Of a stretch of 64,000 nt of DNA, positions 1-64,000 are shown piece after piece. Source of the stretch: Nonomuraea sp. NBC_00507 (lineage in GTDB: Bacteria > Actinomycetota > Actinomycetes > Streptosporangiales > Streptosporangiaceae); assembly GCF_036013525.1 (NCBI RefSeq), contig NZ_CP107853.1, positions 10,602,001 to 10,666,000 on the forward strand, given 5' to 3'. A model generated the notes under the pieces. That model saw only the letters and a program-made list of their open reading frames with translations, had not been told where the DNA came from and did no database searches. The position numbers were made by a program, and so were the translations under genes. Within the stretch, counting starts at the first letter, position 1; every line of letters starts with the position of its first letter.

Positions 1-84
1 GGGGAGAGAGATTTCGCCGAGTTCCAGGGGCTCGTCGGGCATACCGTGAGTGTGCCCGCGGGCACTGACAGTTTCGCTCCGTAA
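1..84 (+). CDS. possible C-terminal end of an upstream gene (partial)
   Basis: The first reading frame is open from the window edge to a TAA at 82-84 (27 codons), with codon choice biased to G/C in the third position. It may be the tail of a plus-strand gene that starts outside the window and converges on the hydrolase at 90. The fragment is too short to recognise a family, and a non-coding gap is possible. A short inverted repeat (CTCCG-TAA-CGGAG) overlaps the stop and could help terminate transcription. Confidence 0.35.
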   Translation, partial: GERDFAEFQGLVGHTVSVPAGTDSFAP

Positions 85-89
85 CGGAG

Positions 90-1124
90 TCAGCTCGCCG
101 CGGGGATGCTCTCGATCGTGTCACGGAACTCGCCGAGCGCCCGGACGTACTGTGCGGGTTTGAAGAAGTGGATCACGTGGTTGGCGTGGACGCGGAGGTA
201 GCGGGCGTGCGGGACCAGCTCCATGATCCGGGCGGCGTCCTGGTCGTCCATGGCGCCCACCAGGCCGCGGCGGGGATCGCGGAACCAGTCGGCGTGCATG
301 ACCAGCACGGGGCAGCGGACGCGGGCGAGCGCCTCGGCGTGGTCCAGGCCCTCGTACATGCGGCCGTCGACGAACGCGCGCGCGAAGTCCGGGTCGAACA
401 TCGACAGCGACAGGAACATGACCCGCGCCACCAGCGGCATGAAGCGGAGATCCACCGGTTCCCCGGGGTGTTTGTGCTGAAATTTCGTGATCCGCCGGGA
501 GAGGTAGTTGAGGAACCATTCGGGCATCTTGCGCTCGGACCCGTCGGGCTCCGGCTTGGTGACGCCTCTGAGGTAGTCGGCCAGATCGCGGCCGTCCAGG
601 TCACCCAGCACGGCCGCGGCGTGCACCAAACCCTCGTAGACGTAACGGTCGTGCTCCTTGAACCGGAGCATCTCCGCCGAGAACACGGGAGCGTCCTCCA
701 GCACCACCGCGGAGACGAGGTCGGGGGCGTTGGCCGCGCACCACAACGCGATGATTCCGCCCGAGGAGTTGCCCGCCACGATCGCCGGCCGCCCGACCAC
801 GCCCCGCAGGAAGGCGCGCATGTCCTCGCCGAGGCTCCGCCAGCAGTAGTCGCCCGGCGTCCAGGTGGACCTGCCATGTCCGCGCACGTCCACCGCGTAC
901 ACCTGGAACCGGGTCGACAGCGCGGGCATGACCCGCTGATAGCTCTGCCAGACGCCGGTCTGGGCCGGCACGAGCACCAGCGGCGGCCCGCTGTCCGGGC
1001 CGACGGCGTAGTTGATCCGCACCGTGCCGGTGTCGAACTCCCGCTCCGTGAAACCCGCCCGCCGCACCTTCTTGATCTTGATGGGCGCCTGCCCGCCCTC
1101 GTACGGATTCCGTTCCCCGGTCAC
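90..1124 (-). CDS. alpha/beta-fold hydrolase
   Basis: A 344-residue cytosolic alpha/beta hydrolase; there is no signal peptide. The nucleophile elbow GNSSGG lies at residues 118-123 with Ser120 as the likely nucleophile. An HGR oxyanion-type motif (VDVRGHGRST) precedes it, and a C-terminal histidine (HANHVIHF) can complete the triad. The start is GTG, overlapping the stop of the upstream MarR/GbsR-type gene as GTGA, so the two are translationally coupled and probably co-regulated. The substrate cannot be told from the sequence; esterase, lactonase or epoxide-hydrolase-like activities are all possible. Family call firm, specific function unknown. Confidence 0.85.
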   Translation of the reverse strand: MTGERNPYEGGQAPIKIKKVRRAGFTEREFDTGTVRINYAVGPDSGPPLVLVPAQTGVWQSYQRVMPALSTRFQVYAVDVRGHGRSTWTPGDYCWRSLGEDMRAFLRGVVGRPAIVAGNSSGGIIALWCAANAPDLVSAVVLEDAPVFSAEMLRFKEHDRYVYEGLVHAAAVLGDLDGRDLADYLRGVTKPEPDGSERKMPEWFLNYLSRRITKFQHKHPGEPVDLRFMPLVARVMFLSLSMFDPDFARAFVDGRMYEGLDHAEALARVRCPVLVMHADWFRDPRRGLVGAMDDQDAARIMELVPHARYLRVHANHVIHFFKPAQYVRALGEFRDTIESIPAAS

Positions 1125-1591
1125 GACGAATCCTCCTCCCAGCGCTGGAACAGCGGCGGGATCTCGCGTTCCAGCCAGGCGAACAACCGGTGGGCGTCGC
1201 GCACCCGGCCGGCCCGCTCGGGGTCATCCCGCAGGAGCTCCAGCCCCTCCGCGGTGATCTCGCTGAACTGGCCCAGGGCCTCCAGCTTGCGCCGCGCGAC
1301 CCGCTCCCACACGTCGTCCACGACGCGCAACCGCACCCCGCGCTCGGCGGGCCGGGTCACCGCACGTACGAACCCGCCGGCCTCCAGCACCCGCACCGCC
1401 GTGCTCAGGGACCCCTTGCTGGCGCCGATCGCCGCCGCGATCTGGGCGGCGGTCTGCTCGGGCGGGTCGCACACCATCAGCCAGCCCAGCACCCGCCCCG
1501 TGATCAGCGGCAGCCCGTTGTTCCTGGCGAAGAACGCCGCGACCTGCTCCACCCAGGCCAGCAGCTCCTCGTCCCCACGCTGTTCATCCAT
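1121..1591 (-). CDS. MarR/GbsR-family transcriptional regulator
   Basis: A small winged-helix regulator of about 156 residues. The helix-turn-helix is seen at TAAQIAAAIGASKGSLSTAVRVLEAGGFV, followed by a wing and a helical C-terminal dimerisation region, which is the GbsR-like layout of the MarR superfamily. The ATG at 1591 is preferred; a TTG six bases upstream (1597) is an alternative. Neither has a clear Shine-Dalgarno site, so a very short or absent leader is possible. It is the first gene of a pair with the alpha/beta hydrolase. An inverted repeat sits directly in front of the start and is the likely autoregulatory operator. Confidence 0.85.
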   Translation of the reverse strand: MDEQRGDEELLAWVEQVAAFFARNNGLPLITGRVLGWLMVCDPPEQTAAQIAAAIGASKGSLSTAVRVLEAGGFVRAVTRPAERGVRLRVVDDVWERVARRKLEALGQFSEITAEGLELLRDDPERAGRVRDAHRLFAWLEREIPPLFQRWEEDSS

Positions 1592-1599
1592 TGCCAATC

Positions 1600-1619
1600 A
1601 GTTTAGTCATTACTGAACT
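1600..1619. promoter_or_regulatory. inverted-repeat operator before the MarR/GbsR gene
   Basis: AGTTTAGTCATTACTGAACT is a near-perfect 20-base palindrome (AGTT.AGT.AT.ACT.AACT) lying a few bases upstream of the regulator start. The size and position fit a MarR-type autoregulatory operator. Binding by the neighbouring protein is inferred, not shown. Confidence 0.6.
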
Positions 1620-1771
1620 CCAAGGGAACGGCCTTTCAAGCCGGATGTAAGTTTCACCGATGGTTGACTGGCCGATTTGAACGTTGCAATACTCCGAGTC
1701 GAATCGGCCCGGCTTGCCCGCATCTGAACCCCTATATGCCGCTGTTTCCGCACGTCAGCGGCTTGTCGATG

Positions 1772-1787
1772 GATGAATCGATTCATC
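1772..1787. promoter_or_regulatory. LacI-type palindrome upstream of the beta-helix gene
   Basis: GATGAATCGATTCATC is a perfect 16-base palindrome with a central CG, the usual form of LacI-family operators (TGAA...CG...TTCA type). It lies about 43 bases before the preferred start of the secreted beta-helix protein, where a repressor would block transcription. No LacI-family gene is present in the window, so the regulator would act in trans. Confidence 0.5.
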
Positions 1788-1829
1788 AGGATGGCCGGCC
1801 GGATGCGGGCCCCATCACAGGAGCGATGT

Positions 1830-3017
1830 ATGGGAACCAGACAGGTAAGGCCCATCACCAGGCTCGGGACCGGCCTCGCGACGCTGGCCCTCACGGCCAC
1901 CGCGCTGTCCGCCCCGGCAGAGGCGCACTCCGCCACCGCCGGCGTGGCCGCGCGACACTCCGCGCTGGCCTGCGGCGACGGCACCGCGAACGCGGAGGCC
2001 GTGCTGAGCGGCGGCACGTGGACCGCCCGCAACGGCAGCAGGACCGTCTACACCGGCACCAGCATGTTGTCGGCCATGCAGGCCGCGGTGAGCAGCCTCA
2101 CCGCGGGACGCACCTCGAAGCAGCGGGTCGTCGTCCGGGGCTCGGGCACGATGAGCGCCGGCTCACGGCTGTCCCTGCCGAGCTACACGGTGCTCGACGT
2201 CTGCGGCACCGTCAACGTGACCGGCTCCGGCTCGGGTGACCAGGCGGTCGTGTACGCGCGCGGCGTGCGGGACGTCGAGGTCCAGCATCTGACCGTCACC
2301 GGCGCCCCGCTGTACGGCATCTTCGTGCGCAACGGCACCAACATCACGCTCGGCCAGATCGACATGCGCCTGTCCGGCGGCCTGGGCATCCGCATCGACA
2401 ACCACGGCGACCGCACCGTACGGACCAGGAACGTCAGGATCGACAACGTCTACGTCTCCGGCACCAGCACCCACGGCGTGGAGACGTACGGCCTGGACGG
2501 CCTCACCGTGGGCACCGTCGTGGCCCGCAACACCGGCCACTCCGGGCTGCTGCTGAACGACACCATCAACGCGAGCGTGACCACGGTGGACGCGCAGGGC
2601 GCCGGCACCGGCACCGGCTACGCGGCCTTCCGCATGGCCAACAGGAACGGCCGGATCGGCAGCTCCTACCCCACCAACATCCGGGTCGGCCAGGTGATCG
2701 CACGGGGCGGCGGGCGCGGCGTCTTCTGCGTGTCGGAGAGCGGCGGCGCCGTCATCGACCGGGTGGACATCGCGCAGACCGGCAACAACGCCATCCTGAT
2801 CGAGAACTGCTACAACGTGACCATCGCCGCGCAGAGCGGCAGCGTCACCGGACCCGGCGACATCCGGCTCGCCGCCCGCTCGGAGTTCCCCAACACCTCC
2901 GACATCATCATCCAGAACCTGCGCGTGACCAACTCCGCCATCCGGGAGAGCCCGTGCGGGGTCAACACCACGTTCAGGAACAACACCCTGGTCAACAGCA
3001 CCCAGAGCGTCTGCTGA
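1830..3017 (+). CDS. secreted right-handed beta-helix protein
   Basis: About 395 residues: a Sec signal peptide (basic start, hydrophobic run LGTGLATLALTATALS, Ala-rich cleavage region), then repeated short turns typical of parallel beta-helix proteins (for example VRNGTNITLG, IRIDNHGDRT, VVARNTGHSGLLLNDTINASVTTV). Such folds are common in pectin-active lyases and hydrolases, and other plant-wall enzymes lie nearby, but no family-specific catalytic motif was recognised. The ATG at 1830 is chosen because CAGGAG lies seven bases upstream; a longer frame opening at 1773 would begin inside the palindrome at 1772-1787. It is monocistronic. A role in pectin or polysaccharide binding or cleavage is inferred. 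Confidence 0.75.
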   Translation: MGTRQVRPITRLGTGLATLALTATALSAPAEAHSATAGVAARHSALACGDGTANAEAVLSGGTWTARNGSRTVYTGTSMLSAMQAAVSSLTAGRTSKQRVVVRGSGTMSAGSRLSLPSYTVLDVCGTVNVTGSGSGDQAVVYARGVRDVEVQHLTVTGAPLYGIFVRNGTNITLGQIDMRLSGGLGIRIDNHGDRTVRTRNVRIDNVYVSGTSTHGVETYGLDGLTVGTVVARNTGHSGLLLNDTINASVTTVDAQGAGTGTGYAAFRMANRNGRIGSSYPTNIRVGQVIARGGGRGVFCVSESGGAVIDRVDIAQTGNNAILIENCYNVTIAAQSGSVTGPGDIRLAARSEFPNTSDIIIQNLRVTNSAIRESPCGVNTTFRNNTLVNSTQSVC

Positions 3018-3211
3018 GCCGGCCCTGCCCACCAGCCTGGGCCGTGAGCCGAGCGTTATGACGTAACTTCCCGACTGTCGCAAATCGGACGGGCCGTTGG
3101 ACGTCTTGGGGAGACCTGTCAATGGCAGCCAAGCGAGCCAGGGCGTCAGTCAGGGACATGTCGCGGAGAATGTCATCGTTATTGGTCCCCGAGTATCCGT
3201 CCGGGTTGGAG

Positions 3212-4090
3212 TCATGCTTGGGCCACGATCCGTGCACAGGTGGACTCTGGCGTACGGTGGCGGCCGACTCCCTGGTATTCGCGTCGGAACTTCGCCGGAG
3301 GCGTGCCACAGGCAGAGGTGAACACGCTGTAGAACCGGCTGACCGAACCGAAGCCGACCGCGGACGCGACGTCGTTGATCGGCAGATCAGTGGTGATCAG
3401 CAGTCGGCGGGCCTCCGCAAGGCGGTGCTGGGTGAGGTAGTCACCCATGGTTGTGCGGACCACCTTGCGGAACTGCGTCATCGCGTAGTTGGGGTGCAGG
3501 TGCGCGGCGCCGGCGATGTCGGCGCTCGTCAATGGGTCGCGGAAGTGTTCGGCGATGTGCCGCACCATGGCGATGACGTGCTGTAGCGCCGGTTCGCCTC
3601 CGGTGTACCGGCGCACTGGTTCGCCCAGGCTCGCCAGGGCGAGTCGGCGGACCCTGGCTTCGATCTCAAGCAGTGCGATCCGGTGACGTTCGCGGTGGCC
3701 GGTGGCGAGGTCGGCGGCCCACTGGGCGAAGCTCGCGGGATCGGTTGGCAAGGCGGCCGACGGCGCGGAGACCAGGGGCGTACCGGACAGAAGGCGCCTG
3801 ACGAGCGTGTCGGGCAGTCCCCAGCCCAGGAAGGTCGTGAACGGCAGATGCAGCCAGTGGACGGACGTCGCCGAGTTCGCCACCAATTGGTGCGGTACCG
3901 CGGCCCAGAACACCGCCACGCTTCCGGGGCCGATCTCGACGGGCGTGCCACCAAACAGGTAGAGCATGGTGCCACCCTCGGTCACCAGATTGATCTCCAG
4001 GTCGTCGTGCTGATGCGCGGCGCCCATGACCACCGGTCGGCCCCTCCACCCCGTGAGGCTCGGCGGTTCAAGGCGGGACTGAGGATCCAA
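3212..4090 (-). CDS. AraC-family transcriptional regulator
   Basis: A 292-residue AraC/XylS regulator. The N-terminal half has a cupin-like sensor with HQHDDLEINLVTEGG. The C-terminal ~100 residues carry the two helix-turn-helix motifs (DPLTSADIAGAAHLHPNYAMTQFRKVV and the conserved INDVASAVGFGSVSRFYSVF signature, then GTPPAKFRREYQ). The start is a TTG at 4090 with a weak ribosome site; an internal ATG at 4027 would keep the cupin domain and is an alternative. It is divergent from the Gfo/Idh/MocA oxidoreductase across 163 bases, so it probably controls that gene in response to a sugar-like ligand. Confidence 0.88.
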   Translation of the reverse strand: MDPQSRLEPPSLTGWRGRPVVMGAAHQHDDLEINLVTEGGTMLYLFGGTPVEIGPGSVAVFWAAVPHQLVANSATSVHWLHLPFTTFLGWGLPDTLVRRLLSGTPLVSAPSAALPTDPASFAQWAADLATGHRERHRIALLEIEARVRRLALASLGEPVRRYTGGEPALQHVIAMVRHIAEHFRDPLTSADIAGAAHLHPNYAMTQFRKVVRTTMGDYLTQHRLAEARRLLITTDLPINDVASAVGFGSVSRFYSVFTSACGTPPAKFRREYQGVGRHRTPESTCARIVAQA

Positions 4091-4253
4091 GAAGTTCTCA
4101 CTCTCTCAGATGAAGCATTCGTGAATCGTAGGTCCCTATCGTCGTGGCAGTCCACGCGGGCCGCCTGAGGCCGGTGCTGACACCTCACCGACGACGGGTC
4201 CGCGGGGCAGGAATACATGACCATTCCTCCGACGGGATGACAAGGAACCCTTC

Positions 4254-5513
4254 ATGACCTTCTCTTTGGGCATCGTCGGCGCCGGACAGTTCGCCGGGCA
4301 GTTCGCCAAGCTGTGGCGGCTCCACCCGGGCGTCGGCGACATCTGGGCCACCGACCTGATCGCGGACCGGGCCGCCCGGCTGGCCGCCGACTATGACCTT
4401 GCCGGCACCGTGCCGTCCTTCGAGGCCCTGCTCGACTCTGACGTCGACGCGGTCGCCATCTTCACCCAGCGCTGGACCCACGGGCCACTGACCGTCCAGG
4501 CGCTGCGGGCCGGTAAGCATGTGTATTCGGCAGTGCCCATGGCGGTGACCGAGGAGGAGATCGCAGCCATCATCACGGCCGTCCAAGAGACTGGGCTGAT
4601 CTACATGATGGGCGAGACCAGCCAGTACAACCCGGCCACCGTGTACGCCCGCAATCAAATCGCCGCCGGCGGCTTCGGACGGCTGTTCTACGCAGAAGGC
4701 GACTACGTGCACGACATGGACCTCGGCTTCTACGACGCCTACCGGTACAGCGGCGGCGAGAACTGGCGGGCGACCGCCAGCTACCCGCCGCTGCTCTACC
4801 CCACCCATGCGATCGGCGGTGTGCTCGGCGCCTGGCAGACGTACGCAGTCAGCGTGTCGGCAATCGGGGTCGTCGACGATCGCGGGGATGGAGTGTTCGA
4901 CAAGTCGGTCAGCCAGTTCGGCAACGACTTCTCCAACTCCACTGCGCTGTTCGAGGTCGAAGGCGGAGGATGCTTCCGGACGAACGAGTTCCGGCGAGTC
5001 GGCTACCCTTCGCACCTCCGCGAGTCGCGGTTCCGGTTCTTCGGGACGGAGGGGAGTCTGGAGCAGCTGGCCACAGTGAGCCTGTGGCAGGACAAGAGCG
5101 GTGTCACCGACATCACCGACTACCTGCGGCCCAAGCCCACCCTGTCGCCTGACGATCCCTCGCTCCAGCACGTTGCGCCCGCCCTCAGAGACGCCTTCAC
5201 CTCGGGCTCAGCGCCGGTGCACGACCGCTCCCGGCTGCCTGAAGAGTTCGCCCATGTCTCCAACGGCCACGAGGGCAGTCACCACTTCCTCGCCGACGAC
5301 TTCGTGCGGGCGGTCGCCACCGGCGCCCTGCCTGCAGTCAACGCCTGGGTCGCGGCGCGCTACACGTTGCCCGGCATCGTCGCGCACCAGTCCGCCCTCA
5401 AGGATGGCGAGCGGCTGGCGATACCGGACTTCGGAAACGCCCCCGTGGTGGCGTCGAATTCGAGCGCGAAGCGGACGCACGAGCCCACGAGGTGTCCCAG
5501 CAGCGACCACTAA
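4254..5513 (+). CDS. Gfo/Idh/MocA-family NAD(P)-dependent oxidoreductase
   Basis: A 419-residue cytosolic dehydrogenase. The N-terminal Rossmann motif GIVGAGQFAG (residues 6-15) binds NAD(P). The conserved strand-loop AGKHVYSAVPMA occupies the place of the family EKP motif, with VP replacing the usual catalytic EKP, which is a departure from the norm. A C-terminal alpha/beta domain follows. The ribosome site AAGGAA sits five bases before the ATG. Family members oxidise sugars, inositols or sugar derivatives; the divergent AraC gene suggests induction by such a compound. The last ~20 residues are low-complexity and may be an extension. Exact substrate unknown. Confidence 0.85.
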   Translation: MTFSLGIVGAGQFAGQFAKLWRLHPGVGDIWATDLIADRAARLAADYDLAGTVPSFEALLDSDVDAVAIFTQRWTHGPLTVQALRAGKHVYSAVPMAVTEEEIAAIITAVQETGLIYMMGETSQYNPATVYARNQIAAGGFGRLFYAEGDYVHDMDLGFYDAYRYSGGENWRATASYPPLLYPTHAIGGVLGAWQTYAVSVSAIGVVDDRGDGVFDKSVSQFGNDFSNSTALFEVEGGGCFRTNEFRRVGYPSHLRESRFRFFGTEGSLEQLATVSLWQDKSGVTDITDYLRPKPTLSPDDPSLQHVAPALRDAFTSGSAPVHDRSRLPEEFAHVSNGHEGSHHFLADDFVRAVATGALPAVNAWVAARYTLPGIVAHQSALKDGERLAIPDFGNAPVVASNSSAKRTHEPTRCPSSDH

Positions 5514-5687
5514 GGAGTGGACCGATTACCTCAGCCACGTCCTCCCTCTCGGGTTCAGGTACCGTCTTCGACGGAGTCGTCGGTATCCTCTCCGCTGCTC
5601 ATGGGGCGTGACCGGGCGGTGGCGCGCCCAGCCGGAAGAGCGCGCCACCGCCGGTCGATGCCCCGCAGGCCGTCTCGTCGGGGAGTG

Positions 5688-8135
<2,448 letters not shown>

Positions 8136-8166
8136 GGCACGCTGCTCCAGCTCGAATCGGGGGGGT

Positions 8167-8180
8167 TGGGAGCGCTCCCA
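8167..8180. promoter_or_regulatory. CebR-type operator (cellulose-utilisation box)
   Basis: TGGGAGCGCTCCCA is an exact match to the 14-base palindrome known as the binding site of CebR, the LacI-family cellobiose-responsive repressor of streptomycetes. It lies 32 bases before the start codon of the GH3 gene. Known: CebR boxes control cellulases and beta-glucosidases. Inferred: the same control here; no cebR gene is in the window. Confidence 0.85.
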
Positions 8181-8334
8181 ATACATGGGACTCTAAATCG
8201 CGGCTTCCGCATTTCCCTGTCCCACTCACTGCACCCGCCATCACCGGTCGCCGCACCAGGGCAAACAGCACCCGATTCAGTGAAACTTTCAGCGACGCTT
8301 TACCGCCTGTGAGGCAGCCTCGATAATGCGGACA

Positions 8335-8348
8335 GGAAAGCGCTTTCC
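8335..8348. promoter_or_regulatory. palindromic LacI-type site upstream of pectate lyase
   Basis: GGAAAGCGCTTTCC is a perfect 14-base palindrome with the same central GCGC core as the CebR box 155 bases away but different arms (GGAAA instead of TGGGA). It ends 41 bases before the pectate lyase start. The pattern suggests a second LacI-family regulator with a different effector. Confidence 0.55.
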
Positions 8349-8389
8349 ATCACCTTTTCCTGGAGGCATCTGACACGCGGAGATCAACC

Positions 8390-9367
8390 ATGCTCTCAGC
8401 ATCGCAACGGCTCTCGCAGTGGGCGGCGGTCCTCGTCGCCGCGGCCGCACTCGTCGTCCCCTCGAACGCCACCGCGGCCGCCGACGGGCCCACCGGGTTC
8501 GCGGCCGTCAACGCGCTCGGCCAGAACGGCACCACCGGCGGAGCAGGAGGCCGCACGGTGACCGCGACCAACGCCGAGCAGTTCCTGGAGTACATCGACA
8601 GCCTTGAACCCCTGATCATCCGGGTGTCCGGGACGATCTCGATCACCAGCAAACAAGGGGTGCGACCCAACAAGACCATCGTCGGCGTCGGCACGTCGGG
8701 GCACATCACAGGTGGCGGCCTGGACTTCTACCGGTCGTACAACGTGATCGTGCGCAACCTCCGATTCACCAACGCCGAGGACGACGCCGTCAACGTCGGC
8801 CAGAACTCCCACCACATCTGGATCGACCACAACACGTTCTCAGGCGCGGTGGACGGCTCGGTGGACATCGTGCGGGGCGCGGACTACGTCACCGTCTCGT
8901 GGAATCACTTCGACCACTCCGACAAGTCCATGCTGATCGGCCACTCCGACGGCGCCGCCGGCACGGACGTCGGCCACCTCAAGGTGAGCATCCACCACAA
9001 CTTCTTCGACCACAGCCGCCAGCGCCACCCGCGGATCAGGTTCGGCGAGCCGGTGCACATCTACAACAATTACTTCCTGAGCAACGAGCTCTACGGGGTG
9101 GCCTCCACGATGAACGCCGGTGCGGTCGTCGAGGGCAATTACTTCGAGAATGTGCCGCACCCGCTCTACTCCCGCAGCGGTTACGCCGACAGTGACCCCG
9201 GCCGGGCCGTGCAGCGCAACAACATCTTCGTGAACTCCGGCGCCCCCGAGGCCAACGGGACCGTCGTCGAGCCCGGCACCTACTACGGCTACACGGTCGA
9301 TCCACCGCAGAACGTCCCGTCGGCGGTGCGCGCGGGTGCGGGCGTCGGCAAGATCAGCGTCGCCTAG
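8390..9367 (+). CDS. secreted pectate lyase, polysaccharide lyase family 1
   Basis: A 325-residue PL1 enzyme. A Sec signal peptide (residues ~1-31, cleavage after ...NATAAA) is followed by the parallel beta-helix catalytic domain. PL1 hallmarks are visible: HHIWIDHNTFSG, VDIVRGADYVTVSWNHFDHSDKSMLIG, the calcium-binding acidic residues, and RQRHPRIRFG, which carries the catalytic arginine region (RxPxxR). It cleaves de-esterified polygalacturonate by beta-elimination outside the cell. The ribosome site CGGAG lies seven bases upstream of the ATG. It is divergent from the GH3 gene, and each has its own palindromic site. Confidence 0.93.
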   Translation: MLSASQRLSQWAAVLVAAAALVVPSNATAAADGPTGFAAVNALGQNGTTGGAGGRTVTATNAEQFLEYIDSLEPLIIRVSGTISITSKQGVRPNKTIVGVGTSGHITGGGLDFYRSYNVIVRNLRFTNAEDDAVNVGQNSHHIWIDHNTFSGAVDGSVDIVRGADYVTVSWNHFDHSDKSMLIGHSDGAAGTDVGHLKVSIHHNFFDHSRQRHPRIRFGEPVHIYNNYFLSNELYGVASTMNAGAVVEGNYFENVPHPLYSRSGYADSDPGRAVQRNNIFVNSGAPEANGTVVEPGTYYGYTVDPPQNVPSAVRAGAGVGKISVA

Positions 9368-9412
9368 CCTCCGGCGGGCGGGCGCCCGAGGCGAGTGGGC
9401 GCTTGGCCGGGC

Positions 9413-9445
9413 GGGCCGGCCGGTGTGGGATGTGGGGCCGGCCGG
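9413..9445. terminator. GC-rich inverted repeat between convergent genes
   Basis: Two copies of GGCCGGCC (9414-9421 and 9436-9443) can pair as an 8-base stem between the convergent pectate lyase and TetR genes. There is no T-run on either side. It may act as a bidirectional terminator, but such GC-rich repeats also arise by chance here. Confidence 0.3.
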
Positions 9446-9448
9446 CGG

Positions 9449-10033
9449 TCAGGAGCGGAGGGCGTCGAGGAGGCGGTCGGCCTCGGCGGCCAGGCGCGGC
9501 AGGTCGGCGGCCGGGTCCGGGGAACGGGCCAGCAACATGCCGCCCTCGCACAACGCGCCGAAGACGAGCTGCGCGCGGGCGGGCACGGCCGCGGCGTCCT
9601 CCCCTTCGGCCGCCAGCGTGAACCCGGCGAGCAGGATGCGCAGCAGGCACCGGTGCTCGATCGCGCGCGCCGTCTCCCAGCCCAGCACCGACGGCGCGTC
9701 CAGCAGCACAATCTGCCGGAATCTCGGATAGAGGCAGTGCTCCAGGAACGTGCGGGCGCCCCGGTGCAAGGCCGCCCACACGTCGCTCTCCTCGGCGGCC
9801 ACGCGCTCCAGCTTGGCGGAGGCCTCCGCCAGCTCACTCTCGAACGCCGCCCGGAACAACGGCGCCTTCCCCCCGAAGTGGTGATACGCGGCCCCCTTGG
9901 TCACCCCCGCCGCCGCGGCCACCGCGTCGATCGAGGTCCCCGCATAGCCCTTGCCGCCGAACAACTCCCGCGCGGCCAGCACCAACGCCGTCGTGGTCTC
10001 GTCCGAACGCTCTGCCTGGGTACGGCGGATCAT
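9449..10033 (-). CDS. TetR-family transcriptional repressor
   Basis: A 194-residue one-domain regulator. The N-terminal TetR helix-turn-helix is clear (LFGGKGYAGTSIDAVAAAAGVTKGAAYHHFGGKAPLF, residues ~25-60). The C-terminal region is a variable helical ligand-binding domain. It is divergent from the NAD(P)-binding protein pair at 10118 and 11143. Two related inverted repeats lie in the intervening 84 bases, so it most likely represses both itself and that pair. Confidence 0.92.
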   Translation of the reverse strand: MIRRTQAERSDETTTALVLAARELFGGKGYAGTSIDAVAAAAGVTKGAAYHHFGGKAPLFRAAFESELAEASAKLERVAAEESDVWAALHRGARTFLEHCLYPRFRQIVLLDAPSVLGWETARAIEHRCLLRILLAGFTLAAEGEDAAAVPARAQLVFGALCEGGMLLARSPDPAADLPRLAAEADRLLDALRS

Positions 10034-10048
10034 CGAGCTCCCATTGAC

Positions 10049-10069
10049 TTACATACTCGCGGTACGTAA
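10049..10069. promoter_or_regulatory. TetR operator 1
   Basis: A 21-base imperfect palindrome with half-sites TTACATAC and GTACGTAA around a CG-rich centre, 15 bases upstream of the tetR start. It shares its arms with the second site at 10083-10102. Confidence 0.6.
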
Positions 10070-10082
10070 CTTCGAAGAACAG

Positions 10083-10102
10083 TTACATACCCACAGTATG
10101 AA
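10083..10102. promoter_or_regulatory. TetR operator 2
   Basis: TTACATACCCACAGTATGAA repeats the TTACATAC half-site of operator 1, with a facing GTATG. It ends 15 bases before the GTG of the divergent oxidoreductase gene and overlaps where its promoter must lie. Confidence 0.55.
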
Positions 10103-10117
10103 TCATGGAGGTGAGCC

Positions 10118-11146
10118 GTGTCCTCACCGCACATCGCCGTCTACGGCGCCACCGGCCACACCGGACGCCTGGTGTCGGCCGAGCTCCGCGCCCGTGGCCG
10201 GGAGATCATCCTGTCCGGCAGGGATGCCGGCGCGCTCAAGATTCTGTCCGACGAGCTCGGCGGGGCCCGCGTGCACCAGGCCACGCTCGACGACCCGGCC
10301 GCGTTACGGGAGCTGGCCGGGCAGGCGGGCGTGCTGATCCACTGCGCGGGACCGTTCACGCACACCGGCAAGCCCGTCGCCACGGCCGCGGCCGAGGCCG
10401 GCTGCCACTACGTCGATCACGCGCTCGAGCAGCACCACACCAAGTGGATGTTCGACACCCTGCCGGAGCCCGCCAGGCAGGCCGGCATCACCATGGTCAC
10501 CGCGATGAGCTTCTACGGCGGGATGGGGGACCTGCTCGCCGGCGCCGTGGCCGAGGGACTGACCGGGATCGACCGGATGATCACCGCCTACGCGGTGTCG
10601 GACTGGCGGCTGACGACGGGGGCCAAGCAGACCGCCGAACTGCTGTTCGCCGACACCCGGCGGATCACGTACGAGGACGGTCAGCAGCACGTCGGCTATG
10701 TCGAGCCGCGTAATGCCGTCTTCCCGTTCCCGCCGCCGCTAGGCCCACGGACGATGATCGCCCCTGTCCCGTTCTCCGAGGTCGTCACCGTACCCAGGCA
10801 CGTGCGGACCCGCCGGGTGGAGGCGCAGCTGACGGCGCAGACGTTCGAGGAGGAGCAGGCGTTCACCAGCGAGCACGTGGACGCCGCGACCAGAGCGCGC
10901 TCCCGCTTCACCGTCGCCGCGCAGGCGATCACCGCGGACGGCGGCAGCGCGGGACAGGTCAGCGGGCACGACCTGTGGCGCCTGAGCGCCCTGGCATCGG
11001 TGGAAGCCGCGGTACGGCTGGCCGACGGCCACGGCCGCCCGGGCGTCTACGGCCCAGCCGAGGCGTTCACGCCGGGCCCGTTCCTGCGCGACCTGGAACG
11101 GCTCGGCCTGTTCACACTGACTCTCCCAGGAAAGGCGGAAGCATGA
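10118..11146 (+). CDS. saccharopine dehydrogenase-like NAD(P)-binding protein
   Basis: A 342-residue protein opening with a Rossmann dinucleotide-binding motif (AVYGATGHTGRLV, residues 7-19), followed by the ILSGRDAGALKILSDELGG segment and CAGPF motif typical of the saccharopine dehydrogenase/trans-acting enoyl reductase group. There is no signal peptide or membrane segment. The start is GTG with an excellent GGAGGTGA ribosome site. Its stop overlaps the next gene as ATGA, so the two are coupled. The divergent TetR regulator suggests an inducible detoxification or small-molecule reduction role. True lysine-pathway function is unlikely given the context. Confidence 0.8.
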   Translation: MSSPHIAVYGATGHTGRLVSAELRARGREIILSGRDAGALKILSDELGGARVHQATLDDPAALRELAGQAGVLIHCAGPFTHTGKPVATAAAEAGCHYVDHALEQHHTKWMFDTLPEPARQAGITMVTAMSFYGGMGDLLAGAVAEGLTGIDRMITAYAVSDWRLTTGAKQTAELLFADTRRITYEDGQQHVGYVEPRNAVFPFPPPLGPRTMIAPVPFSEVVTVPRHVRTRRVEAQLTAQTFEEEQAFTSEHVDAATRARSRFTVAAQAITADGGSAGQVSGHDLWRLSALASVEAAVRLADGHGRPGVYGPAEAFTPGPFLRDLERLGLFTLTLPGKAEA

Positions 11147-11997
11147 TCCTCGTGACCGGCGCGGCCGGCGGGCAGCAGGGAGCGACGGGGCGGCAGGTCG
11201 TGGACCTGCTGCTGGAGCGCGGCGATCAGGTCAGGGCCTTCGTGCGCGCCGACGACCACCGGGCCGAGGAGCTCCGCAAGATCGGCGCGGAGGTTGTCGT
11301 CGGCGACCTGCGCGAGATCACCACGGTGCGCCCCGCCATGCGCGGGGTCAGGCGGGCGTACTTCACCTATCCGGTGACGGCCGGGCTGCTCGACGCCACC
11401 GCGGCGTTCGCGGCGGCGGCCAAGGAGGAGGGGGTGGAGCGGGTCGTCGAGGTGTCCCAGCTGGACGCCTCCCCCGAGGCGGGCACCCCGCGCATGCGCC
11501 GCCACTGGCTGTCCGAGCAGGTCTTCGACTGGGCCGGGGTGGGCGCGGTGCACCTGCGTGCCGGGGTCTTCTTCGAGAACCTGGCCGTGGTGGCGGCCGC
11601 GTCCGGCAACCGCGAGCTGGCGCTGCCGCTCGGCGGCAGGGACACGCTCATCCCGCTCGTCGCCGCCGCCGACGTGGCGAGGGTCGGGGCCGGGCTCCTG
11701 CTCGACCCCGGACCCGCCGACCCGGTGTGCCTGGTGAACGGGCAGATGGCGACCATCGGCGAGGTCGCCGACGCGTTCGGGATCCCGTACGTGGACATGC
11801 CGCCCGAGGAGTGGGAGGCCCGCGCGATGGACATCTACCAGGACGAGGTCGCGATCGAGCACCTCACCCACCTGTGGGCGCTCTTCCGCTTCATCGGTCC
11901 GGGGCACCACCCGCTCTATGGGGTCACCGAGAGCATCGAGCGCATCGGCGGCCGGCCCCCGGTGACCCTGCGCGAGTTCGCTCAGGGCTCGCGGTAG
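11143..11997 (+). CDS. NmrA-like NAD(P)-binding oxidoreductase
   Basis: A 284-residue atypical short-chain dehydrogenase of the NmrA/NAD(P)H-azoreductase type. A glycine-rich motif (ILVTGAAGGQQGATGRQVVD) is at the N-terminus, with VRADDHRAEELRKIGAEVVVGDL behind it as the cofactor-specificity region. The ATG at 11143 overlaps the preceding stop (ATGA) and replaces a longer out-of-context frame opening at 10975. It shares a transcript with the saccharopine dehydrogenase-like gene under the TetR regulator. Its 3' end overlaps the convergent carboxypeptidase gene by 16 bases. Quinone, azo or electrophile reduction is plausible; the substrate is unknown. Confidence 0.82.
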   Translation: MILVTGAAGGQQGATGRQVVDLLLERGDQVRAFVRADDHRAEELRKIGAEVVVGDLREITTVRPAMRGVRRAYFTYPVTAGLLDATAAFAAAAKEEGVERVVEVSQLDASPEAGTPRMRRHWLSEQVFDWAGVGAVHLRAGVFFENLAVVAAASGNRELALPLGGRDTLIPLVAAADVARVGAGLLLDPGPADPVCLVNGQMATIGEVADAFGIPYVDMPPEEWEARAMDIYQDEVAIEHLTHLWALFRFIGPGHHPLYGVTESIERIGGRPPVTLREFAQGSR

Positions 11998-13997
11998 TCG
12001 GCCGCCACCCCGATCAGTGAGATCAGGCCGGTGGCGAACTCCATCGCCTCTTCGTGGCCCTCGCTGAACGGCGGTTGGAAGCCCACGCCCTCCCACGTCC
12101 GCGTCTGCGGGTCCCACAGGTCGGCGCCGACCTCGAAATCCCAGCCGAACACGCCGTAGTCGTACCAGAGCTCGTCCGCGGAGTTGCCGGCCGCCGAGTA
12201 GAGCACGTCGGTCACCGGCCCGGTCTGCTGCGGCCAGATGACCGTGCCCCGCTCGGCGGCGATGGCCTCTTCGATGGTGCGGGCCGAGCGCAGGAAGTAC
12301 GCCTCCTCCTGCGGGGTCGGGCGGGGCAGGGTGACGCGGCCGTCGAGCTTGTACGCGCCGGGCGGCCACATGAAGTACCCGCCGTAGCTGTGCACGTTCA
12401 TCGCGAACCTGATGTTGCGGTACTTCTGCGCCAGCCAGATGACGTTGCGGCTCTCGGGCTCGGAGTGCTCACCGGGCCCGGCGTACGTGCCGCTCTGGCA
12501 GTTGGCCGAGGCGCCGAAGTAGCCGTCGAACAGCGACCCCACGGCGTAGTTGCGGTTGACGTCCACGCCCCAGGTGTTGCGCAGCGCCGGGTCGGCCTGC
12601 TGGGGCGGGCAGTGGTTGGTCATGTTCTTCCGCTGGGCGGCGAAGTCGTAGAAGCTGTAGTTCGCGCCGTCGGGGTTGACCGTGGGCACGATGAAGATGT
12701 CGGTGCGTTCGAGCAGCCGGCGCGTGGCCGCGTCGCGGGCCTGGTTGCGCAGCAGCCGCTCGGCGGCCTCGATCGTGACCAGCGGTGTCACCCATTCCCT
12801 GGCGTGCTCCTGGGCGTAGGCGAGCACGCCGGTGCGCGAGCCGTCGCGGTGCGCGCCGATACGCAGGGCCAGCACCGTCGCCGGTCCCCGCGCGACGTCG
12901 GCCGGGGCCTTGAGGAAGTCGCTGAGCTGGGTGAGCGGAGCCGGCGCCATGACTCCCCCGCCGGGGTCGGTGCGGTAGGTGGAGGCGCGGACGGGGACGC
13001 CGGGCGTCGCATTGATCCCGGCGGCCACCTGGGCGGCGGTGCTGGTCACGGCGCCCGAGCCGTCCGTGGCCAGGCTGACGGTGATCAGCTTGCCGTTCAC
13101 CGTCACCTGCAGGGCGCGGCCGGGAGTGCCGGGGTCGACCAGCTCGACGGCCAGGTCGTTGCCGCCCTCGGAGCCGTAGGCGGTCGAGGTGATCACGACG
13201 GCGGCCGCGGGCGGGGTGCCCAGCTGGGCTTGGGCGTGCCGCCGGTAGCCGTTCGTCGGGTACGGCAGCGTGATGAGCTCCGTCAGCTTGGGGTAGCGCC
13301 GGTGCAGGGCCTTGATGCGCTCGTTGAGCTGGGCCGGCGGCATGTACTGGGTGACGAAGTCCTTCTGGTAGCCGGGTCCGGTGCGGTCGGGCCGCTCGCC
13401 GTCGGGCCATTCGCTGACCCGGGCCTCGGCCTTGCCGCCGCCTGCCGACGTGACGGTGATCCAGCGCGGCAGGCCCGTGACCGGGACCGGCGTGCTGAGC
13501 TGGTGGCCGAGGTACGCACCCGCGTCCACGTACGCCACCATCTCGGCCTGGCCGCCCTGCCAGGTGACGGTGAGCGCGGCGGCCTGGGCGAGGCTGCTGG
13601 ACGCCTCGACGGACAGGAAGTACCCGTCGCGGGACTTGTACCAAACGGCCCGCTCGATCACGATCTGATCCACCGCCGTCGCGGGCGTCGACCGGGCCTG
13701 CGGCGGGGTCGCCGGCGCGAGGGCCGCGCCGAGGGCACGGAGCGCGGTCAGCTGGCTGGGGGTGACGACCGCGTCGACCTGGACGCTGCCATCGGGTTGC
13801 GGGCGTACCCGGTGGGTGAGGTCGGCGCCGGAGGCGACGAGCCGCTCCATCGCGGCCCGGTCCGGGACGGAGAGCGTGACCAGGGAGGCCGGCTCGGGAT
13901 CGCCCGGCCCGGCGACCGCCGGGGCGGACGGCTCCGCGACGGTCAGGGTTGCGATGACGAGGGTCAGAACGGCTGCGGACGCACGTAGGCCACGCAT
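11982..13997 (-). CDS. secreted M14 zinc carboxypeptidase
   Basis: About 671 residues with a Sec signal peptide (LRASAAVLTLVIATLTVAEPSAPAVA). A long N-terminal region precedes the M14 peptidase domain. The zinc ligands are visible: HAREW (His and Glu of HxxE) and the later His in MNVHSYGGYF. The catalytic glutamate is in WDFEVGADLW, and DVNRNYAVG is also typical. It trims C-terminal residues from peptides outside the cell. The ATG at 13997 is preferred because GGAGG lies five bases upstream; an ATG four codons earlier (14009) is possible. It follows the oligopeptide transporter on the same strand behind a hairpin, which fits a shared role in peptide scavenging. Confidence 0.9.
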   Translation of the reverse strand: MRGLRASAAVLTLVIATLTVAEPSAPAVAGPGDPEPASLVTLSVPDRAAMERLVASGADLTHRVRPQPDGSVQVDAVVTPSQLTALRALGAALAPATPPQARSTPATAVDQIVIERAVWYKSRDGYFLSVEASSSLAQAAALTVTWQGGQAEMVAYVDAGAYLGHQLSTPVPVTGLPRWITVTSAGGGKAEARVSEWPDGERPDRTGPGYQKDFVTQYMPPAQLNERIKALHRRYPKLTELITLPYPTNGYRRHAQAQLGTPPAAAVVITSTAYGSEGGNDLAVELVDPGTPGRALQVTVNGKLITVSLATDGSGAVTSTAAQVAAGINATPGVPVRASTYRTDPGGGVMAPAPLTQLSDFLKAPADVARGPATVLALRIGAHRDGSRTGVLAYAQEHAREWVTPLVTIEAAERLLRNQARDAATRRLLERTDIFIVPTVNPDGANYSFYDFAAQRKNMTNHCPPQQADPALRNTWGVDVNRNYAVGSLFDGYFGASANCQSGTYAGPGEHSEPESRNVIWLAQKYRNIRFAMNVHSYGGYFMWPPGAYKLDGRVTLPRPTPQEEAYFLRSARTIEEAIAAERGTVIWPQQTGPVTDVLYSAAGNSADELWYDYGVFGWDFEVGADLWDPQTRTWEGVGFQPPFSEGHEEAMEFATGLISLIGVAADYREP

Positions 13998-14064
13998 CGG
14001 CTCCTCCAATGATCGCCTTTATGAGGCCCACTCATTGAAAGCCGACTGCACGCCGACGGCAAGA

Positions 14065-14090
14065 ACCCCGGCCGGAGAACCGGCCGGGGT
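14065..14090 (-). terminator. strong hairpin terminator of the opp operon
   Basis: An 11-base perfect stem (plus strand ACCCCGGCCGG / CCGGCCGGGGT) closes a four-base loop, 20 bases past the stop of the peptide-binding lipoprotein gene. Read on the minus strand it is followed by a short T-containing stretch. It separates the transporter operon from the carboxypeptidase gene. Confidence 0.75.
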
Positions 14091-14109
14091 CCTTCGAGCT
14101 ACGCGGAGA

Positions 14110-15822
14110 TCAGCCGGTGAAGCCGACCTGCGTGAAGTCGTAGAACTGGTAGCCGCGCGAACCGAAGTTGGCGAGCGTCTTCTTGACCGCATAGATGTCA
14201 GGACGCTGGTACAGCGGGATGGTGTGCACCATGTCCCAGACCAGCTTGTCCGCGGCGTTGGCCAGCTCGATGGCCTTGGCCGGGTCCATCTCGCTCGTCG
14301 CGGCGTCGATGGCCGCGTCGACGGCCGGGTCGCTACCCTTCGGGAAGTTGCTCTCCGAGCCGGTGAAGTAGATCTGCTTCAGGCTGCCGATCGGCAGGGG
14401 GACGCCGATCCACGAGAACGGCACCAGGTCGAAGTCGCCCTTGATGATGTAGTCGTTGAAGAACTTGTCCAAGGGGACGGGGCGGATCGTCACCTTGATC
14501 CCGGCCTCCTTGAGCATGGCCTGGGTGAGCTCCCCCTCCGTCTGCGACACCGGCGTGCCGGTGGGGATGACGAAGTTCAGCGCGAACTCCTTGCCGTCCT
14601 TCTTGCGGTACTCGCCCTCCTGCTTCCAGCCGGCCGCGTCGAGCAGCTGCTTGGCCTTCTCCAGGTTGTACTTGCCGAGGTCGCCGGAGTTGTCGACGTA
14701 GCCCTTGTGGTTGTTCATGAAGACGTGGTTGCCGAGGGTCTGGATCGGCCAGTCCATGTCCTTGAGGTCGGACTGCGTGATCACGTCACGGTTGATCGCG
14801 TACGCGATCGCGTGCCGGACGTTCTTGTCCTTCAGGAACTCGCTCTGGTTGTTGACGGTGAAGTGCCGCCAGTTCGGGCTGAGCGCCTTGCGGATCTCCG
14901 CGCCGGGGACCTCCTTGGCCCGCTTGAGCTCGGCCGGAGCGCCCGACGGGATCTCCACGGCGTCGATCTCGCCGTTGGCGAAGGCGTTCACCTGCGCGGC
15001 GGGCGACTCGATCGCCCGGAAGATGATCTTGTCGAGCTTGGCCTTCCTGCCCCACCACTTGTCGTCACGCACGAGCGTGAGCGTCTTGGTGCCCTCGTCG
15101 AGCTTCTCCACCTTGAAGGGGCCCGCGGTGGCGGGGATCTTCTGCAGGTAGCCCTTGTCGAACCCCTCGGGCGTCTCGACGTATTTGGCCGGGAAGAGGT
15201 GCGAGGTCGTCCGGTTGAACATGCCCTGCCACTCGAGGTACGGCTTGGCGAAGGTGATGACGGCAACCTTGTCCGAGTCGCCCTTCTCAACCGACTCGAT
15301 CTTGTCCCAGCCGTCCGTGGAGGCCGGCTTGAACTTCTTGTCCTTGCCGCTGTTGGTCTTCCACTGGGTCTCGAGGTCCTTCCACGTGATCGGCGTGCCG
15401 TCCGACCACATGGCCTTGTCGTTGATCGTGTAGGTCACGACCTGCTTGCCCGACGACATGTCGTTCTTGACGTCGGTCACGAAGTCCTTGTTCGGCGTGA
15501 AGTTGGCCTCCGAGTCGGCCACCATCAGCTGCGGCATGAACACGTCGAGCATCTCGGCCGTGTCCGCCTGGTTGCCGTCGACGTGGTAGCCGTTCCACTG
15601 GCTCGGCCACTGGCCGACCACGAGGGTCAGCGTGCCGCCGTCCTTGACCTGCTCGTAGGCGACCGGGTTGATGCTGATGGCCGGAACCTCCGCCATCTGC
15701 TGCTGCGCCTCCTGCGACTTCTGCGCAGTGGGCTGCTTGCTCTCGCCGGCGCCCCCGCCGCAGGCCGCGACGGCCATGGCCAGGACCGCGAGTCCTGCGG
15801 CTGCCCGGTATCGAACCTTCAC
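14110..15822 (-). CDS. oligopeptide ABC transporter substrate-binding lipoprotein
   Basis: A 570-residue family 5 extracellular solute-binding protein (OppA/DppA type). A lipobox LAMAVAAC places the lipidated cysteine at residue 21. The body shows the family features (YTINDKAMWSDGTPITWKDLE, FTVNNQSEFLKDKNVRHAIAYAINRD, IYFTGSE). It captures peptides at the membrane surface for the permeases encoded upstream. The GTG at 15822 is chosen: GGAGGAAAA precedes it and GTGA overlaps the stop of the ATPase gene. A longer frame to 15999 is a shadow of that gene. Confidence 0.92.
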   Translation of the reverse strand: MKVRYRAAAGLAVLAMAVAACGGGAGESKQPTAQKSQEAQQQMAEVPAISINPVAYEQVKDGGTLTLVVGQWPSQWNGYHVDGNQADTAEMLDVFMPQLMVADSEANFTPNKDFVTDVKNDMSSGKQVVTYTINDKAMWSDGTPITWKDLETQWKTNSGKDKKFKPASTDGWDKIESVEKGDSDKVAVITFAKPYLEWQGMFNRTTSHLFPAKYVETPEGFDKGYLQKIPATAGPFKVEKLDEGTKTLTLVRDDKWWGRKAKLDKIIFRAIESPAAQVNAFANGEIDAVEIPSGAPAELKRAKEVPGAEIRKALSPNWRHFTVNNQSEFLKDKNVRHAIAYAINRDVITQSDLKDMDWPIQTLGNHVFMNNHKGYVDNSGDLGKYNLEKAKQLLDAAGWKQEGEYRKKDGKEFALNFVIPTGTPVSQTEGELTQAMLKEAGIKVTIRPVPLDKFFNDYIIKGDFDLVPFSWIGVPLPIGSLKQIYFTGSESNFPKGSDPAVDAAIDAATSEMDPAKAIELANAADKLVWDMVHTIPLYQRPDIYAVKKTLANFGSRGYQFYDFTQVGFTG

Positions 15823-17888
15823 TTTTCCTCCTGATCGTCCGAGGCCGTGATGACCTCGATCTCCTCCGCGTAGTGGCAGGCTGCGCCGTGGTCCACGGCG
15901 TTCGCGAGCCGAGCAACCGGGGGCTCTTCGTCGACACACAGCTGCTGCTCGCCCTCGGTGAGCCGGGCGAACTTGGGGCAGCGGGTGCGGAACCGGCAAC
16001 CCGATGGCGGGTCGGCCGGGCTGGGCAGGTCGCCTTCGAGCAGGATCCGCTTCCGGGTGCGTTCCATGTCCGGGTCCGGCAGCGGGATCGCCGACAACAG
16101 CGCCTGCGTGTAGGGGTGCGCGGGATGGTCGTAGACGTTCTCGACCGTGCCGATCTCGGCGATTCTGCCGAGGTACATCACGGCCACCCGATCGGCCAGG
16201 TGCCTGACCACGGCCAGGTCATGGGCCACGAACAGGTACGACAATCCCAGTGTGTTCTTCAGCTCCTCCAGCAGGTTGATCACACCCGCCTGGATGGAGA
16301 CGTCGAGTGCCGAGACCGGCTCGTCCAGGACGAGCAGCTTCGGCTCCAGCGCCAGCGCGCGGGCGATGCCGATGCGCTGGCGCTGCCCGCCGGAGAACTG
16401 CTGCGGGTAGCGCTCGGCGTGCTCGGGCGAGAGCCCGACCAGCTCCAGCAGTTCGGCGACCCGGGCCCGCACGTCCTTCCTGCCGTGCGCGCGCAGCGGC
16501 TCGGCGATGATGTCGCCGACCGGCATGCGCGGGTCGAGCGCGGCCATGGGGTCCTGGAAGACGATCTGCAGGTCGCGGCGGAGCGCCTTGCGGGCGCCGC
16601 TGTCGAGCTTGGCGCTGTCCTTGCCGAGCACGACGACCCGGCCGCCCTGCGGCGGCGCCAGCTGCATGATCTGCTGCAGTGTGGTGGTCTTGCCGCAGCC
16701 TGACTCGCCGACGAGGGCCAGCGTCTCGCCTTCCGCGATGTCGAAGCTGATGCCGTCGACCGCGTACACGGTGCCGACGCGGCGCTTGAAGACCGCGCCC
16801 TTCATCAGTGGGTAGTGCCTGATCATGCTGTCCAGCTGCAGCACCGTGGGGCGCTCGGCGCGCGGCACGCGGACCACGTCGCTCGGCGGGATGACCGGCA
16901 CGGGGAACACGTCAGCCCCGCTCAGGCCTTTGTGCTCGATCTCGTGGGAGCGGATGCAGGCGACGTGCCGCCCGCCGGCGAACGGCGTGAGCGGCGGCTC
17001 CTCGTCGTCGCACATGTCCACCTTCATGGGGCAGCGCGGTGCGAACGGGCAGCCGGGTGGCAGCGCCGACGGCGAGGGCGGGTTGCCCTCGATCGGCACC
17101 AGCGGCCCCTCCTCGCCGTCGACCCTGGGGATCGAGGCGAGCAGGCCCATCGTGTACGGCATCCGCGGCCGGTAGTAGATGTCGTCCACCGGCCCCTGCT
17201 CGACCGGCCGGCCCGCGTACATGACGAGCACCCGGTCGGCCATGCCCGCGATGACACCCAGGTCATGGGTGATCATCACGATGCCGGCCCCCGTCTCCCG
17301 CTGCGCGGTCTTGAGCACCTCCAGCACCTGCGCCTGGATGGTCACGTCCAGCGCCGTGGTGGGCTCGTCGCAGATCAGCAGGTCGGGGTCGTTGGCGATG
17401 GCCATGGCGATCATCGCGCGCTGGCGCATGCCGCCGGAGAACTCGTGCGGGAACGCCTTGGCCCGCAGGTGCGGGTTCGGGATGCCGACCAGGTCGAGCA
17501 GCTCCACGGCGCGCTTGGCGGCCTTGTCCTTGGCCATCTTCTGGTGCACGCGCACGGCCTCGGCGACCTGGTCGCCGATGGTGTAGACGGGCGTGAACGC
17601 CGACAGCGGATCCTGGAAGATCATGCTGATCGTCTTGCCGCGCACCTTGATCAGCTCGTCCTCGTCCATGCCGATCAGCTCGCGGCCGTGCAGCTTGACC
17701 GAGCCGCTGACCACGGCGCCCTTCGGCAGCAGGCCCATGATGGCCAGCGAGGTGACCGATTTGCCGGAGCCGGACTCGCCGACGATGCCGAGGACCTCGC
17801 CGCGCTCGACCTCGTACGACACCCCGCGCACCGCCTGGATGCCGCCGGGGAAGGTGACGGTGAGGTCGTTGACCTCCAAGATGCTCAC
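15819..17888 (-). CDS. fused OppD-OppF peptide transporter ATPase
   Basis: A 689-residue protein holding two complete ABC ATPase domains in one chain. Domain 1 has Walker A GESGSGKS (residues ~38-45), signature FSGGMRQRAMIAMAI and Walker B LLICDEPTTALDV. Domain 2 has Walker A GESGCGKT (about 393-400), FSGGQRQRIGIARAL and LLVLDEPVSALDV. Each ends with the Cys-rich oligopeptide-transporter C-terminal motif (CPFAPRCP..., CRFRTRCP...), which may bind an iron-sulfur cluster. It powers import through the two permeases. It overlaps oppC upstream (ATGA) and the lipoprotein downstream (GTGA). Confidence 0.95.
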   Translation of the reverse strand: MSILEVNDLTVTFPGGIQAVRGVSYEVERGEVLGIVGESGSGKSVTSLAIMGLLPKGAVVSGSVKLHGRELIGMDEDELIKVRGKTISMIFQDPLSAFTPVYTIGDQVAEAVRVHQKMAKDKAAKRAVELLDLVGIPNPHLRAKAFPHEFSGGMRQRAMIAMAIANDPDLLICDEPTTALDVTIQAQVLEVLKTAQRETGAGIVMITHDLGVIAGMADRVLVMYAGRPVEQGPVDDIYYRPRMPYTMGLLASIPRVDGEEGPLVPIEGNPPSPSALPPGCPFAPRCPMKVDMCDDEEPPLTPFAGGRHVACIRSHEIEHKGLSGADVFPVPVIPPSDVVRVPRAERPTVLQLDSMIRHYPLMKGAVFKRRVGTVYAVDGISFDIAEGETLALVGESGCGKTTTLQQIMQLAPPQGGRVVVLGKDSAKLDSGARKALRRDLQIVFQDPMAALDPRMPVGDIIAEPLRAHGRKDVRARVAELLELVGLSPEHAERYPQQFSGGQRQRIGIARALALEPKLLVLDEPVSALDVSIQAGVINLLEELKNTLGLSYLFVAHDLAVVRHLADRVAVMYLGRIAEIGTVENVYDHPAHPYTQALLSAIPLPDPDMERTRKRILLEGDLPSPADPPSGCRFRTRCPKFARLTEGEQQLCVDEEPPVARLANAVDHGAACHYAEEIEVITASDDQEEK

Positions 17889-18724
17889 GAGTTGCTCCCC
17901 GGGTCGAGTGCGTCACGCAGGCCGTCGCCGATCAGGTTGATGCTCAGCACGAGGAGCACCAGCAGACCTGCGGGGAAGACGAACAACCACGGGTAGCCGG
18001 TGGCGTTGCGCGAGCCCTCCGCGATGAGCGTGCCGAGCGAGACGTCGGGCGGCTGGATGCCGAACCCGAAGAAGGACAGCGCCGCCTCGCCGATGATCGC
18101 GCCGCTGACGTTGAGCGTCGCGTCGATGATCAGCAAGGAGGACAGGTTGGGGACGATGTGCCGGAAGATGATCTTCCAGCGCGGGATGCCCATGTAGACG
18201 GCGGCCTGGACGTATTCACGCTCGCGGAGCGAGAGCGTCATGCTGCGGACCACCCTGGAGGTGACCATCCAGGTGAACGCGGCCAGCAGCACCACGAACC
18301 AGAGCCAGGAGCCGCCCCTCAACCTCGGCGAGATGATCGCGATAATCAGGAAGCTGGGCAGGACGAGCAGCAGCTCCACACCCCACATGAGCACCTTGTC
18401 CAACCAGCCGCCGAAATATCCGGCGAAGGCGCCCACTACCGCGGCGAGGCCGGTGGCGATCAGCGCCACGAGCAGGCCGATGATGATGGACTTCTGCATG
18501 CCGCGGAGCGTGACCGCGTACATGTCCTGCCCAATGGCGCCGGTGCCCCACCAGTGGTCGCCGTCAGGGGGCGACATGAAGGCCAGGAAGTCCTTGTCGG
18601 TCCAGTCGTAGGAGCCGATGTACGGGCCGACGTACGCCAGGAGGATCAGCAGGATCAGGGCGGCGATGCCATAGCGGGCCTGCCTGTTGCGGAGCAGGCG
18701 CCGGAGAACGACTTTGGAGCGCAT
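17885..18724 (-). CDS. oligopeptide ABC transporter permease, OppC type
   Basis: A 279-residue inner-membrane permease with six predicted membrane helices and the binding-protein-dependent transport loop (YVQAAVYMGIPRWKIIFRHIVPNL, residues ~175-198; the EAA-type loop that contacts the ATPase). An N-terminal cytosolic tail (KVVLRRLLRNRQARYG) precedes helix 1, as is usual for OppC. It is one base away from the end of oppB and overlaps the ATPase gene by four bases, so the operon is co-translated. Confidence 0.93.
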   Translation of the reverse strand: MRSKVVLRRLLRNRQARYGIAALILLILLAYVGPYIGSYDWTDKDFLAFMSPPDGDHWWGTGAIGQDMYAVTLRGMQKSIIIGLLVALIATGLAAVVGAFAGYFGGWLDKVLMWGVELLLVLPSFLIIAIISPRLRGGSWLWFVVLLAAFTWMVTSRVVRSMTLSLREREYVQAAVYMGIPRWKIIFRHIVPNLSSLLIIDATLNVSGAIIGEAALSFFGFGIQPPDVSLGTLIAEGSRNATGYPWLFVFPAGLLVLLVLSINLIGDGLRDALDPGSNS

Positions 18725-18725
18725 G

Positions 18726-19703
18726 TCAGCTCACCCGCACCCGAGGATCGAGGGCCGCCACCAGCAGGTCCGACAGGAAGGCGGCGAACAGGACGCAGAC
18801 GGCGGTGAAGAAGGTCACCGCGGCCACGGAATTGACGTCGTTGGCGTTGATCGCGTCGACCAGCCAGGCGCCCATGCCGTGCCAGGCGAAGATCTTCTCG
18901 GTGAAGATGGCTCCGGTGAACATCGTTCCGAACGCGAAGGCGAAGTACGTGGCAGAGGGGATCAGCGCGGTGCGCAGCGCGTGCTTGGTCAGCGCGGTCC
19001 TGCGGCGCAGGCCCTTGGCCATGGCGGTGCGGACGAAGTCCTGGCCGAGCACGTCGAGCATCATGTTGCGCTGGATACGGCTGTAGAAGGCGATCGAGCC
19101 GAGGCTGAGGGAGATGGTCGGCAGGATCAGGTGATTGAGCCGGTTGACGAACTGCTCCAAGCCCGACAGCTTCGGGTTGTACTCGCCGGTGTACTCGATC
19201 AGCGTGAACCCGAGCCCGTCGTTCAGGGTGTACGTCGCCATCGCCAGCAGCGTGGCCAGGAGGAAGACGGGAAGGGCCATGATCACGAAGGAGCTGACGC
19301 CGATTAACCGGTCGCTGAGCTTGTACTGCCGCACCGCCGAGAGGGCTCCGAAGGCCACCCCGAGGGCGAAGCCCACCACCGTGCCGATCAGCAGCAACCG
19401 CAGGCTGACGAAGATCCGCCGGCCCATCTCCGCATTGACCGAGCCGCCGTTCCAGGTCCTGCCGAAGTCTCCCGTGATGACGCCCTTGGCCCAGGTCCCG
19501 TAGCGCACGAGCACGGGGGTCTTGTCGTTCAGGTTGTAGGCGTCGAGCGTGGCGTCGATGACCGACTCGGCGATGGGAGGCTGGCGTGCCTGGTACGCGG
19601 CCCGCGGGTTCATGGTGCTGGCGGCAAGCGTGTACGCGAGACTGGCCGCGATCGCTACCAAGATCACATTCATTGCCAACCTGCGAAGCAGGTACTTGCC
19701 CAT
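18726..19703 (-). CDS. oligopeptide ABC transporter permease, OppB type
   Basis: A 325-residue permease with an N-terminal membrane helix (YLLRRLAMNVILVAIAASLAYTLAAS), a large extracytoplasmic loop, and five further helices containing the transport loop (DFVRTAMAKGLRRRTALTKHALRTALIP). It pairs with OppC to form the membrane channel. The ATG at 19703 is chosen because CGGAGAG lies directly upstream; an in-frame start eight codons earlier lacks one. It is the first gene of the operon oppB-oppC-oppDF-oppA, read leftward from the intergenic region at 19704-20194. Confidence 0.92.
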   Translation of the reverse strand: MGKYLLRRLAMNVILVAIAASLAYTLAASTMNPRAAYQARQPPIAESVIDATLDAYNLNDKTPVLVRYGTWAKGVITGDFGRTWNGGSVNAEMGRRIFVSLRLLLIGTVVGFALGVAFGALSAVRQYKLSDRLIGVSSFVIMALPVFLLATLLAMATYTLNDGLGFTLIEYTGEYNPKLSGLEQFVNRLNHLILPTISLSLGSIAFYSRIQRNMMLDVLGQDFVRTAMAKGLRRRTALTKHALRTALIPSATYFAFAFGTMFTGAIFTEKIFAWHGMGAWLVDAINANDVNSVAAVTFFTAVCVLFAAFLSDLLVAALDPRVRVS

Positions 19704-20129
19704 TACTCTCCGTTCGCGCTGTCCCATACCGCGTCGTGAAAACTCAATGACGCGGTGATGGCGATCAGCCGGAGAATATCTGCCACCATATAACGTCAGA
19801 AACGAGTCAACATAACATTCAGGTCACTCACAATAGATCGCAAGAGGTCGTGTGATGCACCAAAAAAGCGGCCTGCACCTGCGGAAACACCGGCAATTCA
19901 GGGGCTTCTTTGCCGCTTCGGTAAGCGGTAGTGTCACAAAACCCGGACAATAATTGACGATTGACCGGCGTGATCCACATCATTGTGTAGCGCCTTAGAA
20001 TCGGGGCTTTCTTGTCCCTCGGCCGATTCGCGGGGGTCCTCGACCCGTCGCCGCGACGGCCCACAGTTCGCGCGAGACGCCGGCGCGGCCCACGCCCCGG
20101 TCTCGAGGCCACCCGGGACAACGTATCGC

Positions 20130-20142
20130 TTCATCTGATGAA
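20130..20142. promoter_or_regulatory. GntR operator, copy 1
   Basis: TTCATCTGATGAA is a perfect palindrome (TTCATC-T-GATGAA). An identical copy starts 21 bases downstream, two helical turns away, so both would face the same side of the DNA. They lie 32-65 bases upstream of the FadR/GntR-family gene, the likely binder. Confidence 0.75.
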
Positions 20143-20150
20143 ATTTCAGC

Positions 20151-20163
20151 TTCATCTGATGAA
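20151..20163. promoter_or_regulatory. GntR operator, copy 2
   Basis: Second exact copy of TTCATCTGATGAA. The pair, spaced 21 bases centre to centre, suggests cooperative binding by two dimers of the adjacent regulator and overlaps the expected -35 region of its promoter. Confidence 0.75.
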
Positions 20164-20194
20164 GGGCTAGGAAAAATCCGGCTCCCGAGCTAAC

Positions 20195-20920
20195 GTGCGG
20201 GACGTGGCAACTGATCCTCAGCGGGACGCCGCCCGGCACGTCCAGGTGGTCCAGGCCCTCGGCACCCGCATCGTCGGCGGTTCTCTTCCCCCTGGCACGT
20301 CCATCCCCGTCGAAGAGCATCTCGTCGGCGAGCTGGGCGTGGGCCGGTCGGCGGTGCGGGAGGGCGTCAAGGTCCTGGCCGGCAAGGGCCTGCTGGAGAC
20401 CAGGAGGAGCGCGGGCACCCGGGTGCGCCCCCGCGCGTCCTGGAACCTGCTCGACGCCGACGTGCTGAGCTGGCGGTTCGAGCCGGAGCCGCGACCCGAG
20501 GACATCCGGGTGCTGGCCGACCTCCGCGTGGCGCTGGAGCCGGGCGCGGCCAGGGTGGCGGCCGAGCGGGCCGACGCGAGCGCGGTGCGGCGCGTCGACG
20601 AGGCCCTGGCCGCCCTCTACGCCACCGCCGACGACCCCGAGCCGTTCATCGAAGCCGACCTGGCCTTCCACAAGGCGGTGTTCGCCGCGGCGGACAACGA
20701 CCTGCTGCTCTACATCTACGACATGATCAGCATCGCCCTGCGGTCCGTGCGCCAGGTGCACACCCGCTCGGTGGCGCACAACAAGGAGACGCTGCCCGGC
20801 CACGAGCGGGTGGCGGTGGCGATCAGGCGCCGTCACCACCGCAAGGCCGAGGAGGCCATGCGCGAAGTGGTCGAGGTCGCCCGCGCCGACGCCGAGCAGC
20901 ACATCCGCCTCTGTTGCTAG
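20195..20920 (+). CDS. FadR/GntR-family (FCD-domain) transcriptional regulator
   Basis: A 241-residue regulator: an N-terminal GntR winged helix (GTSIPVEEHLVGELGVGRSAVREGVKVLAGKGLLETRRSAGTRVRPR) and an all-helical FCD effector domain with its metal-binding histidines and acidic residues (DLAFHKAVFAAADN, HTRSVAHNKETLPGHERVAVAI). FCD domains usually bind sugar acids or other carboxylates. No ribosome site is visible; the GTG at 20195 or one at 20204 could start it, and TAACGT seven bases before 20204 could be a -10 of a leaderless message. It heads the CoA-dependent operon and likely controls it. Confidence 0.9.
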   Translation: MRDVATDPQRDAARHVQVVQALGTRIVGGSLPPGTSIPVEEHLVGELGVGRSAVREGVKVLAGKGLLETRRSAGTRVRPRASWNLLDADVLSWRFEPEPRPEDIRVLADLRVALEPGAARVAAERADASAVRRVDEALAALYATADDPEPFIEADLAFHKAVFAAADNDLLLYIYDMISIALRSVRQVHTRSVAHNKETLPGHERVAVAIRRRHHRKAEEAMREVVEVARADAEQHIRLCC

Positions 20921-20930
20921 GAGCCCTCAT

Positions 20931-21695
20931 TTGGACGTCCTCCTCGACGTCGACGGCCCGGTGGCCGTCGTCACCCTCAACAGACCCGCCAAACTCAACG
21001 CCATCACCCCCGGCATGGCCGCCGCGCTGCGTGCCTGCCTGGACCGGATCGACGCCGACCCGGCCCTGCGGGTGGCCGTGCTCACGGGCGCGGGCGACCG
21101 CTCGTTCTGCGTGGGCAGCGACATCCGGGAGCTGGACGCGTACGACACGCCGTGGGAGTTCCGCAACCGCGGCGACTACGGCGACGCGGTCCGGGCCCTG
21201 CGTAAGCCGATCGTCGCGGCCGTCAACGGCTACGCCTACGGCGGCGGCCTGGAGCTGGCCCTGGCCTGCGACATCCGGCTGGCCGCCGGCACGGCGACGT
21301 TCGCCGCGCCCGAGATCAAGCTCGGCTGGATCGGCGGCAGCGGCCAGTCCGCGTTGCTGGCCCACTCGGTCGGCCCGGGCAACGCGGCCACCATGCTGCT
21401 GACCGGCGACCCCATCGACGCCGCCCGCGCCCTGGCGTGGGGGCTGGTCACCGACGTGCTCCCGCGCGAGGAGCTGCTGCCCGCCGCCGTCGAGCTCGCC
21501 GGGAGGATCGCGGCACGACCCCCGATCGCCGCGCAGACTGCCAAGGCCAACCTGAAGGCCGCCTACTCGATGCCGCTCGACCAGGCCATCCAGTACGAGC
21601 GCGACCTGCAGACCGTCTGCTTCGCCACCGCCGACGCCGCCGAGGGCCGGGCCGCGTTCGCCGCCCGCCGCGAGCCCGTCTTCGAGGGGCGTTGA
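20931..21695 (+). CDS. enoyl-CoA hydratase/isomerase family protein
   Basis: A 254-residue crotonase-fold enzyme. The CoA-binding/oxyanion segments are present (SFCVGSDIRELDAY and NGYAYGGGLELALACDIRLAA), and PEIKLGWIGGSGQSALL carries the family's second catalytic glutamate position. The start is TTG at 20931 with TAGGAG seven bases upstream. It should hydrate, dehydrate or isomerise an acyl-CoA made by the CoA-transferase encoded next, with which it overlaps by one base. The pairing recalls CaiD-CaiB of carnitine metabolism, but the surrounding sugar genes argue for a different acid substrate. Confidence 0.9.
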   Translation: MDVLLDVDGPVAVVTLNRPAKLNAITPGMAAALRACLDRIDADPALRVAVLTGAGDRSFCVGSDIRELDAYDTPWEFRNRGDYGDAVRALRKPIVAAVNGYAYGGGLELALACDIRLAAGTATFAAPEIKLGWIGGSGQSALLAHSVGPGNAATMLLTGDPIDAARALAWGLVTDVLPREELLPAAVELAGRIAARPPIAAQTAKANLKAAYSMPLDQAIQYERDLQTVCFATADAAEGRAAFAARREPVFEGR

Positions 21696-22873
21696 TGGGC
21701 GCGCTCGACGGCTACCGCGTCATCGACCTGTCCATCGCGATGGCGGGACCGCTGGCCGCCATGCGGCTGGGAGATCTGGGCGCGGACGTGGTCAAGGTGG
21801 AGCCGGTGACCGGCGAGTGGCAGCGGCACGCCCCCGCGGGCGGCGCCACGGGCAACCGGGTCAACGCCTCGTTCCTGTCGCTCAACCGCAACAAGCGCAG
21901 CCTCGCCGTCGACCTGAAGTCCGAGGAGGGCCGCGAGATCGTGCACCGGCTGGCCGCGACGGGCGACGTGTTCCTGCAGAACTACCGGCCCGGGGTGGCC
22001 GAGCGGCTCGGCATGGACTACGAGACGATCAGCGCCGTCAACCCCGCCATCATCTATGTCTCCATGTCGGGATACGGGGAGAGCGGTCCCTACGTGTCGA
22101 GGCCGGGGCAGGACATCCTGCTGCAGGCCATGAGCGGGGCCATGTTCAGCACGGGCCGCGACGGCGACCCGCCCGCGCCCGCCGGGACGTACGCGATCGA
22201 CGCCGTCACCGCCTACAGCGCGTTCGAGGGCGCGCTGGCCGCGCTGCTGCACCGCGAGCGCACCGGCGAGGGCCAGCGGGTGAGCGTCAACATGCTGGAC
22301 GCGGCCATCGCCGTGCAGATGCAGGAGCTGTCGATCTTCACGGTCGGCAAGGTGCCGCAGCGGCGCGGGCGCGAGCCGCACGGCCACACCTACATTCGCG
22401 CGCCGTACGGCGTGTTCGCCACCAAGGACGGTTACCTCGCGCTCGGCATGCCCAGGCTCGACGTGCTGGCGGTCGCGCTCGATCTGCCCGAGGTGGCCGG
22501 AATGGACGGCCACGCCGGGCGCGACGAGATCACCGCGGCCGTGGCTCGCCGCCTGCCGGACCGCACCACGGCCGAGTGGCTGGAGATCTGCGCCCGCCAT
22601 GACCTGTGGGCGGGACCCGTGTACGGCTACGCGGACCTGGTGGCTGATCCGCAGGTGCGGCACAACGGCTCGTTCGTCACCTACGAGCACCGCACCGAGG
22701 GCACGGTCACGACGCCCGGCTTCCCGTACCGCATGAGCGCAGGCCCGCCATCGGTGCGCAGGGGCGCGCCGCTGGTCGGCGAGCACACGCGTGAGCTGCT
22801 CGACGAGCTCGGCTACCCGGCCGAGCGCACGGCCGAGCTGGTGGCGAAGGGTGTCCTGGCGTGCGCGGACTGA
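21695..22873 (+). CDS. CaiB/BaiF-family (class III) CoA-transferase
   Basis: A 392-residue family III CoA-transferase. Recognised features include the N-terminal GYRVIDLSIAMAGPLAAMRLGDLGADVVKVEPVTGE, FLQNYRPGVAERLGMDYETI, VSMSGYGESGPY, and the aspartate in GTYAIDAVTAY expected to form the acyl-enzyme intermediate. It moves CoA between two carboxylic acids in the cytosol. The ATG is fused to the preceding stop (TGATG). Together with the hydratase it implies that a carboxylate, perhaps a sugar acid, is activated to a CoA thioester before dehydration. Confidence 0.92.
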   Translation: MGALDGYRVIDLSIAMAGPLAAMRLGDLGADVVKVEPVTGEWQRHAPAGGATGNRVNASFLSLNRNKRSLAVDLKSEEGREIVHRLAATGDVFLQNYRPGVAERLGMDYETISAVNPAIIYVSMSGYGESGPYVSRPGQDILLQAMSGAMFSTGRDGDPPAPAGTYAIDAVTAYSAFEGALAALLHRERTGEGQRVSVNMLDAAIAVQMQELSIFTVGKVPQRRGREPHGHTYIRAPYGVFATKDGYLALGMPRLDVLAVALDLPEVAGMDGHAGRDEITAAVARRLPDRTTAEWLEICARHDLWAGPVYGYADLVADPQVRHNGSFVTYEHRTEGTVTTPGFPYRMSAGPPSVRRGAPLVGEHTRELLDELGYPAERTAELVAKGVLACAD

Positions 22874-23970
22874 CCTGGGACCATCCGCGCGGGTACGCGC
22901 CGCTGGACGAGCTGACCCGGCTCGACCTGGCAGGACACAACCCGTATGGCGACGTGCCCGAGCCGATCGCGTGGGACCGGCAGCCACTCGAGGGGTTCGA
23001 GTCCGAGCCGATCGCGACGTTGTGCGAGAGGTACGACGTGCTCGTGATCGACCACCCCGGACTTGGCGCGGCCGTGGACGCGCTGGTGCCGATGGAGGAG
23101 CTGTTCGAGCCGGACGAGCTGGCCAGGCTCGAGGCCGGCACGGTCGGCCGCACCTGGGACAGCTACCACCTGGAGGGACGCCAGTGGGCGCTGCCGCTCG
23201 ACGCGGCCACCCAGGTCGCCGCCGCCCGGCCCGGCGTCGAGGCGCCGAGGACCTGGCCGGAGGTGGCGGAGTTCGCCCGGGGCACGCGGATGGCGCTGTG
23301 CCTGGGCGGGCCGCACGCCTTCCTCATGTACTGCGCGCTCTGCTCGGGCGACTTCCTCGACGACAAGGCCGGCACCAGGGCGCTGGAGCTCATGGCCGAG
23401 CTGCTTGCGCTCGCCGACCGGGAGGTGTCGCTGCGCAACCCGATCGGCGTGCTCGACGCCATGGCCGCGGGCGGGCCCGAGTACTGCCCGCTGGTGTACG
23501 GCTACGTCACCTACCCGCTGGCGTTCTCCGACGCGCCCTCCTGGCCGGGACGGCCGCCGGGGAGCGTGCTCGGCGGAACGGGGCTGGCGGTCTCGCGGCG
23601 GCGCGTCGAGACGACCGGCGAGTCCGCCGGCACGGTCGGCCAGTCCGCCGCGGTCGGCCAGTCCGCCGGCACGATCGGCGCGGCCGTCCGCGCGCACCTG
23701 CGCCGGCTGACGTCCGCGCCGGTGCAGGCCGCGCTCTTTCCCGCCACCGGCGGGCAGGCAGCCGCCCGGGCCGTCTGGCAGGCCCAGGGCACCGCACCGT
23801 TCTACCGCGGCACCTCCGCCACGATGGAGGCCGCCTGGGTCAGGCCGCGGTTCCCCGGCTACATCGCCCTGCAGGACAGGTCGTCCGCGCTGCTCCGCGA
23901 CGGGCTGCTCGCCCGCGTGCCGGCTCGCGACCTGCTCGAGAACCTGCGTAAGGAATGGAGGCACGCATGA
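22861..23970 (+). CDS. solute-binding-protein-fold protein without signal peptide
   Basis: A 369-residue protein whose segments (ATLCERYDVLVIDHPGLG, LPLDAATQVAAARPG, APRTWPEVAEFAR, VSLRNPIGVLDAMAAG) resemble family 1 sugar-binding proteins of ABC transporters. It begins directly with the mature-like domain: there is no signal peptide, lipobox or membrane helix, and no transporter gene is nearby. It lies between the CoA-transferase (13-base overlap, GTG start) and the SDR (ATGA overlap). It therefore probably acts in the cytosol as a binding or catalytic partner of the CoA enzymes. Residues ~252-275 are a Gly/Ser/Ala-rich insert built of short repeats (SAGTVGQ, SAAVGQ, SAGTIG). Confidence 0.7.
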   Translation: MRGLTWDHPRGYAPLDELTRLDLAGHNPYGDVPEPIAWDRQPLEGFESEPIATLCERYDVLVIDHPGLGAAVDALVPMEELFEPDELARLEAGTVGRTWDSYHLEGRQWALPLDAATQVAAARPGVEAPRTWPEVAEFARGTRMALCLGGPHAFLMYCALCSGDFLDDKAGTRALELMAELLALADREVSLRNPIGVLDAMAAGGPEYCPLVYGYVTYPLAFSDAPSWPGRPPGSVLGGTGLAVSRRRVETTGESAGTVGQSAAVGQSAGTIGAAVRAHLRRLTSAPVQAALFPATGGQAAARAVWQAQGTAPFYRGTSATMEAAWVRPRFPGYIALQDRSSALLRDGLLARVPARDLLENLRKEWRHA

Positions 23971-24665
23971 CCACGGCGCTCGTCACCGGCGCGGCGGGAG
24001 CGCTCGGCAAGGCGATCGTCCGCCGCCTGACGGCCGACGGCCACCAGGTGGCGGCACTCGACCTCGACGCCGGCGCGCTCGAAGCCGCGCTCAACCTCAA
24101 AGTGGATCTGCGCGACCCGGCCGCCATCGAGGAGGCGTTCGCCGAGACGGCCGCGCGGCTCGGCCCGGTCGGCATCCTCGTCAACAACGCGGCCGTCTAC
24201 CCCAGCAGGCCTTTCCTGGAGGTGCCGCTGGCCGAGTACGACGACGTGCACGCGGTCAACCAGCGCGCCTACTGGCTGGCCGCCCAGCACGCCGCCCGGC
24301 AGATGACCGGAGGCGGCGCGATCGTCAACATCGCCTCGATCACCATGCACGGCGGCTGGTCCGACCTGGCCGCCTACGTCGCCACGAAAGGCGCGGCGGC
24401 CGCGCTGACCAGGGCCCTGGCCCGCGAGCTCGGCCCGCGTGAGATCCGGGTCAACTGCGTGTCGCCGGGCGCGTTCCCCACGGCAGCCGAAGAGATCCAT
24501 CCGGATCCGGAGGCGTACAACCGGTTCGTCCTGGAACGGCAGTCGCTGCAGCGGCGCGGCACCCCGGAGGAGCTGGCCGCCGTGGTGTCGTTCCTCACCG
24601 GCCCGGACGCCTCGTTCGTGACGGGCCAGACCATCGAAGTCAACGGAGGGTGGGTGATGGCATGA
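23967..24665 (+). CDS. short-chain dehydrogenase/reductase (SDR)
   Basis: A 232-residue classical SDR: cofactor motif VTGAAGALGKAI (residues ~5-16), structural NNAAVY, catalytic Ser in NIASITMH and the YVATK active-site pair, then the C-terminal VNGGW typical of the family. The aspartate after strand 2 (ALDLD) favours NAD over NADP. The ATG at 23967 overlaps the preceding stop (ATGA) and is preferred over an upstream in-frame ATG. In this operon it likely oxidises a sugar or hydroxy-acid that the later steps use. Confidence 0.92.
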   Translation: MTTALVTGAAGALGKAIVRRLTADGHQVAALDLDAGALEAALNLKVDLRDPAAIEEAFAETAARLGPVGILVNNAAVYPSRPFLEVPLAEYDDVHAVNQRAYWLAAQHAARQMTGGGAIVNIASITMHGGWSDLAAYVATKGAAAALTRALARELGPREIRVNCVSPGAFPTAAEEIHPDPEAYNRFVLERQSLQRRGTPEELAAVVSFLTGPDASFVTGQTIEVNGGWVMA

Positions 24666-25702
24666 CGCCGGACCGCAAGCGGCTGGCCGAGCTGACCGGA
24701 GACCTGAGCGCGGCCGGCGGGGTCCGGCTGGTGACGCTCGGCGACGGGCTCGAACGCGGCATCAGGACCCTGGAGTTCCGCACCGGCTCAGGCCTGGCGT
24801 TCGACGTGCTGGTCGACCGGTGCATGGACATCGGGCACGCCGAGCACGCCGGGCGGGCGTTCGGCTGGCGCTCCCCCACCGGCTTCCGCCATCCGGGGCT
24901 GCACGAGAACGCCGACGAGGACGGCCTGTCGTGGCTGCGCTCGTTCTCCGGGCTCATCGTCACGGCCGGGCTCGACCACACGCTGTTCGGCGGCGAGGTG
25001 CCCGCCGGCGACTACCGCTACCCGCCGCGCCAGAGCGTGCGGCACGGGCTGCACGGCCGCGTCGGCAACATCCCTGCCCGGCTGACCGGGTACGGCGAGC
25101 GGTGGGAGGACGACCGCTGCGTGCTCTGGGCCGAGGGCGAGGTGCGCCAGGCCGCGGTGTTCGCCGAGAACCTGCGCCTGGTCCGGCGCATCGAGGCGGA
25201 CCTGGGCGGTGACGAGATCAGGCTGGTGGACACGGTCACCAACGCCGGGTTCGAGCCGGCGCCGCACATGTTCCTCTACCACATCAACCTCGGCTGGCCC
25301 CTGCTCGACGAGGGCGCCAGGTTCGAGGCCGACATCCGCGAGACCCTCTGGCAGACCGACAGCGTGGCCGAGCAGAAGGCCGACCACATCACCTTCCCCG
25401 GGCCCGCTCCCGGGTTCGTGGAGCAGGTGTACGAGCACGCGCTGGTCCCCGGCGCCGACGGGACGCACCGGGTGGCGGTGGTCAACGACCGGCTCGGCAT
25501 GAAGGTGAGCGTGGAGTGGCCGGCGGCGGAGTTCCCGTACTTCTTCGAGTGGCTGAACCTGCGCTCCGGCAACTACGCGGTCGGCCTGGAGCCGTCCACC
25601 CACCACGTGTCCGGTGACACGGCGGCCAGACAGGACGGCAGCATGATCTGGCTCGGACCGCTGGAGTCGCGGGTCTACCACACGACCTTCCGCGTCTCCT
25701 AA
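24662..25702 (+). CDS. DUF4432 (aldose-1-epimerase-like) protein
   Basis: A 346-residue cytosolic protein matching the DUF4432 branch of the galactose-mutarotase fold: FDVLVDRCMDIGHAEHAGRAFGWRSPTGFRHP, LIVTAGLDHTLFGG, RHGLHGRVGNIPA, FLYHINLGWPLLDEGA and GLEPSTHH. The conserved histidines of the mutarotase site (LHGR and YHINLG) are present. It likely interconverts or isomerises a sugar or sugar-derived keto form feeding the operon. The ATG at 24662 overlaps the SDR stop (ATGA). It is the last gene of the operon and overlaps the end of the convergent lactonase gene by four bases. Confidence 0.85.
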   Translation: MTPDRKRLAELTGDLSAAGGVRLVTLGDGLERGIRTLEFRTGSGLAFDVLVDRCMDIGHAEHAGRAFGWRSPTGFRHPGLHENADEDGLSWLRSFSGLIVTAGLDHTLFGGEVPAGDYRYPPRQSVRHGLHGRVGNIPARLTGYGERWEDDRCVLWAEGEVRQAAVFAENLRLVRRIEADLGGDEIRLVDTVTNAGFEPAPHMFLYHINLGWPLLDEGARFEADIRETLWQTDSVAEQKADHITFPGPAPGFVEQVYEHALVPGADGTHRVAVVNDRLGMKVSVEWPAAEFPYFFEWLNLRSGNYAVGLEPSTHHVSGDTAARQDGSMIWLGPLESRVYHTTFRVS

Positions 25703-26529
25703 TGCAGGCCGTACGCGCGCCGGGCGGTGCCGGCGAACACCTCGGCGCGCTCACCTCCCGACAGCCCCGCGCACAACTCGTCCGCGGCCTGCGCGACCCG
25801 CTGGTATTCGGCCGCGAGCAGGCACACCGGCCAGTCGGAGCCGAACATCACCCGATCAGGCCCGAACGCCTCCAGCACGACCTCCGCGTACGGCCGCAGG
25901 TCGGACACCCGCCAGGTCGCCCAGTCGGCCTCGGTGACCATGCCGGACAACTTGCAGTAGACGTTGGGGTGCGCGGCGAGCTCTTTGATCCGGCTCCGCC
26001 ACGGCTCCAGCTCCCCGGCCGCGATCGGCGGCTTGGACAGGTGGTCGAGCACGAACGTCAGCCCCGGCATGGCCCTGACCGTGTCGATGGCGGCGGGCAG
26101 CTGGCGCGGCAGCGTCAGCAGATCGTAGGCCAGCCCGGCGGCCTCCACCGCGGCGAGCCCGCGCCGCACGTCGGGCCGGTTGAGCCACTCCGGGTCGGGC
26201 TCGGACTGCACGCCGTGGCGCACGCCCACCAGCCCGCCGGGCAGGGCGGCCAGCGTGTCGGCGGCATCCGGCGCGGTCAGATCGATCCAGCCGACCACGC
26301 CCGCGACCAGGTCGGACACGGCCGCGAGTGCCAGGAACTCGCGAGTCTCGTCAAGATCGGACAGCACCTGCACGAGCACGGTGCGGGTCACCCCGGCCGC
26401 GGCGGCGGGCCCTGCCAGGTCGTCGAGCGTGAACGTGCGCCGGACGGGCGCCATCGGCTCCGGGTCCAGCCAGGTGTGCGGGCGGACGGCGAGGTCCCAG
26501 ACGTGGTGGTGTGCGTCGATGCGATCCAT
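25699..26529 (-). CDS. amidohydrolase 2 family, L-fuconolactonase-like lactonase
   Basis: A 276-residue TIM-barrel metal-dependent hydrolase (amidohydrolase 2). The N-terminal metal motif DAHHHVWD (His7, His9), HGVQSEPDPEWL, FVLDHLSKPPI, YCKLSGMVTEADW and the C-terminal FGSDWPVC with its metal-binding aspartate are all typical of L-fuconolactonase and related sugar lactonases. It should open a sugar lactone to the free acid. It is divergent from the secreted GH95 fucosidase, which would supply the sugar, and convergent with the CoA-dependent operon, which could use the acid. Confidence 0.88.
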   Translation of the reverse strand: MDRIDAHHHVWDLAVRPHTWLDPEPMAPVRRTFTLDDLAGPAAAAGVTRTVLVQVLSDLDETREFLALAAVSDLVAGVVGWIDLTAPDAADTLAALPGGLVGVRHGVQSEPDPEWLNRPDVRRGLAAVEAAGLAYDLLTLPRQLPAAIDTVRAMPGLTFVLDHLSKPPIAAGELEPWRSRIKELAAHPNVYCKLSGMVTEADWATWRVSDLRPYAEVVLEAFGPDRVMFGSDWPVCLLAAEYQRVAQAADELCAGLSGGERAEVFAGTARRAYGLH

Positions 26530-26537
26530 GGGTCAGT

Positions 26538-26551
26538 CGAGCTCCAGCTCG
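26538..26551. promoter_or_regulatory. inverted repeat between lactonase and GH95 genes
   Basis: CGAGCTCCAGCTCG is an inverted repeat (CGAGCT-CC-AGCTCG) in the 68-base divergent gap. It could be an operator for both genes; GC-rich chance repeats are common, so support is weak. Confidence 0.3.
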
Positions 26552-26597
26552 GGCGGGAGATCGTTGGCAGACCGAAACGTAGCAGACAGGAGTACTG

Positions 26598-29006
26598 GTG
26601 ATCAACGACGGCTACACACGACGGGGCGTGCTGGCGACCGGGTTAGGCGCCGCCGCCGGAACCCTGCTGACGAGCGGCGTCCCCGCACGGGCCGCCACCA
26701 CCGACGGCAACCCTCTTGCCCTCTGGTACACGCGCCCCGCCACCGCCTGGCTGGAGGCGCTGCCGGTCGGCTGCGGGCGGCTCGGCGCGATGGTGTTCGG
26801 CGGCGTGGCCACCGAACGGTTCCAGCTCAACGAGGACAGCATCTGGGCCGGTGGGCCGCACACCTACGACAGTCCCGAGGCGCTGGCCGCGCTCCCCGAG
26901 ATCAGGCGGCTGGTCTGGGAGGACAAGTGGCAGGCGGCGCAGAACCTGGCCGACCGGACATTCCTCGGCAGGCCCAGCGAACAGGCGCCGTACCAGGTGC
27001 TCGGCGACCTGACGCTGACGTTCCCCGGCTCGGCCGAGTTCACGGAGTACCGCCGCGAGCTGGACCTGACGCGGGCGGTCACCACTGTGACGTACGTCCG
27101 CGACGGCGTGCGCCACACGCGCGAAGTCTTCGCCAGCAACCCCGACCAGGTCATCGTCGTCCGGCTCACGGCCGACAAGCCCGGCTCCGTGACCTTCCAG
27201 GCGGCCTTCTCCAGCCCGCAGTCCTCCGGCGTCGCCGCTGCCGGGCGGGACACGATCGCCCTCGACGGGGTCAGCGGCGACACCCAGGGGCTCAAGGGCG
27301 AGGTGCGTTTCCGCGCCCTGGCCAAGGCCCAGGCCAAGGGCGGCACGGTCCGCGCCGACGGCGGCACGCTGGTCGTCGAGGGCGCCGACGAGGTCACGCT
27401 GCTGATCTCCATGGGCTCCAGCTACCGCAGCTACAAGGACGTCGGCGGTGACCCGGCCGAGGTCGCGGGGCGGCATCTCGAGCGGGCGGGCGGGCAGCCG
27501 TACGAGGTGCTGCGGCGTAAGCACGTCCACGACTACCAGCGGCTCTTCGGCCGGGTCGAGATCGACCTGGGCACCTCGGAGGCGGTCGCGCTGCCGACCG
27601 ACGAGCGCATCGCGCGCCGGCAGCTCGACACCGACCCGCAGCTGGCCGCCCTGTACTTCCAGTACGGCCGCTATCTGCTGATCTCCTGCTCCCGCTCCCC
27701 CGGCTATGCCGCGAACCTGCAGGGCATCTGGAACGACTCGCTGACGCCCGCGTGGGAGTCGAAGTACACCATCAACATCAACTGCGAGATGAACTACTGG
27801 CCGGCCGGGCCCGCCAACCTCATCGAGTGCATGGACCCGCTGTTCGACCTGATCAAGGATCTGTCGGAGACGGGCGCCAAGACCGCGCGGACGCAGTACG
27901 GCGCGGGCGGCTGGGTGGCGCACCACAACACCGACGGCTGGCGCGGCACGGCGCCCGTGGACTTCGCCTTCTACGGCGTGTGGCCCACCGGCGGCGCGTG
28001 GTTGTGCCTGACGTTGTGGGAGCACTACCTCTACACGGGGGACGAGCGGCGGCTGCGCGAGCACTTCCCGCTGATCAAGGGATCGGTGGAGTTCTTCCTC
28101 GACACGCTGCAGACCGACCCCAGGACCGGCTACCTGGTGACCAACCCGTCGCACTCACCCGAGGTGGGGCACCACGAGGACGGCGACGAGAACGTCAGCA
28201 TCTGTGCCGGGCCGACCATGGACATGCAGATCCTGCGGGACCTGTTCGAGGCCTTCGCCTCCGCGTCCGAGGTCCTGGGGCGGGAGCCGGAGATGCGGGA
28301 GAAGGCGCTGGAGGCGCGTTCCCGGCTCGTGCCGAACCAGGTCGGCCACCTCGGGCAGATCCAGGAGTGGCAGGAGGACTACCGCGGTGACGCGGCGCTG
28401 TCGCGCAGCCGGCACATCTCGCACCTGTGGGGCCTGTTTCCCGGGCACCAGATCGACCCGCGCCTGTCGCCGGAGCTGGCCGCGGCCGCCCGCCGGACCT
28501 TGCAACTGCGCGGGGAGGCGGGGGCCGGGTGGTCGCTGGCCTGGAAGATCAACTTCTGGGCGCGGCTGCTGGACGCGGCGGAGGCGTACAAGCGGCTGGG
28601 GAACCTGCTGGTGCCGGCCAGGACCGCGCCGAACATGTTCGACCTGCACCCGCCTTTTCAGATCGACGGCAACTTCGGCGGCACGTCGGGGATCACGGAG
28701 ATGTTGTTGCAGAGCCACGCGGACCAGGTGCATGTGCTGCCCGCCCTGCCGGCCGCCTGGCCTTCCGGGTCGTTCCGTGGGCTGCGGGCGCGGGGCGGCT
28801 TCGAGGTGTCCCTGGAGTGGGCCGGCGGGGCACTGACGCGCGGGCGGATCCGCTCGGACCTGGGCCGCCGGCTGACCCTCCGCACCTCGAAGCCGGTCAC
28901 GGTGACGCGGGACGGCCGCCCGGTCGAAGCCGGCCGCCCGGAGCCCACCGTGCTCGTCCTCGACACCCGCCGCCACGCCGTCTACGACCTCGCCCCGTCC
29001 CCCTGA
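26598..29006 (+). CDS. secreted GH95 alpha-L-fucosidase/galactosidase
   Basis: An 802-residue enzyme with a twin-arginine-type leader ([22 protein letters not shown]). The GH95 N-terminal beta domain opens with [31 protein letters not shown], and the (alpha/alpha)6 barrel follows. Residues known in GH95 AfcA are conserved: Asn393 and Asn395 ([11 protein letters not shown]), Glu522 (PSHSPE) and Asp690 (FQIDGNFGG). It hydrolyses alpha-1,2-linked L-fucose, or L-galactose in plant polymers, by inversion. The start is GTG with AGGAG five bases upstream. Its product is a fit for the lactonase and SDR nearby. Confidence 0.93.
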
Positions 29007-29149
29007 CCCAGCTGTCCGACCACGAGCAGTGGGAGCGCTACAGCCGCGCCCGCATCGAGGAGGGCGGCGCCCTGTCGGACTACTACCCCCTCACCCCCGA
29101 GACCCGCGCCGAGTACGAACGGTGGCGGGAAGTTAAGGAGAGCCAGTGA
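29003..29149 (+). CDS. small ORF coupled to GH95 and the next gene
   Basis: An open frame of about 46-48 codons bridges the GH95 stop and the next gene, one base back relative to the GH95 frame. It has strong third-position GC, a well-behaved amphipathic composition ([19 protein letters not shown], then [18 protein letters not shown]) and no stop. It ends in a GTGA overlap with the beta-helix gene. No ATG, GTG or TTG exists at its 5' end; CTG at 29003 or 29012 are the only candidate starts. Alternatively, slippage on the CCCCC run at 28999-29003 fuses it to GH95 as a C-terminal tail. Function unknown. Confidence 0.6.
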
Positions 29150-30954
29150 TCCTCAGGTCCTTGGGCGCGATCGTCTTACTCCTCGGCGGGGTGACGACGC
29201 CCACCCCGGCGGCCAGGCCCTCGTGCGACTACTACGTCTCCCCCGCGGGCGGCGGCCAGGGCGACGGCAGCGCCCAGCGCCCGTGGACGTCCATCGAGCA
29301 GGCCCGCGACCAGCTGCGGTCGAAGAAGCGGCAGCAGAAGTGCGACATCGTCGTCAATCTCAAGGCCGGCGACTACGTCGTGGACAAAACGATCACCTTC
29401 ACCGAGGCCGACTCCGGCGAGAACGGCCACAAGATCATCTACCGCAGCGCGGACGGCCCCGGCAAGGCCCGCCTGCTCGGCGCCAAGCCGCTGACCGGCT
29501 GGCAGAAGCACACCGACACCATCTACAAGACCAAGATCGACCGGACCTTCTACACGCTCTTCGAGGACGGCAAGCGCGCCACGACCGCCCGTCACCCGAA
29601 CCGGACGAGCGACGACCTCTGGTCGCCTTACCTGTTCTCCGTGCTGGGCGAGCCGGAGAAGGAGGCGGTGCGCCAGTGGCTGTACTTCAAGCCGGAGGAC
29701 GTGCCGAAGGAGTGGGACGCCGACTTCGACAAGAACTCCCAGATCGTGGTCTGGTCGGGCGGCTCGTGGAGCTGGTTCACCGACACCGTGCCTCTGGGCG
29801 GCGCCGACTTCCGCAAGAACTTCTTCACGCTCAACCACTGGGCGCGCTACTCGTTCGTCAACAGCCGCAGCGGCTCGCGCTACTTCCTGCAGAACACGCT
29901 GCGGTTCCTGGACCAGCCGGGCGAGTACTACTTCGACTTCGCGAACAGTGAGGTCTACTACTGGCCGCGCACGTCGATCGACAAGGTCATGGCCCCGACC
30001 GTGAAGACGATCATCTCGCTGGCCGGGTCCTCCCCCGACCGGCGCGTGCAGAACGTCGCCTTCGACGGGCTGGCGCTGCAGTATTCCGACTTCGTGGACT
30101 GGTATCGGGCCGGGTGGATCAGCGAGGGCGACTCCGGCTACGAGCACAAGTATCCGGTCTACGACCGGCAGATCGAGATGCCGCGCAACCGGTTCGGGAT
30201 GATCACGCTGACCAACACCAGGGACATCGACCTGACCAGGCTGCGGCTGTCCGACAGCGGCTTCATGGGCGTCTACATGTTGTTCGCGAACGAGCGCGTC
30301 AAGGTGTCCGACAGCCTGCTGGAGAACATCGGCGCCGACGGCATCAAGGTCGAGGGCGGATATCCGGGCGAGGGCGACATTTCCGGACATCACGCGATCT
30401 CCAATAGCTACATCTCCCACGTCGGCGAGCTGGTCCCCGGCGACGCGGCCGGCATCGAGCTGCTGAGCACCGGCAACAACGTGGTCAGCAACATCGTCGT
30501 CAAGCACAGCGCCCGCTACGGCATCAGCCTCGAGGTCCGTCCCGAGGTCAAGGACGAGGACAACTACGCGCGCAACAACCGGTTCTCCTACATCCGCATC
30601 GAGGAGGCGGGGCTGGACAGCGGGGACATGGGCGCCTTCTACACCTACGGCGTCTCCAACTCCGACCCGCACCCGATCGACAACCACGTCTCGCAGATGG
30701 TGATCGGCGACGTCATCAACGACCCCGGCGGCGCGATGCCCGACAGCGGGACCCGCGGGGTGCACATGGACGCCGGCGGCTGCGGGTTCTCCTTCGAGAA
30801 CATCGAGGTCGGCAAGGTCAGCGACGACAAGTACCAGAGCTACCAGTGCAACGAGGTCAAGAACGCCAACTGGGCAACCGGCTTCGACGCCTCCCAGATG
30901 GAGTACGACAAGATCGGCGTCACCAGCGCCTTCCCCTATCCGATCCCCAGCTAG
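29146..30954 (+). CDS. secreted beta-helix glycosidase-like protein (GH141-like)
   Basis: A 602-residue secreted protein with a short Sec signal peptide (LGAIVLLLGGVTTPTPAARP). The entry motif YYVSPAGGGQGDGSAQRPWTSIEQARDQLR is shared by parallel beta-helix glycosidases. A lectin-like insert follows, then helix turns (NTRDIDLTRLRLSDSGFMGVYML, LLENIGADGIKVEGG, GNNVVSNIVVKHSARYGISLEV). The size and layout resemble GH141, which includes a fucosidase acting on rhamnogalacturonan II; GH120 or a non-catalytic member are alternatives. The GTG start overlaps the small ORF stop. It sits between GH95 and GH106 genes, supporting a pectin side-chain role. Confidence 0.72.
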   Translation: MILRSLGAIVLLLGGVTTPTPAARPSCDYYVSPAGGGQGDGSAQRPWTSIEQARDQLRSKKRQQKCDIVVNLKAGDYVVDKTITFTEADSGENGHKIIYRSADGPGKARLLGAKPLTGWQKHTDTIYKTKIDRTFYTLFEDGKRATTARHPNRTSDDLWSPYLFSVLGEPEKEAVRQWLYFKPEDVPKEWDADFDKNSQIVVWSGGSWSWFTDTVPLGGADFRKNFFTLNHWARYSFVNSRSGSRYFLQNTLRFLDQPGEYYFDFANSEVYYWPRTSIDKVMAPTVKTIISLAGSSPDRRVQNVAFDGLALQYSDFVDWYRAGWISEGDSGYEHKYPVYDRQIEMPRNRFGMITLTNTRDIDLTRLRLSDSGFMGVYMLFANERVKVSDSLLENIGADGIKVEGGYPGEGDISGHHAISNSYISHVGELVPGDAAGIELLSTGNNVVSNIVVKHSARYGISLEVRPEVKDEDNYARNNRFSYIRIEEAGLDSGDMGAFYTYGVSNSDPHPIDNHVSQMVIGDVINDPGGAMPDSGTRGVHMDAGGCGFSFENIEVGKVSDDKYQSYQCNEVKNANWATGFDASQMEYDKIGVTSAFPYPIPS

Positions 30955-31034
30955 GCGAGGCCTGGACTGCGGGGTGCCGGCCGAGCGGGCGGCGCCCCGC
31001 CGGCCGGCGCCGTCCTCACCCCCTGGAGCGCCCG

Positions 31035-33962
31035 TTGAACGACCTCACGCGTCGCGGCTTCCTCTTCTCGGCCGCCGCCTCCACCACGCTCGCCCTGGCC
31101 TCCCCGGCCGCCTCCGCCTCGGCGGGCTCCTCTGGAGCGTCTGACGCCGCCGGCGCAGGCTGGTTCGCCCGGCCCGCCCCCAAGGCCGTCCGCCCGATGG
31201 TGCGCTGGTGGTGGCCGGATGCCCACGTCGATCCCGCCGAGATCAGGCGGGAGGTCGACCAGCTCGCCGACGCCGGGTTCGGCGGCGCGGAGATCGCGGC
31301 GGTGCACCACAGCATCCGCGACAAGTCCGTGCTCGACCCGGCCAGGCACGGCTGGGGCACACCCGCGTGGAACGCCGGCGTCGAGGCCGCGCTCGACCAG
31401 GCGGCCAGGCGCGGCTTCACGATCGACCTCACCATCGGCCCGTCCTGGCCGGCGGCCGTCCCCACGATCACCCCCGAGAGCGAGGCGGCGGTCAAGGAGC
31501 TGGCCTACGGCTCGGTCACGGTGTCGGGCGGCGCCACGTACGCGGGCGAGGCGCCGCCTCCTGCCGTGGCCGGGCATCCGGCGCGCAAGCTTCTCCTCGT
31601 CCAGGCGGCCAGGATCGAGCCGGCGAACTCCACCCGCGACGAGACCGGCCTCGACCCCGCTTCCGTGGTCGAGGTGGCCGTAGCCGGCGGGCAGGTCACC
31701 TGGACCGCACCGGCCGACGGCGAGTGGGTGCTGATCGCGTACTGGGAGCGCGGCTCGGGCCAGCGTCCCGAGTCCGGCCCGCACACCGAGCCGGAAGCGT
31801 ATGTCATCGACCACTTCAGCCGGACGGGCACCCAGGCGGTGATCGACTACTGGGAGTCCACGCTGCTGACGCCTGCTGTGCGCAGGCTGCTGAAACGTTC
31901 GGGCGGCGCGCTGTTCGAGGACTCCATCGAGATCGAGACGGATGCGCTGCCGTGGACGCCCGGGCTGCCGGCGGAGTTCAAGCGGCGGCGGGGCTACGAC
32001 GTGGCGCCCTTCCTGCCCGTCATCGTCCTGAAGGAAGAGGACCAGGTCTTCGCCTACGACGCGGCGCTGACCCGGCACGCGCGTAAGGACTACTGGGACA
32101 CCGTGTCCGAGCTGTTCAACGAGCACCACTTCGGGATGCTGCGCGACTGGGCGCATTCGATCGGCCTGGAGCTGCGGGCGCAGCCGTACGGGCTGCGGAC
32201 CGACGCCATCGCCGCCGCGGCCGTCCTCGACGTCGCCGAGGGCGAGTCGCTCGGGTTCAAGAACCTCGACGACTACCGGTGCCTGGCCGGGGGCCGGGAC
32301 CTCGCCGGGCGGGAGGTGATGTCCTGCGAGGCAGGGGCGTACCAGGGCGGGGCGTACACCACCACCTGGAAGAAGCTGCTGCGCACCATGGGCGGCGCGT
32401 ACGCGGCGGGGCTCAACCAGACCGTGCTGCACGGCTTCTCCTACGCCTCCGCCCCGGGCGCCGGCTGGCCCGGCTTCGCCGCGTTCACGCCGTACAACGG
32501 GACGGCGGGCTACGCGGAGTCCTGGGGGCCGCGCCAGCCGACCTGGCGACACATGAGCGATTTATCGGGATATTTCGCCCGAGTGCATGCGGTCATGCGG
32601 GCCGGCGCGCCGCGCGCCGACGTAGCGGTCCTGCGGCAGACCGGATACACCAAGACCGGCATCGGAGCCTCCTGGTTCACCTCGAGCGGCGTGCCCGCCG
32701 GGTGGACGCATCAGTTCATCAGCGAGCCGCTGCTCGATCTTCCAGCCGCCCGGGTCGCGCGGGGGCGGCTGGCACCGGACGGGCCGGCGTACAAGGCGCT
32801 GTTCGTCGAAGGCGACAAGTTCTACGCCGCCGAATGCACGATGACCCTCCGGGTCGCGCGGCGCCTGCTGGAGTACGCCGGGGCCGGGCTGCCCATCGTG
32901 CTGCTCGGGGCCTGGCGGGCCGCCGCTGTGCCCGGCGTCGCCCGCGACGGCGAGAACGAGCAGCTCAGAGCCATGATCGCGGACCTGCTCGCCCGCCCCA
33001 CCGTGCGCATGGTCACCGCCCAGGCGGAGGTCCCCGCCGCGCTCGACGCGCTCGGTGTGCGCTCCGACGTCCGGTACGCCACCGCGTCCACGCTGCTCAC
33101 GGCCCGCCGCGTGGCAGGCGACGTCGACTATTACTACCTGTGCAACGGCAAACACGTCGAGAACCCCAAACCGCCTGTGGCCCCCATCGACCACGACGTC
33201 ACGCTGGCCCGAAAGGCCCGGGACGGGGTGCCGTACCTGCTGGACCCGTGGACGGGGCGGGTCCAGCGGGCGGCGCTCTACACGGAGGAGGGCGACGGGA
33301 TCCGGCTGCGGGTGGCGCTGCGGCCGGGCGAGTCGATGGTCGTGGCCATCGGCCGTCCCGGCCTGTTCGGGACCCCGGCGCGGACGGCGCCGCACGTGGT
33401 CGCGACGGACGCCGACCTGGTCAGGTACGACGGGAGCACTCTGGTGGTGCGCGCCTCCCGCGCGGGGAAGTACACGACCACGCTGTCCGACGGCCGGACC
33501 GTCACCTCCGTCATCGGGCCGGTGCCCGAGCCGACCGTGCTGTCGTCGTGGCGGCTGGAAGTGGAGGACTGGCGGCCGGAGGGCACGGTCGCGCACCGGC
33601 TGGATCTCGACCGGCTCGCCTCTTGGTCGACCATTCCGGAGCTGGCCGACGTCTCGGGCATCGGCCTGTACTCCACTGACGTCCACGTGGAAGGCGGGGC
33701 GTACCTGGACCTCGGCGAGGTGACCGACACGTGCCGGGTCCTCGTCGACGGCCGCCGCCTGGATCCCGTGAACCAGCTCAATCCGGTCGTTGACCTCGGG
33801 CGAGGCGCCAGGACCCTGCAGGTGGAGGTGGCGACGCCTCTCGGCAACCGGCTCCGCGTCGCCGACCCGGCCGTCTACGGTGGCCTGGCCCGCCAGCCGT
33901 ACGGCCTCGTGGGTCCGGTCAGGCTGGTGCCGTACGGCGAGGTCCGTGTGGACGCCCGATGA
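31035..33962 (+). CDS. TAT-exported GH106-type alpha-L-rhamnosidase
   Basis: A 975-residue protein with a twin-arginine signal (LTRRGFLFSAAASTTLALASPAASA). The catalytic region starts with VRPMVRWWWPDAHVDPAEIRREVDQLADAGFGGAEI and contains the family block FEDSIEIETDALPWTPGLPAEFKRRRGYD, HHFGMLRDWAHSIGLELRAQPYG and AEGESLGF. A C-terminal beta-sandwich carries YLDLGEVTDTCRVLVDGRRL. It should release L-rhamnose from rhamnogalacturonan-type pectin. The TTG start has GGAG seven bases upstream; a longer frame from 30846 overlaps the preceding gene and is rejected. It ends the CAZyme series. Confidence 0.88.
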   Translation: MNDLTRRGFLFSAAASTTLALASPAASASAGSSGASDAAGAGWFARPAPKAVRPMVRWWWPDAHVDPAEIRREVDQLADAGFGGAEIAAVHHSIRDKSVLDPARHGWGTPAWNAGVEAALDQAARRGFTIDLTIGPSWPAAVPTITPESEAAVKELAYGSVTVSGGATYAGEAPPPAVAGHPARKLLLVQAARIEPANSTRDETGLDPASVVEVAVAGGQVTWTAPADGEWVLIAYWERGSGQRPESGPHTEPEAYVIDHFSRTGTQAVIDYWESTLLTPAVRRLLKRSGGALFEDSIEIETDALPWTPGLPAEFKRRRGYDVAPFLPVIVLKEEDQVFAYDAALTRHARKDYWDTVSELFNEHHFGMLRDWAHSIGLELRAQPYGLRTDAIAAAAVLDVAEGESLGFKNLDDYRCLAGGRDLAGREVMSCEAGAYQGGAYTTTWKKLLRTMGGAYAAGLNQTVLHGFSYASAPGAGWPGFAAFTPYNGTAGYAESWGPRQPTWRHMSDLSGYFARVHAVMRAGAPRADVAVLRQTGYTKTGIGASWFTSSGVPAGWTHQFISEPLLDLPAARVARGRLAPDGPAYKALFVEGDKFYAAECTMTLRVARRLLEYAGAGLPIVLLGAWRAAAVPGVARDGENEQLRAMIADLLARPTVRMVTAQAEVPAALDALGVRSDVRYATASTLLTARRVAGDVDYYYLCNGKHVENPKPPVAPIDHDVTLARKARDGVPYLLDPWTGRVQRAALYTEEGDGIRLRVALRPGESMVVAIGRPGLFGTPARTAPHVVATDADLVRYDGSTLVVRASRAGKYTTTLSDGRTVTSVIGPVPEPTVLSSWRLEVEDWRPEGTVAHRLDLDRLASWSTIPELADVSGIGLYSTDVHVEGGAYLDLGEVTDTCRVLVDGRRLDPVNQLNPVVDLGRGARTLQVEVATPLGNRLRVADPAVYGGLARQPYGLVGPVRLVPYGEVRVDAR

Positions 33963-33968
33963 AACGCG

Positions 33969-34397
33969 TCAGTCGCGCGACCCCCGCACGCGCCTGGCAG
34001 CCACGGTCAGCACGGTCAATCCGGCCAGTGCCAGCAGCGAGATGAACACCCACTCCTCTGAGCCGCCCGGCCCGTAGACGCGGGACTCGCGCCCCGTGTC
34101 CACGGCCCGGGTGGTCTCTCCGGCTGCGAGCACGGTGCGATCGCTGCCGTACAGTTCGACATCGCGCCGCATGACCCGCCCGTCACCGGAGGCGAAGTCC
34201 CCGGCCCAGACGCAGGACTCGTGCCCAGGATGCTGGACGCACCGCAGCTGCTTGGCGGTGAACACCCCGCTCACGCCGTCGGCGCGGGCGGCCCGTATGG
34301 CCGGGCCGAGCGCGGGGACGGACACGAACAGCAACAACAGCCCTACAACGGCCAGCGCTACCGTGAACCCGCTCAACCGCCGTTTCGTGACCGTCAT
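33969..34397 (-). CDS. small membrane protein, two membrane segments
   Basis: A 142-residue protein with an N-terminal membrane helix (VALAVVGLLLLFVSVPALGPAI), an extracytoplasmic loop of about 85 residues with two cysteines (LRCVQHPGHESCVWAGDF) that could form a disulfide, and a C-terminal helix (WVFISLLALAGLTVLTVA) ending in a basic tail. No family is recognised. It follows the histidine-rich membrane protein gene by three bases on the same strand, so the two form an operon. Confidence 0.7.
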   Translation of the reverse strand: MTVTKRRLSGFTVALAVVGLLLLFVSVPALGPAIRAARADGVSGVFTAKQLRCVQHPGHESCVWAGDFASGDGRVMRRDVELYGSDRTVLAAGETTRAVDTGRESRVYGPGGSEEWVFISLLALAGLTVLTVAARRVRGSRD

Positions 34398-34400
34398 GAC

Positions 34401-34940
34401 CTAGTGTGCGACCGCGCAGGTGCAGGAGGCGCCCGACCGCTCCGCGGGGGTGGGGTGGCGGTGGAGGAGCATCGCCACCACCATGGGCGCGAAGACGAGG
34501 GCGTTGTAGAAGAGGTGCAGCTCCATCCTGGGCAGGATCAGCTGCAGAACGCTCGTCGGGACCGGCCGGCCCATCAGGTAGACGCCGCTGAGCTTCTGCA
34601 CGAGCAGCAGCAGATGCTCCAGGTGGTGCCAGACCTGGATGCCCAGAGAGATGTTCCACCAAAGTCGTGACCTGCCGGTGAAGCCCTTGCGGAGCATGAT
34701 GAGGCCCACGAGCATGAGCAGCGCGTACCCGTAGTGCATCCACTCCGAGGTCACCAGCCAGGGGAAGGGCATGCCGAGCACGCCCCGGGCTTCGCTTAAC
34801 GGCCAGCCCCAGGCATAGACTTGCACGGCCTGAGTCACGTGCTCGGCCCAGTGGGCCACCACGATGACCATGAAGATCGTGAGCGCGCTCTTGTGGTGGC
34901 GCCCGTTGAGCGTGGACGCGCTGATCGTCATCGTGGCCAT
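34401..34940 (-). CDS. histidine-rich polytopic membrane protein
   Basis: A 179-residue protein with four or five predicted membrane helices. Paired histidines recur inside or at the edge of the helices: VAHWAEHV, EWMHYGYAL, VWHHLEHLL and ELHLFYNAL. Such an array could ligate haem, a di-metal centre or copper, but no characterised family was recognised. The C-terminal tail carries CTCAVAH after HRHPTPAERSGAS, a possible extra metal site. It is translated just before the two-helix membrane protein and is divergent from the ATPase gene. Confidence 0.7.
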   Translation of the reverse strand: MATMTISASTLNGRHHKSALTIFMVIVVAHWAEHVTQAVQVYAWGWPLSEARGVLGMPFPWLVTSEWMHYGYALLMLVGLIMLRKGFTGRSRLWWNISLGIQVWHHLEHLLLLVQKLSGVYLMGRPVPTSVLQLILPRMELHLFYNALVFAPMVVAMLLHRHPTPAERSGASCTCAVAH

Positions 34941-35137
34941 TTCTCACCTCGTGTTTCTTGCGATGACGCTGCCTGAAAGTGCCACAGTGACGCTGGGGGT
35001 ACGCGCAGCGACGAGCAGCACAGGCAAGACGATCTCCGATGGCACTGGCAATCTGGTTGCAAGCGACTGGCAAAACGGCAGCGACGCCTTCGCCGCCCAA
35101 GATCAAGGCGGGTTACGGTGGCATGTTGAACTAGACT

Positions 35138-35143
35138 TATAAT
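35138..35143 (+). promoter_or_regulatory. putative -10 element of the ATPase gene
   Basis: TATAAT lies in an unusually AT-rich patch (35130-35160), 24 bases before the GTG of the ATPase gene. No strong -35 is seen at 17 bases (TTACGG lies 19 bases upstream). The patch stands out against the high-GC background. Confidence 0.5.
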
Positions 35144-35166
35144 AATCATACTTCTATATTGTTGGA

Positions 35167-36624
35167 GTGGACATCACCAAGCCTTCCGAGATCTTCGATC
35201 GCGAGGTGGAGTGGGCCGAACTGGTCGACTTCATCAACGACGACTCTCCATATCCAACACTGGGCGTGGTGTCGGGGAGGCGACGCCAGGGCAAGACGCT
35301 TCTCCTCGGATCCATCTGCGACGCCGCTGGAGGGATCTATATCGAAGGCACCGAGGCACTTCCCGCCGAGCACTTCCACATGATCGGCGGGTTGCTGGCC
35401 GCCCGGCTCGGCAGCTCCGCACCGCTCCACTTCACCTCCTGGCGTGCGGTTATCGAGGCGATCCTCGACCTGGATACGTCGTCACCGCTTCCTGTGGTGA
35501 TCGACGAATTCCCTTACCTGGCGAAGGTCTCGCCCGAGCTGCCGTCCGTCCTGCAGGCAGCCCTGGACCTGCGGCGGCGCAAGGGTGGATCGCCGATCCG
35601 CCTGATCCTGTGCGGCTCCGCCCTCACTTTCATGGGCGGGCTGCTGGCAGGGAACGCGCCGTTGCGTGGCAGAGCCGGTCTGGAACTGGTCGTGCCCACG
35701 CTCGATTACCGGCTGGCCGCCGAGTTCTGGCAGATCAGCGATCCGCGACTAGCCCTGCTGACGCACGCCGTGGTGGGCGGAACACCTGCTTACCGCCGCG
35801 AATACGTTCGCGACGACGTTCCGCGGTCGCTCGCCGACTTCGACGACTGGGTCAAGCGCGCGGTGCTGAATCCCGCCCGCCCGCTCTTCCGAGAGGCGCG
35901 CTATCTCCTCGCAGAGGAGCCGGACCTGCGCGATCCCGCTCTCTACCACTCCGTCCTGGCGGCGGTGGCGGAGGGGAACGCCTCGCGCGGTGGCATCGCC
36001 AACTACATAGGCCGCAAGGCCACGGAGATCAGTCACCCGCTCGCCGTGCTCGAAGACGCCGGGCTGCTCGCCAAATCCCCTGACATGTTGCGTGCGGCCC
36101 GCCCTCTCTACCGGATCACAGAACCACTGATCAGCTTCTACCACTCGGTGATGCGCCCGGCGTGGCGGGAACTCGAACGCAGGCGGGCCGAACAGGTCTG
36201 GAAGCGCAGCCGTGACCGATTCCTGAGCGGAGTGGTGGGGCCGCATTTCGAAGAGGTCTGCCGTACATGGGCCGCGGACTTCGCCGGAGCCGAGACCTTC
36301 GGCGACGTTCCCGCAGAGATCGGTCACGGGGTAGTCAACGATCCCGAACGCCGGACCAGCCACGAGATCGACGTCGTGGTCCTGGCAGAGCCGGACGGGG
36401 GGCCCCGCCGGGTGCTGTCCTTGGGAGAGGTCAAATGGGGAGACGTCATGTGCGAAGGGCATGTCGAGCGGCTCCGTCGCGTCCGCGACCTTCTCGCGGT
36501 CCGTGGGTATGACATGCGATCTACCCGCCTGGCCTGCTACAGCGCTGCCGGGTTCACGGCGGATCTACGCGCGGCGGAGAACGGCGACGTCATGCTGATC
36601 GATCCTGAGCGGCTCTACTCCTGA
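35167..36624 (+). CDS. AAA-type ATPase with C-terminal DUF234 (nuclease-like) domain
   Basis: A 485-residue protein. The N-terminal P-loop domain has Walker A GRRRQGKT (residues 37-44) and Walker B PVVIDEFPYL. A winged-helix-like middle region follows (GGIANYIGRKATEISHPLAVLEDAGLL). The C-terminal domain, HFEEVCRTWAADF...EIDVVVL...SLGEVKWG, has the D...ExK spacing of PD-(D/E)XK nucleases and matches DUF234. The start is GTG; the only GGAG abuts it, so a leaderless or short-leader message is possible. Third-position GC looks somewhat lower than in its neighbours, hinting at acquisition. The role is unknown; related proteins are spread by transfer. Confidence 0.8.
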   Translation: MDITKPSEIFDREVEWAELVDFINDDSPYPTLGVVSGRRRQGKTLLLGSICDAAGGIYIEGTEALPAEHFHMIGGLLAARLGSSAPLHFTSWRAVIEAILDLDTSSPLPVVIDEFPYLAKVSPELPSVLQAALDLRRRKGGSPIRLILCGSALTFMGGLLAGNAPLRGRAGLELVVPTLDYRLAAEFWQISDPRLALLTHAVVGGTPAYRREYVRDDVPRSLADFDDWVKRAVLNPARPLFREARYLLAEEPDLRDPALYHSVLAAVAEGNASRGGIANYIGRKATEISHPLAVLEDAGLLAKSPDMLRAARPLYRITEPLISFYHSVMRPAWRELERRRAEQVWKRSRDRFLSGVVGPHFEEVCRTWAADFAGAETFGDVPAEIGHGVVNDPERRTSHEIDVVVLAEPDGGPRRVLSLGEVKWGDVMCEGHVERLRRVRDLLAVRGYDMRSTRLACYSAAGFTADLRAAENGDVMLIDPERLYS

Positions 36625-36659
36625 GGCCGAGGACCTCCTCTAACCCTGCCGGGTGCTCG

Positions 36660-38765
36660 TCATGGCTCTTCCAGCGCGTAGTCGACCGCCCGGGACAGCC
36701 TGAGCCTCGCACCTTTCCGGAAGGCCGCCGTGTACGCCTGGGCCCCCAGTGCGCGACGTGCCCGCTCGACGCACTCCTGGTGTGACTTCACCTGGAACCG
36801 CGGCCGCGACGGAGAGGCGGTGACCGCCCGCCACAGGTCGTGGGCGGCGCCCAGCAGCCAGGCGGCGCGCTCGTGCCGCCCGCGAGCCCCGGCGGTCCAG
36901 GCCAGCACCTCCAGGCACTGGAGGAGGCCCCATCGGTCGTCGACGGCGCTCCAGAACGCGGTCACCTCCCGCATCTTGGCCTCGGCCCGGCGCCAGTCGC
37001 CCTGTTCCCAGCGGGCGATGCCGAGCGCGTACAAGGCGTACGCGCGGAAGAGCGCTGCGTCGCGCTCTTCGCACATCGTCACCAGTTCTTCACCGTAGGC
37101 GGCGGCCCGGTCCGGGCTCAGGTGGGCGGCGAAGAGAGTGGCGAAGTAGAGCGTGACCCCCACGGCGTGGACGTCGTCTCTCGCACGGTGACGGGTGAGA
37201 GCGTCCTCCACGAGCGCGAGCCCGCCCTGGGGGTCGCCCTCGGCCAGCGCCGCGACGCCGGACATCTGGGTGGCGAACGCGAGCAGCGCCTCGTCCCTCG
37301 ACTGCCGCGCGAGTGCCAAGCACTCCCGCAGGTCGGCTCCGGCCGCCGGATCGCCCTGGTAGAGGGCGAACAGCCCGCTGGCCCACAGGCCCATCGCCCG
37401 GGTGTCGTTCGGTCGGGACACGAGCGCGAGACCGCGTTTCAGCCAGTGCCGTCCTTCGCTGAGCGCGCCGGCCATGAGCCAGTGGGCCCAGAGCGCGGAG
37501 GCGATCTCCAACCCGGCGGGCGCGTCACCGGGCCTGTCGAAGCAGAGGTCCAGGGCGACCCGCACGTTGGGAAGCTCCACGTTCAGCGTCCGATGGCGGT
37601 CGATCTGGCCGGGCTCCATCCGGTCCACGCGCACGCGCCCGGTCAGCCGGCGATAGTGGTCGATGTAGCGCGCACGCAACGCCTGCGCGTCCGTGGAGGG
37701 CAGCCGCTCGCGACCGTACGCGCGGATGGGCTCCAGCATGCGGTAGCGGACTCCGCCGTCGTGCTGCTCCGCTGTGCACAGGATGGACTTGTCCACCAGG
37801 CCGGCCATGAGATCCAGCACGTCCTCGCGTGCCAGACCCTGCCCGGGGCAGACGGCTTCGGCGGTCTCCAGGTCCACGCCCCCCGGGAACATCGACAGCC
37901 GCTCCCACAGTCGCCGCTCACCGGACGAGCACAACCCGAAGCTCCAGTCCATGGTCGCCCGCAGGGTCTGGTGGCGTGCCAGGGTGCCAGGGCCGGTCTC
38001 GGCCGGTAGGTCCAGGCACTTGTCGAGCTCATTCGCCAGCTCCTCCACCGATGCCGTGCGTAGCCGTACCGCTGCCAGCTCGATGGCCAGCGGAATCCCG
38101 TCGAGGCGCCGAGCCAGCCGGGCGACCGCCCCGGCGTTGGCCGCGTCGACGACGAAACCCGGCCGGATGGTCGCCGCCCGCTCCGCGAAGAGGCGCACGG
38201 CGTCTCGCCGGGCGATGTCGCGCGTGGTGTCGCCGGGCTCGGGGACGGAGAGCGACGGCACACACAGCACCCGCTCCCCGTAGACCCCGAGTGACTGCCG
38301 GCTGGTGGCCAGGATCCGCAGCCACGGAGTGTCGCGCAGGAGCCGCTGCACCAGGCGGGCGCACGCATCCAGCAGATGCTCGCAGTTGTCCAGCACCACC
38401 AGCACCCGTTTGTCGGCCAGACGCTCCACCAGCTGATCCACGACGTCCGGTCCGGTGTCACGGACTCCCAGCGCGGCGGCCACGGCCGGGGCCAGCAGGT
38501 CCTCGTCGTCGATGGTGGCCAGCTCTACCAGCCGAACCCCGTCCCGGTACTTCTGCCGCGCGAGCTCGCTGACACGTCGCGCCAGCCGCGTCTTGCCGAC
38601 ACCACCCGCGCCGGTCAGGGTCAGCAGGCGGGTCTTGGGCAGGATGCGCCTGACTTCGGAGATCTCATGCCTTCGTCCGACGAAAGCAGGAGTGTCGGGC
38701 TGCGACCAGTCCGCCGCCGGCTGTTCGGCGGCCGGGACGTCCCGGATCGTGTCGTTGGTGGTCAT
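36660..38765 (-). CDS. NB-ARC/TPR regulatory protein lacking a LuxR HTH
   Basis: A 701-residue STAND-type protein: P-loop TGAGGVGKT (residues ~51-59), VLVVLDNCEHLLDA as Walker B, LDGIPLAIELAAVRL, and a C-terminal run of tetratricopeptide-like helices. It is clearly paralogous to the gene just upstream (ATGA overlap) but stops at VDYALEEP, where the paralogue continues into a LuxR DNA-binding domain. It may be a sensor partner or a truncated copy. The convergent ATPase gene ends 35 bases away, so an insertion or deletion may have removed the HTH. The ATG at 38765 replaces a much longer shadow frame. Confidence 0.82.
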   Translation of the reverse strand: MTTNDTIRDVPAAEQPAADWSQPDTPAFVGRRHEISEVRRILPKTRLLTLTGAGGVGKTRLARRVSELARQKYRDGVRLVELATIDDEDLLAPAVAAALGVRDTGPDVVDQLVERLADKRVLVVLDNCEHLLDACARLVQRLLRDTPWLRILATSRQSLGVYGERVLCVPSLSVPEPGDTTRDIARRDAVRLFAERAATIRPGFVVDAANAGAVARLARRLDGIPLAIELAAVRLRTASVEELANELDKCLDLPAETGPGTLARHQTLRATMDWSFGLCSSGERRLWERLSMFPGGVDLETAEAVCPGQGLAREDVLDLMAGLVDKSILCTAEQHDGGVRYRMLEPIRAYGRERLPSTDAQALRARYIDHYRRLTGRVRVDRMEPGQIDRHRTLNVELPNVRVALDLCFDRPGDAPAGLEIASALWAHWLMAGALSEGRHWLKRGLALVSRPNDTRAMGLWASGLFALYQGDPAAGADLRECLALARQSRDEALLAFATQMSGVAALAEGDPQGGLALVEDALTRHRARDDVHAVGVTLYFATLFAAHLSPDRAAAYGEELVTMCEERDAALFRAYALYALGIARWEQGDWRRAEAKMREVTAFWSAVDDRWGLLQCLEVLAWTAGARGRHERAAWLLGAAHDLWRAVTASPSRPRFQVKSHQECVERARRALGAQAYTAAFRKGARLRLSRAVDYALEEP

Positions 38766-41116
38766 GCTCGTGCTCCGCCGGGAGGTTCCTCTCCGGAGAG
38801 GCGGGCCTGCTCGACGACCCAGCCGGCGATCTGGGCCCTGGAGGTGAAGCCGAGTTTGCGCAGGATGTGCTGGGTGTGGCCCTCGGCGGTGCGCTGAGCG
38901 ATCACCAGCGTCGCCGCGATCTCCTTGTTGCTCATCCCCTGGGCGATGAGGCGGGCGATCTCCATCTCGCGTGGGGTGAGGGCCGAGAGCCCGCCAGTCT
39001 CGCCGGCCCGGCCGCGGGACGGCGCCTCCTCCATGAGGGCGTAGGCGACCGCCTGCTCGCGGGAGAGCTTGGCGCCACGCTCGACGGCGGCTTGGAAGGC
39101 CCGCTCGCCGAGGGCGCGACGCGTACGGGCCTCGCACTCGTCGTGGTATCGGATGAGGTGGCCGATGCCCAGGAGTGGCACGCCGATCGGCTCCCAGATG
39201 TTGCGCAGGATGCCCAGCAGTTCGCCGGCCCGCGTGAAGTCCCGTTCCGAGGCGGCGATCCAGGCCAGCACTTCTACGTTGCCCCCGACTCCGACCGAGT
39301 CGTCCACTGCGTGGAAGAAGCGCAGGCTCTGCTGTTGCAGGTCCGTCGCGCGGGGCGTGTCGCCTTGGCGCCAGAGCTCGACGCCGAGCGCCATCATCGC
39401 GTACGACTTGTGCCAGCTCTCGCCATGGGCGTCGCAGACGGCGATGCCCTCCTCGGCGGCGGCGACGGCGCGTTCAGAGTCGCCGAGGACGGAATACGCG
39501 AAGGTGAGCCAGGTCAACGCCTGGACCTCGCCCTCCGGGTCCGTGACGGCGCGATGACGGTCCAGCGCTTCCTGGAAGGAGCTGACAGCCGAGGCGGTGT
39601 CTCCCTCCTCCATCGCGATCATGCCGGAGTACTGGGCGACGTAGCCGAGGACCGGTTCGAGTCCGAGTCGCTCGCCGAGCTCTCTGCTCTCGGCGAGCCG
39701 CTCGACGGCCGAAGCCAGATCACCCTGGATGATGGCGAGCCGGCCACATGCCCACAACGCCCGAGCCCTGACCTCGCACAGGCCGGCGGTGTCCGCGAGT
39801 CCCCGCTCGAGCCAGTCGCGTCCTTCGCCCAGGTGGCTGCTGGAGATCCAGTGGTAGAGGAGGTCGCTGGCCATGTCGATGCAGAGCCCGGCGTGCTCGG
39901 CGTGGCAGTATTCCAGGGCCGTGCGCAGGTTGGGATGCTCGACTCGCAGCCGGTTCAGCAGTTTGATCTGCGCGGGGCCGAAATGCTGCGCCCGCGCCTC
40001 GCGCGACAGCTCCCGGTAGTAGTCGCGATAGCGGCGTTTCAGCTCCTGGTCCTGCCCGGAGGCGATCAGCCGCTCCTTCCCGTACTGCCGGATGGTGTCC
40101 AGCAGCCGGTATCGCACTCCCCAGGGATGCTCCTCCCTGATCAGGACGGACTTCTCCGTCAGGCCGCCCACAAGGTTGACGATCTCGTCACGGGCGATGC
40201 CGTCCCCGGCACAGACCGCTTCCGCCGCCTCCAGATCCAAGCTGCCGCGGAACACCGAGATGCGTGCCCACAGCAGGCGCTCGTGCTCGGTGCACAGGTC
40301 GTAGCTCCAGTCGATCAAGGCGCGCAGCGTCCGGTGGCGCGGCGCAGTGACCGTCGATCTCGTGGTGATCAGCCGGAAGCGATCGTCCAGCCGATCGAGC
40401 AGTTGGTGGACCGAGAGCGCGCGCAGCCGCACGGCGGCGAGTTCGATGGCGAGCGGCAGGCCGTCCAGGCGGCGGCAGATCCGCTCGACGATGTCCCGGT
40501 TCTCGTTCGTGACGGTGAAACCGGGCACGACGGCCTCGGCCCGCTCGGCGAAGAGCCGGGCCGCGTCGGATAGGGGGTGCGGCCCGCCGTGCTCGGAGTC
40601 GGGGCCCGGCAGCGTCGGCACTGCGAAAACGTGCTCGCTGGCGATGCCCAGCAACTGGCGGCTGGTGGCCAGGATGCGCAGCTCGGGGGCGGAGCTCAGC
40701 AGCGTCTGAGCCAGCATGGCGGACTCGTTGAGTACGTGTTCGCAACTGTCCAGGAGGACCAGCGCCCGCTGCTCGCGCAGGCGATCCGTGAGCACCTGGA
40801 TGGGCGGGCGGGCGGAGTGATCCTGGATATTCAGCGCGGCGACCACGGTCTGCGGCAGCAGCGCGGGGTAGCTGAGCTCGCCGAGTTCTACCAGCCAGAC
40901 CCCGTCGGGGAAGGCCCGTCGCAGGTCGGCGGCGACGCGCAGGGCCAGCCGGGTCTTGCCGACGCCGCCGGGCCCGGTGAGGGTCACCATGCGGGCGTCG
41001 GCCATCAGGCGTTTGACCATCGCCACTTCGTGCCGGCGCCCGATGAAACTGGTCAGCTCGGCAGGTAGTCCGTCGGTGTACGTGTGCGCCAAGGCGCGCA
41101 CTGTGGCATTGGTCAT
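38762..41116 (-). CDS. LuxR-family regulator with NB-ARC ATPase and TPR domains
   Basis: A 784-residue LAL/AfsR-like STAND regulator. It has Walker A GPGGVGKT (residues 48-55), ALVLLDSCEHVLNES as Walker B, LDGLPLAIELAAVRL, and about ten TPR-like helix pairs. The C-terminal LuxR helix-turn-helix is intact: LTPREMEIARLIAQGMSNKEIAATLVIAQRTAEGHTQHILRKLGF (residues ~715-760). It is an ATP-switched transcription factor whose signal is unknown. The ATG at 41116 is chosen over one 25 codons upstream because it leads directly into the GRRHE-containing N-terminus shared with the paralogue. The downstream paralogue is co-translated. Confidence 0.88.
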   Translation of the reverse strand: MTNATVRALAHTYTDGLPAELTSFIGRRHEVAMVKRLMADARMVTLTGPGGVGKTRLALRVAADLRRAFPDGVWLVELGELSYPALLPQTVVAALNIQDHSARPPIQVLTDRLREQRALVLLDSCEHVLNESAMLAQTLLSSAPELRILATSRQLLGIASEHVFAVPTLPGPDSEHGGPHPLSDAARLFAERAEAVVPGFTVTNENRDIVERICRRLDGLPLAIELAAVRLRALSVHQLLDRLDDRFRLITTRSTVTAPRHRTLRALIDWSYDLCTEHERLLWARISVFRGSLDLEAAEAVCAGDGIARDEIVNLVGGLTEKSVLIREEHPWGVRYRLLDTIRQYGKERLIASGQDQELKRRYRDYYRELSREARAQHFGPAQIKLLNRLRVEHPNLRTALEYCHAEHAGLCIDMASDLLYHWISSSHLGEGRDWLERGLADTAGLCEVRARALWACGRLAIIQGDLASAVERLAESRELGERLGLEPVLGYVAQYSGMIAMEEGDTASAVSSFQEALDRHRAVTDPEGEVQALTWLTFAYSVLGDSERAVAAAEEGIAVCDAHGESWHKSYAMMALGVELWRQGDTPRATDLQQQSLRFFHAVDDSVGVGGNVEVLAWIAASERDFTRAGELLGILRNIWEPIGVPLLGIGHLIRYHDECEARTRRALGERAFQAAVERGAKLSREQAVAYALMEEAPSRGRAGETGGLSALTPREMEIARLIAQGMSNKEIAATLVIAQRTAEGHTQHILRKLGFTSRAQIAGWVVEQARLSGEEPPGGARA

Positions 41117-41364
41117 CGATGCCTCGCATCGGCTCTGGTGAGTAGACGACCGCACGCGAAGACGAGCCGATGTAACCAACATATGCCCCATGGCGTGTAC
41201 CGGTCACGGGGACGTTATGCCTGCTCATCGCGTATGCCGGGGTCACATACCCGACCGTCGGCAACCCATGGTGAAGATCGGGCTCGCGCATGGGACAGAT
41301 TTTGCGAGGACGTGCCACGCGGCCGGCCGAGCGTCCTGGCCGGCGCCGCGTGACGGCACCGTGG

Positions 41365-42561
41365 TCAGGTCTCCAGGAGGCGGGCGAGTGCGTGAAGCGT
41401 CTCCGCGGGAGTGCCCGGGGGCGGGGACACGCGCAGGACGGGCTCGCGCAGATCCAGGGGAGCCCGGGCGACGGGGGCGGCGCCCACGAGCAGGCGGGCC
41501 CGGGCCGCCCGCGACCTGACGTCATCGGCCGACCCGCCCTGTGGCGGTCTGAGGGTGACGAGGGCGGAGGGCTCGTCGAGCGGCTCGACCACCCGCCACC
41601 CGCCGGCGCCGTCGAGCACGCGCCGTGCCAGGCCGCCGAGGCCCGCCAGGTGGGCGTGGACGGCGGCCGGGCCGAGGGCCTGGTGTTCCTGGACCGCCAC
41701 GCCGAGCGCGATCCGCGCCGCGATCCCGCCCTCCGAGCCCTCGTAGCGGATCGCGCCGGGCCGCGGCGACGGCTCGTCCGGGATCGCACGACGCGCCGGG
41801 GTGCCCGCCGTCCACACGTGGCCGCCGAGCGTCGGGACGGCGGCGTCCATCTCCGCTGTGAGGCCGGGCACGATGAGGAAGCCGGCCCCGCGTGGCCCGG
41901 CCAGCCACTTGCGGGAGGTGCCCACATAGGCGGTCGCGCCCACGCCGCCGGCGTGCACCTGGCCGAGCGACTGGCAGACGTCCAGCACCAGCGGCACCCC
42001 CGCGGCCCGGCACAGGGCGCCGATCTCCGCGGCAGGCTGCACGACGCCCCGGTGCGAGGCGACGTGCACCACGCTGACCAGGTCCAGCCCCGCGGCAAGC
42101 ACGGACCGCAGCCCGTCCAGGTCGATGCGGGAGTCGTCGTCCACGGGCAGCTCGACGAGCTTCCAGCCGCGTTCCGCGGCCAGGCGGCGCAGCAGCATCA
42201 GCGTGCTGCCGTACTCCGTGCGGGCGAAGCCGACGCGGCTGCCCGGGGGCAGCCGCCAGCCGCCGAGCAGCGCCGCCATCGCCGCCGTCCCGCTCTCCGC
42301 GAACGCGACGTCGGCGGGCCCTGCCCCGACCAGGTCGGCCAGCGCCGACCGCGCCGGGGTGAGGTCCGGCTCGGCCGCGTAGCCGCCGAGCTCGCGCTCC
42401 AGCCGCAGGTGCGCGACCACGGCGTCGAACGTGCGGTCGCTGGGCACGTTGCACCCGGCCGCGTCCAGAAGCCCCGGCGGCACGACGGATCGCGCCGCCC
42501 GCCACGCCTTCGCGACCGTCTCCGCCGTCTCCCAGCCCGCTGTGGTCTCCTCCCGGGTCAC
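41365..42561 (-). CDS. egtE: ergothioneine biosynthesis PLP-dependent lyase EgtE
   Basis: A 398-residue class V aminotransferase-fold enzyme. The PLP lysine is in [17 protein letters not shown], the cofactor-binding aspartate in [13 protein letters not shown], and [14 protein letters not shown] lies in the phosphate-binding region. EgtE cleaves the C-S bond of the hercynylcysteine sulfoxide to give ergothioneine. It is the last gene of egtA-B-C-D-E, and its GTG start overlaps the egtD stop (GTGA). Confidence 0.92.
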
Positions 42562-43538
42562 GCCTCGGCCAGGAGGAGGGCGAAGTCGCCGGCCGGGTCG
42601 GTGTACCAGCGGCGCACCGCGAACCCCGCCGCCGCCAGCTCGCGGCGCAGGCCGTCCGGCCGGAACTTGGCGCTGATCTCGGTACGCGTCTCCTCCCCTT
42701 CGGCGAAGTCCACGGCCAGCCCGAGCCCGCCGACTCGCACCCGCATGGCCCTGGAGGCACGCAGCCGCATCTCGATCCAGTCGTTACGCTCGTCGTACAG
42801 GGCGACGTGCTCGAAAGCGTCCGGCTCGAAGCCGGCGTCCAGCTCCCGGTTGATCACGTGCAGCACGTTGCGGTTGAAGGCGGCCGTCACGCCGGCCGTG
42901 TCGTCGTAGGCGGCGACCAGCCGTCCCCGGTCCTTCACCAGGTCGGCCCCGAGCAGGAAGGTGTCACCGGGGCTGAGGTTGTCGTGCAGTTCCTTCAGGA
43001 AGACCTCGCGGGCGGCGGGATCCAGATTCCCGATGGTGCCACCCAGGAAGGCCACCATGCGCCGCCCCGTACGTGGCAGCAGGCGCAGATGACGTTCGAA
43101 GTCGGCGCACACGGCCTGCACGGCGAGCCCGGGGTAGCGCTCTGCCAGCCGGTGCGCCGCCGACCGCAACGTGACCGCGTCCACGTCCACCGGCGTGTAG
43201 CCGCGCAGTGTCCCGGCCTCGGTGAGGGCGTCGAGCAACAGGACGGTCTTCTCGCTGGTCCCCGACCCCAGCTCGACCAGCGTGTCCGCGCCGCTGGCCG
43301 CCGCTAGCTCGCCGGCCCGCGCACGGAGGATGGCCAGCTCGCGCCGGGTCGGGTAGTACTCCGGCAACCGGGTGATCTGAGAGAACAGGTCACTGCCCAC
43401 CTCGTCGTAGAACCACTTGGGCGGCAGCCATTTGGGGGTCGCGGTCAGGCCGGTTCTGACGTCGTGTTCGAGGGCGTTGCGCAGGTAGTCGCGGTCAAGA
43501 TGGTTGATCAACCGCACGGTGGACTGGCTGATAGGCAC
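42558..43538 (-). CDS. egtD: L-histidine N-alpha-methyltransferase EgtD
   Basis: A 326-residue SAM-dependent enzyme of the EgtD family (DUF2260). It trimethylates histidine to hercynine. Seen: the N-terminal [22 protein letters not shown], the SAM-binding motif [11 protein letters not shown] (residues 88-98), [10 protein letters not shown], and the C-terminal histidine-specific methyltransferase region ([30 protein letters not shown]). The start is GTG with GGGAGATC just upstream. It lies 15 bases after egtC. Confidence 0.95.
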
Positions 43539-43553
43539 AAGATCTCCCAGTAG

Positions 43554-44264
43554 TCACAAGGGCTGGACGCGTACGCCGTCGGCGGCGGTGGCGAGCAGCA
43601 GGCTCCGCTCCGGCACGGCCTGCCATCCGGGCAGGTCGTCAAGCGGCTCGCTCGCCACGAGAACGCCGTCCTCTAAAGGGCGGACGAAGAGGGTGTCGCC
43701 CCAGACGGTCGCGGCGAGCGACCCGCCGTCGCAGGCGAGCAGGTTCAGGCGGGCGCCGGGGTCCCTCGCCCCGGCTTTCACGACGACCTCGGCGAGGGAC
43801 TGGCCGAGGCCGAGCCCGGTACGCAGCCGCTGGAACACGGCGGCGGCGAGCCAGGCGGAGTCGCAGGCGCTCTCGGCCTCGTCGGCGAGGTCCCTGACCG
43901 CCTCCCGCGCGACGCGGCCGTTGTGGCTGAGCAGCCACGGCCCGTCGGTGAAGGGCGCGGTGGCGCTCTCCTCGACCGGCATGCCGGAGGTGGCGCAGCG
44001 GACGGCCGCCAGCAGGCAGCCGGAGCGGGCCACCTGCGCGAGCGCGGGCAGGTTGGCGTCCGCCCAGATCGGGATCGAACGGCGGTAACGGATGGGTTCG
44101 GTGCGGTCCGGGTCGTACCAGCCCATGCCGAAGCCGTCGGCGTTGACCGTGCCGTGCCGCTGCCGGCGGGGCGCGTACGACTGAGCGTGCAGGCCGTGCT
44201 CGGGCTCGTGGATCAGCGTGGCGGCGGGTCTCGGCGCGCCGAGCCAGGCCGCGTGGCGGCACAC
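43554..44264 (-). CDS. egtC: gamma-glutamyl hercynylcysteine sulfoxide hydrolase EgtC
   Basis: A 236-residue class II glutamine-amidotransferase-fold hydrolase. The N-terminal nucleophile Cys2 follows the start (CRHAAWLG), with NADGFGMGWYD, CTSGMPVEES-type and LSHNGRV motifs as in family members. EgtC removes glutamate from the sulfoxide intermediate. The GTG at 44264 shares its first base with the last base of the egtB stop. A longer frame to 44873 is a shadow of egtB. It is complete and in normal order. Confidence 0.93.
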   Translation of the reverse strand: MCRHAAWLGAPRPAATLIHEPEHGLHAQSYAPRRQRHGTVNADGFGMGWYDPDRTEPIRYRRSIPIWADANLPALAQVARSGCLLAAVRCATSGMPVEESATAPFTDGPWLLSHNGRVAREAVRDLADEAESACDSAWLAAAVFQRLRTGLGLGQSLAEVVVKAGARDPGARLNLLACDGGSLAATVWGDTLFVRPLEDGVLVASEPLDDLPGWQAVPERSLLLATAADGVRVQPL

Positions 44265-45559
44265 TAGCGCTGCTCCGCGGTGCGGGCGCAGCGGAACCCG
44301 GTGAAGATCTGCCGGCGGATCGGATAGTCCCAGTTCCTGAACGTGGTGCGGACCGCGGCGGGGTCGGCCGCCCACGAGCCGCCACGCAGCACGCGGTAGT
44401 CGCGGCCGAAGAAGACCTCGCTGTACTCGCGGTAGGGAAAGGCGCTGAAGCCGGGGTAGCCGCCGAACCACGTGTCGGTCCACTCCCACACGTCTCCGAC
44501 CATCTGCTCGGCCCCGTACGGGCTCGCCCCGCCGGGGTAGGCGCCGAGCGGCGCGGGCCGGGCCGCCCGGTGCCCGAGGTTGGCGAGCTCCGGCGTGGGA
44601 TCCTGATCGCCCCACGGGTACTTGCGGGCCCGGCCCGCCGCGGCGTCCCAGCCGCACGCCTTCTCCCATTCCGCCTCGGTGGGCAGCCGCTTGCCCGCCC
44701 AGCGGGCGTAGGCATCGGCCTCGTACCAGCACACGTGCTGGACGGGTTCGTCCATCGGCACGGGCTCGGTGCGGCCGAAACGGCTGCGCCACCACGTGCC
44801 GCCGTCCTTGACCCAGAACAGCGGGGCGAAGACGCCGCTGTTCTGCCGCCACCGCCAGCCTTCGGGCGTCCACCAGCGCGGGTCGTGGTAGCCGCCGTCC
44901 TCGATGAACGCGGCGTAGGCGGCGTTGCCGACGGGCAGCCGATCAATCCAGTAGGCGGGCAGGTCGACCCGGTGGGCAGGGCGTTCGTTGTCGTAGGCCC
45001 AGGGCAGGGTGTCGGTGCCCATCAGGAACGAGCCGGCGGGGACGTACACCTCCTCCGCGCCCGCCGCGCGTCCGGGCGGCAGGGCGCCGTCCCGCACCAT
45101 GCCGGGCCGCCGCGACAGCTGCAGCGTGGCGAGCATGGTCTCGTCGTGCTGGTGCTCGTGCTGGATCACCAGGCCGAACACGAACCCGTCGCGGCGCAGC
45201 GGGCTCGGGTCCTCCAGGTCGACAGCGTCCAGGACGTCGAGCACGCGGCCGCGTACGCCGCCGATGTAGTCGCGGGCCTCGGCCGGGCGCAGGAACGGCA
45301 GCGTGGGCCGGTCCTTGCGCGGCGTCTTGAAGGCGTCGTAGATGTCGTCGATCTCGGGCCGGAGCGGCGTGATGCCCGCGGCCGCCCGCAGCACCCACAG
45401 CTCCTCGTAGTTGCCGACGTGCGCGAGGTCCCACACCAGGGGCGACATCAGCGGCGAGTGCTGGTGGACGAGCACATCGTCGTCCGCCTCCGTGTAGGTC
45501 AGCGACCGGTCGCGCACCGCGATCAGCTCGGCCGCGATGCGTTCCTTGAAGTCGTTCAC
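44264..45559 (-). CDS. egtB: hercynine oxygenase (sulfoxide synthase) EgtB
   Basis: A 431-residue two-domain enzyme. The N-terminal DinB-like domain carries the iron-binding histidines (HQHSPLMSPLVWDLAHVGNYEE and IQHEHQHDETML). The C-terminal formylglycine-generating-enzyme-like domain has YVPAGSFLMGTD, LPTEAEWEKA and RVLRGGSWAADP. EgtB uses oxygen and non-haem iron to join hercynine and gamma-glutamylcysteine as a sulfoxide. The GTG at 45559 overlaps the egtA stop (GTGA); a frame extending to 46690 is a shadow of egtA. Confidence 0.95.
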   Translation of the reverse strand: MNDFKERIAAELIAVRDRSLTYTEADDDVLVHQHSPLMSPLVWDLAHVGNYEELWVLRAAAGITPLRPEIDDIYDAFKTPRKDRPTLPFLRPAEARDYIGGVRGRVLDVLDAVDLEDPSPLRRDGFVFGLVIQHEHQHDETMLATLQLSRRPGMVRDGALPPGRAAGAEEVYVPAGSFLMGTDTLPWAYDNERPAHRVDLPAYWIDRLPVGNAAYAAFIEDGGYHDPRWWTPEGWRWRQNSGVFAPLFWVKDGGTWWRSRFGRTEPVPMDEPVQHVCWYEADAYARWAGKRLPTEAEWEKACGWDAAAGRARKYPWGDQDPTPELANLGHRAARPAPLGAYPGGASPYGAEQMVGDVWEWTDTWFGGYPGFSAFPYREYSEVFFGRDYRVLRGGSWAADPAAVRTTFRNWDYPIRRQIFTGFRCARTAEQR

Positions 45560-46818
45560 ACTCGTCCCCCTTCGGTCAGCCAGGCCCGGGGGCCCAGGTC
45601 TATGAGGTCGGCCGCCGGCGAGCGGCCGGGTGTCACGTGCCGGTCGGCGAAGGCGGCCACCTCGCCGACCAGAGCGGGCGTCGCGCCGAGGCGGGGCAGC
45701 GCCTCGAGCGCGGCGCGGAAGCACGCCTCCGCGGCCTTGGCCAGCCGCGGGTCTGCCAGCCCGCACCGCGCGGCCTCCGGCCACATCTCCCGGTACGGCT
45801 CCGCGGCGGCCAGCGCCGCGTCGGCGGCCCGGTCGTCGGCGATGAGCGCGCAGGTCACGGCCACGCACACCGGCCAGGTCGCCGGGTGCTGGGCGTCGAG
45901 GTAGCGGATCTCCAGCCAGCCGCGGGGGCGTACCGGAGGGAACACCGTGGTGGCGTGGTACGCCAGATCCGCCGCGGTGGGCTCGCCGGTCGCCAGCCAG
46001 TCGCGGAAGGTCGAGCCGTCGCGGACCGGCCGGCAGCGGTCCCCGTCCTCCCGCACCAGCATGAGCCGGGCGTCGAGCAGATAGTCCGCCCAGTCCGCGG
46101 CCGGGTCGCCGGACACGGGTACGGGGGCCGTCCTGGTGGGGTCGAGGTTGTCCCACACGGCCTGGCGGCCGGACATCCAGCCGCACGGGCGGCCGCCGCT
46201 GAGCGGGGAGTTGGCGAAGGCCGCGGTCAGGACGGGGCCCAGCAGGTGCGCCCGCTCCCAGCGGGTCTCCGGCCGCCATCCCAGGTCCAGGTTGACCTGG
46301 ATGGAGGCCGTCGAGCACATCATCAACGGCCCGTAGGGACCGCCGAAGAACTCCGCCATGACCTCGTACCTGGGCAGGCTTAACTGCCGCCGGGGCGGGC
46401 GCACCGGATCGAGGCCCACGCCCGCCAGTGCCAGGCCCGCGGCCTCGAGGGCGCGGCGGGCGACGGCCAGGTCGGCGGTGAGCCCGTCGATCGCGCCGGA
46501 CAGCGGCCCCGCGGGCCCGGAGAGCTCCAGCTGGCCGCCCGGCTCGAACGTCACCCGGCTCCCGCCGGGCAGCGGCGGCAACGCCCGCGCGACCTGCTCC
46601 AGCGGCACGTGCCTGGCGACGTCGGCCCGGTCGAAGACGAGAAACTCCAGCTCGACACCCACCCGATCGCCGCCGCCCGCACGGAAGCACCGGCGGGCGT
46701 AATCCCCCACCTCCGAGGCGTCCTCCAGCGGCGCGTCCGCGCTGTCCGCCGCTTCGGAGGCCTCCTGGGCCTCCGAGTCGTCCTGGGGTGGCGTCGGCCC
46801 GATCGTCACGTGGCGCAT
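45556..46818 (-). CDS. egtA: glutamate-cysteine ligase EgtA
   Basis: A 420-residue GCS2-type ligase that makes gamma-glutamylcysteine for ergothioneine. Seen: GVELEFLVFDRADVARHVPL, VTFEPGGQLELSGP, MMCSTASIQVNLDLGW and FANSPLSGGRPCGW, all hallmarks of the family. The first ~40 residues are acidic and variable. It is the first egt gene, 44 bases behind the anti-sigma gene on the same strand. There is no Shine-Dalgarno site; a 14-base inverted repeat abuts the ATG. Confidence 0.94.
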   Translation of the reverse strand: MRHVTIGPTPPQDDSEAQEASEAADSADAPLEDASEVGDYARRCFRAGGGDRVGVELEFLVFDRADVARHVPLEQVARALPPLPGGSRVTFEPGGQLELSGPAGPLSGAIDGLTADLAVARRALEAAGLALAGVGLDPVRPPRRQLSLPRYEVMAEFFGGPYGPLMMCSTASIQVNLDLGWRPETRWERAHLLGPVLTAAFANSPLSGGRPCGWMSGRQAVWDNLDPTRTAPVPVSGDPAADWADYLLDARLMLVREDGDRCRPVRDGSTFRDWLATGEPTAADLAYHATTVFPPVRPRGWLEIRYLDAQHPATWPVCVAVTCALIADDRAADAALAAAEPYREMWPEAARCGLADPRLAKAAEACFRAALEALPRLGATPALVGEVAAFADRHVTPGRSPAADLIDLGPRAWLTEGGRV

Positions 46819-46832
46819 GGGTCTACAGACCC
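46819..46832 (-). promoter_or_regulatory. inverted repeat abutting the egtA start
   Basis: GGGTCTACAGACCC (plus strand) is a perfect inverted repeat touching the egtA start codon. Upstream, minus-strand GTAACG (46847-46852) and GTC (46828-46830) are 16 bases apart, which resembles an ECF-type promoter (AAC motif, then GTC) and would give a nearly leaderless transcript. Inference only. Confidence 0.4.
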
Positions 46833-46862
46833 GCGAGCCACGCGAGCGTTACAGGAGAATTC

Positions 46863-47102
46863 TCAGGCGGGTCGCCGGCTCCTGAAGGCGGACATCAGCC
46901 GCTCCCGCGTGCCGTGCGACAACTTCTCGGGAGGCTGGTCGCCGAGGGCCCGGATGGTCGAGCGGAATTGGTCGACGTAGTGCCCGCAGTCCTCACAGCA
47001 GGACAGATGGACCTCGATCCCGGCACGGGACGGCTGGTCGAGGGCGTCGTCGAGGTAGGCGGTGATGACTTCCACCAGTTCGCCGCACGTGAACCGCTTC
47101 AC
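46863..47102 (-). CDS. zinc-finger anti-sigma factor
   Basis: A 79-residue soluble anti-sigma factor of the zf-HC2/ZAS type. The HxxxCxxC motif is visible in VHLSCCEDCGHY. There is no membrane segment, so it is cytosolic, like RsrA, where thiol oxidation releases the sigma factor; redox control here is inferred. The GTG at 47102 gives VKRFTCGELVEVITAYLDD; the longer frame upstream is out of context. It follows the ECF sigma gene by 41 bases and precedes egtA. Confidence 0.82.
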   Translation of the reverse strand: MKRFTCGELVEVITAYLDDALDQPSRAGIEVHLSCCEDCGHYVDQFRSTIRALGDQPPEKLSHGTRERLMSAFRSRRPA

Positions 47103-47143
47103 GACGTTGCCCGCCTTACCCTCTGCGATATGAACCGCTTCAC

Positions 47144-47794
47144 CTATTCTGCCTGCTTCACCGACTCGAAGTAGTCCTCCAGCCGCCCGCGGACCACCGC
47201 ACGCGCGCGATGCAGCAGGACCCGCTGGTTGGCTGCCGAGATCTCCAGGATCTCGCAGACCTCCTCGGAGGTACACCCCTCCACGTCACGCAGCGTGATC
47301 ACGATCCGCTGCCGCGGCGGCAGCCCGGCCAGAGCCTCTCCGATGAGGCCGCGCACCTCCGCGGCGAGCGCCTGGCTCTCCGGGGTCGGCCAGACCGCGG
47401 GCGACTCCTTCCAGCTTCCCGGCAGGGCGGCGTCCGTACCGTGGAACCGCGAGGGATCGACGGTCGGTCCGGCGTCCAGTTCGAGGGCGCTCCACGGCAG
47501 TGTACGACTCTCCCGCACGCTGCGCTTCTTCGCCGTGTTCACCAGGATGCGGTAAACCCACGTCTTGACCGACGAGCGGCCCTCGAAACCGTCGATGGCG
47601 CCGATCACCGCCAGCCAGGTGTCCTGCACCACCTCCTCCGCGGAGTCGTCGGTGGACACGTAGGTCCTGGCCACCCGCAGCATGCCCCGCGACCAGGTGT
47701 CGAGCAACGCCGCGAACATCGCCTCATCGCCCGCCCGCAGAGCCGAGACGACGATGTCATCCGGGGGCAGCGTGCTGCCCGCGAAAGACCCCAC
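47144..47794 (-). CDS. ECF-family RNA polymerase sigma factor
   Basis: A 216-residue group 4 sigma factor. Region 2 spans roughly residues 20-95 (ARTYVSTDDSAEEVVQDTWLAVIGAIDGFEGRSSVKTWVYRILVNTA) and region 4 roughly 145-205 (LPPRQRIVITLRDVEGCTSEEVCEILEISAANQRVLLHRAR), joined by a longer-than-usual linker of about 45 residues. The GTG start has GGAGG nine bases upstream. It is co-transcribed with a zinc anti-sigma factor and probably with egtA-E, suggesting control of ergothioneine synthesis. Confidence 0.92.
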   Translation of the reverse strand: MGSFAGSTLPPDDIVVSALRAGDEAMFAALLDTWSRGMLRVARTYVSTDDSAEEVVQDTWLAVIGAIDGFEGRSSVKTWVYRILVNTAKKRSVRESRTLPWSALELDAGPTVDPSRFHGTDAALPGSWKESPAVWPTPESQALAAEVRGLIGEALAGLPPRQRIVITLRDVEGCTSEEVCEILEISAANQRVLLHRARAVVRGRLEDYFESVKQAE

Positions 47795-47903
47795 GATCGT
47801 TTTCCTCCCCCGTGCCGCTTGGGGACATCATCACATGGCCGCCGGAGCCGTCGTTGCTCCCCCTATCTTGCGGGCGGCACAGCGGTGAGGAAACCGCGCG
47901 GAG

Positions 47904-49706
47904 TCAGCGGAGTTGGATGGCCGGTTCCGGGCGGTGGATGCCGCGAGGCCGGTAGGTGAGCGCGTCCGAGACCCCGAGATGGTCCGCGAGCAGCCAGATG
48001 ATGGCCAGCCACATCTCGGTGCCCTGCAGTCCCGGCGTGCGGGTCGCGCCGCTCCCCCGGGTCAGGGCGAAGCTGAAGCCCGCGCCGTCCTGCCAGCCGC
48101 CGACCGCGCGAATGAGCAGCTCCCTGGCCCAGGCCGCGCCCTCCTCGCGGCGGTGCCGCGTCTGCTTGCCCGCCAGCCAGAGCGGGTGGACGACGTCGAG
48201 CACGTTGCAGGCGTTCCCGGTGTCCGGGCCGAAGTGGCGAGGGTCGCGCGCCTGGGCGAGCACGGTGTCGACAGCCCGCTCGGGGTAGGGCAGCGGCACC
48301 CCGAACTGCGCGAACGTCCCCCGCGTGAGCCGGTAGAAGCCGTTGACCACCTGCAGCCAGCCCGCGTCGGCGTCCGGCTCGCCCCACATGCCGTGGGCCT
48401 GCGAGCACCTCGTCAGGAGCCACCCGTACAGGGTCTCGATCTCGCCGCGCAGGCCGAAGTCGGCGAGGTTGCGGTAGAGGCCGGTCCCGACGGTGTCCAC
48501 CCACGAGCCGGCCGTCCACGCCTTGCGCTTCCAGTCGAGGGCGTCCAGGGCGGCGATCAGGTCCTGGGAGCCGAGGCCGGCGACGGCGTGGACCGGGTGG
48601 CGGAAGCGGGCGCCGAGCAGGTCGAGCGCATAGCCGACGCAGAGCACGTGGTAGGCGGCGGCCCCGTCGAGCGCCGGCGTTCCTGTGTCGCCGAGCTCCG
48701 GGACCAGGCCGGTGGCGGCGTCCTGCCGGTCCTGGAGGAACCCGACGATCTCGTCCCGCGCGGGGATCGGGGGCGGGCCGCCGAGCAACAGGTCGGCGAT
48801 CTCGACCGCGTCGCACCAGGCCCGTACGGTCGGCTCGGCGTCCGGGCGGTCCACGTAGCGCTCGCCCGTCCAGCAGCGGCGCAGCACCGCCTCGGCCTGG
48901 TCCCTGGCCCGGTCGGCGAATTCGGCGAGCAGCCGCTCCAGGTCGCCTCCCTTCCCAGCGCCGTGCCCAGCCGCTTCCTTCGCAGCGCCGTGCCCGGCCG
49001 CACGCGTGACAGCGGCCTGGCCCGAGCTCGCGACGTCATCCGGCAGGACGGCGTCCGCGCCCGGGGTGTGGCGGTCCGCCGCGTCTGGGGTGTGGCGGTC
49101 CGCCGCGTCTGGGGTGTGGCGGTCCGCCGTGTCTGGGGCCGGGGCGGTGGGGCGTGGGGTGCGGCGGTCGCGGATCAGGCGGGCCGGGTTGCCGGCGACC
49201 ATGGCCCAGGCGGGCACGTCCTTCGTGACCACCGCGCCCGCCCCGACGACGGCGTGATCGCCGATCGTCACCCCGTCCAGCACCACCACGTTCGACCCGA
49301 TCCACACGTCGTCGCCGATGCGGATCCCCTTCGACGTGATCGCCTGCCGGAACACCGGCCGGTCCGGGGCGGCGCCGTGGTTGAAGCCGAGCAGGGAGGT
49401 GTGCGCCCCCACCCGCACGGCGTTCCCGAGCACCACACGCCCGCGCGCCACCGAGTACGGGTTGAGCGTGCAGTCGTCCCCCATCACCACGTCGTCCGTG
49501 ACGTACACGTGGGCCGCGATGTAGCTGCGCTCCCCCAGGGTGAGCCGATCCGCGTAGACGGCCGCCAGCGGCGAGATGAACACCTTCTCCGGCGCCTCCA
49601 GCTCCATCAGGCCGCGCAACCCCGCCACGTGGTCCGCCTGGGCCTGCCGGTCCTCCTCGGTCGCATGGGCCCAGAACAACCACGGGCAGAAGTCGAACTC
49701 GCTCAT
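47904..49706 (-). CDS. LbH acyltransferase fused to an alpha-helical catalytic-like domain
   Basis: About 600 residues in two parts. Residues ~45-185 are a left-handed beta-helix acetyltransferase of the maltose/galactoside O-acetyltransferase type ([76 protein letters not shown]). A Pro/Thr/His-rich linker with a repeated unit (DAADRHTP) leads to an all-helical domain of about 340 residues ([38 protein letters not shown]) resembling alpha/alpha-toroid enzymes. The ATG at 49706 has GAGAGG upstream. It may modify and process a glycan; the substrate is unknown. Confidence 0.75.
49063..49134 (-). repeat. three tandem 24-base repeats in the linker coding region
   Basis: The unit GGGGTGTGGCGGTCCGCCGCGTCT-type sequence occurs three times head to tail (49063, 49087, 49111), the last with one change. 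It is in frame and encodes an eight-residue repeat (DAADRHTP). Such repeats vary in copy number by slippage, so linker length may differ between strains. Confidence 0.85.
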
Positions 49707-49758
49707 GTGATCAGCATCCTCTCCGTCGTCCCCAGCATCATCGACCACCGGCCCGGCG

Positions 49759-49791
49759 GTCGTGCCGGCCGACCTGCCCGACCGGCACGAC
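49759..49791 (-). terminator. hairpin downstream of the quinone-reductase-like gene
   Basis: A 10-base perfect stem (GTCGTGCCGG / CCGGCACGAC) with a 13-base loop lies 78 bases past the stop of the gene at 49869 and before the acyltransferase start. Position fits a terminator; there is no T-run. Confidence 0.5.
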
Positions 49792-49868
49792 GCGGAGAAG
49801 ACCAGCGCTCGGCCGGCCTGCCTGGAGGTGCCGGCCGAGGCCGAAGAGGAGGCTGCGCTGTCGCGTGA

Positions 49869-50708
49869 TCAGCGGCCGAGCAGGGTCCTGACGTACTCGC
49901 CGATCGGCTGCGTGGGGCGGCCGATGAGCTCACGAAGGGTGCCGGGCGTCTGGGCGAGCCAGCCACGGGAGATCTGGACGTCCACGTCGGCCAGCACCCC
50001 CGCCATCGGAGCCGGCACGCCCGCGCCGGCCAGGACGCCCGCGTAGTCGTCCTTCGGCAGGTCCTGGTAGGTGATCTCCTTGCCGGTGACCGCGGAGATC
50101 TCGGCGGCCAGCTCGGCGAGTGTCCAGGCGATGTCGCCGGACAGCTCGTACACCTTGCCCTCATGGCCCTCACCGGCCAGCACGGCGGCCGCACCGGCGG
50201 CGTAGTCCGCGCGCGAGGCCGCGGCGATCCTGCCGTCGCCGGCGGCGCCGTACACGGCGCCCAGCTGGGGAGCGATCGTGATCGACTGCTCGTAGTTCTC
50301 GTGGTACCAGTTGTTGCGCAGCAACGTGTACGCCACCCCGGACGCCGTGATGTACGCCTCGGTCGCCTTGTGGTCGGCGGCGAGGGCCGCTTCGGTGAGG
50401 TCGGCGTTGGGCGCGCTGGTGTAGGCGAGCGTGGCCCCGGCCTCCTTGGCCGCGTCCACGACGGCCGCGTGCTGCTGCGCTCGGTTGGCGTCCAGGCCCG
50501 AGATGAGCAGGACCCTGGTGGCGTCCCCCAGCGCGCCCTTCAGCGTCTCCGGCCGGTCGTAGTCGGCTTCGCGCACCTCGACGCCGAGGTCGGCGACCTT
50601 CTCGGGGGTACGCGCCGCCGCGACGATCCGCTCGGCGGGAACCCGCTTCTTCAGCTCCTCGATCACCAGCCGGCCCAGGTGTCCGCTAGCCCCTGTCACG
50701 ACGATCAT
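49869..50708 (-). CDS. NAD(P)H:quinone oxidoreductase-like (QorB/NmrA type)
   Basis: A 279-residue atypical SDR. The cofactor motif MIVVTGASGHLGRLVIEELKKR is at the N-terminus, AARTPEKVADLGVEVREADYDRP follows as in QorB, and YTLLRNNWYHENYEQSI is a family hallmark. It likely reduces quinones or related electrophiles with NADPH. It is divergent from an HxlR regulator with a strong palindrome between them, a frequent arrangement for quinone- or aldehyde-responsive systems. Confidence 0.9.
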   Translation of the reverse strand: MIVVTGASGHLGRLVIEELKKRVPAERIVAAARTPEKVADLGVEVREADYDRPETLKGALGDATRVLLISGLDANRAQQHAAVVDAAKEAGATLAYTSAPNADLTEAALAADHKATEAYITASGVAYTLLRNNWYHENYEQSITIAPQLGAVYGAAGDGRIAAASRADYAAGAAAVLAGEGHEGKVYELSGDIAWTLAELAAEISAVTGKEITYQDLPKDDYAGVLAGAGVPAPMAGVLADVDVQISRGWLAQTPGTLRELIGRPTQPIGEYVRTLLGR

Positions 50709-50740
50709 GGTTACTCTCCCTCAGTACAGGTAGTTCGGTT

Positions 50741-50763
50741 AGCACTTTCTATCAGAAAGTGCT
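50741..50763. promoter_or_regulatory. HxlR-type operator
   Basis: A perfect inverted repeat AGCACTTTC-N5-GAAAGTGCT lies in the 77-base gap between the quinone-reductase-like gene and the HxlR gene. Its size and symmetry fit a winged-helix dimer controlling both genes. Confidence 0.8.
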
Positions 50764-50785
50764 GCGATCGCGTAAGCTGACCTCT

Positions 50786-51157
50786 ATGGAGGACTTCGAG
50801 AATCTGGTGGCCGACGTCTTCTCGCGCCGGTGCACCTCGCGCTCGGTGCTGGAGTCGATCACCGGCCGCTGGGCGATCCTGGCGCTGACGGCCCTGTACG
50901 AAGGGCCTTACCGGTTCAACGCGCTGCGCCGTCGCGTCGACGGCGTCAGCGAGAAGATGTTGTCCCAAACCCTCCAGACCCTCGAACGCGACGGCATGGT
51001 GCTACGGAAGGCAGAACACACGATCCCGCCCAGGGTCGAATACAGCCTCACCGAGCTCGGCCGCGAAGCCGCCGAATATCTGATCCCGCTGATCACCTGG
51101 GTGGAGGGCCGCATGCCCGACGTCATGTCCGCCCGCGAGACCTATCAGGGTCGCTAG
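50786..51157 (+). CDS. HxlR-family transcriptional regulator
   Basis: A 123-residue winged-helix regulator. The family signature is clear (CTSRSVLESITGRWAILALTALYEGPYRFNALRRRVDGVSEKMLSQTLQTLERDGMVLR, then PPRVEYSLTELGREA). Cys in SRRCTSR near the N-terminus sits where redox- or aldehyde-sensing HxlR proteins have a reactive cysteine. The ATG at 50786 (MEDFEN) is preferred over an in-frame ATG at 50759 that overlaps the operator. It probably represses itself and the divergent oxidoreductase. Confidence 0.92.
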   Translation: MEDFENLVADVFSRRCTSRSVLESITGRWAILALTALYEGPYRFNALRRRVDGVSEKMLSQTLQTLERDGMVLRKAEHTIPPRVEYSLTELGREAAEYLIPLITWVEGRMPDVMSARETYQGR

Positions 51158-51254
51158 CGCCAGCCGCGCAGAACCACATGTTTCGCCCCCGGAAGCGATC
51201 TTCATCAGGTACGCTCCCCTGCTGGCACTGCCGACTCGCGGAGGAGCTCCCACG

Positions 51255-52214
51255 ATGCGACGCGTCACCCGCGGCTTAGCCGCCCTGGCCCTGGTCCTCG
51301 TGACAGCGGCGTGCTCCGGCGCCGCCGATGAGACGCCGCCGCCGAAGCCGGTGCTCGAGAAGGACACCATCAAGGTGGGCATCGTGCCGACCGCCGAGGT
51401 GGCGCCGCTGTTCATCGCGCTGAACAAGGGGTTTTTCACGCAGGAAGGGCTGACCGTCGAGCCGGTGGTCGTGACGGGCAGTGGAGCGGCGGCGCCGCCC
51501 TTGCAGGCCGGCGCCCTGGATCTCGCGCAGACCGACTACGTCACCACGTTCTTCACTGGGGACAAGGGCATGCCGTTCAAGGTCGTCGGGGCCATGTCCC
51601 AGGCCGGACCGGACTCCTTCGGCCTCGTCGCCAGGGACGGCGCGAAGATCGAATCGGTGAAGGACCTCAAGGGCAAGAAGATCGCAATCAACAACCTCAA
51701 CGGGCTGAGCGCGCTCATCATCACCGCCATGTTGCGGGATGCCGGTATGAAGGCGCGCGACGTCATGTTCGTGGAGGTGCCCTTCCCCGAGATGCCGAGC
51801 AAACTCGCCGCGCGGCACGTGGACGCGGCGTGGGCGGCCGAGCCGTTCCTCACCTCCGGCGAGTCGCGGGCCAAGCTGCGCAGGGTCGCGGACACCATGG
51901 CGGGCCGGATCACGGACTGGCCGGTGGGCGGCTGGATGGCGAGCGAGGACTGGGTGACGCAGAACCCGCAGACGCTGGCCGCCTTCCAACGTGCCTTCAC
52001 CAAGGCCCAGCGGCTCGCCACGAGCGACCGCAAAGAGGTGGAGGCGGTGCTGCCGACGTACGTGAAGATCGACGCGGCGACCGCCACGCAGACGTCCCTG
52101 GGCGCCTACCCCACCGCCGTGGACCCGCAGGGGCTGCAGCGGGTGGCCGACCTCATGCTGCGGCACGGGTTCGTCCATCGCCACCTGGACGTGAAAACCG
52201 TCCTCGCCCCCTGA
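51255..52214 (+). CDS. NMT1/SsuA-type substrate-binding lipoprotein
   Basis: A 319-residue periplasmic-binding-fold lipoprotein with a lipobox (LALVLVTAAC, Cys20). The body is of the nitrate/sulfonate/taurine/pyrimidine-precursor group (KVGIVPTAEVAPLFIALNKGFFTQEGLTVEPV, IESVKDLKGKKIAINN, RHVDAAWAAEPFLTSGE). It captures a small organic solute at the membrane surface. No matching permease or ATPase gene is in the window, so it is an orphan component here. GGAGGAG lies eight bases upstream of the ATG. Confidence 0.88.
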   Translation: MRRVTRGLAALALVLVTAACSGAADETPPPKPVLEKDTIKVGIVPTAEVAPLFIALNKGFFTQEGLTVEPVVVTGSGAAAPPLQAGALDLAQTDYVTTFFTGDKGMPFKVVGAMSQAGPDSFGLVARDGAKIESVKDLKGKKIAINNLNGLSALIITAMLRDAGMKARDVMFVEVPFPEMPSKLAARHVDAAWAAEPFLTSGESRAKLRRVADTMAGRITDWPVGGWMASEDWVTQNPQTLAAFQRAFTKAQRLATSDRKEVEAVLPTYVKIDAATATQTSLGAYPTAVDPQGLQRVADLMLRHGFVHRHLDVKTVLAP

Positions 52215-52219
52215 CGCCG

Positions 52220-53122
52220 TCACACCTGGACGCTGAAGATGACGGCGGCGCGCAGGGCCAGCACGCCGGCCAGCACCAGCAGGGGCACGGCCAGCGAATG
52301 ACGTACGGCCGCCGCGCCGTCCGCCGACAGCCGTTCGGTGACGAGGCCGTACAGGCCCGGGGCCAGGCCTGCGAGGGCGACCAGCCACAGCACGAGCCAG
52401 GGCAGGCCGAACACGATGCCCTGGGTGCCCGCCGCGAACAACGTCACCGCGAACACCACGATCAGCGCCAGTTCCAGCAGCGCGTACAGCCGCTCGGAGA
52501 CCGACAACATCCCGGCGCTCGGGCGCGCCTCCGGGCGGTAGCGGGCCAGCAGGAGCATCAGCGCGGCCGAGCCGGCCAGGCCGGAGACGAGGAAGAGCCC
52601 GCCGAGCGCCCAGGTGTCGCTCCACACCGGCTGGTTCGACACCGACAGCAGCACGCCTGTGTAGCCGGCGATGAACAGGCCGAACAGCGATCCGAAGATG
52701 GTGAAGGGGCGGTTGTCGAGCCACCGCACGAGCGGCAACCGCAGCTTGCCGTCGCGGACGAGCGAGGCGGCGAAGGAGACCGTGGTGATCGCGCCGAACA
52801 CGACCAGAGCCCAGGAGCCGATCGACATCGGCGACCAATATTTGAAGTTGAGCCCCGGGTGGCCTGGGGTGGTGTTCCACATCATGTGCCAGAAGCGCCA
52901 CGGCTGGCCGAGGTCGAGCGCGAGCAAGAGCGGCGCGATGAGCATCGGCGGGAACGCGATGTAGTAGCCGATCCTCGCCATCGGCTCGTCGCCGGGGGCG
53001 TTGCGGAGCCTGAGCAGGGTGGCCAGGACGTACGAGCCGCCGGACAGGCCCGCGAGGAAGAAGTAGGCCAGGATGTACCACAGCCAGTCCGGGGGGCCGG
53101 CGAAGTGCTGGACGTCATCCAT
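52220..53122 (-). CDS. NrfD-type membrane subunit of formate dehydrogenase
   Basis: A 300-residue NrfD/PsrC-family integral membrane protein with eight or nine predicted helices (WLWYILAYFFLAGLSGGSYVLATLL, MLIAPLLLALDLGQPWRFWHMMWN, SIGSWALVVFGAITTVSF). It would pass electrons from the iron-sulfur subunit to menaquinone. It takes the place of the haem b subunit (FdnI) of the E. coli enzyme. It overlaps the iron-sulfur subunit gene by eight bases and is the last gene of the cluster. Confidence 0.88.
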   Translation of the reverse strand: MDDVQHFAGPPDWLWYILAYFFLAGLSGGSYVLATLLRLRNAPGDEPMARIGYYIAFPPMLIAPLLLALDLGQPWRFWHMMWNTTPGHPGLNFKYWSPMSIGSWALVVFGAITTVSFAASLVRDGKLRLPLVRWLDNRPFTIFGSLFGLFIAGYTGVLLSVSNQPVWSDTWALGGLFLVSGLAGSAALMLLLARYRPEARPSAGMLSVSERLYALLELALIVVFAVTLFAAGTQGIVFGLPWLVLWLVALAGLAPGLYGLVTERLSADGAAAVRHSLAVPLLVLAGVLALRAAVIFSVQV

Positions 53123-53942
53123 CGCTCTCTCCCTCGGCCCCCGTCACTTTTTCCTTGCGGTGGCGCAGCGCGATCAGGCCGCCGAGGACGCCCAGGATCG
53201 CGGTGACCGCGGCGGTCAGGTAGCCGCCGGCGTTGTTGCGGCTGGGCGGGACCGCGTTGCGCTCGTCCGGCAGGCCGTACTTCTCCGGCCGGTCCATGAG
53301 CAGGAAGAACGCGTTCAGGCCGCCGTACACCTTCTCGTCGTGGCCGTACAGGCGGGCCTCCGTGACGCCCTGGGCGTGCAGGATCTCCAGGCGTTTGGCG
53401 GCCGTCTGGCGCAGCTCCGAGACCGGGCCGAACTTGATCGACTCGGTGGGGCAGGCCTTGGCGCAGGCGGGGGTCATGTCGTTCTGGAGGCGGTCGTAGC
53501 AGAGTGTGCATTTCTGCGCGATGCCGTTCACGTGGCTGGCGCCGATCACGTCGTACGGGCAGGCCGCGATGCAGTTGCGGCACCCGTTGCAGACGTCCGG
53601 CTGGATGAAGACGCTGTCGAACTCGGTGCGGATGATCGCGTTAGTCGGGCAGACCTCCATGCAGCTGGCCTGCTGGCAGTGTTTGCAGACGTCCGACATC
53701 ATCAGCCACGCCTTGCCGTTGCCCGTGGTGAGGCTCTCGTCGGGCACGTTGTCGTGGAACTGCACGTGCCGCCAGTTCTCGGCGTCCAGCTTGCCGGTGT
53801 TGTCGAAGCCGTCCAGGAACGACGGTTCGTTGCCTTCCAGCTCGTTCCACTGTTTGCAGGCCACTTCGCAGGCCTTGCAGCCGATGCACACGCTGGTGTC
53901 GGTGAAGAACCCGTACGCCTGGCCCGGTGTGATGTGCGGCAT
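53115..53942 (-). CDS. formate dehydrogenase iron-sulfur (beta) subunit
   Basis: A 275-residue four-cluster ferredoxin-type subunit. The cysteine blocks are visible: SVCIGCKACEVACKQW, VCKHCQQASCMEVCP, VCNGCRNCIAACPYD and KCTLCYDR...PACAKACPT. A single C-terminal membrane helix (GGYLTAAVTAILGVLGGLIAL) anchors it. It relays electrons from the selenoprotein to the NrfD-type subunit. The ATG at 53942 lies two bases after the fdhE stop; a longer frame to 54098 is a shadow of fdhE. Confidence 0.93.
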   Translation of the reverse strand: MPHITPGQAYGFFTDTSVCIGCKACEVACKQWNELEGNEPSFLDGFDNTGKLDAENWRHVQFHDNVPDESLTTGNGKAWLMMSDVCKHCQQASCMEVCPTNAIIRTEFDSVFIQPDVCNGCRNCIAACPYDVIGASHVNGIAQKCTLCYDRLQNDMTPACAKACPTESIKFGPVSELRQTAAKRLEILHAQGVTEARLYGHDEKVYGGLNAFFLLMDRPEKYGLPDERNAVPPSRNNAGGYLTAAVTAILGVLGGLIALRHRKEKVTGAEGESDG

Positions 53943-53944
53943 CT

Positions 53945-54793
53945 TCAGAACCCCATCAGATTGGGCGTGATCTTGGTGTAGCCGTGGTCGGCCATGTGCA
54001 GGTCGATGGGCACGGCGGCCAGCTCGTCCACGTGCGGTACGGCGTGGGGGTCGCGGCCGAGGTCGACGTCGATGAGGTAGCCGCGGCAGGTCTCGCACGA
54101 TTCGGCGCTGAGGTGAGGGAACAACGCGTCGCCCGCGGCGATCCCCCGGCCGACCCGCGGTTCCTCGCCGCCGGACGTCGCGGCTTCTGCGTGGACGGTG
54201 CGTTTGCCGGTCTCACCGCACTGGGGGCAGGTGGTGGCGGAGAAGCTCCACTCGTGGGCGCAGCGCGCGCATTGCAGCATGCGGCGGCCGCTGACGAGCG
54301 GGTCGTCTCCGGCCGTGCGGTAGCTGAGCTGCGGCGCCCCGCCACACGCGGGACAGCGCCCCGCTTCGTGGGCGGGCGGCGTGGCGAGTGGGACGACACG
54401 TAGCGTGGCGCGCGCGAGGTAGCGCTCGATGGGCGTCAACTCCTCGCCCGCGAGCCAGGCGTGCAGCAGGCCGCCGCCGCCCGAGCCCGTGGCCGTCCCG
54501 GGCGGTCCGTTGGGGGCGGTGGGCGGGCCGGCGCGCGAGGCCGGGGCCAGGAGGCCGTTGCCGACGGCGATGCGGACCGCGGCCGCCAGGAGCGGGGGGC
54601 CGTGAGCGGCGGTCGCCTCGATGACGCGGGGCAGCACGTGCACGTGCGCCCACTCCACGGCCCCATCGGACGGGACGCGGTCGCCCACCGACTCCCACGT
54701 CTCCACCAGCGCCAGGTACAGCCCGAACACCTCGGCCGCGTGCGGATACCGCTCGCGCAGCTCCCCCGCCCGTGCCCGGTCCCTGGCGAACAT
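53945..54793 (-). CDS. fdhE: formate dehydrogenase accessory protein FdhE
   Basis: A 282-residue FdhE-family protein needed for assembly of the formate dehydrogenase. The C-terminal half holds the rubredoxin-like cysteine pairs (CPACGGAP, CARCAHEW, CPQCGETG, CETCRGYLIDVDL). The N-terminal half is helical and contains a Gly/Pro-rich insert around residues 90-110 not typical of enterobacterial homologues. It starts at the last base of the fdhG stop (TGATG) and precedes the iron-sulfur subunit gene. Confidence 0.9.
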   Translation of the reverse strand: MFARDRARAGELRERYPHAAEVFGLYLALVETWESVGDRVPSDGAVEWAHVHVLPRVIEATAAHGPPLLAAAVRIAVGNGLLAPASRAGPPTAPNGPPGTATGSGGGGLLHAWLAGEELTPIERYLARATLRVVPLATPPAHEAGRCPACGGAPQLSYRTAGDDPLVSGRRMLQCARCAHEWSFSATTCPQCGETGKRTVHAEAATSGGEEPRVGRGIAAGDALFPHLSAESCETCRGYLIDVDLGRDPHAVPHVDELAAVPIDLHMADHGYTKITPNLMGF

Positions 54794-57700
54794 CAGAGCT
54801 TCTCGATGTTCACCAGGAACGCCTTGTACTCCGGCGTCCGCGCGCTCGCATCCCCCACGAACGGGGTGAGGGCGTTGGCCAGCCAGTGCTGCCCGGTGTT
54901 GATGCCCACGAACCCCCAGTGGATGGGGATGCCGATCTGGTAGACCCTGCGGCCGTCGATGTCGAGCGGCCCGAGCCGGCTGGTCACCACCGCCCGCACC
55001 TCGAGCTTGCCGCGCCGGGACGACACCCGCACCCGGTCACCCGTCGAGATGCCCTTCTCGCGCGCCAGCGCGGCCGGCACCTCGACGAACGCCTCCGGCT
55101 GCAGCTGGACCAGGTGCTCGACGTTCTGGGTGACGTAGTGCTCGTGCTCGGTCAGCCGGTACGAGGTCGCCACATACGGATAGTCGGCCACCGTGCCGAA
55201 CCGGTTGGGCCGCCCGGCCCGCTCGTCGTACCTGAAGGCCACCGGCGTCGCCGACACCTGCGGGTGCAGCGGATTGGCGATGGGCGACTCGATGGGCTCG
55301 TAGTGCTCGGGGAACGGCCCGTCCGCCACCGCGTTGCTGAACAGGCGGCCCACGCCCTCACCCGTCATGATGAAGGGCAGCGGCGCGTCAGGGCCGGGCC
55401 CTGACGTCGGCGGGTAGTCGGGCACGTCGCCCACCCACTTGCCGTTCTCCCAGGCTATGCCGGGGCGCGACGGGTCCCACGGCCGCCCGCTCTCATCGGC
55501 GGAGGCGCGGTTGTAGAGGACGCGGCGGTTGGCGGGCCAGCTCCACGCCCAGTTCGGGTAGAAGCCCATGCCGCTGGGGTCGTTCTTGGCCGGGTCCTGC
55601 ACGCCGTCGCGCCGCTTGGCCAGGTTGCCCTCCTCCGGGTAGTGGCCGGTGTAGATCCAGTCACCCGCGCTGGTGGTGCCGTCGTCCTTGAGGTCGACGA
55701 AGGTGGACAGGCGTTTGCCGGTCCGCAGGTCGCGGCCGTTGATCTCCTGCGCGATCTCGTCCAGCTCGGGTTTGCGCGGGTTGGCGTACGGCAGCGCCAT
55801 CTTCAGCACGGGGTCGGGGAACTTCCCGCCCTGGGCCTCGTACAGGTCCCTGACCCGCAGGAACAGCTCGGCGAGTATCCAGTGGTCGTGCCGGGCCTCA
55901 CCCTCCGGCGGCAGCACCTGGTCCTTCCACTGCACCCAGCGGCCGCTGTTGGTGAACGAGCCGTCCTTCTCGATCCAGTGGGTGGCGGGGAGCATGAACA
56001 CCTCGGTCTGGATCTTCGCCGGGTCCATGCCGGGGGCCTGCCAGAACTCGGAGCTGGTGGTGGCGAACGGGTCCATCACGCACAGCCACTTGAGGTTCGT
56101 CAGGGCCTGGATCACCTGGTTGGAGTCGGGGCCGATGCTGGTCGCCGTCATCCCGGACAACATGATGCCCTGCATCTTGCCGCGCAGCGCCTGGTCGAAG
56201 ATCGAGATCCAGGAGGCGTTGGCGGCGGGCTTGGGCAGGTAGTCGAAGGCGAACTCGTTGTCCTTCGTGGCGGCGTCGCCGTACCAGGCTTTGAGGAGGC
56301 TGACGAGGTAGCGGCGGTAGTTCTCGCCGAAGAAGTTCACCGCCCTGGGGTGCAGCTTGACGCTGGCGCTCTCGCCCAGGTAGGCGTTGATGTCCTCCTG
56401 ACCCGGGGCAGGGATGCGGAGGTAGCCGGGCAGGATGTCCCAGGAGATGGCGTGGTCGGTGTTGCCCTGGATGTTGGCGTGGCCGCGTTCGGCGTTCATG
56501 CCGCCGCCGGGGCGGCCCATGTTGCCGAGCAGCAGTTGCAGGAGGGCACCCGAGCGGATGAGCTGCACGCCGGTGGTGTGGTGGGTGAGGCCGACGGCGT
56601 ACACGATGGTCATGACCTTGTCCGGGCGGCCCATCTCGCCGACCTGCCTGGCCACCTGGAGGAACTGCTCGCGCGGGATGCCGGTGATGCGGGCGACGGT
56701 GTCGGGGTCGTAGCGCTGGTAGTGGGCGCGCAGCAGGTTGAGCACCGAGCGCGGGTGGTCGAGGTCGACCCTGGCGTGGCCCTCGTCATCGGTCTCGTAC
56801 GCCCAGAGCTTGGTGTTGTAGACGCCCTGCTCCTGGTCGAAGCCGTTGAACATGCCGTCATGGAAGGCGTACCCGTCCTTGACCACGAAGCCGGCGTTGG
56901 TGGCCCACCTGACGTAGTCGTCGTGATAGAGCCGATTCGTCAGCACATAGTTGATGAGGCCGCCGAAGTAGGCCACGTCGGTGCCGGTCCGAATCCTGAT
57001 ATACGTGTCCGCGACCGCCGAGGTCCGCGTGAACCGCGGATCCGCATGGATGATCTTCGCGCCTCGGTCGAGCTTGGCCCGCATGAGCCAGCGGAAGCCC
57101 ACCGGGTGGGCTTCGGCCGGGTTGGCGCCGTTGACGAGGATCAGATCGGCGTGCCTGATGTCACGCCAATGATTGGTCATGGCCCCTCGGCCGAACGTGG
57201 CAGCCAAACTGACCACCGTGGGACCGTGTCAAACACGGGCCTGTTGTTCGAGGTGAACCAGGCCCAACCCCCTCATCAGCTTCGTGGCGAGATAACCCTC
57301 TTCCGAGCTGAACGCCGCCCCGCCGGCGAAGGCGACGCCCTCGCAGCGGTTGACGACGTTGCCGTCGGCGTCCTGGGTGACGAACGTGGCGTCACGCGAG
57401 GCCTTGATGTTCCTGGCGAGCCGGTCGAGCGCGAACTCCCAGGAGACCTGCTTCCACTCCGCCGCTCCCGGCGCGCGGTAGAGCGGGTGCGGCACCCGCC
57501 TGCGCGAGATGGCCAGCTGCAGCGACGTCGCGCCCTTCGGGCACAGCGTGCCCTCGTTGACCGGGCTGTCCGGGTCGCCCTCGATCTGCAGCAGCTCCGT
57601 CTTGCCGTTCGCGGCCTTCTTGGTGTGGGCGATGAGCGAGCACCCGACCGCGCAGTACGGGCAGAGCGAGTGCGAGAGGGTTGCCCCTTCGATGCGCAGC

Positions 57701-57804
57701 CGCTGCTTGACCCTGATCGACTCGGTCAGGTCGAATCCCAGGGCGGAGCCGCCGAGCACCCCTGCCGGTCCGATGCTCAGGAACTGCCGCCGGCTGACCT
57801 CCAT
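54793..57804 (-). CDS. selenocysteine-containing formate dehydrogenase alpha subunit
   Basis: A 1003-residue molybdopterin (or tungstopterin) oxidoreductase of the FdnG/FdoG type, read through an in-frame TGA at 57229-57231 as selenocysteine (residue 192). The twin-arginine leader SRRQFLS, the [4Fe-4S] cysteines (48, 51, 55, 88) and the active site ARV-Sec-HGPTVVSLAATFGRGAMTNHW match the family exactly on both sides of the TGA. A bacterial SECIS hairpin follows 12 bases downstream. The enzyme oxidises formate at the outer membrane face of the cytoplasmic membrane. GAGGGG lies nine bases before the ATG. Split annotation into two frames would be wrong. Confidence 0.96.
57197..57216 (-). promoter_or_regulatory. 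bacterial SECIS element in fdhG
   Basis: On the minus strand GTGGTCAGTTTGGCTGCCAC folds as GTGG, a bulged T, CAG, a TTTGG loop, CTG, CCAC. It begins 12 bases after the TGA. The bulged U in an otherwise paired short stem is the known SelB recognition feature of E. coli fdhF/fdnG SECIS hairpins. SelB encoded upstream should bind it. Confidence 0.85.
57229..57231 (-). other. selenocysteine codon (TGA) of the formate dehydrogenase
   Basis: TGA lies in frame between ...QQARV and HGPTVVSLAATFGRG, the exact place of the active-site selenocysteine of FdnG. The local tRNA-Sec, selA and selB support recoding. Confidence 0.96.
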
Positions 57805-57877
57805 GGCCGGAACTCCCCTCAGCTGAAGCTTTGGGTACCAACCTTTTGTTCACCGTATGATCTGACTCCCTGTGCGT

Positions 57878-58402
57878 CTAGCCCTGGGCCAGTTGAAGGT
57901 CGTGGCGGCCGCCCGGATCCTCGGGGTTGCGCAAAAGGTCGAGCAGTCTCGCATCGGCCGGCACCAGCACGCCGTGATCGCCGCGTTCGGCCGCCAGGCG
58001 CAGCGTCTCCCGCCAGGCGGCCCGCCCGGGCGGCACGGCGACGGACACCCACCGCCCTGCCCCGTCCTCTTCGTACGTGCCGTCGCCGCTGTGCCGCACG
58101 CGGCTCTCCCCGTCCGCCTCGGCACCGGCGATGAGAGTGAGCCGTCCGCGGCTCAACCGCTCCACCGTCGCCAGCACCTGCGGCGCGGGAGTGGGGGGCA
58201 CGGCCACGACCAGGATCGATCGGTAGGTCAGCGCGGCGAGCGCGGCGGTCAGCGTGAGCGGATCGAGTGACGGCGCCGCACCGTGCTCCACCCACAGGGC
58301 GTCGGCCCCGGCCGCCTCGAACGCCACCGCGTCGGACAGCCACTCCCCCGGATCGTCCGACGGCCTCGGCAGCACGACCCCGACCTTCACCCGCTCAGTC
58401 AT
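57878..58402 (-). CDS. short luciferase-like (LLM) domain protein in the sel-fdh cluster
   Basis: A 174-residue protein resembling part of a flavin-dependent luciferase-like TIM barrel: VKVGVVLPRPSDDPGEWLSDAVAFEAAGADALWVEHG, LDPLTLTAALAALTYRSILVVAVPPTPAPQVLATVERLSRGRLTLIAG. It is about half the usual length, so the rest of the barrel is missing and flavin binding is doubtful. It overlaps the 3' end of selB by eight bases and lies 73 bases before fdhG, so it is co-expressed with the selenoprotein genes. Function unknown. Confidence 0.75.
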   Translation of the reverse strand: MTERVKVGVVLPRPSDDPGEWLSDAVAFEAAGADALWVEHGAAPSLDPLTLTAALAALTYRSILVVAVPPTPAPQVLATVERLSRGRLTLIAGAEADGESRVRHSGDGTYEEDGAGRWVSVAVPPGRAAWRETLRLAAERGDHGVLVPADARLLDLLRNPEDPGGRHDLQLAQG

Positions 58403-60191
58403 CGTGCCGCTCCCTGTCCACGACGACCCTCAGCCGGTCGTCGATCCTGCGGGTGAGATGGAGCCTGTCGAGGTGCTCCAGCAGCGGGATCACGACCCGC
58501 CGGTTGGTCTGGAGCGCGGCCCGCGCGTCGCTCGCCGTGAACGGCTGCGGCAGCTTCGCCAGCAGCCGTACCGCCTCAGTGTCGGCGCCGGGCAGGAGCA
58601 CCACACCGTCGGCGAGGCGCAACACCAGTCCGGCCCGCGCGGCCAGCGCGACCGCCCGCCTGCCGAGGCCGAGCTCGGGCAGCCGCGCCGCCTCCGGCGC
58701 GAGGTACGGCGCCCCGGCCAGCTCGGCACGCAACCGCTCGACGGCGCCGACGACGTCCGCCGGCACGCCCTCGCCGTCGATGCGGCCATCGGACACGTGC
58801 AGCGGCGGGCAGCTCTCGACCAGCGCCTCGACCAGGTCCCGCGCCGGGAGGCCGAGCGCGGTGCGCGCGGCGTCCACCGGGATGCCCGGCTGTTCGGCCA
58901 CAACCGCCCTGAGCCGCTCCGCCAGGCTCGCCCACGACGCGGGGTCGACCATCCAGTCACCGGCGCCGGGCACGTCGAGCCCGCCCGGATCGCACCCCAT
59001 CGCGGCCAGCTCGGACCGCCGCACCACCCCGCGCCAGCCCAGCACGGTGGCCGCATCGGGCACCCGGCTCGCCGGCTCACGTGCCTGGCCGCCGTGGTGC
59101 TCGGGGACGGCGAAGGGCGCGAGCTCCGCGGCGGGGACGGCGAAAGGCGCGAGCTCCGCGGCCCGTTCCGCGGCCGCGCCTCGGCGGCGCAGCTCCGGTG
59201 GCCGCACGTCGAGCACCAGCACGCTCGTGATCGGCCGTCCTGAACAGCGCAGCAGGGCCCGGTCACCGACACGCAGCGGGAGCGCCGGCGCCAGTGTCAG
59301 CCGCGCGGCCCTCGTGCGATCGGAGAAGGGGCGGATGCGTACCGGCACGGAGGCCGACCCCATGTGCAGGACGGCCTCACGCGGCGGCGGCCAGCCGTCC
59401 AGTCGCGCGTCCACCACGCCGGTCTCGATCCAGGCGTCGGGCGTGAGCAGCGTCGTGCCGCGGAGCACGCGGTCGCGTTCGACGCCGCGCAGGTTGACCG
59501 CGACGCGGGCGGTGGCCGTGACCTCGTCCACCGGCTCGCCCGTGACCTGCACCGCCTTGACCCGTACCCGTTCGCCGTCCAGGACGAGGGTGTCACCGGC
59601 CCGCAGCGTGCCGGCGGCGAGCGTGCCGGTGACCACCGTGCCCGCGCCCGTGATCGTGAAGGCCCGGTCGATCCACAGCCGCACCGGCGCCCGGGGGTCG
59701 GGCGGCGGAAGGGAGGAGACCAGCAGGTCGAGCCCGCGGCGCAGGTCGTCGAGCCCTTCGCCCGTGGCGCCACTCACCGTGACGACGGGCCAGGAGGGGA
59801 TCCGCTCGCGGGCCTCCTCCACCGCCAGCGCGGGATCCATGAGGTCGCACCGGGTGACCACCAGCAGGCCCCGCTCCACGCCGAGCGCCTCGATCGCCTC
59901 CCAGTGCTCCTGGGACTGGGCCTGCCAGCCCTGGTCGGCGGCCAGGACGAACATCACGGCCGGCACCGGGCCCAGCCCGGCCAGCATGTTCGTGACGAAC
60001 CGCTCGTGCCCCGGCACGTCCACGAAGGCCAGGCGGCGGCCCGACGGCAGCGTGGTCCAGGCGAAGCCGAGGTCGATGGTCATGCCGCGGCGGCGTTCCT
60101 CGGCCCACCGGTCGGGTTCGATGCCGGTGAGCGCGCGGACCAGCGTGGACTTGCCGTGGTCGACGTGCCCGGCCGTAGAGATCACGTACAT
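58395..60191 (-). CDS. selB: selenocysteine-specific elongation factor SelB
   Basis: A 598-residue translation GTPase. The N-terminal G domain has AGHVDHGKSTLVRALTG (residues ~7-23), the DVPGHERFV switch 2 motif and TRCD. EF-Tu-like domains 2 and 3 follow, and the C-terminal part holds the winged-helix repeats that bind the SECIS hairpin. It delivers Sec-tRNA to the UGA of fdhG. Residues near 345-365 include a tandem AAELAPFAVP duplication. It overlaps the end of selA by 10 bases. Confidence 0.95.
   Translation of the reverse strand: MYVISTAGHVDHGKSTLVRALTGIEPDRWAEERRRGMTIDLGFAWTTLPSGRRLAFVDVPGHERFVTNMLAGLGPVPAVMFVLAADQGWQAQSQEHWEAIEALGVERGLLVVTRCDLMDPALAVEEARERIPSWPVVTVSGATGEGLDDLRRGLDLLVSSLPPPDPRAPVRLWIDRAFTITGAGTVVTGTLAAGTLRAGDTLVLDGERVRVKAVQVTGEPVDEVTATARVAVNLRGVERDRVLRGTTLLTPDAWIETGVVDARLDGWPPPREAVLHMGSASVPVRIRPFSDRTRAARLTLAPALPLRVGDRALLRCSGRPITSVLVLDVRPPELRRRGAAAERAAELAPFAVPAAELAPFAVPEHHGGQAREPASRVPDAATVLGWRGVVRRSELAAMGCDPGGLDVPGAGDWMVDPASWASLAERLRAVVAEQPGIPVDAARTALGLPARDLVEALVESCPPLHVSDGRIDGEGVPADVVGAVERLRAELAGAPYLAPEAARLPELGLGRRAVALAARAGLVLRLADGVVLLPGADTEAVRLLAKLPQPFTASDARAALQTNRRVVIPLLEHLDRLHLTRRIDDRLRVVVDRERHDD
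59103..59162 (-). repeat. 30-base tandem duplication inside selB
   Basis: A 30-base unit occurs twice in a row (59103-59132, 59133-59162) with one difference and encodes a duplicated AAELAPFAVP in the linker after the EF-Tu-like domains. It is in frame and probably harmless. Confidence 0.85.
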
Positions 60192-61498
60192 GCGCGCACC
60201 GCCTCCGTCAGCTCCTCGTCCAGTTCGGGCGGCACGGAGCGCAGGTCGAGGAGGAGCCGGCCGCCTGCCACCCGGCCGACCACGGCGGGGGCGCCCAGGC
60301 GGAGCGGGAGCGCCAGCCGTTCGGGCAGGGCGAGCGCGACGCTCGGCAACTCGTGGCCGGGTGCTCCCCCGCCGCCCACGACGGCCACGCTCTCGACCAC
60401 CTCACACGCCACCCGCTCCGCCCCGCCTGGCTCGCGCCCATCGTGCCGATCGCCCGTGCACAGGAGCGCGGCCAGGCGGTGGGCACGGCGGCGTAGCCGG
60501 TCGAGGTCGGCGTGCAGCGCGAGCCGTACCGGTGGGTCCGAGCGGAGCGTCGCCTCCAGGGCGGCAAGGGTCAGCTTGTCCACGCGCAAGGCGCGAGCGA
60601 GCGGATGGCGGCGCAGGCGCCGCACCAGGTCGGCGCGGCCCAGGATCAGCCCTGCCTGCGGCCCGCCGAGCAGCTTGTCGCCGCTGGCCGTCACCAGCGC
60701 GGCGCCATCGCGCAGCGCCGTGCCGACGTCGGGCTCGTCCGGGAGCAGCGGATCCGGGGCGAGCAGCCCCGAGCCGACGTCGACCACCACGGGCACCGGC
60801 AGCGTGCTCAGCTCGGCGACCGAGGCGGCGGCGGTGAAGCCCTCGACGCGGAAGTTGGACGGGTGGACCTTCAGCACGAACCCGGTTCCGTCGCCGATGG
60901 CGTCGGCGTAGTCGCGGGCATGGGTGCGGTTGGTGGTCCCGACCTCGCGCAGCCGAGCGCCCGTGGATTCGAGCAGGTCGGGGAGGCGGAATCCGTCCCC
61001 GATCTCCACCATCTCGCCGCGGCTGACGACGATCTCCCGCCCGGCCGCCAGCGCGGTCGCCGCCAGCACCAGCGCCGCCGCGTTGTTGTTGACGACGTGC
61101 ACGTCCTCCGCGTCAGGAACGGCCGCCGCCAGCGCGGCCAGCGCAGCCCGCCCGCGCCGCGCCCGCTCCCCCGTCACCAGGTCGAACTCGACGTCCGTGC
61201 ACCCGGCCACCGTGCTCATCGCCTCGACGGCGGCGGGCGAGAGCGGAGCCCGGCCCAGGTTGGTGTGCACGAGCACACCCGTGGCGTTGATCACCCGGCG
61301 GGGGCCGTCGGTCAAGGCGGACACGGTGGCCGCGACGACGTCCTCCGGTGCGATCCGGCCCTCCCTGGCCCGCTGCTGCGCGGCGACAACCGCGGCCTTG
61401 GCGACGGCCCGGCCTGCGCCCCTGGCCGCCTCGACCACCCGGGGGTCGGCCAGGACGGTGTCGGTACGCGGGATCCGGCGGCGCGGATCATCGCCCAT
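60182..61498 (-). CDS. selA: L-seryl-tRNA(Sec) selenium transferase SelA
   Basis: A 438-residue PLP enzyme that turns seryl-tRNA(Sec) into selenocysteyl-tRNA(Sec) with selenophosphate. Seen: RVINATGVLVHTNLGRAPLS, VNNNAAALVLAATAL, the PLP lysine in LVTASGDKLLGGPQAGLILG, and DVGSGLL. The ATG at 61498 (MGDDPRRR, GAGG upstream) is chosen; the longer frame to 61612 runs through the tRNA-Sec gene. It is the first protein gene of the cluster, 31 bases after the tRNA. Confidence 0.95.
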   Translation of the reverse strand: MGDDPRRRIPRTDTVLADPRVVEAARGAGRAVAKAAVVAAQQRAREGRIAPEDVVAATVSALTDGPRRVINATGVLVHTNLGRAPLSPAAVEAMSTVAGCTDVEFDLVTGERARRGRAALAALAAAVPDAEDVHVVNNNAAALVLAATALAAGREIVVSRGEMVEIGDGFRLPDLLESTGARLREVGTTNRTHARDYADAIGDGTGFVLKVHPSNFRVEGFTAAASVAELSTLPVPVVVDVGSGLLAPDPLLPDEPDVGTALRDGAALVTASGDKLLGGPQAGLILGRADLVRRLRRHPLARALRVDKLTLAALEATLRSDPPVRLALHADLDRLRRRAHRLAALLCTGDRHDGREPGGAERVACEVVESVAVVGGGGAPGHELPSVALALPERLALPLRLGAPAVVGRVAGGRLLLDLRSVPPELDEELTEAVRACT

Positions 61499-61529
61499 GG
61501 CGGCCTCGTGTCCTTGGGGAAACTGGAAC

Positions 61530-61620
61530 GGAGGCGCACGGGAATCGAACCCGCCGACGACGCCGCGCGCCGTCCACCGGTTTTGAAGACCGGGGTGCAC
61601 ACCAGAACACAAGCGCCTCC
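61530..61620 (-). tRNA. selC: tRNA-Sec (anticodon TCA)
   Basis: A 91-base tRNA gene, longer than normal as tRNA-Sec is. The acceptor stem GGAGGCGC pairs with GCGCCTCC (8 base pairs), the anticodon loop reads CTTCAAA with anticodon TCA, the long variable arm is GC-rich, and the T arm contains GGTTCGATTCC. It decodes UGA in fdhG and lies directly upstream of selA. Confidence 0.95.
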
Positions 61621-61763
61621 AAGGTCAATATTTCACGATATGACCCGTCCAGGTGACGGAGGACTTCAGGATCGTGCCACCTCCGTGAAGGAAGGCAGCC
61701 GTTCACCGGCCGGGCCTGCCGGGTTACGTTGGGGAGAGCCTCCCACCGAGACCTGCGAAGGAC

Positions 61764-62312
61764 GTGGTGCCCGTGCTTTACCTCTTCGGCTTCGAGCGGA
61801 TCGGCGTGGCCGTGAGCGACATCTACTTCGTCGACCCCGACCCGATCCCGGGGCAGGAGAGCGCCGAGCGAGGCGTGCGGCTGGAGATCCGCCGGCTCGA
61901 GTCCGGCGAGTTGAAGGGCTCCATCTACTCGGCCCGGCCGATCACCGTGGATCGGCCGCTCTGGCGCATCGACCTGCTGGAGTCGGTCGACAGCCCGCCG
62001 GGGAGCTTCAATCGCACCCATCATCACCCGTCCATCGACGGGTGGGAGCCGGGGCCGCGGGTGTTCGACACGGAGTTGTCCGGGGAGCCGTTGAAGTGGC
62101 TGAGTGAGCGGCTGGCCGATCTGGAGGGGGTACTGGAGGAGGTCGGATTCGACCGGAGCGAGGTGTCGCCGGCGGATGTGGCGGGGCTGCGTGACCGGGC
62201 TCCGGAGATCGTCGACACCGTCGGCCGGCTGCTGGAGCGCATCCGTGCCGGGGAACTGGGCACCCCGCCGGACGCCGGGTCCGCCACCAGCATGCGGGTC
62301 AGCTGGCTCTGA
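61764..62312 (+). CDS. conserved protein of unknown function
   Basis: A 182-residue soluble protein. The N-terminal half is strand-rich and contains FGFERIGVAVSDIYFVDPDP and NRTHHHPSIDGWEPGPRVF, a His-rich segment. The C-terminal half is helical and acidic (LKWLSERLADLEGVLEEVGFD). No known domain was recognised. Two adjacent GTG codons (61764, 61767) can start it after AAGG. It is divergent from the tRNA-Sec gene across 143 bases in which I see nothing else. Confidence 0.75.
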   Translation: MVPVLYLFGFERIGVAVSDIYFVDPDPIPGQESAERGVRLEIRRLESGELKGSIYSARPITVDRPLWRIDLLESVDSPPGSFNRTHHHPSIDGWEPGPRVFDTELSGEPLKWLSERLADLEGVLEEVGFDRSEVSPADVAGLRDRAPEIVDTVGRLLERIRAGELGTPPDAGSATSMRVSWL

Positions 62313-62338
62313 CCCCGGGCCACGGCACGGAAGGCCGC

Positions 62339-63130
62339 CTAGATCCCCTCGGCCAGCTTCACCACGGCGCGGATCAGCTCGTCGCCGGTCAGCATGGACA
62401 GATCGTTGTGCCCCGCCCCGGTCATCTCCACGGTCGTCACCCGGCCCCCGGCCGCCTCGGCTACCGCCCTGCTCAGCCGCGCCGGCACGATCGTGTCGCG
62501 GGTGCCGTACACGACCACCGTGGGCGCCCGCACGGCCGCGATCCGCTCCGACACCGGGTATCGATCCCGCAGCAGCAGCCGCACCGGCAGGAACGGGTAG
62601 TTGGCCTGCCCCGCCGCCGCCAGGTCGGTGAAGGGCGAGCGCAGCACCAGCCCCTGGGGCGGCTGCTCCAGCGCCAGCCGGGTCACCACCCCGGCGCCCA
62701 GGCTCTCGCCGAAGTAGATCACCCGCGCGTCTCCGAGGAACGCGCGGGCGGCGCGGACGTCGAGGTGCAGCCCCTCCTCGGTCGGAGTGCCCGGGTTGCC
62801 GCCGTAGCCGCGGTAGTCCATGAGCAGCACCGGTAGCCCGTGCGCCGCCAGTGCCCTGGCCAGCGGCGCACGGTGCAGCCGGTTGCCCGCGTTCCCGCCC
62901 GCGATCAGCACGGTCACGTCGCGGTCGCCGGGCACGTACCAGGCGCCCAGGCGCAGCCCGTCGCCCGTCGTGAGCGAGACGTCCCGCGCGCCCGGGATGA
63001 CCTTCCCGGCCGGCGGCACAGTGGACCGGTCAGGCAGGTAGATCAGCTGCCGCTGGAACAACCACAGCAGTCCGAGCAGCAGGAACACCACCGCGACGAT
63101 CACAAGAGCGGTCCGCGTCAGCGACGTCAC
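62339..63130 (-). CDS. membrane-anchored alpha/beta hydrolase (BEM46-like)
   Basis: A 263-residue hydrolase with an N-terminal membrane anchor (ALVIVAVVFLLLGLLWLFQRQLIYLPD). The nucleophile elbow GESLGAG, an oxyanion segment (LIAGGNAGNRLHR), DTIVP with the acid and GAGHND with the histidine complete the triad. The layout matches BEM46/FSH-like membrane hydrolases. The substrate is unknown. The start is GTG. Confidence 0.88.
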   Translation of the reverse strand: MTSLTRTALVIVAVVFLLLGLLWLFQRQLIYLPDRSTVPPAGKVIPGARDVSLTTGDGLRLGAWYVPGDRDVTVLIAGGNAGNRLHRAPLARALAAHGLPVLLMDYRGYGGNPGTPTEEGLHLDVRAARAFLGDARVIYFGESLGAGVVTRLALEQPPQGLVLRSPFTDLAAAGQANYPFLPVRLLLRDRYPVSERIAAVRAPTVVVYGTRDTIVPARLSRAVAEAAGGRVTTVEMTGAGHNDLSMLTGDELIRAVVKLAEGI

Positions 63131-63161
63131 GCAACAAACGGTACGCCTGCCCGGGTGCCGG

Positions 63162-63231
63162 GGGCTCGTCCTACGACACGACCGCGCCTGCCTGCCTGGG
63201 GCTCGTCCTACGACACGACCGCGCCCGCCTG
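63162..63231 (-). repeat. 33-base direct repeat spanning the end of the amidohydrolase gene
   Basis: GGGCTCGTCCTACGACACG plus the next 14 bases occurs at 63162-63194 and again at 63199-63231, 37 bases apart, with one mismatch. The inner copy contains the true last codons and TAG of the amidohydrolase; the outer copy lies past the stop. It looks like a local tandem duplication of the gene's 3' end. Confidence 0.85.
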
Positions 63232-64000
63232 GACGACGTGGCGGATGTGCTTCGGGTCGGCCAGCACGCCGATGTCCTCCAAGGGGTCGCCGTCGAGGAC
63301 CAGTAGGTCGGCGTGCGCGCCGACCGCCAGCGTGCCGATCTCGCCTGTCATCCCGGCCAGCTCGGCCGCGCCGGCCGTGGCGGCCCGCAGCACGTCGATC
63401 GGCTCCTGCACCTCCCGTCGCAGGCGGAACTCGTGGTTCTGGTGCCGCTGCATGCCGCCGAGCAGGTCCGTCCCGTACGCCAGCCGCACCCCGCCCCGCG
63501 CGGCCCGCTCCAGCGCGACCAACCCGGCCTCGAGCACCTCGTCGACCTTGCGCCAGCTCGACTCAGAAAGCCCGAACGCCCGGCCCTCCTCCTTCAACGC
63601 CCAGTACGTCACTAGCGTCGGCACCAGGAACGCGTCGTGCTCGCGGAACAACTCCACGCTGCGGTCGTCGATCAGGTTGCCGTGCTCGATGGAGCGCACC
63701 CCGGCCTCCAGGGCCCGGTTGACGGCGCGGGCGGTGTAGGCGTGCGCGGCCACATACCGGTTGGCGGCCCCGGCCTCCTCGACGGCCGCGCGCAGCTCCT
63801 CCATCGAGTATTGGGTCGAGTCGATGCGATCGGTCGGCGAGGCCACCCCGCCGGACGCCATGACCTTGATGTGGTGGGCGCCCTTGCGCAGCTCGTCGCG
63901 GGCGGCCACGCGGACCGCGTCGACCCCGTCCGCGACCCGCCCTACGCCCGCGCAACACGGGTGGTCGTCGCTCACGTGCTCGCCGCGGCCGCGGAAGTCG
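63208..64000 (-). CDS. amidohydrolase (metal-dependent), 5' end outside window
   Basis: The C-terminal ~264 residues of an amidohydrolase-superfamily enzyme; the frame runs open to the window edge (GDFRGRGEH precedes the internal GTG at 63975, so that GTG is not the start). Seen: HHIKVMASGG with the carboxylated-lysine-type strand, AAHAYTARAV and IEHGNLIDD (metal histidines), AYGTDLLG (catalytic aspartate) and the C-terminal IGTLAVGAHADLLVLDGDPLEDI. Imidazolonepropionase-like or prolidase-like hydrolases are the nearest relatives. The substrate is unknown. Confidence 0.88.
   Translation of the reverse strand, partial: DFRGRGEHVSDDHPCCAGVGRVADGVDAVRVAARDELRKGAHHIKVMASGGVASPTDRIDSTQYSMEELRAAVEEAGAANRYVAAHAYTARAVNRALEAGVRSIEHGNLIDDRSVELFREHDAFLVPTLVTYWALKEEGRAFGLSESSWRKVDEVLEAGLVALERAARGGVRLAYGTDLLGGMQRHQNHEFRLRREVQEPIDVLRAATAGAAELAGMTGEIGTLAVGAHADLLVLDGDPLEDIGVLADPKHIRHVVQAGAVVS

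Follow-up and report, generated by a model that had tools for sequence, protein, structure and literature searches.

In the carnitine system of Escherichia coli, the CoA-transferase CaiB is paired with CaiD, a hydratase of the crotonase fold. To our knowledge, the non-phosphorylative pathways known for L-fucose and L-rhamnose use no CoA. The window analyzed here, the whole stretch of 64,000 nucleotides from Nonomuraea sp. NBC_00507, harbors a single overlapping operon composed of the genes for GntR, ECH, CaiB, SBPL, SDR and DUF4432, which is met convergently by the gene for a fuconolactonase-like amidohydrolase; genes for GH95, GH141-like and GH106-like proteins come next (Table 1). This confirms the sequence-only reading, which had placed a hydratase, a CoA-transferase, a signal-less binding-fold protein, an SDR and a DUF4432 protein in one operon, with a lactonase converging on it and a GH95 protein after it. 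Similar gene sets are present in distant soil and plant bacteria. We see an even chance that the operon encodes a CoA cycle of the CaiB/CaiD kind, by which an aldonate would be dehydrated as its thioester during non-phosphorylative degradation of a plant-derived aldose.

Table 1. Genes of the operon and its surroundings (positions within the window).
Gene product	Position	Strand	Basis or remark
Transcription regulator of the GntR/FCD type (operon's first gene)	20195..20920	+	Pfam GntR and FCD
ECH: crotonase/enoyl-CoA hydratase family, 254 aa, TTG start	20931..21695	+	ECH_1, E 9e-62
CaiB: class III CoA-transferase, 392 aa, ATG at 21695	21695..22873	+	CoA_transf_3, E 9e-106
SBPL: MalE-fold solute-binding-protein-like, without signal peptide, 369 aa	22861..23970	+	Predicted fold, hydropathy test
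SDR oxidoreductase, probable sugar 1-dehydrogenase	23955..24665	+	adh_short_C2, E 4e-54
DUF4432, aldose-1-epimerase-like, probable mutarotase	24650..25702	+	PF14486, E 2.5e-92
Amidohydro_2, fuconolactonase-like, probable aldonolactonase	25699..26529	-	NF052480, 219.5 bits, below cut-off 400
Secreted GH95 glycosidase	26598..29006	+	Glyco_hydro_95_cat, E 2e-167
GH141-like parallel beta-helix protein	29146..30954	+	GH141_M and Beta_helix
GH106-like protein (alpha-L-rhamnosidase family)	30846..33962	+	PF17132, E 3e-44
Divergent Opp-type ABC importer	14110..19727	-	Neighbor in some Nonomuraea only

Enzymes of the Operon

CaiB is assigned to the class III CoA-transferases by its family match and by the presence of the catalytic Asp: Asp169, counted from the true ATG, corresponds in the alignment to the residue that is catalytic in the formyl-CoA transferase YfdW (Asp169 of that enzyme). 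An Asp is kept at this position in all 69 sequences aligned (the window and 68 ORFs), and Glu108 and Glu128 of ECH, presumably the two catalytic positions of the crotonase family, are conserved in 50/50 (the window and 49 ORFs); both counts refer to clustered ORFs only. Judged from these alignments, the catalytic residues of the two enzymes are intact. For rat enoyl-CoA hydratase, E144 is named as catalytic in one report (PMC9007349). Among solved CoA-transferases, the best match of CaiB is succinate-hydroxymethylglutarate CoA-transferase, and its score of 128.7 bits against the curated L-carnitine CoA-transferase model lies below the cut-off of 413.

The SDR, for which an ATG 12 bases downstream of the annotated start at 23955 is an alternative start, stays under the cut-off of every model among the 25 top-ranked NCBIfam matches shown. 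DUF4432 matches a hypothetical aldose 1-epimerase (PDB 3ty1, E 5e-23), and the NCBIfam cut-off that the amidohydrolase fails is that of the curated L-fucono-1,5-lactonase. The N-terminus of the GH95 protein is twin-arginine-like, as judged by eye, and the true start of the GH106-like gene is probably downstream of 30954.

SBPL is predicted to adopt the complete sugar-binding-protein fold of the MalE type, and begins with a conserved GLTWDHPRGY-like motif. Fewer than 12 residues precede this motif in 59 of 72 proteins and the remaining 13 have no hydrophobic stretch, which indicates, by a simple hydropathy test rather than a signal-peptide predictor, that there is no N-terminal signal peptide.

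Conservation of the Gene Set

The best 80 of 305 loci found by two peptide patterns, from Actinomycetota and Proteobacteria, were compared; being the best-scoring part of those found, this set is biased to conserved members, and it was selected through SBPL. CaiB lies on the same strand within 600 bases of SBPL in 75/80 loci (shortened in three), and ECH occurs at an identity of at least 45% in 71, being within 600 bases of SBPL in 51. SDR (at least 40% identity) and DUF4432 (at least 45%) are found in 63 and 58 loci, respectively, and the amidohydrolase is missing from the examined DNA of 59/80. Matches to components of the Opp importer occur in some of these loci (OppA 2, OppB 8, OppC 9), and the 33 matches to OppDF are mostly low-identity ABC ATPases. 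These counts were obtained by tblastn; the ORF maps are crude, and genes were therefore missed in them.

A second sample was anchored on CaiB and consisted of 15 plasmid records hand-picked for variety out of 54. In 14 of them, ECH is no more than about 3 kb away from CaiB, and the 15th carries MaoC; SBPL adjoins CaiB or lies within about 4 kb of it in 13; in the exceptions, SBPL is not beside CaiB (L083) or none was found (L084). In Sinorhizobium medicae (L111), a CaiB2-SBPL2 pair stands alone, without MaoC or sugar genes. Whether the five genes stay together had been proposed as a check, and neither sample refutes their co-conservation.

Aldonate Dehydratases and Downstream Enzymes

No IlvD/EDD homologue was found in the 80 SBPL loci with three of four own-genome queries. 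Homologues of enolase-type dehydratases (MR_MLE) occur in 17/80 with each of two queries, but the loci counted depend on the query, as L023 was found only with the first and L044 only with the second; they also occur in MaoC-type cassettes (L083, L108-L110). The CaiB-ECH pair is therefore not always the sole dehydratase at hand. UxaA/GarD matches exist somewhere in 11 of the 23 related genomes searched, and in these 23 none falls within the locus DNA, as judged by contig coordinates on the assumption of identical assemblies and in one case by sequence. The window has neither IlvD/EDD nor MR_MLE, and its genome contains IlvD/EDD and many MR_MLE genes, all outside the window, and no UxaA/GarD match.

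MaoC, which represents a different fold of CoA-dependent hydratase, stands in for ECH in the second cassette of L083, in L109, L110 and L118 and, by a weak match, in L062; both are present in L044, L115 and L119. Crotonase and MaoC enzymes prefer opposite configurations at C3. An argument from this stereochemistry to the substrate was considered and is not used as evidence, since it is weak if the product could be an enol.

A relative of the FAH-family 2-keto-3-deoxypentonate dehydratases is present in 31/80 loci and absent from the examined DNA of the other 49. Against 2q18 (2-keto-3-deoxy-D-arabinonate dehydratase), the actinobacterial type gives an E value of 4e-59 and the other type 4e-14; the longer type would be a member of COG3970. 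Herbaspirillum members of the FAH/MhpD group are described as assayed D/L-KDP dehydratases (PMC6336799). Of the 31 loci with FAH, 24 gave no enolase-type dehydratase (23 if the 26% match in L044 is counted). The order CaiB, SBPL, ECH, FAH, aldehyde dehydrogenase (ALDH) recurs in L024, L027, L039, L041, L058, L072, L112, L113 and L129, with an SDR inserted ahead of ALDH in L027. ALDH was found in 7/80 loci (once at 28% identity); none of the tested ALDHs attains the cut-off of an NCBIfam family among those shown, and their best PDB match is 3v4c, an aldehyde dehydrogenase (NADP+). Several lineages thus appear, from their gene content, to carry a Weimberg-like cluster in which the slot of the aldonate dehydratase is filled only by CaiB-SBPL-ECH.

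Among 250 genomes of the family, 17 carry SBPL and 98 a KdaD-type gene, and 14 of the 17 carry both (Fisher p 0.0004, relatedness not corrected). The KdaD-type gene of the window genome is unlinked, lying 94 kb beyond the window, and is 85% identical to a linked actinobacterial orthologue. In L119, a TRAP importer of the DctP type occurs without any SDR or DUF4432 match, an arrangement that would suit direct import of the acid.

Proposed Pathway

Gene content and order, co-conservation, intact catalytic residues and the predicted fold of SBPL suggest the following reactions. DUF4432 would set the anomer of the sugar, SDR would oxidize C1 to give a lactone, and the amidohydrolase would open the lactone to the aldonate. 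CaiB would then move CoA from an acyl-CoA onto the aldonate, ECH would strip the aldonyl-CoA of its C2 proton and C3 hydroxyl to form a 2-keto-3-deoxyacyl-CoA, and CaiB would hand the CoA on to the next aldonate. The two enzymes would thereby act jointly as an aldonate dehydratase with CoA as a cofactor, in the way that CaiB and CaiD treat carnitine. The free 2-keto-3-deoxy acid would pass to the FAH-family dehydratase and on to the aldehyde dehydrogenase; other genomes carry these genes close to the cassette, and in the present genome they are not linked to it. For SBPL, the most probable role is binding of the sugar or its acid within the cytosol.

The order of oxidation, CoA activation and dehydration, as originally suggested, survives the tests run, and the FAH relatives and ALDH of other genomes would complete the route. 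The suggestion that the substrate is a deoxy- or branched sugar is not clearly supported: in many lineages, the FAH enzymes linked to the cassette are more suggestive of pentonates, and a pentonate fits there better than a deoxyhexose. A broader generalization, rather unlikely in our estimation, is that this is a fourth chemistry of sugar-acid dehydration besides IlvD/EDD, enolase and UxaA/GarD, in which CoA thioesters are processed by CaiB and a dehydratase of the crotonase or MaoC fold matched to the C3 configuration of the sugar, and a cytosolic MalE-fold protein hands the acid to the transferase.

Alternative Explanations

The assumption that SBPL is an essential part of the set is not clearly supported, since it is absent beside CaiB in 2 of the 15 CaiB-anchored records and is kept without full CaiB in some Streptomyces. 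It has slightly less than an even chance of being outside the catalytic unit, as a protein of the cytosol that senses or holds sugar and accompanies the pathway, a possibility that concerns SBPL alone and is independent of those below. This role would suit its predicted complete sugar-binding-protein fold, the presence of CaiB-ECH without an adjoining SBPL (L083, L084), and the loci of Streptomyces (L016-L018, L022) and Actinoallomurus (L021), in which SBPL is retained with GH95, a missing or shortened CaiB and no ECH. In L018, the shortened CaiB has 302 aa; it is still recognized by CoA_transf_3 and, by eye, has an Asp at the catalytic place, with about 35 residues missing ahead of it. A CaiB-SBPL fusion was considered in L022, where a 776-aa open frame spans both, and is not claimed, as the frame has no Pfam domain at E 1e-5. 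Against such a role, CaiB is directly upstream of SBPL in 73/80 loci, although these were chosen through SBPL, and domain searches detected no DNA-binding domain in the SBPL of the window.

CaiB and ECH could instead act on an acid other than a plain aldonate, namely a sugar acid with a branch or an O-methyl group (such as aceric acid, D-apionate or 2-O-methyl-D-xylonate of rhamnogalacturonan II), performing a dehydration or ether cleavage beyond metal-dependent dehydratases. The families GH95, GH141 and GH106, clustered in the window, each include members that act on rhamnogalacturonan II, and a tertiary 3-hydroxy acid, 3-hydroxy-3-methylglutarate, is the substrate of the best solved match of CaiB; enolase-type dehydratases near some cassettes would then handle the ordinary sugars. 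However, no GH95, GH141 or GH106 match was found in the examined locus DNA of Paracoccus, Sinorhizobium and Azospirillum (L024, L027, L036, L072), and linked KdaD-type FAH enzymes suit straight pentonates. We consider such a substrate unlikely.

It is also conceivable, with a low probability, that an ordinary dehydratase yields the 2-keto-3-deoxy acid and that CaiB-ECH takes over at a later step, its substrate being the keto acid or a product of cleavage (glycolate, glycerate or lactate, for example). The MR_MLE genes of some loci and MaoC-type cassettes would fit this, as would the genes for a 2-hydroxyacid dehydrogenase, a small kinase and an LldD-like protein downstream in sphingomonads, but many complete-looking cassettes are without any of the known aldonate dehydratases, as counted above. 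Finally, fatty-acyl or carnitine-like metabolism with the sugar genes as mere neighbors is very improbable: the named library relatives of CaiB, ECH and SDR are mostly such enzymes, but the linkage to DUF4432, SBPL, sugar ABC importers, FAH and lactonases recurs across distant lineages, and the full-length CaiB paralogues of the same Nonomuraea genome are only 33-39% identical (48% for one 195-residue piece).

Comparison with Known Systems

In searches of the open full texts of PMC, no description of the gene set was found, which is weak evidence of absence because only these open papers were covered. If the CoA cycle on aldonates is correct, CoA-thioester chemistry, which is usual for fatty and organic acids, would extend to the breakdown of sugar acids. 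The cycle would account for the widespread orphan signal-less binding proteins and DUF4432 neighbors that are commonly labeled as transport or epimerase parts, and would provide candidate genes for a direct test in soil bacteria that are convenient in the laboratory, such as Azospirillum brasilense (L112).

In contrast to the binding proteins of MalE-type ABC importers, SBPL lacks a signal peptide, has its own GLTWDHPRGY-like start, and is encoded between CoA enzymes, apart from importer genes. The window resembles the non-phosphorylative L-fucose and L-rhamnose routes in its fuconolactonase-like amidohydrolase, SDR, probable mutarotase and nearby GH95, and differs from them in having no enolase-type dehydratase and a lactonase under the family cut-off. 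The related clusters share with the Weimberg pathway (Route II) a sugar dehydrogenase, sometimes a lactonase, a relative of the FAH-type KDP dehydratase, ALDH, a sugar importer and a regulator, whereas many of them have CaiB, ECH (or MaoC) and SBPL in place of IlvD/EDD, enolase or UxaA/GarD. With the carnitine system of E. coli they have in common a class III CoA-transferase and a hydratase of the crotonase fold, with CoA possibly passing from product to substrate. The new set differs from that system in that CaiB scores 99 bits against the solved carnitine enzyme and 231 bits against succinate-hydroxymethylglutarate CoA-transferase, and in that it is accompanied by sugar importers, sugar-oxidation genes and a partner with the fold of a binding protein.

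Organization and conservation of the operon

The gene arrangement described in the sequence-only reading was confirmed. Six plus-strand genes are met by a converging amidohydrolase gene, with glycoside hydrolase-like genes beyond it. A TGATG overlap joins the genes of ECH (crotonase/enoyl-CoA hydratase family) and CaiB (class III CoA-transferase), and, with starts as called, overlaps of 13 to 16 bases join CaiB to SBPL (a MalE-fold solute-binding-protein-like protein without a signal peptide), SBPL to SDR, and SDR to DUF4432, which fits the expectation for one transcript. The closest matches to this SBPL come from Nonomuraea. Elsewhere in the window, a formate dehydrogenase-like gene yields ...RVUHGP... 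when its in-frame TGA is read as selenocysteine, and a tRNA-SeC and a SelB-like reading lie close to it.

Features of the window
Feature	Position	Strand	Remark
Cupin/AraC-like regulator, Gfo/Idh-like oxidoreductase, large protein	3212-8186		upstream group; read as frame starts only
GntR/FCD regulator, ECH, CaiB, SBPL, SDR, DUF4432	20195-25702	+	six genes, in this order
Fuconolactonase-like amidohydrolase	25699-26529		converges on operon
GH95, GH141-like beta-helix protein, GH106-like protein			after amidohydrolase
Formate dehydrogenase-like gene	54793-57804	-	split by in-frame TGA; by eye
SelB-like reading	start 60191		by eye
tRNA-SeC	61529-61620		

A profile scan for SBPL relatives, with one genome per species, gave 305, of which the best 80 were taken as loci; these belong to Nonomuraea and other Actinomycetota, many Alphaproteobacteria, some Betaproteobacteria and a few Gammaproteobacteria. 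In 75 of the 80 loci a same-strand CaiB gene (shortened in three of the 75) is no more than 600 bases from SBPL, and in 73 it comes directly upstream. ECH (at least 45% identity) occurs in 71, within 600 bases in 51; SDR (at least 40%) in 63; and DUF4432 (at least 45%) in 58, adjoining SDR in 40. The amidohydrolase turned up in 21 loci and GH95 in 15. Because this set was selected through SBPL, the count was repeated from CaiB, which matched 54 plasmid records; of the 15 opened, chosen for variety, 14 have ECH no farther than about 3 kb from CaiB, and the fifteenth has MaoC. In 13 of these records SBPL adjoins CaiB or is at most about 4 kb from it; in L083 the distance is 9 kb, and in L084 SBPL was looked for and not found. 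Counted from either side, the gene set is largely kept together.

A Gfo/Idh/MocA oxidoreductase (19/80 loci) and a sugar-phosphate-isomerase-like TIM barrel (17/80) are linked to DUF4432-SDR in rhizobia and others (L036 among other loci). In three Nonomuraea species (L008, L011, L012), genes of one sequence cluster follow the DUF4432 gene of the operon; a domain scan of the L011 member (12994-14448 of that locus) identified an SrpI-like type 2A encapsulin shell protein with a cNMP-binding domain.

Evidence for a proposed CoA-dependent dehydration

CaiB and ECH look active from their residues, because the CaiB position that corresponds in alignment to the formyl-CoA transferase catalytic Asp is Asp in 69/69 sequences and both ECH glutamates are kept in 50/50. 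CaiB scores higher against dicarboxylic-acid transferases than against the carnitine enzyme. Its full-length paralogues in the 12.9-Mb host genome are 33-39% identical, and a search of 396 genomes from the phylum at E 1e-120 recovered it in 2, the host included, which marks it as a distinct, patchily spread subfamily.

The hydratase itself can differ. On Pararhizobium and Ensifer plasmids, MaoC, CaiB2 and SBPL2 stand beside an amidohydrolase, IclR, a sugar ABC importer, MR_MLE (enolase-type dehydratase homologue) and L-rhamnose mutarotase; Nitratireductor has the same gene set, with MaoC not in the stretch, and Martelella has MaoC-SBPL2-CaiB2-Gfo, 35-36% identical to the window proteins. MaoC accompanies the main CaiB type without ECH in L118 and, as a weak match, in L062. 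The exchange of two unrelated CoA-dependent hydratase folds next to CaiB and SBPL favours the view that the shared step hydrates or dehydrates a CoA thioester. Counting against a clean swap, MaoC and ECH occur together in L044, L115 and L119, and CaiB2-SBPL2 stands alone amid unrelated genes in Sinorhizobium medicae. MR_MLE inside the MaoC-type cassettes likewise counts against simple dehydratase replacement there, although its presence would make sense if these cassettes served two sugars in parallel.

In the host, a conventional dehydratase encoded elsewhere may instead perform the step. The aldonate dehydratase families found in print are IlvD/EDD and enolase (PMC9795676) and UxaA/GarD (PMC6336799). 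The host has IlvD/EDD and many MR_MLE genes, all outside the window; UxaA/GarD gave no match in the host genome. Within the 80 SBPL loci, three query proteins detected no IlvD/EDD homologue, and MR_MLE homologues occur in 17 but were not found in 24 of the 31 FAH-bearing loci (23 if a weak match in L044 is counted). UxaA/GarD is present in 11 of 23 genomes searched and in none of their locus stretches (by coordinates; in one case by sequence).

Proposed route and comparison with Weimberg-like clusters

Dehydration of an aldonate as its thioester in a CaiB/ECH CoA cycle is the best reading of these comparisons, and we give it about an even chance. Mutarotation, probably by DUF4432, would be followed by C1 oxidation, probably by SDR, and opening of the lactone; CoA would then be transferred to the acid, the C3 hydroxyl lost by beta-elimination from the thioester, and CoA handed back to the next acid before the FAH and then ALDH (aldehyde dehydrogenase) steps. 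In L119 a TRAP importer takes the place of SDR and DUF4432, in agreement with the acid being the entry point. The role of SBPL is the weakest element of the scheme: some cassettes do without SBPL, and some Streptomyces have kept it after the loss of CaiB. In Streptomyces L016, L017, L018 and L022, SBPL adjoins GH95, with GH141 upstream, and CaiB is shortened or missing, without ECH; L018 has an RraA-like gene nearby, and L017 one of the DapA family.

Two kinds of FAH-family enzyme go with the module, and one or the other lies within 31 of the 80 SBPL loci as fetched. The first has about 390 aa and in Proteobacteria is mostly encoded behind ECH; its matches are 2-keto-3-deoxy-D-arabinonate dehydratase (2q18) at E 4e-14 and the FAH family protein 9kkt at E 4e-125; the second (317 aa), the KdaD type, is divergent from GntR in actinobacteria and matches 2q18 at E 4e-59. 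Herbaspirillum huttiense FAH/MhpD members are described as dehydratases of D- and L-2-keto-3-deoxypentonate (PMC6336799). Across 250 genomes of the host's family, SBPL (E 1e-30) occurs in 17 and the KdaD-type gene (E 1e-50) in 98; the latter is present in 14 of the 17 SBPL genomes versus 84 of 233 others (Fisher p 0.0004, treating related genomes as independent), with six of the 14 from one genus. The two genes are at most 7 kb apart, by coordinates, in seven of the 14. The host KdaD-type orthologue (85%) sits 94 kb past the window, and the rest of the pathway was not recognised by eye in its surroundings.

The sequence-only reading had proposed oxidation of a deoxy- or branched sugar, CoA activation and dehydration. 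This is partly supported: the CoA scheme agrees with the intact CaiB and ECH residues and the FAH/ALDH linkage, but the proposed kind of sugar finds no such support, as a pentonate would fit these partners. The GH95/GH141/GH106 set in Nonomuraea suggests pectin side chains. Sphingomonad cassettes (L046, with genes of the same sequence clusters in L063, L075 and L081) have as neighbours a 2-hydroxyacid dehydrogenase, a small P-loop kinase and LldD, an L-lactate dehydrogenase that in L046, the locus scanned, scores above its cut-off; this is a hint that lactate, glycolate or glycerate may be formed.

Searches of an open-access library found no description of this gene set. The clusters that run CaiB, SBPL, ECH, FAH, ALDH (L039, L041, L058, L072, L112, L113 and L129, and L024 and L027 with SDR ahead of ALDH) are Weimberg-like, and in them CaiB-SBPL-ECH is the sole candidate for converting the aldonate into the 2-keto-3-deoxy acid.
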